A stretch of 64,000 nt of DNA from the NCBI GenBank assembly GCA_964023205.1, contig OZ026841.1:29464399-29528398 (forward strand), written 5' to 3'. Source of the DNA: Lutraria lutraria. Lineage: Eukaryota; Mollusca; Bivalvia; Venerida; Mactridae. Below, piece after piece: positions 1 to 64,000 of the stretch. Made by a program: the position numbers and the translations under genes. The notes beneath the pieces were generated by a model, which was not told where the DNA came from, made no database searches, and worked only from the letters and a program-made list of their open reading frames with translations. Position 1 is the first letter of the stretch, and each line of letters begins with the position of its first letter.

Positions 1-427
1 ATCAGTCCTCTAAAAATACTAAACTATTAAAAGATACATGAATGGGATGTTAATGTGTAATTCCTTCAAATGTGTTCGGTGTTCATCTTAGTGTGACTAC
101 TATAATCATACGAGTAATGTGTTACATTCACTTATGTGTATTACATTATATCATTATAATTGACTGACTGTATTAGGGACAAGCTTTGTGTCAAAATATA
201 CATTTTATTATCATATGAAATCTGATAACATGAATAATAAAGTGTATTTAAGATATACACATTTTTTCCTTTTTAATAGGAAACAAATTTCAACGTGTTT
301 TATGTTCGTATAGTTTTGTATTTTATGAATGAAAGTTTCTGATGCAACCAGAGTAATGTACGGATGTTGAAAGTTTAACGAACTTACTGTTTACATGAAT
401 TTAATTTACTTGATGGTAGAACTGGGT

Positions 428-677
428 AGTTTGTTTGTTAAACGCCGGTCTTCAACAATTGTTTCAGTTACAAGTGTATGCGGCGGCTGACTCACCTAAC
501 CAGTTTTACTTGACTTTGTTATAATCAGAACACAAGGAACCGGCAACTTCTTCACATGCAGAAGAAAATCGTTTGTTGTCAACTTTTCACGGAAGGACTT
601 TTCAGCCGCGACTGGGAATCGAACCCGGATTGCCGGGTAACAAATTCAGCTCATTTGCCATAGGACCGCGGCGCGGC
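428..677 (-). mobile_element. tRNA-derived SINE, family 2
   Basis: Minus-strand copy. A B-box-like ggttcgattccc (reverse of gggaatcgaacc) lies near its 5' end (right side), and the diagnostic segment ccggcaacttcttcacat is shared with copies near 6600, 28440, 37800, 60240 and 61690. Confidence 0.75.
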
Positions 678-1640
678 ACAAGCACTGAACGGAAAAGAAT
701 CATAACTCTATTGAAACAAAAGCAGGTGCTGTCTGTAATTGTATAATAGTAAATTTCAATGAACTTTGCTAGCCTTGTATAGAGTGCTGGAACTTTGATC
801 TATTGGTTATTAGTTCGTGACCCGCGAATGGCACAATCCTTACTACTCTACTATACTCTAACAGTTTGACTGATGCTACATTTAATACCGTTCGTATAAA
901 AGCTCTAACAACCCTCACATAATTATCAAAAGAGAAAGTTGATAATTAGTTATAGAACAGAGGAGGACGGGTAGTATTTCTTAGTGTAGTATATTTACAC
1001 GGTATACAGTAAATAACAGTTATTTCGTTGATAAATGGCGATAACTTTATGTAAACGAAAAACGTTTTTAAAAGCTTACACAAGCTTACATCAAGAACAC
1101 TTTGATTTGAACGGCGCCAAATTGACTTTTCTAGCGCAAAGAGTGTCGTCCATTGATTAGGAAAAGGCATTTGTGGTAACACAATTAAACGATAGACCCA
1201 GGAAAGTAAAACTCGTTATAAAGTATTTTATGAGTACCATCACACTACCATGTAAATTCTCTTAAAGTAATACTTCAGTCAAAGAGACAATATCGTGAAA
1301 TTGTCATAAATAACAAAATTGATATATATTTCATTTGGATAATGGTACTATTTGTTATATTAATGAGTTCTATTATCCTAAATTGTCGTGAAATCTGATT
1401 AAGATTTTTTTATATTACCGTGACATGTTGAGCTATCCACTTAAAGATAATTTGTATATTATAATATTGAAATATCTCATCTTTAATCCAAGGACTGAAC
1501 TGACATATCTGAATGTAGATCCCGTGGTTAAATTATTTGATATTCAACATGTGAAGTTCATTCATTCAGTCGTACAATTATTTCACAATCTGACGATTTT
1601 CATATCAAAGCATTGACACTCTTCAAATGCAAGGTTTAAA

Positions 1641-1810
1641 TACAGTACATCCTCTCCAGAGCGGCCTTCTCTTAAGCAACAACCTCCCTTCAACAACAGC
1701 ATGAATTTCCAACAATTTATCTACTAATGTAACCTCCCTAGAGCAACATCTCAACAACAACATATTGTTGCTTCACCCACAGGGTGTTGCTGTGGAGAGG
1801 TTGCACTGTA
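1641..1810. mobile_element. MITE with CAGT...CCTCTCC inverted ends, TA target
   Basis: Ends read TA-CAGTACATCCTCTCC and GGAGAGGTTGCACTG-TA, inverted repeats with a TA duplication as in Tc1/mariner elements. The interior is rich in caacaac. A one-ended relative starts at 13646. Confidence 0.7.
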
Positions 1811-1935
1811 CACTGCGAAGTCTCTAGAAGGAATATTATGACATCACCTTGCGGTCTCTCTCTTTCTCCTTCACTGTCTTTTTATATTTTTTTCCACCTC
1901 ATCTCTTTCCCTCTCCATGTTTAGTCACTTATCTC

Positions 1936-2165
1936 ATTGTTCTTACTTAACCTCTCTGTAATGTCCAAGTTTAACATGTGTGCTGTTACAACGTCTCCTC
2001 TCATTTCTTCGTATTTCCTCTCTTTCCCTCCTCAATCACTTTTAGTCTCCTCATTATTCTTATTTAACCTCTCTGTAATACCCGAGTTTATCTTCAGTAC
2101 TTTTATAACGTCCCCTCTCTCCTCTCTCTTCCCCTCTTTCTAATCTTTCTACCGGGTACATACTA
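1936..2165. repeat. Degenerate two-copy tandem repeat in a CT-rich tract
   Basis: Segments beginning ttcttacttaacctctctg (about 1939) and ttcttatttaacctctctg (about 2058) are diverged copies about 119 bp apart. No coding content is supported. Confidence 0.5.
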
Positions 2166-3805
2166 GTATCTCACAAGTGCTTTTCGTGCCTCATCACCTA
2201 TTCTTCCTATGCCACATTTTTCTCTCTATCTTTGGATGTGTATGTTCACCATCGTTCAGCATAACACATCTTCCCTGTCACTATAAAGTACCCTCGTTGT
2301 TTATATTCCTCTTTAGTCCTTTTTCCGTTTACCACATTTCTATTTCCTTTATGGTATTACCCAAATGCCCCAAATACAACTCATCCCACTCCATTGTACA
2401 ACCAAAGCCAGTTCTGAAGACCCACTGTCAATAGAGACCTGATTGTAAAGACCTGGCCCCAGCTTCATGAACAAAATTAGGTACAAACTCAATAAGTTTT
2501 TTTATGTCTAGAAATCTTGTGTCTTTGATCAGAAATGTAACCATTTGTTTCCGTATTTACTAAGAACTTGATAAACATGCCAGTATAAAATAGTGTGGGT
2601 CTGATGGACAAATTAAGTCTCAAAACTCTTTTGTGTGTGTAAAAAGTCAAATTTCCAATAACAGACTTAAGATTATAACTTGGTTGAAACTTACAAGTAC
2701 ATCATTGCATATTCTTTAAATATTAATACTACATTCTGATCGAATTCTTTACAACAAAACAGAAAAATGTACGATTTTATAAATAAGTGTAGTTTGTGAA
2801 ACTTAGGCCTGTACTTGTATTTCAATCAGATTTGGCAATTCATTTTTACCCCGAAAAAATACAGTAAAACCCCAAGCCCCATTTTTTTTCGGAATTTATG
2901 AAAAGTTCTCTTTAACTGGACTTCTCAGAAAACTAGACTTTTGGGTCCGGTTTTAGCGGATTTACTGTTCTATGTACTGTAAAAAAACAACGTTCATCAT
3001 CTCCCCGCCTTTACCGAAAGGGTTGGTTATATTCAAAATCAAACGATTCACTTTTTCGTTTACGCGTGATACACCCTTTAGTACTTCGTAAATTGGTAAA
3101 TTAAATTGTCAATATGAAAGATGTCTTTATGAAGTACGGCCGAGAGATTAGATTTTCTGATATGTTGACATTTGAGAACTTTAAAATGAAAACTCATCTG
3201 ATAAATCGCTGGGAGAATATTTCGCCTAATAATTGGTTGTAAATGTCTAACATAAAACGTACGCCAATACAAAATGTATTAAGACTAGGAAAAAATGCAT
3301 AGCAAAGTTATATCTAAATCGATTCTTTAAAAAATCAGTTATTTGAATTACAAGGTGTTTAAGGCCTCTGTTAATTAATCACTAGATTGTCGTCCAAGAT
3401 TTTCTAAGAAACGGGAGACGGTAAATCTTATTTTTTTCCACTTTTATACAACTCGCATTAAGGTCAAACACATAGATATAATTATTAGCTATGAAGATTT
3501 ATTATTTAATGCTGTTACTCATAGAGATAGATCATAATTATAACATACTGTGAAGATGGTTAACATAATGACAATATGACTTCAAAATTAAGCTTGAAGA
3601 AAATTTCCCTCTTTTAAGTACATTTTATATGAAAAGTAAATGTCGAGATGCGGACGGGAAGGATTATTGTAACAATTTGATTTATATTGGCCTTATTAAC
3701 GACTCTCAAATGTGCGTGAATGCGTGAAAATAGATCTGACAAAGTTGACGAGTTAATATCTCCACACCTACCAATTCTACCATCATGGTCATGATACTGT
3801 GGAAT

Positions 3806-3995
3806 CATTCATTTTCGTAGGGACATAATTTCGTGGAAATCGTGGGTCAGCTCATCCATGAAATCAAAATCCCACGAATTTAATTATAGAGACAATGCAT
3901 TTCTTTTCAAAAATCAAAATCCACGAATGTATGTCACCACGTAATAGCCCTTTTAGTAAAAAACACGAAAATTGAGTCCAACGAAAAAAATGAAA
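3806..3995. repeat. Dispersed TTTCGTGG/CCACGAA repeat
   Basis: Alternating tttcgtgg, cccacgaat and ccacgaatg motifs with loosely inverted ends, resembling a degraded foldback element. Class not determined. Confidence 0.35.
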
Positions 3996-4270
3996 ACACA
4001 GTATGATATATTGTATAAATGTAGTCACGCCCTGAGTAAACAGTCACTCATGAATTAAGACCTACGTGTATTTATGTGTATATGTGTACGCGCATTGACT
4101 GAACAGAAGCAGTTCAAACATAGCTACCTTACTCAGAGGCCACTTCATTAATGCGACCACATAGTTCGCAACGTTTATTTTTATACAGTTTATTAGTTTA
4201 TTAAAAACAGATAATAAATTATATATACAATCATGTATTAGCTAGCCTGTTTATTACTTATAGGAGACTA

Positions 4271-4447
4271 CAATCAAACCGGTTTTAGCGGTCACCTCCG
4301 AATAAAGGCCACCTTGTGAATAAAGGCCATTGTATAAAAGCCGCCATTTATTATTAGGAATATAATGACCTCCAAACAAAGGTCACCTGTCAATAAATGT
4401 CATATTTTGTATTTCCTAACGATGGTCTTTGTTCACAGGTTTTACTG
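4271..4447. mobile_element. MITE of the CAGTCAAACCTGT family
   Basis: Inverted ends CAATCAAACC and GGTTTTACTG flanked by TA. The interior repeats aataaaggcca motifs. Relatives are at 27581, 32704, 44771, 45357, 57041 and 60000. Confidence 0.75.
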
Positions 4448-5253
4448 TATATTACATTTTCTTTGTACATGCACATTTTATATTTCATCTCAGGTAAAAT
4501 ATTTTTTCCATCAGGTGGCGTTAATGTCAATGTGTGTCATTTAAAAATAACACTGTCGTGAAGTACTTAATGATGGTGCATTCAGTGGAACATGTGTTCA
4601 GGTCGTGGAATGTCGATAGCTTGACTGTACATCGGACGCATATACCAAATGAGAATTTCTTCAAACAAAAATTAAAATGAAATCAATTATGTACAATATC
4701 ACGGAGTTGAAATTCTACATGCGTATCTCACACTTAAATGTAAAAACGTCAATTAATTAATTGCACGTACCCTTTCATCTAAATCAAGACATTTAGAGGA
4801 TTCTATCTTGCAACTACGTTTAATGATTTGTTAAAAGGGACCTAGAAACCTGTTTCCGCGCCATTGTAGTTTTTTAATGGCAATATTTAACCGGATGAGG
4901 CGTACATTTAGAGGTACCGTCTCTGTGACTTACAGAACATTGGTTGTTATGTACGTTATTCAACTAACAAGTCAACAGGAGCTTTCCGAATTCACCACTT
5001 AAAACACATTTACAGAATGTTCGTGGCAAGGTACAAAAAAAGTATAATCTGAAAAGTCTAAAGAAATAAAATTTGTAAATAAAATGTACAACTCATTTGC
5101 GTTATCGGATTTGTTAAATACAGCGTTATTGGTTGATGTGGTGTAAGTATGGTCACCGAAAATCTCGACCAGGCACTGGAGAACTCAGCATAAAAGTTAC
5201 AACAACCTGCATATGCCTCTAATCTCTTATTTATCACAGCCCCTTTATGATCA

Positions 5254-5485
5254 CTTTTCAGCGTCCTTATGATGATTTTTTCAGCGTCCTTATGATGATT
5301 TTTTCAGCGTCCTTATGATGATGTTTTCAGCGTCCTTATGATGATTTTTTCAGCGTCCTTATGATGATTTTTTCAGCGTCCTTATGATGATTTTTTTCAG
5401 CGTCCTTATGATGATTTTTCAGCGTCCTTTTTCAGCGATTTTATGATGATTTTTCAGCGTCCTTTTGATCACTTTTCAGCGTCCG
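5254..5485. repeat. 22-bp tandem repeat
   Basis: About ten units of the pattern tttttcagcgtccttatgatga with small length changes in the T run, degenerating at the right end. It lies about 375 bp before the gene 1 start codon. Confidence 0.9.
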
Positions 5486-5858
5486 CGTCATCATGATCAG
5501 TTTTATTTTAGTGTCTCTTATGGTGAGTTTTTTTTATCTGAATCCGTGACAGGAAGGGGGCATTTGCATTTATTTAGAGTATAACTGTATAAGTTCACGC
5601 ACTGTTTTTTTTCTGTAGAAACAGAAGGGTAAATAACATCAGTCCCTGACAAGTACCAAAGTACTGTCGTACACACATAGCACAATGCGCTTTGGTTCTC
5701 TGTTTCCGGATTTCCAGAAACATTCGTTCATACTCGATATAAATATGGCATAACAAACACTGTACAAGCACCGTGGTCGATTCAGAATTCAATACTGACA
5801 ATAGGACGTCGACGGCACTCGTTACTTACTCCCAGTGAAAGCCCAAGTCAAGAACAAA

Positions 5859-5870
5859 ATGGACTTAACG
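5859..5870 (+). CDS. Gene 1 exon 1 (start codon, MDLT)
   Basis: ATG at 5859 followed by three codons and a consensus donor (gtgagt) at 5871. It joins in phase 0 to the exon at 7188, and the join produces a convincing signal peptide, which is the main reason for choosing this start. The sequence context before the ATG (acaaaATGG) is a fair Kozak match. The exon is only four codons, so it depends on the exon 2 match. Confidence 0.65.
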
Positions 5871-8800
5871 GTGAGTGGCGTTGTATTCTTTTTAAAGTCT
5901 TAAAGTTTTACACAGAATTCACGGATTTCTAGCATGTTTGAAAAAAATACATGTTTTGAAGAATGAATAATCTTCTGATAATATAATTGTTACTATGGAG
6001 ATAAAATAAATATGAATACATTTATGACATTAAAATGCAACTATGTTTCTTTGAGATAGCAAAGTTTATGATTTTATTTTAAAACAATACAACAACAGAG
6101 GCAATTAAATTATCAATTCTTGTTCAATATATGAAACAATATAATTGTGTCTCAAGTGACTTTGGATTTGTTCTAATTGTTTGCGGATAAGTTCTTTGTT
6201 GTATAACGAGAATTATGGTAATAACACTAATGAGAAGGATGCAGGTGGAGTTGTGATTCAAGGAAGCTTGTGTTTAATAGCTTAATTATAAGTATCAAGG
6301 AATTCATCCTTCTCAAGAAATCACGATTTAATTTTTTTCTTAATTCAGAACTCGTTTTTTTGGGGGGGGGGGGGGGTGATAAAGAAGCAGATCAAAGGAC
6401 TGTAATGGTACAAAGCTCGTTGCATTGTTTTCTTGATATCAAGTGGAATATGACTTTGCAGGGCTCTTAAGTTGTATAATTTGTTTGTTTTGGATTAAAG
6501 ACGTTTTTCAACAATGTTTCAGTTATAACGGCAACCGACACACCTAGCCAGCTTTCCTGGACTGTATTCTAACCAGTACTAACTAGCCCTTCCACATCAT
6601 GCGGAACATTGACGCTATTTCCCTATGAAAAGACAACTCCTGTCGTTATTGATTTTTTTACCTGTGTGATAAACAAGTTGTTTCCCTTTACGCCAAAAAA
6701 ACAATAAGTGGTCAGTATTGATTTTAGCAAGTTAACCTTATCGAATGTGGATTATTAAGCGTTAAACCGAGATCTATATCTCCTGGTCGTTTTTTGTGCG
6801 ACCTGAGTTTTAGGGACATATCAAAATTACACGGAAATGTATGACCAGCCATGATTGGTAATCGATACCGGATCGCTAGGTAACAAATTCTGCGCACTTG
6901 CCACTGGACCACAATCGCGCCCTAAGTTTTATCTTTAAACAGAAATTATAGACGTTGTAGTTGGAGGTGAAACTATTGATGGCGGAAACACGGAATTGTT
7001 CATTGTGTCAAATTGTGTACCATAAGAACTGATGCCAAATGTTTACTGCCATAAAGAACATTTAATATACGTAAGTTAAATCTCTGAAAATCGTCGAAAG
7101 AAATCACAAGAAGTGATTGACATGTCTTTATTTTTAATTGGGGGTCGTTTGCTTTACTGAATATCTTATTTCGTTTTGTTTTTACAGCACGTTTCAAATG
7201 CATTTGTCGTCGGATATACCTTGTTTATTCTTGGTAAGTGTTTACCTCTTGCAACTTTCTTGCATTCTTTAGTCTATGATAACTGTTATTTATCAAAAAC
7301 AAACCGGTCATATTCGCGATGAGTTGACCTATCTGTACCCCCGGGTACCTACCAGTACTAACAGTAGTATGTATAATAAAAAATCAACATTTTTGTCAAA
7401 ATGGGCGAAGACAATATCACATATGCCGAAGAATTTAATTAATAATTTAATATTCCGGTATTTTACCACATAGCCGACATATTTCCGTGTCCAATCATGA
7501 TTTTTGTCCGTGCAAGGTTTAACGTCACACCAAAAAGCCATGGTTATTTTGCACCTCTTTTGACTTCAACTGTGGGGGAAGACCCAGGCGCACACTTAAG
7601 TAGAACCTTCCGGAAGCTAGCTGAACAGATTCAACACATGTGAGAATTCGCCACCATTCAAATTATGTGACCATTGTTTCCAATCTGTATTAGTTTTCGT
7701 TCATATTTTGAATTTTATGGGATATATCACAAGCGACGCGAATCGGAGCGCAGTGATATGTCCGATATGAACGATAACTGATTTACAGTTAGTCCTAATT
7801 TCTGTCACGTACGCATATTTTGTCGAGACAAAAATTGTCAGTCATCATTATAGATGTAATTTGACACCGCCCACAAAAGACCTCGGTCATATATACTATT
7901 TAGAGGGGGGGGGGGGGGGGGGGTAAAAAGAAAGCAGGGACATTCAGTGTGCTTTATTTGCGTAAATAAAAGCCAACATTTACCTGTAACTATGGATTTT
8001 TTCTTAGCTCAGGACGAATTCTAGATCTATGATTGTTTTATTATTGAGAAACTGGTATTGTGTTAGTTATTATATTAACAATCAATATCCAGCAATGCAT
8101 GATTTCAATGTTTCTTACTGTTTGACCATTATTTCAATTTGGACCATTAGGCTTATGCACCTTTATTTTACAGTTTTCGAACGTTCTGTTTCGAGAAATA
8201 CTTGTTAACAATTACAGCATAAAGGCCTGCCTTTTCTCAGTAAAGTAAACTTTTCGTTTTACCATGACAGTTCTAGAATAACATACTAGGCTACACGTGG
8301 CTTACGAGTATTTCACTTGTTAATCATGGCATCTCACCGCTGGAAGTTCGAGTGTGAGATAACATGCAGTCGCTAACTGAGGTGTCTAGTACTGGCCTAT
8401 CTAAAACTTGTAATCTATCTCTGAGCTCAAATCTTAATTCCATTCCCAAAGTATTACGGTTGAATATATCAGAGCAATTATACGTCTCTGAATATATGGA
8501 GCTGATTATTAATTTACAAAATCAGTATGGGTTCAGTATGATGCAATCTCTTACAACGGCTAAGATGATTAAACTCCGCCTCTTTTATTGAGCACTATGT
8601 CATTGCAGTAAATGATGCATCCCCAACTTTTTTAACCATCCAGTATTGGTAAACCGATAATCTTTTTTATATAGAATAAAGAAGGCTATTGTTAAATAAC
8701 TCGTCATAACTTTCTTTCTGTTTAGCTCACAAATTTTGTTACTATCACAAAAGTTTGTTTAATTCATCTGCCTTTTTATGAATATTTTTTTATTAATTTA

Positions 8801-11800
8801 AAATAATAAATCAATGGTCCTTTTTAAGTTTAAAAACTATAACCCTTCATCTTTTTTACGGCCTCTACTTTCTATTGTAAAACCGAAAAAAATGCCAATT
8901 TAGGAATTTATGTTCCGTTTTGTTTCAAATTTACACCACTTTGTTAAAATATTACAAAATTTGTTACTATCACATTGTCTTGGTATTTTATTTTACTTTT
9001 AAGATATATAAAAATAATTAGGCTTAATTGACATCTTCGAAGTCCTTTTTAACTTTTAGACAACTGATCTGTTAATTTAAATAAGAATTAATCGTCTCGG
9101 TAATACTCGGTATTTTCCGTAAGAATACCGAAGATACCGATATCTCTATATACTACTACCACACATTAGGTTCGGTTTTATGTTAAATCTTCAGATCAAC
9201 GCAAATAAATTAATTCTAATATTTATTAAATGAGAAAAGTCGTATTTGTGAAGAAAGGAAGATTATAATTAGAGTATCGTTATTAAACAATTGTTTCATA
9301 TTCTAAATATTTTTTAATGTATATTAGTTAAATTTGAAAACATTTCCTGATATTATTGAACTTACAGTAGTGTACATGAGAACTAAGAAATAAGACAATG
9401 TTACTTTTTATAATGAAATGTTAAACTTGTTGTTGAATGTAACGCTTGACAATTGTGTGAAAAATAGAATAAGTTTAATTCTGTATCTGCTTAATTCTCC
9501 AGGTGATAATTGCACACACAATCGCCTATTAAACAGACTCAATTCAATTTTTGTTGTTGTTGAAAATACGTGATGTAATTATTCAATGTAAATTTTGATT
9601 AAAGTTTTCTAGAGTAATGTGCTCAGTTGTAATAACTTAAGTTACTATTTCTGAATGAAAGTGATGTTTTAAATAAAAAACAATGACAATGGTTAAATAT
9701 TATATATTAAATCCGAGGTACACTGGATCTTTTATGACCCTTAAATTGCTTTATTATCTGTCTCCAATCAGAATGTAGCCTGCGGGTAAAGTAACATCCT
9801 TGCTGTCTGTGTTTTATGGTCAGACTTTCATTGCATAATATTGCAAAATCCATAATTCGTAAAATGTATTTGAGGGAGTAAACTGTAAATTTTCATTTCT
9901 CAAAATCGTTGAAAGGTCATTTATAAAGGAGAAAGGGCTGTTCGGAGTGGATTTTTTTGTTTAAGTTAAGACAAAAAAAATCTTTACACACAAATATCCC
10001 CTATTAACATACATCGGAAAGAATTATTGCAAGCGCGTTTAAAGATTTTTTAAACATTGTCTTTGATAAATGATAAATTAGCAGCGTGTGTAGTGAAAAC
10101 CCAACTATGAAAACAAGAGAAATTGACAGGCCATTTGATGGCATCAATGTAATTTACTGCAGTTGTACACTATCCTATTTTCTTCAACAGTATACCCAAA
10201 ATATGCAGATTGAACGCGATTTTGCGCCCTTTAATGTAATAATCACTATGCCTCTGGGACTTATATAAAGATTGGGGATGTGCTTATATATATAATATCA
10301 CTTTTTACCAACTGCTTTTATGTAAACATGTATATAAGACAATGTACATATATGTAACGGGGAGATGTTTACGAATGCATAGAACTGTGAATGAAGTCTA
10401 TAATCCACAGTAAACTAGATTTTTTTATAAACATGCATACTCATAAACGAAGTATTACAAAACATTCTATTTATTAAATTTTGTGATTTTCAAAATTAAA
10501 TTCTTATATAATTTAAAGCCGCAGTGTACTTGTATAAAAACGAAGAATTAACACTAATATTCTAAACATTTAAGCATTTTTTATGATCATAAGATTTTCA
10601 ACATTTACGTTTTTGTTTAAAGCCACGTACGGTGTATTTATATAAAAATACAGAACAATTTTAATAATTACTGTCTGTGAAATAAAGAAATATTTTGTTC
10701 TATTCGGCTTATGTAAAAAAACTGATACATGCACATTTGTAATTTTCAAGATAACGATAAAAAAATATTTATTTTATAAAAAATCATAACCTTATCAAAA
10801 TTATAAAAACTATATAAAGTTGTTACTTTAAATTAGTCTGCCTGATATCTGGGACCATATATAATGGTCCCAGCTGATATGAAAAGTTTAAATGTTATAG
10901 AACAGAACAGAACAGAACATGATTTTATTTTAGTAACTTATACCAGGGATGCTATATTACATAGCATCCCTGCTTATACATAACATAGTATCTCGTTACA
11001 AACATATATATAAATACAATAAAGTTTTGATCATGTGACATCGTGAAAATTCAAATAGTAGTTCTAAGAAAGACAGATAATTAATGAAAAATAAAAGTTT
11101 ATATATTAAAGAGGTTGAGCTATGCTTAAAATAACATGAATCAAGAAGCATGATTTAGATTTGTAAACTGCAAGTTATTTACGAAAAAAACAACAACAAC
11201 AATAAAACAAACAAAAAAGCATCAACTAGATTTGAATCTGGGTAATGATGTTTACCCAAAATAATGGTTACATCATGTCCACCTAGAAATATTAAGTATC
11301 GACAACGACTGATTGTTTACGTAAAGAAAATGCATGATATGTGAATTTTGCTAGATTAATTATGTCTAATTTTTCAATAGATAGCATGAGTTGAGTGAAT
11401 TTGAAGACACTTGGGCGAACATAATAGTATGGTTTTAAAAATTGCTTACGAATATTAATATATAAAGGACAAATAATAACAAAGTGGTAATCATCTTCGA
11501 TGTCATTTGAATTACATATCAGACAGGTACGTAAATTACGCTCTATTCTTTGATTGTCGTATCTACCAGTTTCTATTCTTAGCTGATGTGATGACAATCT
11601 TAACTGATAGACTAACTGAAATATCGATTAGTCCCGATCCAACAGTAGATGCCTAAGGTCAGATTAGTCACACATGACTGGTTTTATGGTCCTGTATACC
11701 ACGCATGCTTGCAGATAGGCAATAACACAGTACGTGCTCTAATGATGGGTAACTCTGGTGATAATCTGATGACACCCTAAATTGGACTTAATTCCCTTGA

Positions 11801-14800
11801 TTTCCCCGATTTCAAGATGGTCATGAAAGTTGGCCATGACGTATTTTGCATCGCCCTTATCAGCGTTTGGTCACGTAGCGCACAAACTTGACTATCAGGG
11901 TTTTCGGCGTATTTTATGCGATATATTTTTCAAATTTCAAATGAAATGCGGACATTTCACTGGACAAGAAATTAGGACAAATTGTAAACATGTATTGCAA
12001 TTTTACCATCACAAATGCGTTACTACTACTTGTAGATAAATTGATATATTTCCATAGTAAGCTACTGATAATCAAACACAACAATTGCTACATTATGCAT
12101 AATTATTTCACTGATTTATATATTAAAAACAAGTCATGCATGCTGATACATGTACATATTATGTATTGCCAACCTGTTAAACGATATGTAACTAAGCACT
12201 ATTGTAAGTAAAGTAACTAAGCGATTGTACTATCTAAATATATGAATACATGTATACATAATCCACATGGTTAATTCATTTCAAATAATTTACGCAATAC
12301 TTTGTTTTTACTTTTATAACAGTTGGCTTAGTATCAGCGCCACCAGGGACCTGTCCTGGTCACGAACATGTTTGGCCCCTTGGAGAAGGGATTGGAGTTT
12401 TAGATCTAATAACAAACTCAACAATCGGAACTGTTAGCAACGTAAAGTACATTCCAGGCGCGCCAAGTATCGGCGGTTATAACACAATGATGTTTGATGG
12501 TTCACCGACAAGCTTTGCAGATATAGCGGTTCCGCACTATGACGGACAGGCTGATTTGTCTATCTCCCTATACGCGAATTTTAATGACACCGCTAATGGT
12601 ACCATAATGGAATTTAGAAGTGATGTGTATAATGGTAGTCAGTCAACTGATATACAACAATTTCGATTATACTTAGTGGATGGTATGATCGAAATAGAAC
12701 TGAAGGACTTCGGGACGATACCGCAACTTAATATGGCGGTAAACACATTTAATTGGACTTTTCTTGAGCTACAAAGAGACAGGTCAAAAGAAAGTTTTGT
12801 ATTAACGGGTGCTTCTACGACAGCAAAGTTAGCAATTAAAGATTTGTTTATTAATCTACCTGGAACAATTAGACTGGGAGCAGATTTCAGTGGCAATAAC
12901 CCGGTAAATGGCGCAATATCATGCATGTCGTGGTTTCCAGAAAAAACGTCTTGTGATACCAATTCATACTGTTCCACAACTGATTGGTACCCACTTACGG
13001 CCACGACTACTTCTACAACTACGACAACAACGCCTACAACTACGACGGAACCGCCTACAACTACAACAGCACCACCTTCTACTGCGACGGAACCGCCTGC
13101 AACTACGACAGCACCGCCTACAACCACGACAATATCGCCTACAACTACGACGGCACCGTCTACAACTACGACAGCACCGCCTACAACTACGACAGCACCA
13201 CCTACAACTACGACAGCACCACCTACAACTACGACAGCACCGCCTACAGCTACGACAGCACCACCTTCAACTACGACAGCACCACCTACAACTACGACAG
13301 CACCGCCTACAAGTACATTCCTACCCACAACCACTACAACTCTGACGCAGACAACCACAACCGTGGCACCCACAACTTCGACAGCAGGAATAGTCAGAGC
13401 GATGTCATCGGGTAATTTTTCACGAGCCGTGCTATTTATATAATAAATAATTATGCAGTTACACTAAAATTTTAAATAAGATTATGACAGCCAACTACTG
13501 TATTTTTTATTATTTATAATGTACTGATGATGGCATCTTGGTTGATATTTGTGTGTTACCTACTTTTACAAATCTTCCCTGTCTCAGTCCATAAAAAGTG
13601 CCTATTTTGGAAAAGAAATCTAAAAAATGGACGACAAATGATATACAGTGCAACCTCTCCAACGCAACATCCTTCGGGAGTAGCACAACTACAACATTGC
13701 TGAGACGTTGGTGCTCTTTAGAGATTTAATTAATAATTTGATCATGCAATACTGTGTTCTGCTTTAATTTGTTGTTGGTTCTAGGGGAATTTCTAAAACA
13801 AAAAGATGTCCTTTTCCTCAATTTATTTTCTTAAGTATTTTTAATATATTTCTTACCAGAGTCATACAATCTATGACCCTTAAGAGGAAAGGACTTTACG
13901 AAAACAACTTCTACAACAATAATTGACCAATCAATTTCTTTATAATTCACGTGACAGTTAATTTTAACCAATCAAATATAATTTCTTGTTATAAAATTTG
14001 AAATCAGCCGATGAAACAATGTTTATTTCTAACTTAAAGTATTAACTGAAACCCTTTAAGTTCTTGTCAGATCCGCTTAAGGTGACTGATAATATTAAAA
14101 GTTCTTTTATACATTAACTATCGAAAGGTCTGAAAAATAGATAACTAATAAAGTTAAAGCGATTAAATGAGATAGGTAATTTTAGATCTTCCTATCTGTA
14201 TTAATTCTTATGTTACAATTGACCAAAAGTTGCTAGGATGCAAGTTGTTTAATTAGATCTTACTACATACATTTTCTTTAACCCAATTTCTTCTAAAAAT
14301 TATTACAAACAACATCAAACACAATTTAATTAATAAAACAAAAAATCAAAAATTTTAATGCATAATACCACCTCCTCCCCTAAATTTTCTTTATTCCTAT
14401 AAAGAAGAAAGGAGATGACATAAATATATATTTTTTTCTTCTAAGTACAATACCATTGTCATGCTTAAATTGCATATAAGTATTCTATAGAATCCTTTTT
14501 TTATATATATATAACATCATTTATGTATCTACTAAAATAATAAAACAAAAAGAACATATTTACACCAAATCACATAAAATATATAATGCCAATTCATTAC
14601 ACAAAAACTTAAACATATTACAACAATTCACATTTAATATATACTGTTTAGACACAATTCACTTGATAATGTCACCAAAATTAATATTACAATGATCATT
14701 TAATAGATCATATGTCTATTTTCTGTTTTGTTTTTTTCTCAATCAGGTGGTGCTTTACCTGTGTAACTACCGTAAAGCATGAACAACCTTTAATGCCGAA

Positions 14801-17800
14801 TAAAGAATTATGCATTTGTATAAAATTGTAGACGTTTTAACTATTCTTTTTCCCGAAACAGAACAATTAACTTTTAAACTAGTTTCTATATTATTTAATC
14901 TATGGCTTTAAGCTACATTAAATGTCAATCAAACATGGAAATCCCATGTATACTGCATGTGTATTTACCACAATACCCATTTTAATAATACAGTTCCAGT
15001 AAATTAACAATGAGCACTCATATATATATATACATAATATATGCAGTATTTGTATGTGTTAGTAGGAGTTGGTAGGTGTAAGTACTGTAGGTACTGTAGG
15101 TACATCGTCAAATCATTGTAGAGCAATATTTATTTATGATGTTAACTTATATTTTATTCGTACAGATTTCCAATATAATTTTTCAATTAATCTAAGTTTG
15201 TATTTCACTATTTCGCATGATAAAATGATCACACAAATGTGAAAACTCTAAGACAATCCTGATATTTTTTATTCTTTGGCAATATTTTTCCGTGTAATAC
15301 TAAACTACTTTTACTACATTCTTACAAGAACCTGTCCTAAACATAATCTAGATACATGTATATACTTCAACATAGTATTTATTTGATACGCTATGACATC
15401 TAGACCTATATGTATTCAAATATACTTCAGGTTTCAAAACACCTTATCTGTGTTGCGCTACGCCTCAATTTTCCGTTTCTACATTTTTTTATAACTCTCA
15501 GTTATACACTATCATCTATATGTATCATTGTACTATACACTAATATGTGCAACTCCTGTATTGCTAGTATTTTTTATGAGTTATCGTCTCTACGACCTTA
15601 AAAACTTACATTATGCTAGTAAAATCTACACCTAAGCTAAGTCTATGCAGCTCTATCGACAAACAACACGATACCAATGTGGAACTAAGAACAACAAAGA
15701 TTAAACAACATCATAGTTATGATCTCAAACAACTAAACATGCTATAAAAATGATAGTCATTACCGGACGTCATTGATCACATGAAATAGTACCGAAATAA
15801 AGACAGAAGAAAGACCTTTCACACTCGCTTTCTCACAGAATCCACACACAGTCACTCCTTTCACACAGGTTGCTTATTTCAAATGATGCAGAACAACTTT
15901 CACTTACACAACATTACTCAGCTGCCAGAAATCACAAAAATGAACGCTGTATCTCCGTATTTTTCATAAAATCATGATTAATTCTCTAGACCACTTTAAT
16001 TTGAATCATATTATAAGTCCCATGTATTCTATGATACATATTAAGGACGGATTCATAATCATTAAGTACCTATGAGCTCTTAACAAAGACATAACTGTGT
16101 ATTTTACATTTTCTATCATAAATTGTTCAACATGAACAAACTACACCAAATGATCCCAAACATATTCTCTACCTGATAGAACTAATGTCAATTACGCTAT
16201 CCACTACGTTTAATACATTGTTTTAAACATAAAATCTTCAACCAATCTTCTACTACAACTCACATAACTACCAATAATATACGTTTATTACTGAGGTGTT
16301 TCCACTGGAAATGCTACACCCAAATATTGTTTCACATAGAGCGAAATAATACGACTACAAATCTATTATCTACCTGTCTTTAACCATATACTGCTGCTAT
16401 TCATGCCATTTTTAATGTCTATTACGTGTACTATATTCTTTAATGACTGAATCTGAACTAACAATTTTTCCACATAACTTCTATAATTTTACAATATGCC
16501 CTTAAATGATGCAAATAATTTCTATAGCCCAAAATAAAACAGTATAATATTTGCTCTACAACAATTAAGTCCGCACCTACCTATTAGTATTGTGTCATAT
16601 TTTACATAATTAGTCTATTCATTCGTCTTCTTGCACCATACTGTTTGCTATGGATCGTCTCCCCATGTCGATGTAAAAGTGGATTTGTAGCACTACATGT
16701 CTTCCATCTTTCCAATTCCAATCCTGTTCCCACGGTTAGCTGCATGTTTCGTCTGGTTTCAGATTTTCAACTGGTTGTCGGTTGACAATCAGTCACACTC
16801 GATCCCTCATCGACTACGTTTCTACTCGCTTGCTAAATTAAGAGGTTGCGAATCATCCTCTACCCCACCAAGTGTTCTGCTTTGATTTGTTGTTGGTTCT
16901 AGGGGAATTTCTAAAACAAAAAGATGTCCTTTTCCTCAATTTATTTTCTTAAGTATATTTAATATATTTCTTACCAGAGTCATACAATCTATGACCCTTA
17001 AGAGGAAAGGACTTTACGAAAACAACTTCTACAACAATAATTGACCAATCAATTTCTTTATAATTCACGTGACAGTTAATTTTAACCAATCAAATATAAT
17101 TTCTTGATATAAAATTTGAAATCAGCCGATGAAACAATGTTTATTTCTAACTTAAAGTATTAACTGAAACCCTTTAAGTTCTTGTCAGATCCGCTTAAGG
17201 TGACTGATAATATTAAAAGTTCTTTTATACATTAACTATCGAAAGGTCTGAAAAATAGATAACTAATAAAGTTAAAGCGATTAAATGAGATAGGTAATTT
17301 TAGATCTTCCTATCTGTATTAATTCTTATGTTACAATTGACCAAAAGTTGCTAGGATGCAAGTTGTTTAATTAGATCTTACTACATACATTTTCTTTAAC
17401 CCAATTTCTTCTAAAAATTATTACAAACAACATCAAACACAATTTAATTAATAAAACAAAAAATCAAAAATTTTAATGCATAATAACTGTAACATCTTAT
17501 TGATTGAGAGTCGTGGGTTCGAGTCCCGCTACCGACCACGACTCTTCAGGGAAGTCTAGTACTGGTTCGTTCCAGGAACGATGCTTAGGTGAAATGTCCG
17601 CCTCATTTGGCTGGGACTGTTGAGTGTGTGTGGGGGGGGGGGGATGGAACCCGATATGAACAAAAAAATCACCATGCAATGGGAAAGGAGGTTTTGCTCA
17701 AGGGAGGGCCTCTCTGTATGTCTTACACCCACGGCATAATATCTCGTTGTCTGGTCCTTGGCTACATTGTTATATTTTTCTCTTTTTTTTCAGCGTCATT

Positions 17801-18056
17801 ATTTTCACTCGAAGAGATATGCTCGCAATTTAAACTAACAGCAATGGACGCTACATTCGGGTTACCTTCGGATATCATCGAAGTGGTTAACGTGGAACGT
17901 GTCTCAGACTGTGTCTGGCGTTGCAATATGAACTTGTTATGTGTATCTATTGCCGTGAAACGTTTAAATAGTTTTTTCAATGAATGTACATTGGGTTCTG
18001 CTTCGCCTGCTGGAACAGTTCATGATTCTGGGTCAAGGATATTTCACTTGGTATGA
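5859..18056 (+). CDS. Secreted LamG-like / mucin-like / PAN-domain protein (whole gene, 4 coding exons)
   Basis: Coding exons are 5859-5870, 7188-7233, 12323-13411 and 17794-18056. Joined, they give 1410 nt, an unbroken frame of 469 residues plus stop. Seen: all three introns are GT-AG and the phases match (0, 1, 1). Residues 1 to about 25 form a signal peptide ending VGLVSA. Residues about 30-240 resemble a LamG/concanavalin-type jelly roll. Residues about 244-375 are Thr/Pro repeats. Residues about 384-469 contain a Cys pattern like a PAN/apple domain. Inference: a secreted or mucus/extracellular-matrix adhesion protein, since LamG and PAN modules bind carbohydrate or protein and Thr/Pro tracts are usually O-glycosylated. 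I recognise no named orthologue. The last intron contains an LTR element in antisense orientation. Intron retention after exon 3 would end the protein at 13443. Confidence 0.75.
6360..6376. repeat. Poly-G run
   Basis: A T run followed by an uninterrupted run of about 16 G. It lies in intron 1 of gene 1. Confidence 0.9.
6478..6925 (-). mobile_element. tRNA-derived SINE, family 2, with extra internal sequence
   Basis: Shares the gttataacggcaaccgac..ccagctttcctgg head and the ggtaatcgataccgga..accactggaccac tRNA-like end with the copy at 428. About 150 bp of unrelated sequence (about 6640-6800) separates the two halves, so this may be an interrupted copy. Confidence 0.6.
7188..7233 (+). CDS. 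Gene 1 exon 2 (signal-peptide core)
   Basis: A 46-nt exon between a pyrimidine-rich acceptor (tttttacag) and a gtaagtg donor. It encodes HVSNAFVVGYTLFIL plus one base. The hydrophobic run continues across the splice into VGLVSA of exon 3, giving a standard signal-peptide h-region and an A-X-A-like cleavage region. Confidence 0.7.
7689..7783. mobile_element. Short foldback element
   Basis: Imperfect palindrome of about 95 bp. The outer arms are TAGTTTTCGTTCATAT and ATATGAACGATAACTG, and the inner arms TATCAC..GACGCGAATC and GGAGCGCAGTGATA. Lies in intron 2 of gene 1. Confidence 0.6.
7902..7923. repeat. Poly-G run
   Basis: More than 20 consecutive G residues in intron 2 of gene 1, the longest homopolymer noticed. 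A length-variable site and possible G-quadruplex former. Confidence 0.9.
7930..10830. other. Intronic DNA without recognised features
   Basis: AT-rich intron 2 of gene 1. Only short random ORFs; I see no repeat family, RNA gene or conserved motif here. Confidence 0.5.
10849..10873. mobile_element. 25-bp palindromic micro-element, 7-bp target duplication
   Basis: Arms CTGGGACCAT and ATGGTCCCAG around a 5-nt centre. It is flanked on both sides by CTGATAT (10842-10848 and 10874-10880). Same design as the element at 10944 but a different arm sequence. Confidence 0.75.
10898..10919. repeat. Short GAACA tandem repeat
   Basis: Four units of agaac/gaaca. Confidence 0.8.
10944..10972. mobile_element. 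29-bp palindromic micro-element, 7-bp target duplication
   Basis: Arms CAGGGATGCTAT and ATAGCATCCCTG with a 5-nt centre. Identical 7-bp flanks CTTATAC at 10937-10943 and 10973-10979. Same family as 20549 and 20637. Confidence 0.85.
11292..11630 (-). pseudogene. 3' fragment of a non-LTR retrotransposon ORF
   Basis: The frame reads LSSHQLRIETGRYDNQRIER then a Cys/His motif (CLICNS..DDYHFVIICPLY), typical of the C-terminal end of LINE reverse transcriptase proteins. Only about 110 residues remain, with no polymerase core, so this is a 5'-truncated dead copy, antisense in intron 2 of gene 1. Confidence 0.8.
12323..13411 (+). CDS. Gene 1 exon 3 (LamG-like domain and Thr/Pro mucin repeat)
   Basis: The acceptor is ataacag at 12322 and the frame is open for 1089 nt. 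The first part has a WPLGEG start, an IPGAPS segment, a MMFDGSPTSF strand and a C-terminal Cys cluster (SCMSWF..TSC..NSYC), matching the general layout of LamG/jelly-roll domains. The second part (about 12997-13380) repeats TTTTAPP. The donor ggtaattt at 13412 splices in phase 1 to 17794. Without splicing, the frame stops at 13443. Confidence 0.8.
13030..13315 (+). repeat. 21-bp coding minisatellite (TTTTAPP units)
   Basis: About 13 units of 21 bp (pattern cctacaactacgacagcacc plus one base). Each encodes Thr-Thr-Thr-Thr-Ala-Pro-Pro with small substitutions (TEPP, TISP, TAPS). The unit length is a multiple of three, so copy-number change keeps the frame. The array is also open in other frames, which creates long spurious ORFs on both strands. 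Confidence 0.9.
13646..13720. mobile_element. One-ended MITE fragment (CAGTGCAACCTCTCC)
   Basis: Starts TA-CAGTGCAACCTCTCC like the element at 1641. The right inverted end was not found before the LTR element at 13755. Confidence 0.45.
13755..14367 (-). repeat. LTR, left copy (3' LTR in element orientation)
   Basis: 613 bp, differing from the right copy at three sites. On the plus strand it begins TGTTCTGC and ends GCATAATA. Confidence 0.88.
16873..17485 (-). repeat. LTR, right copy (5' LTR in element orientation)
   Basis: 613 bp, collinear with 13755-14367 without indels. Confidence 0.88.
17486..17680 (+). mobile_element. tRNA-derived SINE, family 1, 5'-truncated
   Basis: Retains the gtgggttcgagtcccgctac B-box region and the family body (ccaggaacgatgcttaggtg) to an A-rich end. 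It starts at the LTR element's target site, so the LTR element inserted at or beside its truncated 5' end. Contains an 11-G run. Confidence 0.7.
17794..18056 (+). CDS. Gene 1 exon 4 (PAN/apple-like domain, stop)
   Basis: A strong acceptor (long T run then cag) precedes 87 residues ending in TGA at 18054-18056. The Cys spacing (EEIC, SDCVWRC, LLCVS, FNECTLG) and the VERVSDCVWRC motif fit PAN/apple domains. The domain is compact and ends shortly after the last Cys. The final 23 nt of coding sequence are copied at 21663 as part of a tandem duplication, but the rest of the domain is not, so no second gene results. Confidence 0.75.
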
Positions 18057-18547
18057 CCACAGGTAACCATAGTTACCATGGGTATTGTTTGCTGGGAATA
18101 CCAATTGCATTTTGATAACATGGAATTTCTTATTTAAAAAGATTTGGTCCAGTAAGACGTGTTTAACTGAAAATGAGCGTGTCTTAAATATGAGTACATC
18201 CGGTGAACGTTGTTTTGCAAATCAGGGAAAGCCCCTGCGTATTTGCGTATATAGATACAGTCCTAGAACAAGAGATTGTTTATTATTACATGTAGTATAG
18301 TGTCCCTGTTTTTATTAAATAGATACATGTAGTTGCTCATTTGTGTGATATATTCAATGCTGTACTAATTTTTGGACTTTATCCGGAGGAGTGGACGGAA
18401 GGTGTTATTATACCTAGATATAGAATATAGAATCCGGTAGCTAGATGGCATAGGCCGAGAAGTATACCTTGTGAAGATCAGATTTGTTTTGCAATTGAAA
18501 AAGAATATCATTTCAATTTGAACGTTCAATGTTTACAAACATATTAA

Positions 18548-19419
18548 AGACATTGAACAGCTACTATATAAGTGACCCCCCCCCCCAAAATCCACATGAG
18601 GTCTAATCTCTTAATTGTTTTATTGCCCCTAATGGGATTAATCCTGTCTTTTCACGGTCAGCTAAGTGTCTGTAGACTTGACACCTAGTCATAAAAGAGG
18701 GTCATACATTTTATTGATTTTTAGTGATAATTAGTTTATGGATAACTTCCTGTTATTTTTATAAGCTTTTTATGTAATTAGTGAATGTTGTCCTTTAATT
18801 ACCAGATTATGTAAGAACAGTTAATACATGAAAATGCAACTGAATGCTTCTTCTATTTCTTAATCAAACCATTCTATTTATACATGAAATTATTTTTTAC
18901 AAGATAACTATTTTAATCTTTAAAATAACTTGCAATGAAACTATGTTTATTCAGGTACTGCTTGAGAAAATAATATTATATTGGTTAGAAATATTTAACA
19001 GGTATAAAAGGTGTTAGGATACGTTTGTATTAAATTCACAAAATTGACGTTTAATTTATCAAAATCATCCAGACCTAACTAATTGGTGTGAGATACATAT
19101 ATTTGCTAATGTGTTTGAAGCATTGAGTATTTATTTGAGTAATAAATTTCTTTAATCATATTAAATGAGCTGTCGTAAAATTATTATTAATATTTTGCAT
19201 TTAATATGAACATACTTAAAAATTTTTTTATATCATTTATTAAACATTGAATCAATTTAAGTATCTATACAGTAGCTATATATTAGCCATATAGTGACTT
19301 ATTATGTAATTAGAAGCTAGTCTATCAATGACCCTGTCAGTTTTATTGGACTCCCTACTGTGGAATATACAGGACTGCTGGGTCTTAGTTACATGCCTCG
19401 CATTCCTGGTTCAATGTCT
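18548..19419. mobile_element. 872-bp TTAA-target DNA element
   Basis: 11-bp perfect inverted ends AGACATTGAAC and GTTCAATGTCT, flanked by TTAA at 18544-18547 and 19420-19423. The homologous position in copy B (about 22170) is a single TTAA. No ORF of note: a non-autonomous piggyBac-like or Kolobok-like element. Confidence 0.85.
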
Positions 19420-19481
19420 TTAAGGAAACAACATATTACAGATCTTTTTGGATCCACCCCAGCCTGTTTAACAAAAGCAAC

Positions 19482-19733
19482 TTTTTGCTTTGTTTGTTTA
19501 TGTCGAGTTTAACGCCCCTTTTCAGCAGCCAGAGTCATATATGGCAGTTTACCTAAGCGTCATTCCTGGGAAGTACCAGAACTTGACTACCATCCTCTGT
19601 AAGCATCTACCTACTTTCTCACATAAAGAGACATGGTTAGTAGTGAGGATCGAACCCACGAGCCTCTATCAGTGAGAGGTTACAGTGATTTGTAGTCAGC
19701 TACCTTAACCATTCGACCACGGTGGCAGGTCAG
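19482..19733 (-). mobile_element. tRNA-derived SINE, family 1
   Basis: Reads in reverse as an A box (tggtcgaatggttaagg) and a B box (gtgggttcgatcc), then the family body, ending in cttaaacaaacaaagc-like sequence. Full-length copy. Confidence 0.85.
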
Positions 19734-20061
19734 CTTTTTGAAAGTATAGAAATGAAAATCATTGTAAAAGTCAGAGTAAATGTCTTAATTTTTAAAGCTT
19801 TTGACATTCGCAAATTGCTTATGAATGTAATATTTGCGACTATTTATTGATTTATACATTATATAGCCTATTTCTTATAAATTACCACAGTGATGTTTGT
19901 AATTTGTTACCTTAATATTAATTTTATAAATGTACATGTATATATACATATATATATATTTGTCTTATTTATTTCAATTTGTTAAATGTTTTAAATGCTT
20001 GCATGCATTATTTATGGTCAAGTTTATAGTTGACATGTTTATTCATCCATTGATTGAAGTT

Positions 20062-20240
20062 TTAAACTTTGCATGATCATAGCATATGATATCAGAAACA
20101 TTTAAAGCGAAAAAATGCGAGTCAATGATCTAAACTGGATCCCGTTCCATGTTGCAGTGTACCACACACAAGTCAACGGGAACCAGTTTAGTCAATGATC
20201 TCGTTTGTGAATTATCTACCCTTGAATTTGATTTTCTTAT
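20062..20240. repeat. Dispersed repeat with micro-insertion
   Basis: Sequence from aactttgcatgatcatagc to acccttgaatttgat is shared with 49668-49785. The copy here contains the 62-bp element at 20130. Confidence 0.75.
20130..20191. mobile_element. 62-bp foldback micro-element, 8-bp target duplication
   Basis: Ends CTAAACTGG and CCAGTTTAG, inner arms TCCCGTT and AACGGGA. Flanked by TCAATGAT on both sides (20122-20129, 20192-20199). The paralogous repeat at 49668 has one uninterrupted TCAACGAT at this point. Confidence 0.85.
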
Positions 20241-20548
20241 ATCTTATCATGCATGAGTGAATATGATATTATAAGATATTTAATTACAATAATGCCTATG
20301 TTTTCCAATTAAAAAACTATACACCTTCTCCATCACTGTTCTGTATAATTACCACAATAACCATCTGAATGATATAACCTTTTATAAATAGAATGATGAA
20401 AGCTCAGTCTTTTTATCATCACGTCTTTGTATAATGCAAATTTGCACATGTACAGTACTTGTAACCTCTCTCTAGTCTAAGCATACAGAACACAGTACTA
20501 AAGATATAAGAATCATACCAAAGTATAGTGTGACTTTATTAACCTGTC

Positions 20549-20580
20549 CAGGGATGCTATATTGTAATATAGCATCCCTG
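20549..20580. mobile_element. 32-bp palindromic micro-element in a MITE
   Basis: 15-bp perfect arms CAGGGATGCTATATT with a 2-nt centre. Flanks are ACCTGTC at 20542-20548 and 20581-20587. The related MITE at 33540 has a single uninterrupted target. Confidence 0.9.
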
Positions 20581-20636
20581 ACCTGTCAAAGCTGAATAAT
20601 TACAAGGTTGTTGTATGCGATTATTTTTAGCTTCGT

Positions 20637-20666
20637 CGGGGATGCTATTGTAATATAGCATCCCTT
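20637..20666. mobile_element. 30-bp palindromic micro-element in the same MITE
   Basis: CGGGGATGCTATTG and its near-inverse. Flanks are GCTTCGT (20630-20636) and GCTACGT (20667-20673). The duplicated copy keeps perfect GCTTCGT flanks. Confidence 0.88.
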
Positions 20667-22227
20667 GCTACGTACCACAGTCGATAGTTTTCGTTTATTT
20701 TACCGTTATGAAATGTTCCAATCAATGTGTTGATATAACGGTAAAACGAAAATTATCGTGTAACTTACGAAAGTAATCGAACCTCACCGAAGCTAAACAT
20801 AAATGCAATCATTGACCGTGTAATTATGCAGGTTTGACAGTTTAATAAAATCGCACTATACCAAAATTAAAATATTGAATACTGTAAGTGACCTTTTAAA
20901 TTTTCATAACCAAATATACATAGAAGTGGAAGGGAGATAAATCAGAAAAAAATATTTTCAGTATTTTTAATCAGGCACAGTTTTTCTCTCTTCTTACGTA
21001 AATATATTTTGTTTATATTTTCTGTGAAAAACGAATGGGGCATGGTTGAATTCAGCAACACTGCTTGCATTGTTTAACTGTGGAATAAAATATAAGAGAC
21101 CATCAGTTCTATCCACCCATGAAGTTTTATGTTGCTACCTATAGCTTTTATAGTTTTTGAGTTATGAGCTAAGTGTTTGCACAACACGGATGCATTTGCA
21201 GTGATTCTTCTAAAAACAGACAAGCTCAAAAATAAAATGTCAACGATATAGTTTATTGTTTCATAATTTTATTTCATTCATTCATTAATAAATATTTGTA
21301 AATAAATATGTTCATATCACAGATCAGTTTTGGATGAAAGTTTCACAAAATCAGCAAATCACAAAATGATGAAAATCTTACATCATCATACTGAATGTTA
21401 TAGAACACATTGAATTAAATCTACATGCTTATTTAATAGTTTGTTGGCTTTAAGTTTTAACAGTGATAATGATTTTGAGAGATAATTTGCATTACTTTTA
21501 TTGTTTTTACAGAAATGGAATAAATTATTTCTTTACACAATTTGATTACATTTTTGTATCAAGAGTATAATATCCAATGTACTTAATCAGGCATTAAACA
21601 TAAATGATACTAAAGTCTGGACATACAATTGCAAAAATATCAGAAAACACTACAATTCAATCCAAGGATATTTCACTTGGTATGACCACAGGTAACCATA
21701 GTTACCATGGGTAATGTTTGCTGGGAATACCAATTGCATTTTGATAACATGAAATTTCTTATTAGAAAAGATTTGGTCCAGTAAGACGTGTATAACTGAA
21801 AATGAGCGTGTTTTAAATATGAGTACACCAGGTGAACGTTGTTTTGCAAATCAGGGAAAGACCCTGTGTATCATAGATACAGTCCTAGAACAAGAGATTG
21901 TTTATTGTTACATGTAATATAGTGTCCCTGTTTTTATTAAATAGATACATGTAATTGCTCATTTGTGTGATATATTCAATGCTGTACTAATTTTTGGACT
22001 TTATCCGGAGGAGTGGACGGAAGGTGTTATTATACCTAAATATAGAATATAGAATCCGGTAGCTAGATGGCATAGGCCGAGAAGTATACCTTGTGAAGAT
22101 CAGATTTGTATTGCAATTGAAAAAGAATATCATTTCAATTTGAACGTTCAATGTTTACAAACATATTAAGGAAACAACATATTACAGATCTTTTTGGATC
22201 CACCCCAGCCTGTTTAACAAAAGCAGC

Positions 22228-22475
22228 TTTTTGCTTTGTTTGTTTATGTCGAGTTTTACGCCCCTTCTCAGCAGCCAGGGTCATATGAGTCAGTTTACCT
22301 AAGCGTCATTCCTGGGAAGTACCAGTACTAGACTACCATCCTCTGTAAGCATCTGCCTACTTTCTCTATAAAGTAGCATGGTCAGTAGTGTGAATCGAAC
22401 CCACGAGCCTCTATCAGTGAGAGGTTAGTGATTTGTAGTCAGCTACCTTAACCATTCGACCACGGTGGCAGGTCA
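22228..22475 (-). mobile_element. tRNA-derived SINE, family 1 (copy B)
   Basis: Duplicate of the SINE at 19482 with small substitutions and short deletions. Confidence 0.85.
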
Positions 22476-22868
22476 GCTTTTTGAAAGTATAGAAATGAAA
22501 ATCATAGTAAAAGTCTAAGTGTCTTAATTTTTAAAGCTTTTGACATTCGCAAATTGCTTATGAATGTAATACTTGCGACTATTCATTGATTTATACATTA
22601 TATAGACTATTTCTTATAAATTACCACAGTGATGTTTGTAATTTGTTATCTTAATATTAATTTTATAAATGTACATGTATATATACATATATATATATTT
22701 GTCTTATTTATTTCAATTTGTTAAATGTTTTAAATGCTTGCATGCATTATTTATGGTCAAGTTTATAGTTGACATGTTTATTCATCCATTGATTGAAGTT
22801 TTAAACTTTGCATGATCATAGCATATGATATCAGAAACATTTTAAGCGAAAAAATGCGGGTCAATTAT

Positions 22869-22931
22869 CTAAACTGGTTCCCGTTCTATGTTGCAGTGCA
22901 CCACACACAAGTCAACAGGGAACCAGTTTAG
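22869..22931. mobile_element. Duplicated copy of the 62-bp micro-element
   Basis: 63 bp, the copy B counterpart of 20130-20191, with flanks TCAATTAT and TCAATGAT (one substitution since duplication). Confidence 0.85.
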
Positions 22932-23288
22932 TCAATGATCTCGTTTGTGAATTATCTACCCTTGAATTTGATTTTCTTATATCTTATCATGCATGAGTGA
23001 ATATAATATTATAAGATATTTAATTACAATAATGCCTATGTTTTCCAATTAAAAAACTATACAACTTCTCCATCACTGTTCTGTATAATTACCACAATAA
23101 CCATCTGAATGATATAACCTTTTATAAATAGAATGATGAAAGCTCAGTCTTTTTATCATCACGTCTTTGTATAATGCAAATTTGCACATGTACAGTACTT
23201 GTAACTTCTCTCTAGTCTAAGCATACAGAACACAGTACTAAAGATATAAGAATCATACCAAAGTATAGTGTGACTTTATTAACCTGTC

Positions 23289-23320
23289 CAGGGATGCTAT
23301 ATTGTAATATAGCATCCCTG
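23289..23320. mobile_element. 32-bp palindromic micro-element (copy B)
   Basis: Same as 20549-20580, flanked by ACCTGTC twice. Confidence 0.9.
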
Positions 23321-23376
23321 ACCTGTCAAAGCTGAATAATTACACGGTTGTTGTATGCGATTATTTTTAGCTTCGT

Positions 23377-23406
23377 CGGGGATGCTATTGTAATATAGCA
23401 TCCCTG
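23377..23406. mobile_element. 30-bp palindromic micro-element (copy B)
   Basis: Same as 20637-20666, with perfect 7-bp flanks GCTTCGT at 23370-23376 and 23407-23413. Confidence 0.9.
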
Positions 23407-24802
23407 GCTTCGTACCACAGTCGATAGTTTTCGTTTATTTTACCGTTATGAAATGTTCCAATCAATGTGTTGATGTAACGGTAAAACGAAAATTATCGTG
23501 TAACTTACGAAAGTAATCGAACCTCACCGAAGCTAAACATAGATGCAATCATTGACCGTGTAATTATGCAGGTTTGACAGTTTAATAAAATCGCACTATA
23601 CCAAAATTAAAATATTGAATACTGGAAGTGAGCTTTTAAATTTTCATAACCAAATATACATAGAAGTGGAATGGAGATAAATCAGAAAAAATATTTTCAG
23701 TATTTTTAATCAGGCACAGTTTTTCTCTCTTCTTACGTAAATATATTTTGTTTATATTTTCTGTGAAAATGAATGGGGCATGTTTGAATTCAGCAACACT
23801 GCTTGCATTGTTTAACTGTGGAATAAAATATAAGAGAACATAAGTTCTATCCACCAATGAAGTTTTATGTTGTTACCTATAGCTTTTATAGTTTTTGAGT
23901 TATGAGCTAAGTGTTTGCACAACACAGATGCATTTGCAGTGATTCTTCTAAAAACAGACAAGCTCAAAAATAAAATGTCAACAATATAGTTTATTGTTTC
24001 ATAATTTTATTTCATTCATTCATTAATAAATATTTGTAAATAAATATATTTATATCACAGATCAGTTTTGGATGAAAGTTTCACAAAATCAGCATATCAC
24101 AAAATGATGAAAATCTTACATCATCACACTGAATGTTATAGAACACATTGAATTAAATCTACATGCTTATTTAATAGTTTGTTGGCTTTAAGTTTTAACA
24201 GTGATAATGATTTTGAGAGATAATTTACATTACTTTTATTGTTTTTACAGAAATGGAATATATTATTTCTGTACACAATTTGATTATATTTTTGTATCAA
24301 GAGTATAATATCCAATGTACTTAATCAGGCATTAAACATGAATGATACTAAAGTCTGGACATACAACTGCAAAAATATCAGAAAACACTACACTTCAGGA
24401 CTGTAGAATTATTTCTTAAACATTTAATATAGGGTAGACTGTTAACTTTTTATGTTGAGTTTGTTAATAGATTTGCAAGATACATAATGTAGTCTAAGGA
24501 AGAAGACACTTGACAAAGGCAAAACTAAATCTTTCCGAGTTTGGTATAAAAATTTGGCTAGGACACAGAGTAAAAAGATTGGCCATAATGTAAAATAAAT
24601 AATAAAATAACAATTACCTAAACAAAGGATTAATGTTTTTCGATGTTCTACATGTTTAAATGGAGTCATTCATTAATCACAAACTTCAAAGCGTCCAAGG
24701 ATGTGCACTTGTTAAATTCAATGAAATTCACTAGACATAGAATGGCCTTTTTCATCTTTGAACATACATTTGTAGATCACTGTTACATTGACCATGGATG
24801 TT

Positions 24803-25089
24803 TTAGACTTGGGTCACCACAATATTAGGTAAACCATAGCATACAAAGTTGAACCAAGATCTTTGAATGTCAATATTATCCTTGTATTCTGTGACAGTGG
24901 TCGATGTTTTCTCACTACCCTGTGATCGGTCTGTAACTGAACCATTCTCTTGGTCTTCTTCCTGTTTTTCCTCAGTAACTTCAGCCTCAGCCTCTTGTTC
25001 ACCCTCCTCGGTTACAGGAATCTTTCTACGATATGGAGTAAACAATAGACGAACAGATTCTCCTGTTGTCAGCCCACCCTCTAATAGAT
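24803..25089 (-). CDS. CFAP46: CFAP46 window exon 37 (terminal exon, stop)
   Basis: 95 codons including TAA at 24803-24805. TGESVRLLFTPYRRKIPVTE, an acidic Glu/Gln insert (EEGEQEAEAEVTEEKQEED), then RSWFNFVCYGLPNIVVTQV. The hydrophobic YGLPN end is where the family normally terminates. No convincing polyadenylation signal could be chosen downstream. Confidence 0.93.
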
Positions 25090-28000
25090 CTGAAAAAATG
25101 ACATACAAATAATCATGAGATTTCTTTCAATCAAAGATAATTACAAATTGAAACCAATGAAGATGTGTATGGAACTAACGACCAACAACAGATGTGTTTT
25201 TCTAATTTATATCAACATAATTACAGTGAGGTGTAAGTCGAAAATTTTGAACCAATTTCAGATGAAATTCATAATGGAGTAATTGAGACAAACTTTGAGA
25301 CTGACTCTGAATGACTAGATGGACAGACTGAACAAAGATGTCAACAATATATGAGAAAATATTTTTAAACATATGGGATCAGAGATGTTTCAAGGGAATC
25401 TCCCTACCAAACTAGAGCATGTCATAGACTAATACCCCCATATGCCACCTTGACACAGATGTGTTGATATTATTTTTGCCACTTGCCACTAACAATAAAG
25501 AAAGTGGATTCCTTTCATTCAATGAACAACTGAGATGCAGCCTAGACAAAGCAAACTCAATATATGACCTTTGATTTTAAAATTTGACAATTGACCATGG
25601 AGGTAAAGCCTGGTTCTTAAGCACAACACACTGTCTCATGTAGGGGAACAATCATGCCAAGTTGTTTTGAAATCATTCAGTAAAGCTCTCAGAATGAAAT
25701 AGGATGCAACATGATGGAAAAGGACGGAACATGATATTTTACATATATTTCCAATATAGCCCCCATCACTGATATAGGATGGGGTTATAATATTTTATTT
25801 AATACATGAACATGTTATTTATCAAATTAAATCGCTTGTTACAGTGATAAGAAATCTACACCAAACTCTGGATACACGATCATGGTCCATTTTTTGGAAA
25901 ATTTTGTTTTATAAGTAGGATAAAGCTAGCTCACCTAAAATTAATTGTTATAAAGAGAGTTAAAGTCTTACAATTTTTTGAAACCCCATATTTGTAAACC
26001 ACATGTTAAAACCTAAAAACAGATACGGACATTCTTCCATTTGAAATGATTTGGCATAATGATATGCGGTAAGCTAGTTTCATGAAATATTCAATGAATG
26101 TAAAATCCGAAAAACAATACCTTTCATATTTGTTTTCAATTTATGAGAATTTTCTGCTAGTGTACAATGCCACTGATTTCCTAGGTAGCATTTTATTCCA
26201 GACAAACTTGACAGCATGGCTGATTCTACAGGTTTCTCTAAATGTAACACCTTAGAACTGAAAATAAAGAATTTAATGTAAATAGTAAACAGTTAATGCA
26301 AAACAAGACTTTGTTTATATTTAAATGCTGATGTATCATGCTATCAAGTGACGTCACAATGATATGATGGACCCATAATTGTGACCAAAACTCACCAAAA
26401 AACATGTCAAATCAAATAAACTTTATTTTGTTACAAATACATTTATCTTTTAACAGAGACAAAGAAAATATTATCAATGTCTCAGCTTTTAAGTTTTCAA
26501 ATTTTAATTATTGTGCTTCCACAGATCTTCTCTATTTTTGTAAGATATCAAGAGCATTACACTTACTGTGATTTTGTTAATGTAGTAAGAAGTCAGACCC
26601 TAAAGGTTATATTAAGGAGATTTCATTTAATATCATTTTTATAAAACCAATCCCTACCTCTTGAGAACATCAATCTTGGACTGTCTGGTGAAACTTTGTG
26701 TTGTTTGTGCCAAGTCCAATGAATACACAAGCATGCAGTCTAAAAATATATCATTAATAGACAAATAGGTGAATTAAACTGTCTGAATCTTTATTTTCCA
26801 ATAATCAGAGAATCCAAACTTTTAGGAGAGTACAAATAAGTATTGACCCACCTCCGTGGTCGAGCGGTCAAGGTCGCTAACTTCAAATCACTTTAACCTC
26901 TCACTGATAGAGGGTCGTGGGTTTGAGCCAAGCTACCGACCATATCTCTTTATGTTAAAAAGTAGGTAGTTGCTTACTGAGGATGGGAGCCTAGTACTGG
27001 TTCTTCCCAAGAAATGATGCTAAGGTGAACTGTCTGTCTCATATGACTCTTGACTGTTGAAAAGGGGCGTAAAACTTGATATAAACAAACAAGCAAACAA
27101 GTATCACCTAATCCTAATACACTGCAATCACATGTCTTTCTACCATGTGAAAAACACTGACCAACTCCAAATTTATTAATTCATGTTTTAGGTCTTAGGT
27201 CAGCAAAAATAATACAGTCTTAATGTGCAGAAGGCCAATGATGCAGAGGTGTGTCAGGTCTATATCATCAATATGAGGTAAAGAGGCTGTTTTTCACATA
27301 TAGTGGCAAGTATTAACAAGTGAACTTTAGCACAATGTCATGTTTGACTGTATTATAGAATTATTGACGCAGTGTATTTAGACTTAACAAATGGAAAGAA
27401 TTAAACATTGCTATTTTACCCCAATGTTCTCTTAAAACAACCTAATGTGTGATTAACACCACACTATGGATCATGTGAAGTATGTGTTCTCTAAACATGA
27501 TATGGTCTCCCAAGAAAGTTTTACTGTATAATAAAAAACAGTGAACACATGAAATCTACAAATATCTCAATTACCAACTACAGTTAGCAGCCACCTCTAA
27601 ATAGAGGCAACCCTGTGGATACAGGTCATTATTTTAAAACCTGTCTTTGATTATTTACAACAAAATGACCTCCAAATAAAGGTCACCTGTCAATTTACTT
27701 GTTCAATCCCAAGGGTGGCCTTTATTCACAGGTTTGACTGCGTATGTAGAAAGAATCACAGAGCGTGCATGATTCTACAACAATCAGACAAACCAATGAC
27801 TGGACTAACAAAATTGTTTACATTATCATAAAGCCAAGCTTACCTGGTATGTTGAGTGCCGACATTTTAGACGGAGGAATGTATGACAATAAACGTTCCA
27901 TACCATAGAAGATAAATGCACTGTTCTCTAAGAAATATACTTCCCATTCACCAACACTGGAAATAAAAAATTCAAATTAGTATTACATGCATGAAGGTAA

Positions 28001-31000
28001 CCGACATTAGACAAAATCTATACAACTTCTATAACCAACAGTTAATCTCATAATGACTTAAAATAACATCAGTAATTGTCAATTCTAAGTTCAATGTCAT
28101 ATGTCAAAATGTTTTACCTGACCATGCAGAGGAAGTGATCAGAAATCAATAGGACATTTGGAAGACGGGATGAACTAATTCATCGAGGTAACATGAGGCA
28201 AACTTTCCCATATACATTTTTGCCAGTCAAATTATTACAGCCTTGATGATTTTGTTTCAGAAGTCTAAAAGGCATTTTTTAAATTATGTATCGCTTATAG
28301 TCACCTTAGAATTAGAAGGGCCTATCTTGCTCTTTCATACTTGCCAGATAGGCCCTTTTGCAAAAAGGTACATTTATAGGTTATATAAGGTAGGGGTTTC
28401 ATCATACCAGTATTCCAGGACTGTAAACTTACCTTTTCACAAGGAGCTGGCAACATCTCCACATATGGAGAAAACTCAACATTTTTATCATATTTTCCTA
28501 GACCTGCCGCAACCAAAGATTTGAAAAATCTGGGTGAACACTTCATAATAAGATAAGCTAACATTTTATAAAAAAGTAAAACATTTGATTCAATATAATA
28601 TAAAGTGATGACAAATTAATCAAGTATACCTAGGAGCATGTTCATCTCCAGTAACACCAAGCCAACGTGGTGTAAATTGCTGTTCGTAGTCCTCCAGTAT
28701 CTTATTAAACACTTCTATTGGTTTGTTCTCCTCTGAAATGATCAAAGAAATCAGTAGTAAGATCCTATAATTATATTGTTTCAATCTGTAGATCTCCAGC
28801 TACATGTACCATGAAGCATATGTTCTTAATGAATTAGTGAATTAAATGCTTCCCAAAATATCATCAACAGTTACTAATCATTAGACAATCAATCCAAGAA
28901 AGGTCAGTCAGTCAGTCAGTCAGTCAGTCAGTCAGTCAGTCAGTCAGTCAGTCAGTCAGTCAGTCAGTCAGTCAGTCAGTCAGTCAGTCAGTCAGTCAGT
29001 CAGTCAGTCAGTCAGTCCGTCCGTCCGTCCGTCGATTGGTCTGTCCGTCATTCATTCAGTCAATCAATCATTAGATCATTCAATCAATCAGGAAGAATTT
29101 TTGTATTAAAGCAATAATATTAAGTCTGTGAAAAAGTGTTGAAAGATTGTCAGTAATCAAAAAGATATAATTTGAGGGTTCAGTGCAACAGTGTCGTAAC
29201 TCATATTGAAATCAGAACAAGTTACTACAGTGTTGGGCTGAACCCTCGAATATATAAAATGTATCACTAATTACAATTTATTAAACATTATTGTTAATAG
29301 ATTCAGACATAATAAAGGATAATTTACCTGTTTCTGCACAGTCTAGATGAGGATCCACAATAACTAACCACAGTTAAAGAAAATTTAAACAGAACAATAA
29401 AATTTTTACTAGTATCAGTAATATACATTTTCCCTCAGTGAGTTTGTCATCAACACTTTCTGAGTCTTGTTTTATTAATAGTATTGTATAAAAATGTTTG
29501 GCATGTCTAAAAAATTTATAGTAAATAAGAACGAAGGCAACTTTAGAAAGGGTGGGGCCTGTATTTATCCCCTGTTAATATGGTCAAATATATACATGTC
29601 AAATTCCACAAGTCTGTCCAAGGGATTTAATACATGTATATCGAGGGTTGAGCGCAACAGTGTTGTAACTCATATTGAAATAAGAACAAGTTATGACAGT
29701 TTTGCGCTTAGCCCTCGATATGTAGAATCAAAATGCTATTTAAGATAAAAATAATAATAATCATCTTGAATTTTACCTTATACTTCCAGAAAATGACAAA
29801 AGACAAACTTAATACAAATTTATGGTTTATTACACCATGGAAAACAGAATTCTGTGTACAACCCGAAGCTATACACAGAAAAGTATTCAAGAAGACTAAA
29901 AAGGATACACCTGAAGTTCATAGTATCTACAGGTACACTCCATCCAGCCAAAGGTCTATTCAGTGGTATCTAAAATAAGCAAAAATGAAACTAAAATACC
30001 AAGTACCAAAGTCATTATGAAAATTCAGAACAACATCAAGTTTATTTGCATTAAAAGTTATGATTTATAAGTTAATTTTACGGTGGCATAAGAGGACTAA
30101 TGAAATATTTTATTCATTACATGCACACTTGATAATAATTGACCAATGAAACTTGTCGTAATAGTTATGCGCACATAGCAGCTACATGTATCGCGTGCTA
30201 CACTTAGTAGCTATTGTATGCACATGTAATACATTGTAAAATATTTCCTATGTCCTCTTTATGCCACTGTATAGATTTAATCAAGATAGGTAGATAAGAT
30301 ACAGGAGAACCCAGCATTTATATCCCTACTCTATATTATTAGTTTTTTGCAGTTCTTTATCATGCCTGGTGTAAAGCATAAATACACAATACACCCTTTT
30401 TCATGTGCCAGTTGAGACGGGGACACTAATAATTGGTCACTGAGAAATTCAAAAGGAATAGTTGATGATCATCCCCACAACCTTTCATTCAGTAGTCCAG
30501 CATGTTACCAATCAACCATATTGAATTCACATACATGTAGTTTGTTATTGTTCAAATCTGTATTGACAATCAGTTGATTTTCTATGTATTTAATTGATAT
30601 TGAATTTTAATTAAGTGTGTGACTGATTAAGAACCAGCCAAAGATTCTCCTATACCGTATCTCCCTATCCCAGACCCCTCTCTCTGTCTTGGGCAACTCT
30701 GAAATGACCATGTCCAGGGATTATAAAACTCCAAATTGGTTGAAGTGTTTAAGATACATCCAAAATAATATCTTACAATTTTCGCCATCTTCTTGCTAGC
30801 ATCTCTTAATCCTGGAATTCTAGAGAATGGCTGATCACCTCCCTTGGACTTGGCCTTCTTTGCTGTTGCATCAGCAGTCTCTGTTAATAGAAATAATTAT
30901 TATTTAAAAGCAAATAAAAAAAAAATTATCATGTAGATGATTGCATTTCATGTAAAACATCTGATACTCTCTGATGCTTGACTTTTTGACTTCGAAACTT

Positions 31001-34000
31001 CAGATAAAGTCCTTTTGACAATCATTACACTGTCCTCAAAAGACTTATATAGTTTTTACCAATATTTTTCAAGATAATATCAGTACCAACTTTCAATACA
31101 TGAATCACTAATTGTAAAATATATATTAACATGCATGAATCTAATAATTCATAATTAATATTCATAGTTGATATTCATGATTAAAATAATTGTTCTACAA
31201 ACATTATACCCCCGTCACACCAGACTCGCATCCGTATTGCATCCTAAACTGTCAAACTGAGGAGAATGCCAATGGTCGCATTAAGAATGCCAATGGTCGC
31301 ATTAAGAATGCCAATGGTCGCATTGAGAATGCCAATGGTCGCATTGAGAATGCCAATGGTCGCATTAAGAATGCCAATGGTCGTATTAAGAATGCCAATG
31401 GTCGCATTGAGAATGCCAATGGTCGTATTAAGAATGCCAATGGTCGCATTGAGAATGCCAATGGTCGTATTAAGAATGCCAATGGTCGCATTAAGAATGC
31501 CAATGGTCGTATTAAGAATGCCAATGGTCGCATTGAGAATGCCAATGGTCGCATTAAGAATGCCAATGGTTGCATTAAGAATGCCAATGGGCGCATTGAG
31601 AATGCCAATGGTCGTATTAAGAATGCCAATGGTCGCATTAAGAATGCCAATGGTCGTATTAAGAATGCCAATGGTCGCATTAAGAATGCCAATGGTCGTA
31701 TTAAGAATGCCAATGGTCGTATTAAGAATGCCAATGGTCGCATTGAGAATGCCAATGGTCGCATTGAGAATGCCAATGATTTTTCTGTTGAGTCAGTACA
31801 CTGCTTCCCTATGGCATCCTTTGAGTTCCTACCATATTGTAATGGTAACTATGGTGACTTCAGTGTGATCACACAGCATCCTGAGTCAAGACGCCAAACC
31901 TTGGCGTTTACTTTGGACTTTGCGTCCTTCTCTTGTGTTCTCAATATGACCCCACAGCATACAAGGTGTCCCTGTCGCATCCTGGGCCACTGTAGGGATG
32001 CAGCAAGGATGCTAGTCCAGTGTGATAGGGGTATCAATTAATGTAAATATTGATATGAATAATGTCTTTTAAATGTATGTAAAGTACTGACAGAACAATC
32101 AAATGAATAAATCATATTAAATGGCTGGACTTTTTATACAGATACAAATTTGTAAAAAGATGATCCAAGAGCAGTCCACCAAATGCAACAAAAATATCTG
32201 ATTTCATAGCCGTAAATTTTATTGCTTTTCATGAACTTTTGAGAATCATTTTTGCTTGGTGCATGGATTGAGTTTTATTTGAAAACAAATTTCTATGACA
32301 GAAATACATCCTTTATCAAGTTTTTTATTTAGTGACTGAGATGGGGTATTTTGAAGTCAATTCTCAAAATTACTTATGGCCCTATACATCATTGGTGCTG
32401 CCCCTTATTTGACTTCATAAGGAAAGCAATTGCTTGAGTAATATAAAATGGGAAAAGAGTAAACAGTTGATACAGCCTGTACATTTACTACAGGAAAAGT
32501 TAATGCGGTAAACCACATACATGTACAAACAAAACAACATAGTAAGAATATTTATCAAGCTACAACAAAACTACAAGATCTACCACACATTTCTACTATG
32601 ATACAAATGCTACATTTTCAACTTAAACTTTGGCTAGTACATACTCATGATAATTCATTCAAAATCTATTTTAGATAACAAAATGCATTTTGATTCAAAA
32701 ATGCAGTCAAACCTTTGTTTGGAGGCCACTTTCAAATAAAGACTGTTCTGTGAATAAAGGTTGTTCTTTTTAAAAAACCCTCATTGATTATTTCGAACAA
32801 AATGACCTCCTTATAAAGGTCATCTGTCAATAAAGGCCATATTATGTCTTACACAAGGGTGGCTTTTGTCCACATGTTTGACTGTATATATGAATGAAGT
32901 TATATGTATAAGCACTGGCTCCTGTGTACCAATAAACAATAGTAAAAAAACACAGGCATTGATACACAAACACAGGATTCACATATTTGCCTATAGTATC
33001 AGCCTCTATCATTTTAATATCAGTGAAAATACATATTCATGTACTGTCTAACATGGGTGTATATTCATCTTTAGCTAGCGCTGTGTGCTTATAATGTATG
33101 CCACTAATCAGATACCCCTTTTCTCTCTAATCAAAGGTCTGCAATTGATTTTGATTTGATATTTTATCATGGAAATGCAGCCAATGCATTGGTTAGTTTT
33201 TTTACTTGTTTAGTTACAAGATTTTTCCCCCAGTATTTCATTGTATTGGATAATCAATACATCAATGCATTTTGTTTAGCAATAAAAATTCATGTTATTT
33301 ATCATACATGTAACATAGAACTATATTTGTTATGACACTCATGCACATTAAATGGTAGATATAAATGGACCAGTCAATGTTATACACAAAAAGGGGTCTC
33401 AGAGAACATACATTAGGGGCCAACATATAATCACATGCAGACTACAAAACTACTTCATCATACTAACCTTGACCTTCAGCTGTGTGGAATAATATGAAAA
33501 CATGCCATGAATTTATAATATACACATAATTCTAACTGCTATAGTGCGATTTTATTAAACTGTCAAACCTACATAATTATACGGTCAATGATTACATTTA
33601 TGTTAAGCTTCGGTGAGGTTCGATTACTTTCGTAAGTTATACGATAATTTTCGTTTAACTGTTATATCAACATATTGATTAGAACATTCCATAACCGTAA
33701 ATTAAACGAAAACTATCGACTGTAATTCGAAGCTTAAAATAATCACATCCAACCACCGTGTAATTATTCAGCTTTGACAGGTTAATAAAATCGCACTATA
33801 CTAATCAATAGGTGAAAAATAGGTGTTTGTGTCTAGTTACCCGACCTACTCAAATTTTCCGCTGCAACCCTGGACTTTTTATTCGGTCCGTTGAACAACA
33901 TCTGAACACCCATTTTCTCACCTTTTTATCTTGCCACATGCTTTCATCAGCCCCCAAAACAAACAGCCCCAAACTACTTATTCTATCTTTAATATAGGGC

Positions 34001-37000
34001 CATGTCACATAGAAAATAACATTAAACAAAACAAGAGGGCCATGATGGCCCTATAAATGCTCACCAGGAGAAAAGGTCATTTGGAGATGAACATTGTTGA
34101 AGTTTTCTATACGAGTCCAAGTAAGATCAAGTGACCCATCTTGGCAGTTTTTTTATCCCATGGCCATTATATGAACAGATTTAAAAGAGGTCCATTAGAC
34201 AAAGCTAGATATTAAATATCTTAGCTATAGGCTTTGTGGTTTCGGAGAAGAAGATTTTTCAAATTTTCCTATATAAAATAGAATAAACCCCAGGGCAGGG
34301 CCAATTTTAACCCCGGGGCCACAATTTGAACAAACTTGGTAGAGGTCCACTAGACAATGCCACATACAAAATATCTAAGCTCTAGGCCTTGCGGTTTCGG
34401 AGAAGAAGATTTTGTTAATTTTCCTATATAAGTCTATATAAATCAAGTGACCCCCGGGGCGGGGCCAATTTTGACCCTAGGGCAATAATTTGAACAAACT
34501 TGGTAGAGGTCCACTACACAATGCTACATGCCAAATATCTTAGCTCTAGGCCTCGTGGTTTCGGAGAAGAAGATTTTTTTAATTTTCCTATATAAAATAG
34601 AATAAACCCCAGGGCAGGGCCAATTTTAACCCCGGGGCCACAATTTGAACAAACTTGGTAGAGGTCCACTAGACAATGCCACATACAAAATATCTAAGCT
34701 CTAGGCCTTGCGGTTTCGGAGAAGAAGATTTTGTTAATTTTCCTATATAAGTCTATATAAATCAAGTGACCCCCGGGGCGGGGCCAATTTTGACCCTAGG
34801 GCAATAATTTGAACAAACTTGGTAGAGGTCCACTACACAATGCTACATGCCAAATATCTTAGCTCTAGGCCTCGTGGTTTCGGAGAAGAAGATTTTTTTA
34901 ATTTTCCTATATAAAATAGAATAAACCCCAGGGCAGGGCCAATTTTGACCCCTGGGCTATAATTTGAACAAACTTGGTAGAGGTCCACTAGACAATGCCA
35001 CATACAAAATATCTAAGCTCTAGGCCTTGCGGTTTTGGAGAAGAAGATTTTTTAAATTTTCCTACATAAGTCTATATAAATCAAGTGACCCCCGGGGCGG
35101 GGCCAATTTTGACCCTAGGGCAATAATTTGAACAAACTTGGTAGAGGTCCACTAGACAATGCTACATGCCAAATATCTTAGCTCTAGGCCTTGTGGTTTC
35201 GGAGGAGAAGATTTTTTTAATTTTCCTATATAAAATAGAATAAATCCCAGGACAGGGCCAATTTTGACCCCAGGGCCATTATTTGAACAAACTTGGTAGA
35301 GGTCCACTAGACAATGCCACATACAAAATATCTAATTTCTAGGCTTTGCGGTTTTGGAGAAGAAGATTTTTTAAATTTTCCTATATAAGTCTATATAAAT
35401 CAAGTGACCCCCGGGGCGGGCCAATTTTGACCCTAGGGCAATAAATTGAACAAACTTGGTAGAGGTTCACTAGACTATGCTACACACCAAATATCAAAGC
35501 TCTAGGCATTGTAGTTTTTGACAAGAAGATTTTTTAAATTTTCTATATAAGTCTATGTAAAATCAAGTTACCCCCAGGGCGGAGCCAATTTTGACCCCAG
35601 GGGAATAATTTGAACAAACTTTGTAGAGTTCCATTAGACAATGCTATATACCAAATATCTCAGCTCTAGGCCCTGTGGTTTCGGACAAGATTTTTTAAGT
35701 TTTTTCTATTTGTTGCCATAGCAACCAGAGTTTTTAATGAAATTTAATTTTTTGAACAACTTTGAAAGGGGACCACCCAAGGATCATTCCAGCAAAGTTG
35801 CAATCGGCATAGCGGTGTAGGAGGAGATGTTGTTTTAAGTAATTATGGACGCCACTTCAAGACGAACGACGCACGATGGACGCAGGGCGATCACAAAAGC
35901 TCACCTTGAGCACATTCGTGCTCTGGTGAGCTAAAAATAGTATTTCATATTTATAGACGAGGGGTGGAATTCTTGAAAAACGCTTTTTTTTGTAACAAGG
36001 TATTTCATTGGTCAGGGAAACAGGTAGGGTCCAATCAAATTGCTCAAAACAAAGTTGCATGCCAAGACAAAATCATTTGCTGGTAAATAAACCTGTCTGA
36101 GCGGATTTTGATATTTAACTCGCTACACAATCAGTAATTGACCAGTGATATAATGTTTGTTGCAGGTAAATATATTTTTTTGTCAATCATTGTATGCACC
36201 ATTAATTTTATGCAGGCGATCCTCTTGTCTAGCAATATAGCATGTTTTCCTCGGTTATGCGCTCATGCATAACACACTTTTTAGAAAAATACCCTAAGGT
36301 CAGTTGAAAGGGTAAATAATTGTCATCAAATGGATATATATATATATATCAGTATTCATTGTGGGTTGTTTCTACATTTAAATAGAACCAATATTCTGAT
36401 AATTTCTACAAATTTTCATTTGCTGGGATTTCTGCCCCTTGTCTATTAATATGAAATAATCTTTTTTTTGTTCTTTTCTATGTGACATGGTCCTATGATC
36501 TTAAATGCCTGAGCATGTAACCAGAAACAAACATATGTTTGTACCATATCTATACCAAAACGTACTGTCTCTGTGTCTCATAAAATTTCACTACAGATAT
36601 TTAAAATCAACATACTGGTACTAGATATATAAAGCAGGCCATATAAAAATGTAAATATATGAAGCATTTATATTGATGCACATGTAGTACATTCCATTAC
36701 CTGGCATTCAAAAAAGCCTAAAAACAGCCACCATTTTCAGAAGCAAAACAAAGCCAACTTTTTATTTTTCAGACATCAAAAAGCTGAACTAGGCAATCAA
36801 TTAATACTTTAATCATAACTTGCAACTTTATTTTGGTCAGCATCACTGAAGCCAAAGTTCATAGCAATGCAAATCTATCGAATTTAACATTTAGTCATAC
36901 TTGTGAACAAAGGCCACAGACAGAAAAAGGGACAGAATGATGACCCTTATATGAACAGTTGATCATTAGTAAAAGGATAATTAGTTAAATTATTGAATAG

Positions 37001-40000
37001 ATGCATGCCAAAAGAGTAGACAATGTTCACAAGATGACCTGTATTCATAGTTTTAAAGTAACACTAAAATCTTCAGACCTTGTTTCACAATTTCTTTTTC
37101 ATTTACAATTTTTTAGTCTGACCGTGCACCTTTATTGATTTTTAAAAATCAAGCAAAACTGATCTTTAGACATATCAAACTAGTTTATGTAGGCTATATC
37201 GAGGGTTCAGCGCAACAGTGTTGTAACTCATATTGAAATAAGAACAAGTTACAACAGTGTTGCGCTGAGCCCTCGATATATTGAGTTACATACAAGCACT
37301 TTTCATAATGCATTAGTACACCAACAAGATATTGTGACAACTTCAGAAAGTCTTGAATAAGAGATGTTATTTTGAGAAACTGAGGCTTTCATTGCATTGC
37401 ATAAAACTAGCCACAAAATAATCCACAAACCTTCAGCAACATCTTGATGGAGTCTATGATAAAACAGCTGTAGAGAGAAATCTCTGCTCAAGGACACGAT
37501 ACTTTCCACCTGGAACACTTTAAGGGCCTCCAGTGGTAAATCCATGAGATCAGAGTCAGCTAAGAGTACAGCATACTCCTGAGCTGATGGCGGGGCTTCC
37601 TTTGGTTCCCGGCCTGGTTTTTCTGTTACACTTGTGGAAGGGCTTGGGATAGGAGGTCTGTAATAATAAGATAAATCACATAAGCATTACAAGGCTTAGA
37701 GAAAACTTGTTGAGACTATCAGCATAATGAAAATCTAAATACACACTTTTCAGTTATATACCTAACAAGTCTTCCTGGAAGATATTCCAACCAGTACTGA
37801 CTAATCCTACCACAAGGAACCGGCAACTTCTCCACACATGGAGGAAAAATTACATTGTTGTCAAAGTTTCTGAGAAGGTTATGAATTGCCATGACTAGAA
37901 ATCAAACCCGGTATATCCAGCAAACTTACCACTGGAACACGGTAATTTCAAACATTTTGCCTATAAAATGTCAGCAGGTTATAAAATAAACTTTGCTACA
38001 ATAGGGCTTGGAATAGACCAAATGAAGTCAAAGACTTACACTAAAATTCCATCAAATTGTGTTGTAATTGGTTTAAGGTACATTTCTACAGCCATTACAA
38101 GATCACGGAATTCGTCCTGTAACATTCTTTCTTCTTTCTCATTCTCATTAACGTTAGCCTGGAAATAACATATAAATTGTTTAATGCTAGAAGAATACAG
38201 ATAAAAAGTTTAACAATAAATACAAGACAAATTAAGTAAGGTTAGGATTACTAATAAAATCATTTCTTTATGTCTTAAACCAGTTCTTCAGTACATTTTA
38301 TTCAGATGAGCAAAATTTATTGTTTCAGGTAGAAATGAATTATCTACCCTTAGTCATTTTTAGTAGCTTAATTTTTATGTGGAAAAGTATTGACTACGTC
38401 CAATGAACAGCTAAAACAGGGAAATTTAAACACACAACAAAAGAAGCAAAACTTAGTAAATGTACCAAAACTAAGCATAATTTAACCCAAAGGAGGAATA
38501 AGATGCAAAACATTATAAACATGGAATATATAACACAAGCATATAAACTCCTCATTTGCATCAGAGTAAACATTGTTATAATAAGAACATGTTAAGCTTA
38601 AATTAATAAGACTGTTGCTTGTCTGAGCTAATGAAAAACAAGTAAAATTGTCATTTACATACAAATATTGCCATTTCTTAAAATGAGAAGTAAATCAATT
38701 GAATATCATGCTTATTGACAACCAAGTCCAAAAGCTTATGGTGCACACTGAATAACAGAAAAAAGTTAATGTTTAAAAAATTCAACATGCTTATGCCATG
38801 AAGCTTAAGATAAAATCATGCTAAATGATTGACTTGTAGATATTAGAAATAAAAAGCAAGTAACAGAAACAGAACGTGAGTAAAGGCAAAAAAGGTGCAA
38901 TTACACTTTAGCCAATTTAAGTTAGACTACTTTTGCTTTAACCCACAATTTAAAGAGAGTTTTAAAAGAAAAAACCAGGCTTTGATGCAACAATGAACCA
39001 ACACAAACTTATTGATACAACCTTTCCTTCCCATTTTTTCTGTGTAACACAATAATATTATTGTAATAATATTAACACATTGTTTTGAATTTGCCGTTTT
39101 TTAAACCAAATATTCCATTAATAAATATTGGTACATGTAGTTTATTTTAGTGCTTACCATAAAAATTCTGTCGATTTATATATGTCATTTAATTGATAAA
39201 TAATTGATACTATTTATAGCATTACAAGAGTTTCTAAATATAGATTTCTTGTAATGCAAAATGACTTCCAAGAATCCTGAATTTCCCATAATGCAATTTC
39301 ATATCACTTCATTTTCCAAAGAGACTCTGATCAACTCAGTTGAACAAATGACACAATATTTTAAAGAACCAGTCTAGCAATTAAATAAGAATAGATAAGC
39401 ATAAAATTAATTAGAACGAAATGTAGGTCATGAATATTGTTTGATCTATAAACATAACTTAGTTTGCATCTGAAGAACATGAAAACAGTATATACACACA
39501 GCAGTATCAAAACTTTATAACAGAATATAAACATGTACTGGTACACTGAGTTACTAACATTATAGAGTTTTAACTAAATATCTGAAGACAGCGCAAGTGT
39601 CGTAGTAATTAAATATACTGAAACATCTTCATTTTACAAGCTTAACTAGAACTATCACTAAAGATGATGAATACCCCCAGATGCGGCCTTGACACAGTCA
39701 TTGTAACATTTTACAGAGGGAAATATAATGCATTTTTATTTTTTATACCTGCAAATTGTTGCTCATATATCCTGACCAGTTTTTAAATATCCATTATATA
39801 AAAAATAACAAAGGGCCATAACTCATTAAAATTTACTTGGACAAAACCTATTGTGGACATGCACAACTTGGTAAACTACTTATCACTTCTAAGAAGTTTC
39901 ACAGGATTCCTGCATGTAGTTGCTGAGAAATGGTTTGGACAAAATTTACCTATTGTGTAAAACAAAGGGCCATAACTCAGTGAAAATTTAACCAACCAAG

Positions 40001-43000
40001 ACAATCTTAATGCAGGCACAACTAGGCTAACTACTTATCACTTCTGTGAAGTTTTATTGAATTCCTGTAGGTAGTTAATGAGAAATAGTCCGGACAAAAT
40101 TTGCCTATTGTATATACTGTAGAAAAAAACAAAGGGCTATAACTCAGTGAAAATCAATCCAAATGAATAAAATTATTTAAGCATGCACAACTAGGCTAAC
40201 TACTTATTACTTCTGTGAAGTTTCATTGAATTCCTGTCAGTAGTTAATGAAAAATAGTCCTGACAAAATTTGCCTACTGTATATACTGCATAATAACAAC
40301 AAAGGGCTATAACTCAGTAAAAGTTAATCCAAACGAAAAATGCTTTAAGCATTCACAACTAGGCTTACTACTGATCACTTCTGTGAAGTTTCATTGAAAT
40401 CCTGTAAGTAGTTGCTGAGAAATTCTCCAGACAAATTGTGTCTACAGACGCACGGACCGACCGACCGACCGACAAGCGTGAATCCAATATAGCCCCCATA
40501 TATTTCATATCTAGGGGTATAATAAGAATTGCAATCAAATGAAAGAGTTTCGAAATTTTGAATGAAAAACCACAAATCTGGAATCAACCTCCTTCATTAG
40601 TTTAAAGTTTAATATTTTTCATCATTATATCATAAACAATATTCTACCTTCTGATTCTGATTTTTCATGCTGTCCTCGAGATTTTCCAACATTTTCCGCC
40701 TCATAGCTGCCTGAGAACGTTGATACTCTTGTTTGACAAGTAACTGTTGTACATTCTGTCTATGGTCACGACATTTAGTCAACAAATCCTCAAGTTCTCC
40801 ACGGCTAGTCTCCATTCCAAATATCTTGGCCCGGTTTGGAGCTGTATAGAAATAACAATTGTGTAACAGCTGTTACATATTTTGTATGGATATATATTTA
40901 TAATAGATAAATCAGAATTATTAATTAACTATCTAAAATTAGAGGGGGAATTAGAAACGACACTCAATACAAAAGAGTTGCTGTCAATATGAATAAAAGT
41001 CGGCCAATATGGACTAAACTTTGCAATATGGAATTTTATACATTCCCATTGGTTAAAAAACTCTGCACAATATGAAATTATGAAATGTGGGATTTTTATT
41101 GGTTGTTGAAACTTGTTACAATATAAGTATGGTATAAGAAAAGAAACTGATGGCTGCCATTTTTTTCATTCAGCTATGCAAAATGAGCACTAATTCTTGA
41201 ATTAGTTTGAAACAAAAGAACATTATATAATAATCAATAAAATACTTATTAATTAGGGAAATTCATATTGGCCGAGTAATTTGTACTCAGGCAGCTGTAT
41301 TGGCCTTCACCTTAATGGCTCATGCCAATACAGCAAACCTTGGACAAATAACAAATGGCCACAATGAATTTCCCAAATTAATAACATTATAATACAACAA
41401 TATTAATTTTGTATGAATAAACAAGCTCTATAGTACACAGTCAATTTTAAAGGGATGAAGGCAAAGACACGTTGAAATTTGAATAACTAAGTCTGCATCA
41501 CTATCTCTTATCCATTCTAGATTTTGTATACCAGAACTAATGTATATCTATAAATGGCCACATGCAGAAAATATTCTTTTAATGAATAAGAAGTGAAATC
41601 AAATTTCACTGCAAAATTGTTTAAAATTTTATGATATATACAAACATAATTAAATTAATATATACCTGTGACTCCTTGTTTAGGGTTACCCTTTTTGTCA
41701 GCCCCTCCGCCAGGAGCACCTGCTCCTTTAGGTTTCTCTAATACAGCACCGTACAGGAAGTTCCTGGAAGACCAAATTTTGAATATTTCAGTAAATCCAG
41801 AGATTGGACCGAGTTGTAGTCATAATTTGGACCAATATTTCAACTCATCTTATGTCAAGGAACAATTTAAGTCATACAATTTTTCACTGTTTGTACAGAT
41901 TGGCGTATATATCTATAGACCTAGAATTTATAGAAGTGTTTTGTTCTTGTTCAGATCACAAATGAGCTCACATAAATAAAATCAGTCAAATCTATGAGCA
42001 AATTTCATAAAAGGTAAAACAAATTTTAGAGTGAATGTACATTTAGACTTTATTCAAAGTGGCCTCTGTCCAATTCTACGAAATAATTTTTTTCCTAAAA
42101 ATCTTTTTTTTTTAAGGAAATGACTACATAATTACGAAAATAGCTGTGTGTAATATAAAATGACTATAAAATTAAGAAAATACCTTTGTATAATAAACAA
42201 AGACTATTTAATGAAGAAAAAACCTGTTTATGATTAACAAAGTACTTACTTGTCAGGAGAATGCTGTAGCACAATAAAGTTAAAGTTGGATGGTAAATCT
42301 TTCAAAATCTCAAAGTGGTTTGTCATTATCTCCATTTTCTTCCAAGCCTACAAAAAACAGAAACACAACCTTGGAAGGTTAGATGAAGATGTTTCTAGCA
42401 TCAACTTATGATAATGTTTGGTAAATAGATGTTGAGCACATTAATAGTCCTGATGTTTTAGCTTCAGAAGTGTTTCTTAAGTGCAATTTTTGAAGTAATT
42501 GCCTAGTTATTTTGAAATCTTGAAATAAATGACAGAATTATAGTCCAGACAAAAATGATCCAGAGAGACTTACACGCACGCACCCTCAAACAAATGCCAA
42601 TATGATATTGCAGCACCTATGTTCGGCTCATTACAATCAGGCTAAATAAACATCATTATATCTCAGAGTTATATACACTAGAAAACATTGGTTTAGTGTG
42701 CACTTGTACTGTTTTTCAAGGCCACAAGGATAAACAGTATAAGAAAATATAAGAACATAGTGAGTTCAGAAAGACATTTTTGTTCCCTTAAAATCTTTAC
42801 CTGCCAGTCTTTTTCTAGAGCACTTTGAACGGTTGTCATAACAGAGCTACAACTTGAGTTGTATCTGACATCATTCTTCAATAAGTTGTCACGCTGTCTT
42901 AGGAGGGCTGCTAACTTGGATTGTATAGGGTCTAACTGGGCTTGGTGAAGCAACTCATTTAGTTGCATAGAAACGCTACAACTCTGGTATAAGGCTAGGA

Positions 43001-46000
43001 ACTGTGTGCTGATCACTGGATCATATTGTCCGAAGCATTCTACAAGTTCCAAAGCAGAAAAGGCAGCAATATCCTACAAAAAAAAAGAAAATGATCTTAG
43101 GTTTGTTTGTGTGTTTGTTTGATCGGGTTTTCAACAGTCAGATGAGGCGGACAGTTCATTTAACCTTTGTTGCTGGGAAGAACTAGTACCAAACTCCCAT
43201 CCTCAGTAAGCAAATGCCTATTTTCTCACATAAAGAGATGGTCAGTAGCTGGGCTCGAACCCACAACCCTCTATCAATGTGAAGTTACAGTGATTTGAAG
43301 TCAGCTACCATAACTACTTGACCATAGAGGCGGGTCTTATGATTTTAGACAATTTTTAAAACGCAAAAACATAACTCAATCTGACCTTGACCTTCTGAAT
43401 GACCTAGACATCAAAAGTAAAATTTCTTATTCTTTATGATTAGTATACCTGTAGTCATAAATACCAGTTAGGAAATATATACACAAAAAATAAATATGAC
43501 AAGTCTTTGTTGATGCCTCATGATTTGGGAACATCATTTAAAGATAAAAATTGAACATTTCATAGTTTATGAATTAAATTAGATCATTTCAATATTAGAT
43601 TTTTACAAGGATCGTATTCACAGAAATACCAACAAATATCAACTTTAAGTAAGAAAAACAAATAACTTTTGAAAATTAATTTTCTATTTCTTACTATCAT
43701 TTGATATCTCATTTCTTTTATAACTGATTTGTACAAATTACATACTGAATATTTCTTGTTCAGTGCCAGAATCAATGCTTGTACCAGACATTCTGTGGCT
43801 TGTATCAGATAATGTTGTGATGTACTGTCAGAACTCTGAAAAACAATATATGTACAGAATTGCTACACTTCATGTTTTATAATCACAATTTATTTGTTCT
43901 CATACATACTTCTATCAAATACTCCATCATTTGTCAAAGACAGACCTGCTACTACATAGTTTTCTCAAAACTGTGGCCTACCATTCAGAACTTTAAACAA
44001 CAGCTTGCATTTTTTATTTCAGCAATTGACGTACAAAATATTTTGGTTTTTTTTATATTAGAAAATAACAAAATCATAAACAGAACAATTATTCAGAAAA
44101 TAAAATGGAAACTTCTCCATCAAACATTTAAACACTATTAAGAAATACACCTGACCTATAGGCAGACACAGCCACTATGATTTTAGTGTTTAAAAGGTAA
44201 AAAGATCTGCTCCAAGTATATACCAGAGTATGATGGATTACCTTCATATCTCTTATCTGTTTAGCATATTTGAGGAAATGACGAGAATGTTTGTCTAATT
44301 CTTCTGCTTCACCATTCTCTCCTTCTTCCGGTATATCAGCTAGTTTGGCTAATTCCTGTAGTTAACATAAAAACGTTTTACAACTAATCCCAGTTGAAAC
44401 ACTAGAACAAGTATTTTGACTAATCCCTGTGGTAACACTAAAACAGGTTTTTAAAACTTATTCCTGTGGAAACAATAAAATGATTTTTTTTTTACAAATT
44501 CCTGTGATGTGCACAAAAGATACATGTGGGACTTTTTTTGTAGGTGTCTCATAAGCCAACTTGGCTGGCCCTTTCAATAGGGATAAAACTACAATAAACA
44601 AAACCTTTACCATAATATGATGTCAACAAAATTCAACAAAAGTGAAGTAAAGCATAATTACCATTTCTGTGACCACCCAGTGTGTAGGAGCATCATTACT
44701 TTGATCAAGAGATAAAGCTCTCAAACTTTGTCCAATGCCACACAAACACTATAAGAAATATATAATACACTCAAACCTGTTAAAAGGGCTACGATCAGAG
44801 AAAAAAAACTTCATATGTAGGTAACCTGTACTCAAAGGTTAATTCAGCCTTCATATCAACATATGATATATATATATATTCAAGAGGGTCACTTTGTTCA
44901 GAATGTGGCTTTTATTCACAACAAAATGCTTTTTGACCCACATTTGACTAAATGAAAATACCAAGAAACAACTATTTCACTATCTCTTGGACAGAATGTC
45001 ATCAAAATTTGAAGTAAGAATAGATAAGAATTTTAACAAGTTGGACTGTACATAAAATAAAATTTTAATTTACCTTTGCCTTCATTCTAGGTATAGATGA
45101 AGCTAGATTGTGGGCATCTAGATATTTCATAACTGCTTCCTCCAAAACAACCCTGAAATTTAACAAAAAAGTGAATCAGTATGTATAGGAAAGACTTTTT
45201 AAGTATCATTTAATACAGATATAACAACGTTATCAATATAAACTTATTTCAATACACCATTATTGTCGACTGTTATATGTTGACAAAAAAAACTTATTCA
45301 ACATGTAATTCAAAATGAATAAAGCACAACTAGTCCAGAACAGGTGGTTCCATATACAATCAAATCAGTGTTAGTGGCCACCTCTGAATAAAGGCCATCC
45401 TGTGAATGAAGGCCATTCTTTTAAAAAAATGCCCCTGATTACCTAAAAGAAAATTACCTTCAAACAAAGACCACCTGTCAGCAAAGGTCACATTATATAT
45501 TTCCCAAGGGTGGCCTCCGTTTACAGGTTTGACTTTATATCATATTGTATTAAACAATTTTGAATTCACTTAGACCTAAACAAAGCCACTCCCGTTAATT
45601 AACCTTGCAAAATATAAACTTTTTTAAAAGTATTAGAGAACACAGGTTTTATCATAAAAGAAAATGAAAAGTAACATAAAGATGTATACAAAATCTTACT
45701 TGACAGTATCGACCCAGTCTTTCTCCATATGTGTGTAAACAGGGGTTGCACGGATAAAATCTTCAACCATCTAGAAATGAAAACATTCCAATGATAGGAA
45801 ATGTCACAATTCAACATATGTATTATTATGCAGGCTGATATCTTGAATCACAAAGTCCTAACAAAACATCTTTTCTTTTTAATACAAGACAAAGTCCAGT
45901 ATTTTGAATTCATAAAAAAATGAATATTGGGTCAGGCAATAACAATTTTTTTTCATAACAGAAACATTATCACAGTATTAATTATTATTTAATCAGCATT

Positions 46001-49000
46001 TGTTTTACGCTCTTTTCAACAATCAGAGTCATATGAGGCGGGCTGTTCACCTAAGCATCGTTCTTGGGAACAACCAGTACTAGACTCCCATCCTCTGTAA
46101 GCAACTGCCTACTTTCTCACATAAAGATACATGGTTGGTAGCGTGGCTCGAACCCACGACCCTCTATCAGTGAGAGGTTACAGTGATTTGAAGTCAGCAA
46201 CCTTAACCACTTGACCACAGAGGGGGGTCCATTTGGTTTAAAGTTACATTTATAATAATAACAAATTCAGTTAAAAAAAGATAAACTAACAGGCCACCTT
46301 TTATTGAAGGCAGCAATGCAGACAATGGTTCACGCTTTAGTACAAGTTTTCTATGTAGTACACCATATCAACATATGAATAAAAGGTGTATAGAGCATAC
46401 AGGCTATATCTCCCTATACATAAAGTTTTATCTCCCTTTGCTGGCTTATGTATGAAGAAATGCCTGTAGACTATTTCATAAAAAATCTTTACCTTTAAGA
46501 CAGATCCCTTTCTTTGATCTTCTAACTGTTTAGCTCTATTTTCCTTAGCATGCACTCTAAATATTTCTAACATTAATTCAGCACATGCAATCTTTATATC
46601 AGCTGCCTCTCTCTGAACCGGCAATGATAAGTTACGGATCTGAAACACATAAAAGTCAAGTCAGCCAGTTATTGTATTTTTGGGTTACATCATTAATTTA
46701 GATTCCCCCCAAGCCTGGAAGTTGTAAGTTAGAATCCCTTTCAATGATTAATTATTCCACAATCTCCAAAATATATTATTTCCTTGTATGTGGTTCTTGT
46801 AAGTTCTGGCAATTAAACAAGTAAGCAGACATCAATAGAATGATACATTCATCAAGATGTTTGGTTTAACTCTTTTAACAAGAGATGTAAGTTAAATACA
46901 TTTTAATGACAAGCTGGGCACACAGATATGACTTATTACTTATCAATAGCAAATCTATATCTAATCAGAAACAAAACTGACGGTCTTCTAAAATAATCGC
47001 TCCAGAAATACTAAGTTTCCAAAAAGTTTGGGTGAAATCTTAAGGAGATTTAGATAGACAAAATACAATTAATTAAAAGAACATTACAGATGTACTAAGA
47101 GATAAATATACATAATTTATGAACAAATTATTGCATAGAAAATTAGTATGTCTTAACAGGAAATGAGGAAAACTTAAATAAATAAAAACAAGTCCTCACC
47201 TCTTGAATAGAATATAGAGACTGGATGTCACATAAAACTTCATCAGCTGTGCTAACAGCATCCTTCAGAACAATCATACCCTGTGAATGATAGAAATATG
47301 TATAATACTTAGCTACAATACAAACATTAGAACAAATAGCTACCTTTTATTCTAAACATTATCATACCCAATGTAAATAGATATTTACAAAAATATTATT
47401 TCATCATAAAAAATAATCACCCTGATATATGAGATACTGATGCAGAAAAATGGCCATTCTTTATTAGGTACAAACGAGGCAAGGGTGACAATAATCAATA
47501 TTTTTTACAGTTCTAATGCCTGACTTTTTTTAAAAAAGCTGGATGTATCCTTAATAAATGACTGGAGAATTTCAAAAATGTAGAAATTGTGGTCTTTCAA
47601 CATTTTTCATTTTAATAGGCATGTGCACTCTATCAAGTTGGACTGTATACATAATGAAAATGATAAACAAATTGTATCAATTACAAAAATGTACCTGTAT
47701 GTAGTATGTATGTCTAATCTCAGCTTCTAAACTTTTCTCGGCCATTTCTTTCAAGATGTTTGCATGTTCCTTCATAAGCGGTAGAGATTCTCGTTTATAT
47801 CCCATCCTTACGAGACAAGAGATGGCTTCATCAAATTTCTGTAAATATCGTTAATAAATTAACAGGTATACTATATGCTCAATAACAACTTTTGAACAGA
47901 ATACATAAAATAGTGAAAAGTGAAATTTTGTTAAATATTTAACACTTGAGTAGGTTCAAGTCAATGCCTCAGTTATATTTATATACACAAAGATACCAAA
48001 ATTTACCCACCACTGTGACAAAGTAAAGTCAAAATAAGAAAACCAAAATGGCCTTTACCAACAATTAGCTTTTAAGTGCAATTTCAAATGGGTCTATCAT
48101 TGCAATAAATATGTGTGATAAAAAGTTGCCATTATTCATTATGGTGGCATTTATTCCAAAGTGGCCTCTCAATATGTGGATATGATTATACAGTTAAAGC
48201 TGGGGGTAAAGAAACAAAAATCTTCATAACAAACAACAGTAGACATACCTCACATATCTCATGAACTCTCTTCATTACAAGTGGATCATTAATATCTTGA
48301 TATTCCTCTTTGATAATTGACCACTGAGTTCCTGCCAGTCTGTATCATAAACAGTAAAGTTAGCAGTCAGAAACAGCATATAAATTGACTCAGATACAGG
48401 TATATTCATAACATAGTAATATAACAATATTTCATAATTTAGGATTAAAATTATCAAAAAAAGAGTCAGAAGCTATTGTTTAATATACTCTTAGTTGACT
48501 TTATTAAAAACTTAAAATGAAGAGGAAAGCACAAAACAGATTACATGTATCTGAAAGAAGACAGAACTTAAACTGTAGTCTCAGAAATGTTTAAAGATAA
48601 GGCTGAAAATAAAACTAAGTTTGTTTGGAGAGCTCCGACCCTGAATTTTAGCACTGGGTACATGTAGGTAGGTAGGGATTTTTTACTATGTAACAATAAC
48701 ATCTAACATATTGGCTTAAACACTATATAAACTGACATAAACACACCTAGCTTCAAACATGGATATTACGAAAGCTAAAACACTTGATCTGTTTGGTCGT
48801 TCATCTTGTATTCTCAAAAATTCATTCAAAGCTTTGACTAAAACACCTCGAGCCTGAAAAAGATACAATAGAAAGTGAATACAATAGAAAGTAGCATTAC
48901 TGTGTACAAAAAGTAGACACCATTAAGAATCAATTCTTCATCAATCAATAAGTTCAACAAATATTAAAGCTATAGATTGTATTGGTAGTGTTGGATAGTC

Positions 49001-52000
49001 TGGTCTCCATTGCCTTACATACAGGATCTACAATAAATTCTTAATTAGATATCAACAAATTCTGGATAAGGAATTTTGAATTTATTCCAACTATTGGTTT
49101 TAAAAAAGTTTACAAATTGGTTGAAGATTCCATTTTTCATTATGTAACTAGATTCAGAATGTCTATTAAGATATTGTATTATGGAGTTTAGCGTCACTTA
49201 CCACTCGTTTAGCATTTCTGTTTTCATAATCCTGTAATGTGGCATTCACTATCAATATGGTAGTATCATACCAGAATCTCTCATCTCCATAGTACAATGC
49301 CTGTATATCGAAAAAAAAAATTCATTACAAAAATACTGATATGGACTTAATATATAACAATAATTGCCAAAGGAGATTGTTTAATCCTTGTGAGTCCTAA
49401 TGTAAAGTATATACACATGACAACATTGTATGATAAAGCAAAACAAATACATGTACATTACTTCAATTGAAAATAGACGAACTTGTTTATCTCAAAATCC
49501 TCAAAAAGACACATCAAGACCTACCCTTTATAAGTCCATTATACTTTACGTAGACAGAGACACCTTCAGGAAGCATTTAAGGTATAACTTAAGGGGCCAT
49601 TTTAAGGATGTTTGCTACAGTTTTCACATAGACGTATAGGCAGAATGAAAAGTTCCACAGAATTTTTTTAAACTTTGCATGATCGTAGCATATGATAACA
49701 GAAACATTTTAAGCGAAAAAAAATGGGGGTCAACGATCTCGTTTTTTAGTTATCTGCCCTTGAATGTGATATTTCTAAAATAAATGGGCCTACCTGAGCC
49801 TTTTTGCAGAAATTGATGGCTTGTCCATACTGAGCTTCTTCCATTGACAATTTACCAAAGAGGAAAAGTGCACGAGCTTGTTGAGGTATATCATCAAATG
49901 ATACCCCTGCTGAATGGGCCTCAGTGAGGAAATCTCGTGCAGTTTGATAATGCCCCTGTAAAAAATACAATTTTAAGTACTCATGACTAAGTGTAACGCC
50001 ATCCTACATTATGAAAATGAGTCCCTAATTATATGAATGATCAAAATTGAGAAGTTAATTGTGAGCCATTTCCACTGAAAATAATGGAAAAAAAACAGAA
50101 TTTAACTTATGTGGTTTTATGCTGGTTTTCACAAGTATTTCAATTGCACACAGATAGGCATTTAACCTAGCCAGTGATCCTGGATTCTTAACAAGTACCA
50201 ACCTTACATACTTTAATAATCAATGCAGAATAAATGACTTAAGAAACAATGGTTTTAACCAAAGAAAGAGAAGCATTCAGGTTAATCTAAGATCCATATA
50301 TCTATCATCAAAGGGGTGACACTGAGAAAGTAGCATGAAAATTCCCTAAAATAATGATTGGAACAAGAATTAAAAAACAAGTTCAGGGGCCATAACTCAG
50401 TCTTCACCTACCTGTCTGATAAGTATTTCAGCAGTATCTGTCCAGACATCCCTGAATTGTACAGCACCCAAAACTTTACCTAGATGAGAATGCACTTTGT
50501 CTTCACTCTGAAAATGTATATATAAATCACATTAATTTACAGTAGAAAACTCAGTTGTTTTCTTTACAAAGACATCTGGACAGCAGACACATAGATTGCC
50601 TTGACATAGTGTGGTTTAAACTTATCTATTTTACATTGATTGTAGAGCAAGTTCTTACAACTTTTATTTATAATTTAACTACTCTCAATGACTGTTTCCT
50701 GGATTTTGACCAGTACTTGTGCCAAAAGAATGGATTGTGAAGGTGTTGGTCAAATTCCGCCACTGACAGGATTTGAACCCGCAACCTCAGGGTTAGGAGT
50801 CTGACGCTTTACTCCTATACCACTGTTCCTCGCCTTGATATATCTGAATGGTTATTGTATTTACCGATATCAAAGACACTAGAAATTCTAACCTTTTCTG
50901 AATCTGTTGCTTCAGGTCGTCTGGACAGAAGGCTACGTGTAGACTGTTTGCTCTCAGTAGCCAGCTTAGAGATTGTCTCCCTAACTCTCATTTCTTCTTT
51001 GATCACCTGTGCTTTCTTCTCTTTCCAGAACTCAATTTCTTCTCTTGACCTGAGTGTAAAAAGTTTTAAATGATTATTTCATATAAGAATAGCTTGCGGA
51101 TACATTTGGCTGAGCCCTGATAAACAAGAGGGCTGCAAGTGCAAATGCTCGTCTGATCACTGCCTCAGTGAGATTTATCCACCATGTTGCTTCCTCTTAC
51201 AGTTTCTGATTTAAAGAGCTACATAAAAGTTTTCGCAAGACACAGATGCCACCGTGATCCCAATAGCTCGACTTATTCTTCTGACACAGACAAGCTAAAA
51301 ATAGTCAAGTTAATAGTCACCCACCTAATGCTACCTGGCACCGACTCCTAAATTTCTAACAGCAAAATCACAGATATAAAAATTTGGAAATAAATTGTAA
51401 TTCATATTTTTAGAGTTTAAAATGACAACAATTTTTTCAACCTACTAACTCCAATTCCTTAAGTAACTTGAATCATGACTACTTTTTCTTGGCTCATAAA
51501 TTCTTAAGAAGTTCAGTCAGCATCAAGACAAAGCACTGAATATAATACAATGTGGTCAGGTGGATGTTGTTAAGAGAGTGAAATTAGAGTCAAACGTCCA
51601 TTTGGGTAGCCAGTATATTGGCTGAAACAGGGAGGTAGCTGTTGTTTGGAGATGACGGTTCATGGACATTACACTGCACTATTTTTTGGTCTGAATCCCA
51701 ATCTAACAGGGATTTTGTTTAAATGTTGTCCAAATTAAGGAGTTTAAAAACAAACACCATAACAAGGAAGGAATATATTCATCAGAAACTTACTTAGCTT
51801 GATCAATTTCACTAATATCTACAGGTCCACAAATCTTCTCATGGAAACTGTATCCATTTGTCATATTCAATTCCAGGCATACTTCCAGTGCACGAGAATG
51901 TACAAGGTATTTGAGAGAATTATTCTGTAGTAGATCACGAGCCATCAAGTCCTCAAAAGCTAGCACAGGTAAAGTCAGGTGGTTGTAGCCAATATCTCTT

Positions 52001-55000
52001 AATTGTTCAATCAGGGAATCAAGGTAGTGAAGGGTCAACATCTATAAAAACAAAAAAAGGAAATACTTAAATAAAGTCTGTCCCCTAAATAAAAAAATTG
52101 TCTTTGTGTAATGTACAAACATAATACTAGTTATATGTCGTATGTCACTTACATGTACTCCTCAACAGTGCCTCAAAAGGATGAATGCATAAATTACCTA
52201 ACAGACAGACAGATAGACAGTGAACTTTTTTCAGAAGGAAATTCATAAAAGGCAACCATGCAGCCAGGGTGATCTGTCTGCACATTATTTCCCATTTTAA
52301 CTATGATGCCTATCAGGTATGTGTCTCCACTATACTTATATAAAGAGACAAACTTTGGTTTTGGTTCCTGAACCTACTTCTATATAATTCTTGTTCTTCA
52401 ACAAGCAAACTACCAGTACAATAACTTTATGAGGGATAATGTGAGCAATACAACAAGCAAAAGTATTCACAAGACAAAATCAATTTACTCCTCAAGATAT
52501 GGAGAAATATAAAAATAACAAACATAACTTACAGGTTTAAGTATAGTATGCTTGTTAATTCCAGAGTCTGTCATAAATTCATGCTTAAATGCTTCAATAA
52601 CCTGAAATGAAACTTCAAATATAGACAAGCAAAATTGGATTTCTTTAAGATATCAAATGTGTTCATTTGGTGCTATATTGAGATATGCATCAATGATGAA
52701 ACAGTTGATCTTGGTGAAAATCTCTTATGGAACATAAAAGATATGGTTGTCCCAAATGTTCACTAGCCTCTTTTTCTATTATATTGATTAATATATGTAT
52801 CAGAGTAAAATGTTTCATGTATATAAAATTTTCAACTAGACAATGAAATGACTTAAATAATACCAAAGATGATCTAAAAATCTAGGTTTTACCATACAAT
52901 TATTGTTATGATATTATTAATATTAGTTTTATAATAATTATAATAATATATATCATTATAATAGATATCATTGTTATTGTAGTAAAGTCACATACCTCAT
53001 CAGGGATGTCATACACTGACCATTCTTCAGCAGTATGAGGTAAAACATCTAATGGCCCCTTTCTCTTAGGTTTCTCCTTAACAGGAGCCTTCTCAGCCCC
53101 TTTATCTGCTTTCTTCTTAGCTGAGCCCTTATTGGTTTCCTTCTCAGCTGCTGCTGGAGGGTTTTTAAGGATCTCTTTCATTGTAGGACCTGATACAGGT
53201 ACTGACACCTTGATGGAGAGAAATATCAAGAACTCAGTCCAACATAATTGTGTTTCTCAAATGATTAACACACTTAATAGGCCAATAGAGCATTGGTTAA
53301 ATGATGACACAAAATGCTAGGCTAGGTACCAACTGTATAAAACTAATCCTGGAAACAAGACTGAAATTGCAGGCTGGTGACCGGTCTATTCTAAGATTAC
53401 AATCAAGTCAGAATTGTAATAACAAAAGACACCGAGATCACTATTAGAGGTTCATTGGTATTATATCATCAAATGTACACTTGAGACTTGCTATTCATTT
53501 ACTAACCTATGTTTAAAAATGGCTGTTAATACTGGTCTGTCTGTACTTGGCAAACATAAAAAAATGAAATGAAGTGTTAATTAGTTTGATGTACGGTAGT
53601 TCAAAATAGACTTACCTGCCACATTCTCATGAGATAAGCATGAGACATGAGAAGGTAATCAGCATACTGAGGTAAGCTACGTCCGACAATCTCGGCCAAA
53701 AGAACGTGAGCTCGAACCAAACCATCTAAGATCTTAATGTCTGATATATCTTGTACCTTCAAAGATGCATTTGCTGGCAACACTCCTACAAGAATGAAAG
53801 GTTTATTGTTACTCTTATAGATATACCCAAAAATAAAAGTTCATATGCCCACAAGGATGGCTCAATGGATAGAACATCACTGCTAAGTATGCCATGTTAA
53901 TGAATTTGTACCCTTTTGTGTTGAAGGTATTTTTATGTCAAAAGGGCATTTAACGCTGAGGATTCATGAGGAATTGGCAGTTAATTGTGGAGAACAAGGT
54001 ACCAGTAAGTATCAAAATGAATAGAAAAACGGACATAAAAACCAAATGAAAAACAGACATAAAATCCAAATGAAAAACGGACATAAAAAACAAATGAAAA
54101 ACAGACATAAAAACCAAATGAAAAACGGACATAAAAACCAAATGAAAAACGAACATAAAAACCAAATGAAAAACAGACATAAAAACCAAATGAAAAACGG
54201 ACATAAAAACCAAATGAAACAAGAGGGCCAAGATGGCCCTATATCGCTCACATGACAATCACTGTTCACTCATTAAAACATTGTTTTGAACTGGTGACCT
54301 AGCTTTTGACCCCAGACGACCTATGTTCGAATTTGTCTTACATATCATTAAGACAAACAGTCTGACTAGGTTTGGTGAAGATACGATCAAAATTTGACAT
54401 CTACAGTGTTAATAAGGTTTTCCTAAGATTTGACCTTGTGACCTGGTTTTTGACCCTAGGTGACCCATATTTGAACTTGTCCTTAATATCATTAAGGCAA
54501 ACAATCTGACAAGGTTTGGCCAAGATCCAATCAAAACCATGACATTTAGAGCTTTTACAAGATTTTTACCTAATATTTGACCTTGTGACCCAGTTTATGA
54601 ACCCAGCTGACCCATGTTCATCCTTGACCCACATATCATTGAGGCAAACATTTTGACAAGGTTTGGTGAAGATCCAATAAAAACTGTGACATCTACAGTG
54701 TTAACAATGTTTTCCTAAGATTTGACCTGGTGACCTAGTTATTGACCCCAGATGACCCATATTTATATTTGACTGTTATATCATTAAAACAAACAATTTG
54801 ACAAAGTTTGGTGAAGATCCAATAATAACTGTGAAATCTACAGTGTTAACATGGTTTTTCATAAGATTTGACCTAGCGACCTAGTTTTTGACCCAAGATG
54901 ACCCATGTTCGAACTCGTCCAAGATATTATGAAGACAAACATTCTGACAAGGTTTCATGATCATCCAATCAAAACAGTGACTTCTAGAGTGTTCACAAGG

Positions 55001-58000
55001 TTTTTCAGCAATTTGCCCTAGTGACCTAATTTTACTACAGAAATTACCCATTTTCAAACTTGACCTACATATTATTAAAATAAACATTCTGACAAAGTTT
55101 CATGAAGATAAATTCAAAACAGTGATTTCTAAAGTGTTCACAAGGTTTTCCCTTATTTGGCACTGGTGACCTAGTTTTTGACCCCAAATGGCCCAATATC
55201 GAACTCGTCCGATATTTGTTGATATTAACGTTCTGACCCAGTTTTGCTAAAATTGAGCCAAAAATGTGGCCCCTAGTGTGTTCACAACAAAAAGTTTGAC
55301 GACGCACGACGCCGGACGCCGGACGGAGAGTGATCCTAATAGCTCACTTTGTCACTTTGTGACATGTGAGCTAAAAACGGACATAAAAACCAAATGAAAA
55401 ACGGACATAAAAACCAAATAAATGTAAATTTATTATAAACTTAAGGCTTTTTAGGAAAGACTCCTCAATAATTATCATCAAAAGTTACAATGAAATCACA
55501 TATTACTAAATGAACAACTGCAATTGCCTCATGTCTGTAATGTATCCTTAATAAGTATGGCATTATTATCCAGTTTTGTTGCAAACTTCAATGAGCATAA
55601 TTAATTACATGAACTCTCTGCCTTCAAGTACTGATGTATCCTTAAAATATAGTGTGGAAACCAATACAAACTAGAGCTTAGTCACAGAAGTGACTAATAC
55701 CCCCACCGCCTCTTTGACACAAAGAACACAATAGTACACTAGGGAACATAACTCTGGAATGAGAGGATCACTGGGCATGAAAGTTGTATCTTGCACATCT
55801 AAACTTCATGGTGATAACATATTTCAAGTTTCATTTGTTTCATTTGTGGGGATATAAAGATATAAAGAAAAAGATCATACCGATAATGGCTTCCTTGGCT
55901 TGTGGTACTAAACCCTCAGCATTAAGTTCACTTCCTGTCTCATCAGCACCATCACCTTTACCCTTCTCAACCTTACTTGGTTCCTTAGCAACAGCTATAT
56001 CCTTCTTCTTACCTGACGGTACTTTCGGTTTCGCTGGCGGCCCCTTTTTGTCCTTTTTACCTCCTAAATGAGAGAACTAATTCGTGATAATCAACATTTA
56101 AACAAATATAATCAAACATTTCTAAAGTTGTATTATTTTAAGTACTGAATCCCTAATTTCTTAGATTCCACAATGGTTTTCATATTGAGCAAATCTGCCA
56201 GAAATCAACTTTGTTACCGTAACGATGTTACTTGTTCAGGTTTTAAAACAATTTTTTTTTTTGTACATTCCAGTTCAATTCTGGTAGTTTTGTTAAAATA
56301 ATAAGATTCTACATTATTAAAGCCCCATTAGCTTTTTGTATGTTAAAATTAAAATAGGTCTTATTTTACCTAGAAAGATGAAAGAACATACAGAAATGTA
56401 GTACAGTATTTTTGTGGCTAAAGAAAGGCACTGTGTAGGTATTGTTTTAAAGCAAATAAAATATATTTCTTTTATCTATTGGTCATTATTACTCAATACA
56501 AAAAGCTAATGGGCCTTTAAATGATGACTGATAAACCAGTAATTAATTTTAAAAGCTGTTAAAACATCATTCACCTTTAGCAGCTTTCTTGGCCTCAGCA
56601 GCTTCTGCCGCAGCTTTTGCTTCTGTGAGTGAAACAACAAACAAACATACAATACAAAAATAATTGTTTACAATAATAAACAACAACAAATATGCATCTG
56701 TCAACAATATCAAACTGGCACTCACATATATGCATACAAATCTGTACTTAAATTTTGGAAAAATAGACCTTTTCTTAACGCCTAAGAATTCTTATATACA
56801 TGTTACATGTAAACATTATGTTTGTCCATTTCAAAAGAACAATAGCTGTACTTTTGTTAGTTCATAGGGAAGTAACTCAATCTATTAATGAACAATAAAG
56901 GAGGCAATTACATTGTATATCTATTTATATAACAGAAAGGGAGGTTACCAAATCTATTTCATGTACCACGAAGATAAAAAATACCTATTTCAGTGAATCA
57001 GGGAATAACACTATACATAATATATACAATAAGGTAGATACAGTCAAACCTGTAAACAGAGTCCACCCTTGGGAAAGACATAATGTGGCCCGTATTCACA
57101 GGCTGACCTTTACTTGAAGGTGGCCGCTGATACAGGTTTGACTGTACATAATTTACAATAAGGGGGATAGTAAGGGAGGTAATTCTAGCTATTTAAAGAT
57201 TATCAAGGGAAATAATTGTATCCATTTAAAAACCAATCAGGGAAGTAACTCCACCTTTTGTAAGTACCGTAACAAGATACAATTTCATTGTAATCATTAT
57301 AATGATAAAAAATAAATGAGTATCTGTTTTAATGAGCAATATAATCATTCTAAATTGTAACAAAACGTGATTCATGTAAAGAAATTTTATCATATTTATC
57401 ACTTGAGGCCACACAAATTTTAAGTCATCAATGAATGAAGCTTTCAAAGAAAGTATGGTATCTACTTCAAACCAAAAAGTTTTATTTGAAATGTTCTATA
57501 TAGTAATTACTTCCAATTCAATTGGTTGGTACTTTCATCAAATCCCAAAAGAAGAATGTGTATCAACTACTCAGGATTCAACAAAAACCTTTCAATGCAA
57601 ACTTATTTCATTACTGAGTTATCAGGAAAGAAAGAATTATCCTTGCAACCCATATCAAGTAAAACTACAGTATAGCGTAACATTTAATTCATAAAGGCTT
57701 TAACCATAATAAAACAGGAAATATATACATGGTGATAGCAATAGGTGCACACTTAGGAATAGTGAGGTGAAAAGAAATATATAATGGTGATAAAATGTAG
57801 TCATAGCGTGAGAAATGCATGCAGAGTACATGTAGATTTGGACAGATTCATAAGCTTTGAGGCCTAGTAACATCAAAGCATGGAAAACTGTACAATGAAA
57901 TTGTCAAATGAATGCAGACTTAACACACACAGTCCATAGCACAAGTCTTGTATTAATGCTTGATTCACTTGTATAGTACCAGTATACTAATTATAAATTG

Positions 58001-61000
58001 ATTCCGAGAATGTGCATAACAGTCAGACACATTCTGGGTCTCAAGCTTGACACACCATCATAATGAAGGGTGATTTTTCTTCTTTTTCGATGTTTGACCT
58101 TTAAGTGTGACCTTGACCTTTGAGCTACGGACCAAGGTTGCCACACGGTACACCGTCTCATGGTGTTTAACAATTAAGCCAAGTTATTTTCAAATATGTC
58201 AATGCATAAGGCAGATACAGCCCAGACAAGGTCTATGATATTCTTTTGACGTTTGACCTCTGTGACCTTGACCTTTGAGCTACAGACCTGGGTTTTGCGC
58301 ACTGCTCACCATCTCATGGTGTTTAACAATTATGCCAAGTTATTTTATAAATATGTCAATGCATAAGGGAGATACAGCCCGGATGAGGAAAATCCGGACG
58401 GACTAACTAACAGACTAACTAACTAATATACAGACACGCAACTGACATTGTGGGAACTATGTCGAGCCCACTACATTTTCACAATACCAGTGTAGATAGG
58501 AAACAACTAACACAAAAAACTGTAGAAAACAACTATTCAGCAGGATAATCACCAACAGAATTAAAAGAAAACTTTGATTTACTGCTTGAATTTTCATTCT
58601 TATACCAATATTTTCATTAACAAGAGCAATGTGAGTGGTGCCAATGCTGGTCAGTTCACCACCTCAATGAGATCTACCCACCTATGAAGTTTCATGTTGC
58701 TACCACATATAGTTTCTGAGTTATGAGCTACAATACAGTTTTTGCACAATGCAGATACCGACGCAGACACTGCTGTGATCTTTGAAAAAAGACAAGATCA
58801 AGATGTTCTCAGTCACTAGAAACTAAGATTCTAAACTAATTGATGTTGTTGTTTTAAGGGGATATAATTTATCTAGTTATCAGTCAGAAAGGAAAGTGCA
58901 GGTAGGTGTGTATATAACAAACAGAAAGACAAATATATATATTGGAATTTTATATACATGTATATATACTAGGAAATCATACCCAAGATAGCAGCTGAAA
59001 GAAATAATTCACTCAATATTATAGTATGTGGTACAACTGTACAAATAATGTAAGTTAGTTTCTCTACAAATTATATTCTTAATGGATAAGTTGTAATTTT
59101 AGTTTTCTGATAAGCATACAAAGATGGTATAATAATCATTAGAATTTATTGTTTACTAAAGTAACTTATTTTTAAACCAACTTTATTCATTAATCATTAT
59201 TATTATATGATGTATAAATAAACACATTTTGATGGCTTGAAGCCTGATCTATCATATAGCATGAATGTCGTATTTAATGGTTTAATTTTATATTTAATGG
59301 AAATTCCAGAATTTCCCAATCTAAAACTAGAACAAGGTCAATATTCATCAATCGGAATGATTAGTCGTTATTTGTGATATTTTCATCTTTCTTCATGATT
59401 GATATACATTTCTGTTCATCAAATAATGCTTTAATCAGAATATTATCTTCCATGGTTTTAAATCAAAGACTTTTCATATAATAAAAATAAATGCATGCAA
59501 GTATTGGCCATTAAATCATACAGCTTTGACAGTTTAATAAAATCACACAATATTGAACAGAATTATCTAAAACTAAAAGAAGCAAAATCATCATTTTTTA
59601 ATGTAATACGTAATTTATAACTGTTGTTTTTCTTACAAATCCATAGACATGTGATAATTTGTGAGTGAAAAAGGTGAAAAAGGGCAGATAATTCAGTGTT
59701 GTGAAGAGTTCAATTCACAAAACACAACACATGATTCAATAAGTGTTGAATAATTAGTTATGATTATACCTTCTTCTCTCTTGATATCTATCGCTGTCTG
59801 CATATTTAACAAGATATCGATCGCCCATTCTACCTGGTCGGTACAATCTCCAAGCGGGAAATCTTTCACACACATCCACTGAGCAAACTCAAACAATAGT
59901 TCTATCTTCAACCATTCATTACTTTCACTCTGAAATAATAGCAAAAGAACGATAAAAAAAAATCAAATGCAAAAATATTTCTGGTGAAAATTTCACCTAC
60001 AGTCAAACATGTGAATAAAGGCAATCCTTTGGAGTGGCAAAATGTGGCCTTTATTGACAGGTGGCACTTATTTGAAGGTCTTGTGACCACATTAGTCAAA
60101 GCAAATGAATTTTCCTAATATGAAGAGGTCACCAGTTTCAATGAGTTTAATACTGGATTTCGACATCATTTCAGTTATTTGCAGCCAGTTCACCACACCA
60201 GTTTTCCTGGATGACTGTAGTCTAATACTCACTAACCCTTCCACATGGAACGGGCAGCTTCTTCGAAGGGTATGATGTCCCGTAATTGAGATTACAACCC
60301 GGATAGTCAATTACAACTCCAGCGCACTAACCACTTCGGTCTTAGTCAGAGGTTAAGATAGGTAAATTATGCGACTGAACTTAAAGAATTCGAGGGTTCA
60401 ACGCAACAGTGTCGTAACTCATATTGAAATAAGAACAAGTTACGACAGTGTTGCGCTGAGCCCTCGAGATAAGAATGGCCTTAAACAATTGTTTGATTGG
60501 AAGTAAACACTTGCATAAATAATTTTTAACTTGACCTAACAAAATAAAATCTTACATTCAAAGCTTCTATAGCATTTTGGTATGACAGTAGTTGCTCAGC
60601 AGTCTCCTTTGACATGAGAGCCACACGTCTCCACATATGTGCCACATAGTCCTCGCTCTCATCCTACAAATGTAACCAGATTTCTGTAAACATTCATTTA
60701 TATACATATAATTTACGGGACATAGATGAGGTACCGGTATACATTTTAAGACTAAGGCCCCTAGTTTATAAAACTTTAGGTTGACCTTCAAGCTCAAATC
60801 TCCTATCTTGTCAAAATTTCTTGGAGCTAAATTATGATCAGACAATTAAATTGATCTGAACATGCATTTAAACATTATTCACATTATCTTTTCATCCATA
60901 ACACCTTTAGAATGGAATGGAGATTTAAGCTCAGGGACTGTTTACAAGTTTCATAACATCGGAGTCTGAATTATCAATTAAGGAGAACATACAAAACACC

Positions 61001-63730
61001 TAATATTCTTAAAGATAGAATACAAGACATAATTCCTGAAAATTGGCTCTTGGAATTAAAACAATCAAGACAAATAAATATTTCTGTAAGATACATAAAC
61101 ATTATGTACTTAATAATTTGTAAGTTACACATTTTAAGGCACCAAGTTGAAGTATAAATTCAACAAGTTTACAACACAATTTACACTACCACACATTTAA
61201 GTTTGCCACAGTCAGCTATTAAGAGAAAATAGAATCTTGCCCTCTTTATACCCAGAATATTTGTATGATATTGATGCATGATACAACGATTATTTTCTTA
61301 CAAACTACAAAAATAATTCTTGCAAAGTCAGCATAGTGCTGTAAAAAGATCTTTCTTCTAATTTTCCATAACTTACTAAAATATTTTACACAATATGGTA
61401 AAATGTTCCCATGTACCAAAACAGTGATAAAACATCTAAAAACATGACACCAGCTCAGTTTCCTCTAATAAAACATGTGAAATAAATCAATATGTGAAAA
61501 AATGTGATAAAGATCTACTCAAACATTAAGATATGAAAAATCTTAAAGTCAATAATCATAAATAATGGCGCCTAGTTTCATCTGTATTTATTTGGGTTTA
61601 TTTAACAATTTTCAGTTATATACGTACAGCAACCTATTAGTAACAAATTTTCCTGGATGGTACTCGAACCAGTACTCCCCCTTCCACATGGAACCAGCAA
61701 ATTCTCAACATGTGAAGGAATATGAAATTTTTTGTCAAATCTTAGTTTCATCAACTACAACCTGCTTCATAATTATACATGTAAAACAGATATTCGAATA
61801 AATAATCAATAGTGGAACTATCAGCTATCAAAAGTTTTCAAATTCCACTGAAATCAAATAATCTAGTCCATAAATCCTAGGTGCACTTAGATACCACCTG
61901 AAGGTCTGAGGGGATAAAACATGAGAATCATCTACCAGCACAAATAATGACTTTTTACCACCAATGTTCTAAATTTAATTACAATGAAATAATGAAGTAA
62001 TTAATTTAATCAAGCAATATATCTTATGAACTTTAATAATTGAGACACTAGAAAGTTTTACAGCACATTCAGAAAATTGTAGATTTTTGTTTGTTTGAGT
62101 TTTACCCCCCTTTGTAACAGTCAGAGTCATATGAGACGGTCAGTTCACCTAGCCATTATTCCTAGAGAGAATCAGTACTAGTAATTGCCTACTTTCTTAC
62201 ATAAAGAGACACAAACAATCATTTGTTTTTCAGAGCGATGAATCAGACTTTAATTGATGTTGTCAAAACAGAACTAAAAATTGTGTCTGCATTTATTTAA
62301 TTCGGTATGGTACATTGATGTTGTACTGCAGTATGTGACAGTCTGACGCTATATCACAATATACTGGTATATTGGGTATATCATTGAACCACTAAATATA
62401 GCACACAAGGGCACTGTCTGGATGTTAAAATGCTCCAGAGGCTTCAGGTATTTAGATTTACTGCTAAACATTAACATTGAGGTAACAGACTGAATGAACA
62501 ATTTAACATACATTGTGAAATCTACAACAATTTACTGTTACCATGTGGAAACACTCAGTGATTGAAATAACCTCAGATTTGATCAAGATATCGAAGACAA
62601 CACTTCTTACAACATAAAATAGTAAGATCCAGCTATGGGGGTAGCTGATGATTATATCATGTGATTAAGTGATTAGGACCAACATATACTAGTACTACAA
62701 TGCACCATCCAGACCCTTACTTGCTTGCCCTTTTCATAAAATCATAGTACAAAAAAATGTGTCTTTTAGGGATTTGGGGTCTATTTATTTAAATATCATC
62801 AGTGGTAATCCTCAATGCAGACATTTGTCTCAATTTTGTGGTAAAAAACATTTTGTTTTCAAGTTCAAGTTTTGCAAAAGAGTAAACAAGACAACATATT
62901 GGTTGTTTCCAAGCACAAAGCCAGCTACAATAGTCATAAAGACCAAACAGCCCCTAATAACCCCTAATTTATCCGGACATATCTGTCCCCTAATACCATC
63001 TACATCTTACCATCTCTTCCTGATTAAAAATACATATAAATAAAATCATTGAATAGAAAAACATAGATACATATTTAATTACATTGGACACAACTATGAT
63101 TTAAAGTACAAGTTTTTGCCTATCATGCAATAAATAAAACATTGCACTTAGTCAACATAAAATGTAACATTAAAACTTTAAAATCCAACAAAAATTAAAA
63201 AGATATGTTGATTTAAAGGCACATTAGGTTTTTGAATTTAGTAATACAGAACAATAGTCAAAATGATAGTAAAATATAAGAACTATATTTTATTTGCTCT
63301 AAAAAGATATCTATAATGCCTTTCTTTAGTAACATCTTTTAAAATTGTTGTCAGATGCTTTTTCTTATTTTTGCAATATCATTGAAAAAATACTGTGCTA
63401 TATTTCTATATGTTCTTCGTGATTAAAAAAGAAAATGTTGGAATGTTTTTATTGCCAGTAAAAGTCAATTTCTCTCATAAGACATCTTTCTAGGCAAAAT
63501 ATCACCTCCTTTTATTTTTATTAATTAACATTCAAAAAGCTAATGGGGCTTTAAGATATTAAAGTTTTTAAAACTTGTGACCTGAAACTCAATGAAAAGG
63601 CTAAACCCACTTTACTGATACTTTTCATATGGAATAATGAAAAATTGTGAATTTACAAATACTGTGAAACATCAAACATCAAGTCACAAACCTGAGTTTC
63701 CTTAATTGGATTGAGTAAAAACTCAATTCT
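24803..63730 (-). CDS. CFAP46: Cilia- and flagella-associated protein 46, C-terminal part (gene runs off the right edge)
   Basis: 37 exons on the minus strand, read from 63730 down to the TAA at 24803, sum to 4695 nt in one frame (1564 residues plus stop). Every intron is GT-AG and every junction phase agrees. Family knowledge: CFAP46/FAP46 is a roughly 2700-residue TPR-rich protein of the C1d projection of the axonemal central pair, with CFAP54, CFAP74 and CFAP221, and controls ciliary beating. Seen: helical repeat segments (for example at 49794-49955); Lys/Ala-rich linkers (exons 4, 5, 7); and a C-terminal block with the motifs ADSDLMDLPLEAL, SRDFSLQL, IVDP, FTPRW, FIFYGMERLLSYI and NQWHCTL. 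These I recognise in the same order from vertebrate CFAP46. The N-terminal roughly 40% lies outside the window. CFAP54 was considered, but the C-terminal motif order favours CFAP46. Confidence 0.88.
25413..25786. mobile_element. Dispersed element with ACTAGAG..AATACCCCC and AATATAGCCCCCAT ends
   Basis: 5' part (ctagagcatgtcatagactaatacccccat) matches elements at 39644 and 55669. 3' part (ccaatatagcccccat..gggttataat) matches 40482-40521. Lies in the last CFAP46 intron. Confidence 0.65.
26121..26257 (-). CDS. CFAP46: CFAP46 window exon 36
   Basis: 137 nt, phase 2 to 1. SAMLSSLSGIKCYLGNQWHC and following. The G-I-K-x-x-L-x-x-Q-W pattern matches the C-terminal G-V-x-x-V-x-x-x-W motif of CHAT domains. 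Confidence 0.92.
26658..26739 (-). CDS. CFAP46: CFAP46 window exon 35
   Basis: 82 nt, phase 1 to 2. CMLVYSLDLAQTTQSFTRQS and following. A buried strand at the position that carries the catalytic Cys in CHAT proteins; here the site reads SLDLA. Confidence 0.9.
26845..27101 (+). mobile_element. tRNA-derived SINE, family 1
   Basis: Plus-strand copy: cctccgtggtcgagcggtcaagg (A box), gtcgtgggtttgagcc (B box), body, then ataaacaaacaagcaaac tail. Lies in a CFAP46 intron, antisense to the gene. Confidence 0.85.
27581..27740. mobile_element. MITE of the CAGTCAAACCTGT family
   Basis: Right end cacaggtttgactg is clear; the left end (cagttagcagccacc) is degenerate. Interior ctaaatagaggc and tcaatttactt motifs as in relatives. 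Confidence 0.65.
27844..27956 (-). CDS. CFAP46: CFAP46 window exon 34 (YG motif)
   Basis: 113 nt, phase 2 to 1. VGEWEVYFLENSAFIFYGME then RLLSYIPPSKMSALNIP. FIFYGME sits where active CHAT/separase domains carry the His-Gly of the catalytic dyad. Confidence 0.92.
28395..28520 (-). mobile_element. Partial SINE, family 2
   Basis: Contains the ccagtattccaggactgta and caaggagctggcaacatctccacat segments of the family without the tRNA-like head. Causes a spurious ORF next to CFAP46 exon 33. Confidence 0.6.
28630..28732 (-). CDS. CFAP46: CFAP46 window exon 33
   Basis: 103 nt, phase 1 to 2. NKPIEVFNKILEDYEQQFTP then RWLGVTGDEHAPR. Corresponds to the conserved FT-RW block of CFAP46. Confidence 0.9.
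28903..29040. repeat. CAGT microsatellite with CCGT tail
   Basis: About 28 uninterrupted CAGT units followed by several CCGT units and degenerate cattcagtcaatcaat repeats to about 29090. Intronic. Confidence 0.95.
29172..29249. mobile_element. 78-nt hairpin element, copy 1
   Basis: Same length and loop as copies at 29641, 37199 and 60390. Arms GAGGGTTCAGTGCAACAG and CAGTGTTGGGCTGAACCCTC around the loop catattgaaatcagaac. Confidence 0.85.
29328..29363 (-). CDS. CFAP46: CFAP46 window exon 32
   Basis: 36 nt, phase 1 to 1, completing FIVDPHLDCAETG. Short, but its content matches the conserved VDP motif and both splice sites are clear. Confidence 0.82.
29641..29718. mobile_element. 78-nt hairpin element, copy 2
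   Basis: Arms start TCGAGGGTTGAGCGCAAC and end GTTTTGCGCTTAGCCCTCGA. Shares the loop catattgaaataagaac. Confidence 0.88.
29909..29969 (-). CDS. CFAP46: CFAP46 window exon 31
   Basis: 61 nt, phase 0 to 1, IPLNRPLAGWSVPVDTMNFR. The frame requires the second of two overlapping GT donors (AGGT then gtatcc), which restores FRFIVDP across the junction, as expected for the family. Confidence 0.82.
30081..30269. mobile_element. Foldback MITE with CRGTGGCATAA ends, TA target
   Basis: Inverted arms (CGGTGGCATAAGAGGAC and GTCCTCTTTATGCCACTG, then GAAATATTTTA and matching inverse) flanked by TA at 30079 and 30270. Confidence 0.8.
30777..30880 (-). CDS. CFAP46: CFAP46 window exon 30
   Basis: 104 nt, phase 1 to 0. 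TADATAKKAKSKGGDQPFSR then IPGLRDASKKMAKI. Basic loop between the LPLEAL block and the IVDP block. Confidence 0.9.
31206..32035. mobile_element. Foldback element carrying a 21-bp minisatellite
   Basis: About 40-bp imperfect inverted ends: ATACCCCCGTCACACC at left, GTGTGATAGGGGTAT at right, then matching GCATCC motifs inward. The target duplication is not clear. Lies in the intron between CFAP46 exons 29 and 30. Confidence 0.7.
31264..31783. repeat. 21-bp minisatellite, about 24-25 units
   Basis: Unit aatgccaatggtcgcattaa plus G, with two recurrent variants (cgcatt/cgtatt and aag/gag). Open in several frames on both strands because the unit is 21 bp and has no stop; not evidence of a protein. 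Confidence 0.95.
32704..32884. mobile_element. MITE of the CAGTCAAACCTGT family
   Basis: CAGTCAAACC at left and GTTTGACTG-TA at right, with gacctcc, tcaataaaggcc motifs inside. Confidence 0.7.
33468..33479 (-). CDS. CFAP46: Possible 12-nt CFAP46 microexon
   Basis: Between exons 29 and 30, the sequence cacag then CTGAAGGTCAAG then gttagt would add A-E-G-Q without changing phase. The donor is good and the acceptor tract is weak. Not required by the reading frame; included as optional. Confidence 0.3.
33540..33800. mobile_element. Foldback MITE with TAGTGCGATTTTATTAA ends (no micro-insertions)
   Basis: TA-TAGTGCGATTTTATTAA..and its inverse-TA, arms of roughly 120 bp. Relative of 20524 and 23264, and the empty-site reference for the micro-palindromes. 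Confidence 0.85.
33997..36493. mobile_element. TA-flanked MITE interrupted by a nested element
   Basis: Ends GGGCCATGTCACATAGAAAA and TTTTCTATGTGACATGGTCC with TA on both sides. About 590 bp once the nested element (34032-35936) is removed. Confidence 0.75.
34032..35936. mobile_element. Large internally tandem element, GAGGGCCATGATGGCCCT type
   Basis: 5' end has the palindrome AGGGCCATGATGGCCCT then GCTCACCAGG. The interior has about ten diverged units of roughly 150 bp (ttgaacaaacttggtagagg..ggagaagaagattt). The 3' end is a hairpin (GCTCACCTTGAGCAC and GTGCTCTGGTGAGC) then taaaa. A dispersed mollusc-type repeat; Helentron-associated origin is an inference. Confidence 0.8.
37199..37276. mobile_element. 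78-nt hairpin element, copy 3
   Basis: Best-conserved copy. Arms TCGAGGGTTCAGCGCAACAG and GTGTTGCGCTGAGCCCTCGA, loop catattgaaataagaac. Confidence 0.9.
37431..37657 (-). CDS. CFAP46: CFAP46 window exon 29 (CHAT-like start)
   Basis: 227 nt, phase 2 to 1. A Pro-rich linker, then EYAVLLADSDLMDLPLEAL and VSLSRDFSLQLFYHRLH. Family knowledge: a buried strand followed by D..LxxLPxExL and then an SR-SxxL segment is the entry signature of CHAT/separase-type domains and is conserved in CFAP46. Confidence 0.93.
37748..37945 (-). mobile_element. tRNA-derived SINE, family 2
   Basis: Contains ccacaaggaaccggcaacttc and a degenerate tRNA-like end (agaaatcaaacccggt..ccactggaacacgg). In the intron between CFAP46 exons 28 and 29. 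Confidence 0.7.
38040..38158 (-). CDS. CFAP46: CFAP46 window exon 28
   Basis: 119 nt, phase 0 to 2, ending at gtaagtc. ANVNENEKEERMLQDEFRDL then MAVEMYLKPITTQFDGILV. A gtgtaa donor 2 nt upstream was rejected because it breaks the frame. Confidence 0.87.
38165..39640. other. Intronic DNA without recognised features
   Basis: Right part of the CFAP46 intron between exons 27 and 28. AT-rich, no repeat family or RNA gene recognised. Confidence 0.5.
39644..40521. mobile_element. Dispersed element with about 120-bp internal tandem units
   Basis: 5' end aactagaac..aatacccccagatg, 3' end ccaatatagcccccat..taggggtataa. Interior holds about four units of acaaagggccataactcagt..cttctgtgaagtttcattga. GACC microsatellite near 40460. 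Confidence 0.75.
40648..40841 (-). CDS. CFAP46: CFAP46 window exon 27 (coiled coil)
   Basis: 194 nt, phase 1 to 0. Long charged helix: LEDLLTKCRDHRQNVQQLL and RSQAAMRRKMLENLEDSMKN. Coiled coil inserted before the next conserved block. Confidence 0.9.
41246..41384. mobile_element. Foldback element, about 139 bp
   Basis: Arms TTATTAATTAGGGAAATTCA and TGAATTTCCCAAATTAATAA, with an inner perfect pair GCTGTATTGGC/GCCAATACAGC. In the intron between CFAP46 exons 26 and 27. Confidence 0.7.
41666..41763 (-). CDS. CFAP46: CFAP46 window exon 26
   Basis: 98 nt, phase 2 to 1. NFLYGAVLEKPKGAGAPGGG and a Gly/Lys loop (ADKKGNPKQGVT). It follows the LQHS strand as a Gly-rich insert. Confidence 0.88.
42250..42347 (-). 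CDS. CFAP46: CFAP46 window exon 25
   Basis: 98 nt, phase 0 to 2. AWKKMEIMTNHFEILKDLPS then FNFIVLQHSPD. The strand-like FIVLQHS segment probably begins the alpha/beta C-terminal domain. Confidence 0.9.
42801..43073 (-). CDS. CFAP46: CFAP46 window exon 24
   Basis: 91 codons, the second-longest exon in the window after the terminal one. DIAAFSALELVECFGQYDP, then LALYQSCSVSMQLNELLHQA and a Ser-rich end (NSSCSSVMTTVQSALEKDWQ). Confidence 0.92.
43099..43337 (-). mobile_element. tRNA-derived SINE, family 1
   Basis: Body gtttgtttgatcgggttttc to gggctcgaacccacaac (B box in reverse) and actacttgaccatagagg (A box in reverse). Confidence 0.82.
43746..43835 (-). CDS. CFAP46: CFAP46 window exon 23
   Basis: 30 codons, SSDSTSQHYLIQATECLVQA and LILALNKKYS. 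The gtatgt donor fixes the end in phase 0, although the frame stays open well beyond it. Confidence 0.87.
44242..44355 (-). CDS. CFAP46: CFAP46 window exon 22
   Basis: 38 codons: an acidic stretch (DIPEEGENGEAEELD) then a helix (HFLKYAKQIRDMK). Confidence 0.88.
44662..44748 (-). CDS. CFAP46: CFAP46 window exon 21
   Basis: 29 codons, CLCGIGQSLRALSLDQSNDA and following, phase 0 to 0. Confidence 0.87.
44771..44955. mobile_element. Degenerate MITE, CAGTCAAACCTGT family
   Basis: Left end cactcaaacctgtt and right end cacatttgactaa are recognisable. Interior is diverged. Confidence 0.45.
45074..45152 (-). CDS. CFAP46: CFAP46 window exon 20
   Basis: 79 nt, phase 2 to 0, VVLEEAVMKYLDAHNLASS and IPRMKAK. 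Confidence 0.88.
45357..45535. mobile_element. MITE of the CAGTCAAACCTGT family
   Basis: Left caatcaaatcagtg, right acaggtttgactt, flanked by TA. Interior gaataaaggccatcctgtg motifs. Confidence 0.7.
45700..45770 (-). CDS. CFAP46: CFAP46 window exon 19
   Basis: 71 nt, phase 0 to 2, MVEDFIRATPVYTHMEKDWV and following. Donor gtaaga, acceptor tttctag. Confidence 0.87.
45998..46229 (-). mobile_element. tRNA-derived SINE, family 1
   Basis: Body ttttacgctcttttcaac, then ggctcgaacccacgaccctc and aaccacttgaccacagagg. Near full length. Confidence 0.85.
46493..46639 (-). CDS. CFAP46: CFAP46 window exon 18
   Basis: 49 codons. IKIACAELMLEIFRVHAKEN is an amphipathic helix, followed by the basic stretch RAKQLEDQRKGSVLK. 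Confidence 0.92.
47200..47280 (-). CDS. CFAP46: CFAP46 window exon 17
   Basis: 27 codons, GMIVLKDAVSTADEVLCDIQ and following. Phase 0 to 0, donor gtgagg. Confidence 0.87.
47695..47838 (-). CDS. CFAP46: CFAP46 window exon 16
   Basis: 48 codons, KFDEAISCLVRMGYKRESLP and following charged helix (MKEHANILKEMAEKSLEAE). Confidence 0.9.
48249..48339 (-). CDS. CFAP46: CFAP46 window exon 15
   Basis: 91 nt, phase 2 to 0, with LAGTQWSIIKEEYQDIND and VMKRVHEICE. Confidence 0.88.
48747..48853 (-). CDS. CFAP46: CFAP46 window exon 14
   Basis: 35 codons plus 2 nt, ARGVLVKALNEFLRIQDERP and so on. Phase 0 to 2, donor gtgtgt. Confidence 0.88.
49202..49300 (-). CDS. CFAP46: CFAP46 window exon 13
   Basis: 33 codons, ALYYGDERFWYDTTILIV and so on, phase 0 to 0. 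Continues the helical repeat region. Confidence 0.9.
49668..49785. repeat. Dispersed repeat, empty-site copy
   Basis: Homologous to 20062-20240 but with no 62-bp insertion: ggggtcaacgatctcg is continuous. Confidence 0.75.
49794..49955 (-). CDS. CFAP46: CFAP46 window exon 12 (TPR-like)
   Basis: 54 codons. GHYQTARDFLTEAHSAG and ALFLFGKLSMEEAQYGQAI have the A/G-Y-A spacing of tetratricopeptide helices. Confidence 0.92.
50412..50507 (-). CDS. CFAP46: CFAP46 window exon 11
   Basis: 32 codons, SEDKVHSHLGKVLGAVQ to AEILIRQ, phase 0 to 0, donor gtaggt. Confidence 0.88.
50735..50832 (-). repeat. tRNA-like sequence (SINE head or tRNA pseudogene)
   Basis: Minus strand reads ggcgaggaacagtggtatag, an anticodon-like loop ctcctaa, and gcgggttcaaatcctgtc. 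The A and B boxes and T arm are recognisable, but the acceptor ends do not pair. Intronic between CFAP46 exons 10 and 11. Confidence 0.5.
50893..51049 (-). CDS. CFAP46: CFAP46 window exon 10
   Basis: 157 nt, phase 2 to 0. Charged coiled-coil-like stretch (SREEIEFWKEKKAQVIKEEM) followed by a Ser/Arg-rich segment (TRSLLSRRPEATDSEK). Confidence 0.88.
51123..51305. repeat. Dispersed repeat (aacaagagggctgcaagtg type)
   Basis: Starts acaagagggctgcaagtg and ends cagacaagctaaaaatag. Middle (tgagatttatccacc..gttgcttcc..agtttctga) related to 58621 and to about 21110-21235. Confidence 0.55.
51794..52041 (-). CDS. CFAP46: CFAP46 window exon 9
   Basis: 82 codons plus 2 nt. Encodes LTLHYLDSLIEQLRDIGYNH, then LPVLAFEDLMARDLL and SRALEVCLELNMTNGYSFHE: two TPR-like helix pairs. 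Confidence 0.92.
52533..52601 (-). CDS. CFAP46: CFAP46 window exon 8
   Basis: 23 codons, phase 0 to 0 (VIEAFKHEFMTD and so on), continuing directly from the EEWSVYDIPDE motif. Donor gtaagtt, acceptor tttcag. Confidence 0.85.
52996..53208 (-). CDS. CFAP46: CFAP46 window exon 7
   Basis: 71 codons. The first two thirds form a Lys/Glu/Pro-rich linker (KKKADKGAEKAPVKEKPKRK). The end, LPHTAEEWSVYDIPDE, is a motif I associate with CFAP46-type proteins. Confidence 0.9.
53616..53785 (-). CDS. CFAP46: CFAP46 window exon 6
   Basis: Phase 1 to 0. Encodes helices with LDGLVRAHVLLAEIVG and YADYLLMSHAYLMRMWQ, a conserved-looking structured block between two linkers. Confidence 0.9.
54025..54219. repeat. 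24-bp minisatellite, left part
   Basis: About eight units of aaaaacggacataaaaacca plus aatg. 24 bp keeps open frames on both strands. Resumes at 55371 after an inserted element. Confidence 0.9.
54220..55376. mobile_element. Large internally tandem element inserted in a minisatellite
   Basis: 5' end caagagggccaagatggccc then GCTCACATGACA. The interior has about seven units of roughly 145 bp (ttgaccttgtgacctagttt..gacaaggtttggtgaagatcc). The 3' end is the hairpin AGCTCACTTTGTCAC and GTGACATGTGAGCT then aaaa. Confidence 0.82.
55371..55418. repeat. 24-bp minisatellite, right part
   Basis: Two further units (aaaaacggacataaaaacca) continuing the array interrupted at 54220. Confidence 0.88.
55669..55870. 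repeat. Partial dispersed element (ACTAGAG..AATACCCCC type)
   Basis: Starts aaactagagcttagtcacag with a small hairpin (GTCAC..GTGAC), then taatacccccaccgcc. No 3' end before CFAP46 exon 5. Confidence 0.55.
55881..56063 (-). CDS. CFAP46: CFAP46 window exon 5 (Lys-rich linker)
   Basis: 183 nt, phase 1 to 1. Begins GGKKDKKGPPAKPKVPSGKK and ends VPQAKEAIIG. Probably disordered. A dispersed repeat (55669-about 55870) ends only about 10 bp from its donor site. Confidence 0.82.
56321..56516. mobile_element. 196-bp TTAA-target MITE
   Basis: Inverted ends AGCCCCATTAGCTTTTTGTA and TACAAAAAGCTAATGGGCCT, flanked by TTAA twice. Same family as 63217. Confidence 0.82.
56575..56622 (-). CDS. CFAP46: CFAP46 window exon 4 (Ala/Lys linker)
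   Basis: 48 nt, phase 1 to 1, encoding AKAAAEAAEAKKAAK. Low-complexity charged linker, and a cassette length that could be skipped without shifting the frame. Confidence 0.75.
57041..57144. mobile_element. MITE of the CAGTCAAACCTGT family, compact copy
   Basis: Cleanest copy: TA-CAGTCAAACCTGT..ACAGGTTTGACTG-TA, 104 bp. Confidence 0.85.
57990..58490. repeat. Dispersed repeat with two about 170-bp tandem units
   Basis: Two units containing gtgaccttgacctttgagct, ccgtctcatggtgtttaac and atatgtcaatgcataaggca, followed by ggacggactaactaacagac. Confidence 0.75.
58621..58805. repeat. Dispersed repeat (acaagagcaatgtgagtgg type)
   Basis: Contains ctacccacctatgaagtttc, atgttgctaccac and tttctgagttatgagcta, shared with about 21110-21235 and 51123. 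Confidence 0.6.
59517..59553. mobile_element. Solo end of the TAGTGCGATTTTATTAA MITE
   Basis: cagctttgacagtttaataa then aatcacaca matches the right end of 33540-33800. No partner end found nearby. Confidence 0.6.
59770..59929 (-). CDS. CFAP46: CFAP46 window exon 3
   Basis: Encodes a helical segment with LLFEFAQWMCVKDFPLGD and VEWAIDILLNMQ, ends in phase 1. The Trp-rich helix-turn-helix pattern is typical of the family's TPR-like region. Confidence 0.88.
60000..60092. mobile_element. Degenerate MITE, CAGTCAAACCTGT family
   Basis: cagtcaaacatgtgaataaagg at left, then aaaatgtggcctttattgac. The right end is poor. Confidence 0.55.
60172..60345 (-). mobile_element. SINE, family 2, diverged
   Basis: accagttttcctggatgact and ccacatggaacgggcagctt segments, with a degenerate tRNA-like end. 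Confidence 0.6.
60390..60467. mobile_element. 78-nt hairpin element, copy 4
   Basis: As copy 3, but the stem near the loop reads TCGTAACT/AGTTACGA instead of TTGTAACT/AGTTACAA, a compensatory pair. Confidence 0.9.
60556..60663 (-). CDS. CFAP46: CFAP46 window exon 2
   Basis: 36 codons starting DESEDYVAHMWRRVAL and ending YQNAIEALN. Phase 0 to 0, donor gtaaga. A helical segment. Confidence 0.85.
61587..61730 (-). mobile_element. SINE, family 2, partial
   Basis: ttttcctggatggtactcga and ccacatggaaccagcaaatt. The tRNA-like head is missing. Confidence 0.55.
62085..62212 (-). mobile_element. SINE, family 1, 3' part
   Basis: ttttgtttgtttgagtttta, cagtcagagtcatatgagac and tactttcttacataaagaga match the family body. 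No tRNA-like head. Confidence 0.65.
62215..63210. other. Intronic DNA without recognised features
   Basis: Part of the large intron between CFAP46 window exons 1 and 2. Nothing recognised. Confidence 0.45.
63217..63550. mobile_element. 334-bp TTAA-target MITE
   Basis: Ends AGGCACATTAGGTTTTTGAA and TTCAAAAAGCTAATGGGGCT, each next to TTAA. Same family as 56321 with a different interior length. Confidence 0.78.
63692..63730 (-). CDS. CFAP46: CFAP46 window exon 1
   Basis: Encodes RIEFLLNPIKETQ, phase 0 to 0, with acceptor ttatctag and donor gtttgt. Only 13 codons, so it rests on splice sites and the phase match to the next exon. Earlier exons are outside the window. Confidence 0.65.
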
Positions 63731-64000
63731 CTAGATAAGAAATACCAAAAAAAAGATTCAAATATAATTATCAACTTTTCTTTAAATGCATAAATTGAAG
63801 ACAAATAATTAATGCCGATTTCTCTGATATATTAATACTGTGACCAATTAATACACCTGCGTAACAATTATAAATACCCGGGTAGTGGTAAACCAGATGA
63901 TAGTCCTTTAAAGGTTAAGGTGAAAAGTCTGAAATATCGAAACTGTAAAGTCAAAGAAAGTATGTGCATGGCCGCAAGTTTGCAAAACTGAAAACCTGAA

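Follow-up and report, generated by a model that had tools for sequence, protein, structure and literature searches.

The 29-bp palindrome at 10944-10972 of the 64-kb stretch of Lutraria lutraria DNA analysed here (the window), together with the hundreds of similar palindromes elsewhere in the genome, very probably represents the scars left when breaks were closed by end joining after excision of a P-like transposon, whose cut would be staggered by 18 nt. This larger element, a DNA transposon of the cut-and-paste type, would have inserted, duplicating 7 bp of target, and would later have departed. Its transposase, presumably of the P superfamily, would make a staggered cut leaving 3′ overhangs: one strand would be cut at the border of the element and its complement some 18 nt further in, within a 30-bp terminal inverted repeat (TIR), and the broken donor ends would retain 18 nt of each TIR. 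The cell would then join both ends, with a few nucleotides trimmed from one or both of them and filler sometimes added, to give the target, up to 18 nt of TIR, up to 18 nt reversed, and the target again. The evidence consists of the insertions themselves, empty sites, parent elements with like ends, the length of the target site duplication (TSD), a target motif, the 18-nt limit on the arms and the variable centre of the palindromes.

The window contains several such palindromes (Table 1). The bracketing of the 29-bp palindrome by an exact CTTATAC was confirmed by the sequence. The original prediction listed two further copies, at 20549 and 20637, and gave both exact 7-bp flanks; this is correct for the first (ACCTGTC), while the second has one mismatch (GCTTCGT/GCTACGT). 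The list missed the palindromes at 23289-23320 and 23377-23406, as well as a palindrome of a second family at 10849-10873. Because the scars at 23289 and 23377 sit in a tandem duplicate, offset by about 2,740 bp, of the stretch with those at 20549 and 20637, the main family is represented in the window by three independent events. The proposed three independent insertions with 7-bp duplications remain after removal of the duplicate pair.

Table 1 Palindromes, target duplications and an empty host-repeat copy in the window.
Feature	Position	Strand	Remark
Left target duplication CTTATAC	10937-10943		Sequence read
29-bp scar CAGGGATGCTATATTACATAGCATCCCTG	10944-10972		Arms 18 + 12 nt from the two TIRs, with 1 nt in common
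Right target duplication CTTATAC, exact	10973-10979		Sequence read
Left target duplication ACCTGTC	20542-20548		
32-bp scar	20549-20580		Arms 15 + 18 nt, 1 nt shared
Right target duplication ACCTGTC, exact	20581-20587		
Left target duplication GCTTCGT	20630-20636		
30-bp scar	20637-20666		Arms 12 + 18 nt, outer bases mutated (CGGG...CCTT)
Right target duplication GCTACGT	20667-20673		One mismatch
Duplicate of the 20549 scar	23289-23320		Exact ACCTGTC flanks 23282-23288 and 23321-23327
Duplicate of the 20637 scar	23377-23406		Exact GCTTCGT flanks 23370-23376 and 23407-23413
Second-family palindrome CTGGGACCATATATAATGGTCCCAG	10849-10873		Exact CTGATAT flanks 10842-10848 and 10874-10880, inside a dispersed repeat
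Third host-repeat copy of the 20.5/23.3-kb scars, empty for both	33537-33790	minus	Single ACCTGTC 33776-33782, single GCTTCG ~33728-33733

Palindromes flanked by an exact 7-bp repeat number five in the window, two of them going back to one event, compared with none in each of eight order-2 Markov shuffles, and matches to the arm with at most two mismatches number 15 against 3.5 expected. The window gave no Rfam match at the gathering threshold, and nine of its open reading frames (ORFs) gave no Pfam match.

Other repeats share the window. Four copies exist of a short, foldback-like repeat whose ends read roughly CGAGGGTTCAGCGCAACAGTG (29168-29257, 29637-29726, 37195-37284 and 60386-60475; 78-100% of the reference). 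A dispersed repeat with direct and inverted copies (19563-19732, 26844-27013, 43136-43236 and 46027-46232) gives the impression of being tRNA-SINE-like. There are tandem arrays at 31158-31892, 12929-13428 and 34101-35707, two made of 21-bp units and one of alternating 155/164-bp units, and the 21-bp array at 12.9 kb sits within a threonine-rich open frame.

The repeat that hosts the 20.5- and 23.3-kb scars has its third copy on the minus strand (33.5-33.9 kb). This copy is free of both palindromes and contains each target once. Compared with the scarred copies after removal of the palindrome and one target copy, it shows 2-5 mismatches per 40 positions, versus 15-16 when both target copies are kept. 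A similar case is offered by a palindrome of another end family, CAAGGAC (L108 4465-4504, TSD TCAATAT), which lies inside a 2.86-kb element described below: the 10 other fetched copies of that element are empty at this position, nine with 0-1 and one with 4 mismatches per 41.

Searches of the assembly containing the window (728.5 Mb, 71 contigs) with the pattern GGGATGCTATN{1,20}ATAGCATCCC returned 551 matches, and a reversed-pattern control returned none. We took all 50 distinct places among the matches listed, which come from contigs C1 and C3 only. Their 7-bp flanks are exact in 38, have one mismatch in six and are worse in six, three of the latter (L020, L029 and L030) being copies of one larger repeat. 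At other lengths, exact repeats occur in 1/50 copies at 5 bp and in 0/50 at 4, 6 and 8-12 bp. The adjacent 7-mers had been expected to match far more often than chance, and they do: 44/50 copies have 0-1 mismatch, against 253 of 10,000 trials in which left and right flanks from different copies were re-paired. When the 50 fetched and five window copies were grouped by alike flanks, the 55 copies fell into 45 groups, taken as independent events; the best TSD per group is exact in 39, has one mismatch in three and is worse in three. Independent insertion with 7-bp duplication is therefore supported among the copies examined, for 42 of 45 events at 0-1 mismatch, window included. The same arms were found in four viral and 14 bacterial or archaeal stretches of the prokaryote and viral collections. 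With 13 alternative boundaries tried, none of these 18 showed 7-bp flanks agreeing to within one mismatch, so we rejected them as relatives and take them as unrelated hairpins.

Some palindromes have clearly been carried along inside larger repeats. Six flank groups hold 2-4 copies each among the 55 main-family copies examined. The second family, searched with the pattern CTGGGACCATN{1,20}ATGGTCCCAG, returned 151 genome matches (control 0), a count inflated by copies carried inside repeats: of 20 fetched, 13 (L118-L130, on C1, C3 and C4) lie in one dispersed repeat and have poor 7-bp flanks (2-3 mismatches). All 13 contain a 36-bp CTGGGACC palindrome, which differs by one base in L125 and is the same in the other 12. 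L133 and L134 belong to a second repeat with exact flanks, common to the copy at 10849 of the window, and the palindrome there is a passenger in a dispersed repeat. The five independent copies among the 20 have 0, 1, 1, 1 and 3 mismatches. It is nevertheless almost inconceivable that such passive spread, with the 7-bp flanks simply part of the repeat, accounts for the palindromes as a whole: the 55 main-family copies fall into 45 flank groups, an exact TSD being present in 39 of the groups, empty sites exist, and unlike flanks refute passive copying for most main-family copies examined. The original prediction had recognized that placement of all copies inside one larger repeat would count against it. 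This is the case for part of the main family and not for most of it, and for the 13 second-family copies that share one repeat.

When the arm was searched without its palindrome partner, ends CAGGGATGCTATATTACAGGGATG/A were found in inverted pairs about 2.86 kb apart. We fetched eight of about 12 such pairs among the matches listed. The original prediction had proposed looking for a longer autonomous element; these elements of 2.83-2.87 kb are longer elements with the ends of the palindrome, and all eight display exact, mutually different 7-bp repeats and the TIR CAGGGATGCTATATTACAGGGATRYGCAAC. The TIR of the parent element is 30 bp long, with the first 23 bp identical at both ends followed by two variable bases and GCAAC, and beyond the scar arm it continues for 12 more bases, which read GGGATRYGCAAC. 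The TIR of the Drosophila P element is similar in length at about 31 bp and begins with CA. A ninth parent pair, from two overlapping loci, is flanked on each side by ATCTGTA. In the eight fetched copies the interior contains no long ORF, the longest open stretch being 130 codons, and the 2.86-kb parent is a non-autonomous element.

The search brought to light no autonomous copy with such ends: the parents lack a long ORF, and the fetched P-type transposase loci contain none of the end sequences tested or show no clear TIR. Three end pairs 5.6-7.2 kb apart were fetched as candidates for an autonomous parent and rejected, as they are the 2.86-kb element carrying insertions; two of the three keep matching TSDs, and L108 has no match. 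Copies with CAGGGATGCTATATTACAGAACAG were considered as a 187-bp element and rejected since their flanks are shared; they are read as an old scar within a dispersed repeat together with a short tandem expansion.

To define the limits of the scars we measured their arms against the parent TIR at 51 sites with distinct 25-nt flanks, five of them in the window and some of them diverged copies of one event. The TSD has no mismatch in 40, one in seven, and two, three, four and seven in one each. At the 47 sites with 0-1 TSD mismatch, the longer arm measures 18 nt in 40, 19 nt in two, 16 nt in one and 14 nt in four; counted over the 42 independent events with 0-1 mismatch (of 45), it is 18 nt in 37, 19 in two, 16 in one and 14 in two, the 19-nt arms being ambiguous by one shared base. 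The shorter arm ranges from 12 to 18 nt, with a lower bound fixed by the search pattern, which demanded 12 nt per arm, so that scars with shorter arms were mostly missed; one of these, L073, has an 8-nt arm and an exact TSD. Across 47 copies (repeats not thinned), the join shows a 1-2-nt overlap of the arms 23 times, a blunt junction 11 times and 1-11 nt of filler between them 13 times. A single-base overlap is often expected by chance and carries no weight.

The palindromes at the sites examined are 26-43 bp long with a variable centre. Genome-wide, centres of 21-50 nt are found in only 40 matches, against 551 with 1-20 nt, even though the TIR of the parent extends beyond the arm. Some of these 40 are nested scars that have exact 7-bp repeats of their own (C10:5127449 and C16:19305216, read by eye). 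The sites thus have the anatomy of P-type scars, with both TSD copies kept, TIR remnants no longer than the cut and a variable join. A variable centre and one arm stopping at 18 nt are expected if each palindrome was made in place at the departure of the element.

This anatomy bears on two other origins. The original prediction suggested that two terminal repeats joined head to head can themselves be mobilised, which would make the palindrome a micro-MITE moved as a unit in trans. The 551 copies and their 7-bp TSDs would suit such a unit, as would the recurrence of the 36-bp and 29-bp centre forms at different sites; the 36-bp form (18+18) is present at independent flanks in seven of the 51 sites. 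Like MITEs, the palindromes have inverted ends and target duplications, and the 2.86-kb parent is itself non-autonomous, but they have no common interior from one progenitor: the centres vary by site and are asymmetric, and one arm ends at 18 nt. Parents with like ends and a like target motif exist as well. The Drosophila P transposase reportedly requires internal P DNA (by the title of a work cited in a review), and the palindromes have no comparable interior. We therefore consider a mobile palindrome improbable, and the claim that the 29-bp unit is itself mobilised was not supported. The other option offered there, aberrant transposition products, comes nearest in wording, although the palindromes look like the ordinary end-joined result of long-stagger excision. 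Alternatively, they could be very short internally deleted elements from interrupted gap repair. One copy, L069, resembles the outcome of that process: it is an internally deleted element of 131 bp with a TSD, the full left end and 16 nt of the right. Such deletion would be expected to leave variable and often long ends, whereas the arms stop at 18 nt and the sizes are sharply limited, which makes this origin very improbable for the palindromes.

Several points count against the end-joining interpretation. The parents found are non-autonomous, the cut is placed at 18 nt and not at the 17 of P, the 36-bp form at independent flanks also fits a mobile palindrome, and 6/50 copies lack a good TSD.

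The target motif links scars and parents. Outside the TSD, T at position -3 is found in 70/78 half-sites of 39 scar targets (background T 0.33), in 18/20 half-sites of 10 parent targets and in 13/16 half-sites of eight insertions of other families, and the motif is TNN[RTTWAAY]NNA. Scars and parents share this target motif and probably one insertion machinery.

The other families were found by scanning for palindromes with flanking repeats. A lenient scan of 138,478 bases of the fetched genome DNA returned five with an exact 7-bp repeat, in the families CAAGGAC, CAGAGAC and CTGGGACC, and at other repeat lengths eight at 5 bp, two at 6, none at 8 and 9 and one at 10. A stricter scan of 309,768 bases returned three further palindromes with 7-bp repeats, one with a 4-bp repeat and none at 5, 6 or 8-11, and two order-3 shuffles gave none at every length. 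An element of 1,220 bp (L033 74-1293) has the TIR CAGGTAGTTGTAT and an exact 7-bp TSD, TTGATAG; its ends hold GCAAC near positions 24-30, like the CAGGGATG parent. It is conceivable, if rather unlikely, that a transposase outside the known P lineage with an 18-nt stagger serves several end families (CAGGGATG, CAAGGAC, CAGAGAC, CTGGGACC and CAGGTAG), which have 7-bp duplications and T at -3 in common; by extrapolation, scars would then number in the thousands.

Studies of Drosophila P provide the closest comparison. P transposase leaves 17-nt 3′ TIR tails on the donor ends, and the fly junctions consist of the 8-bp target, at most 17 nt of TIR, microhomology or filler, at most 17 nt reversed, and the target (PMC2895639, Table 1). 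By our hand count of the rows, 16 or 17 nt are retained on one or both sides in 40/66 isolates, and no row is printed with more (PMC2895639). A further class, 20/66 junctions, lost nearly all of the TIR via longer microhomology (PMC2895639), and scars of this class would be invisible in the present search. Both sets keep both TSDs and TIR up to the length of the cut, with microhomology, blunt or filler joins. They differ in that P has 17 nt and an 8-bp TSD, as opposed to 18 nt and 7 bp here, and in that the fly junctions come from a repair-deficient laboratory stock, while here there are hundreds of natural copies in one genome.

According to the part of PMC7776569 used here, the 17-nt stagger sets P apart from other characterised cut-and-paste elements. 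The scar arms point to a similarly long stagger, of 18 nt in 37/42 events and not 17. The 7- or 8-bp TSD and palindromic motif of the P superfamily are also present, with 8/8 parents and 38/50 palindromes having 7 bp, and 0/50 palindromes 8 bp. Galileo, a member of the P superfamily in Drosophila, has a 7-bp TSD and a palindromic target motif reaching beyond it, as described in the portion of PMC4168063 consulted. Galileo has long foldback-like TIRs, and its motif is GTANTAC with AANGT/ACNTT, in contrast to TNN[RTTWAAY]NNA here; the portion consulted mentions no such scars. Dada has a similar TSD of 6-7 bp, as far as the relevant excerpt of PMC3706591 goes, but Dada-U6 lacks TIRs and the targets of Dada are small RNA genes, whereas TIRs are clear in the elements here and their target is AT-rich and dispersed. 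The window has no Rfam match and the 39 scar targets are unlike one another, so nothing there points to insertion into multicopy genes for small RNAs.

The genome does encode P-type transposases. PF21788 (GTP-binding domain) has 14 genome matches, including frames of 907 and 937 aa, and the three ORFs examined carry all three TNP-like domains (PF21787/21788/21789). From the 14 we fetched C6:16358222, C12:15533929, C3:5450864 and C16:17049452, plus two flanking stretches of a fifth at C14. The CAGGGATGCTAT end is absent from L110 and L111. A clear TIR accompanied by a 6-9-bp repeat was sought in L110, L111, L116 and L117 and not detected. These transposases were not linked to the ends, and the placement of the parent in the P superfamily is thus an inference from geometry.

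The transposase loci have a structure of their own. The 907-aa P-type ORF (L110 1118-3838) faces a 383-aa ORF at 5753-4605, the 937-aa P-type ORF (L111 5372-2562) faces a 383-aa ORF at 500-1648, and neither 383-aa ORF has a Pfam match. Between the C12 and C14 copies, comparison of flanking stretches of 2.7 kb and 3.2 kb gave identities of 98% and 100%; the unit exceeds 11 kb and includes a tandem array of ~203 bp.

We found no genome-wide description of such scars in the open-licence literature, judged by titles and the beginnings of abstracts of the records listed. If our interpretation is right, a single assembly would suffice to read how an uncharacterised transposase cuts, and the hundreds of scars would provide, for a non-model animal, a natural sampling of end joining in the germline. 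A target duplication around a very short palindrome would then not necessarily mark a mobile unit, since the palindrome may be a scar, and counts of intact copies would overlook elements that have already departed. The genome would then record past departures of elements and how the resulting breaks were mended.
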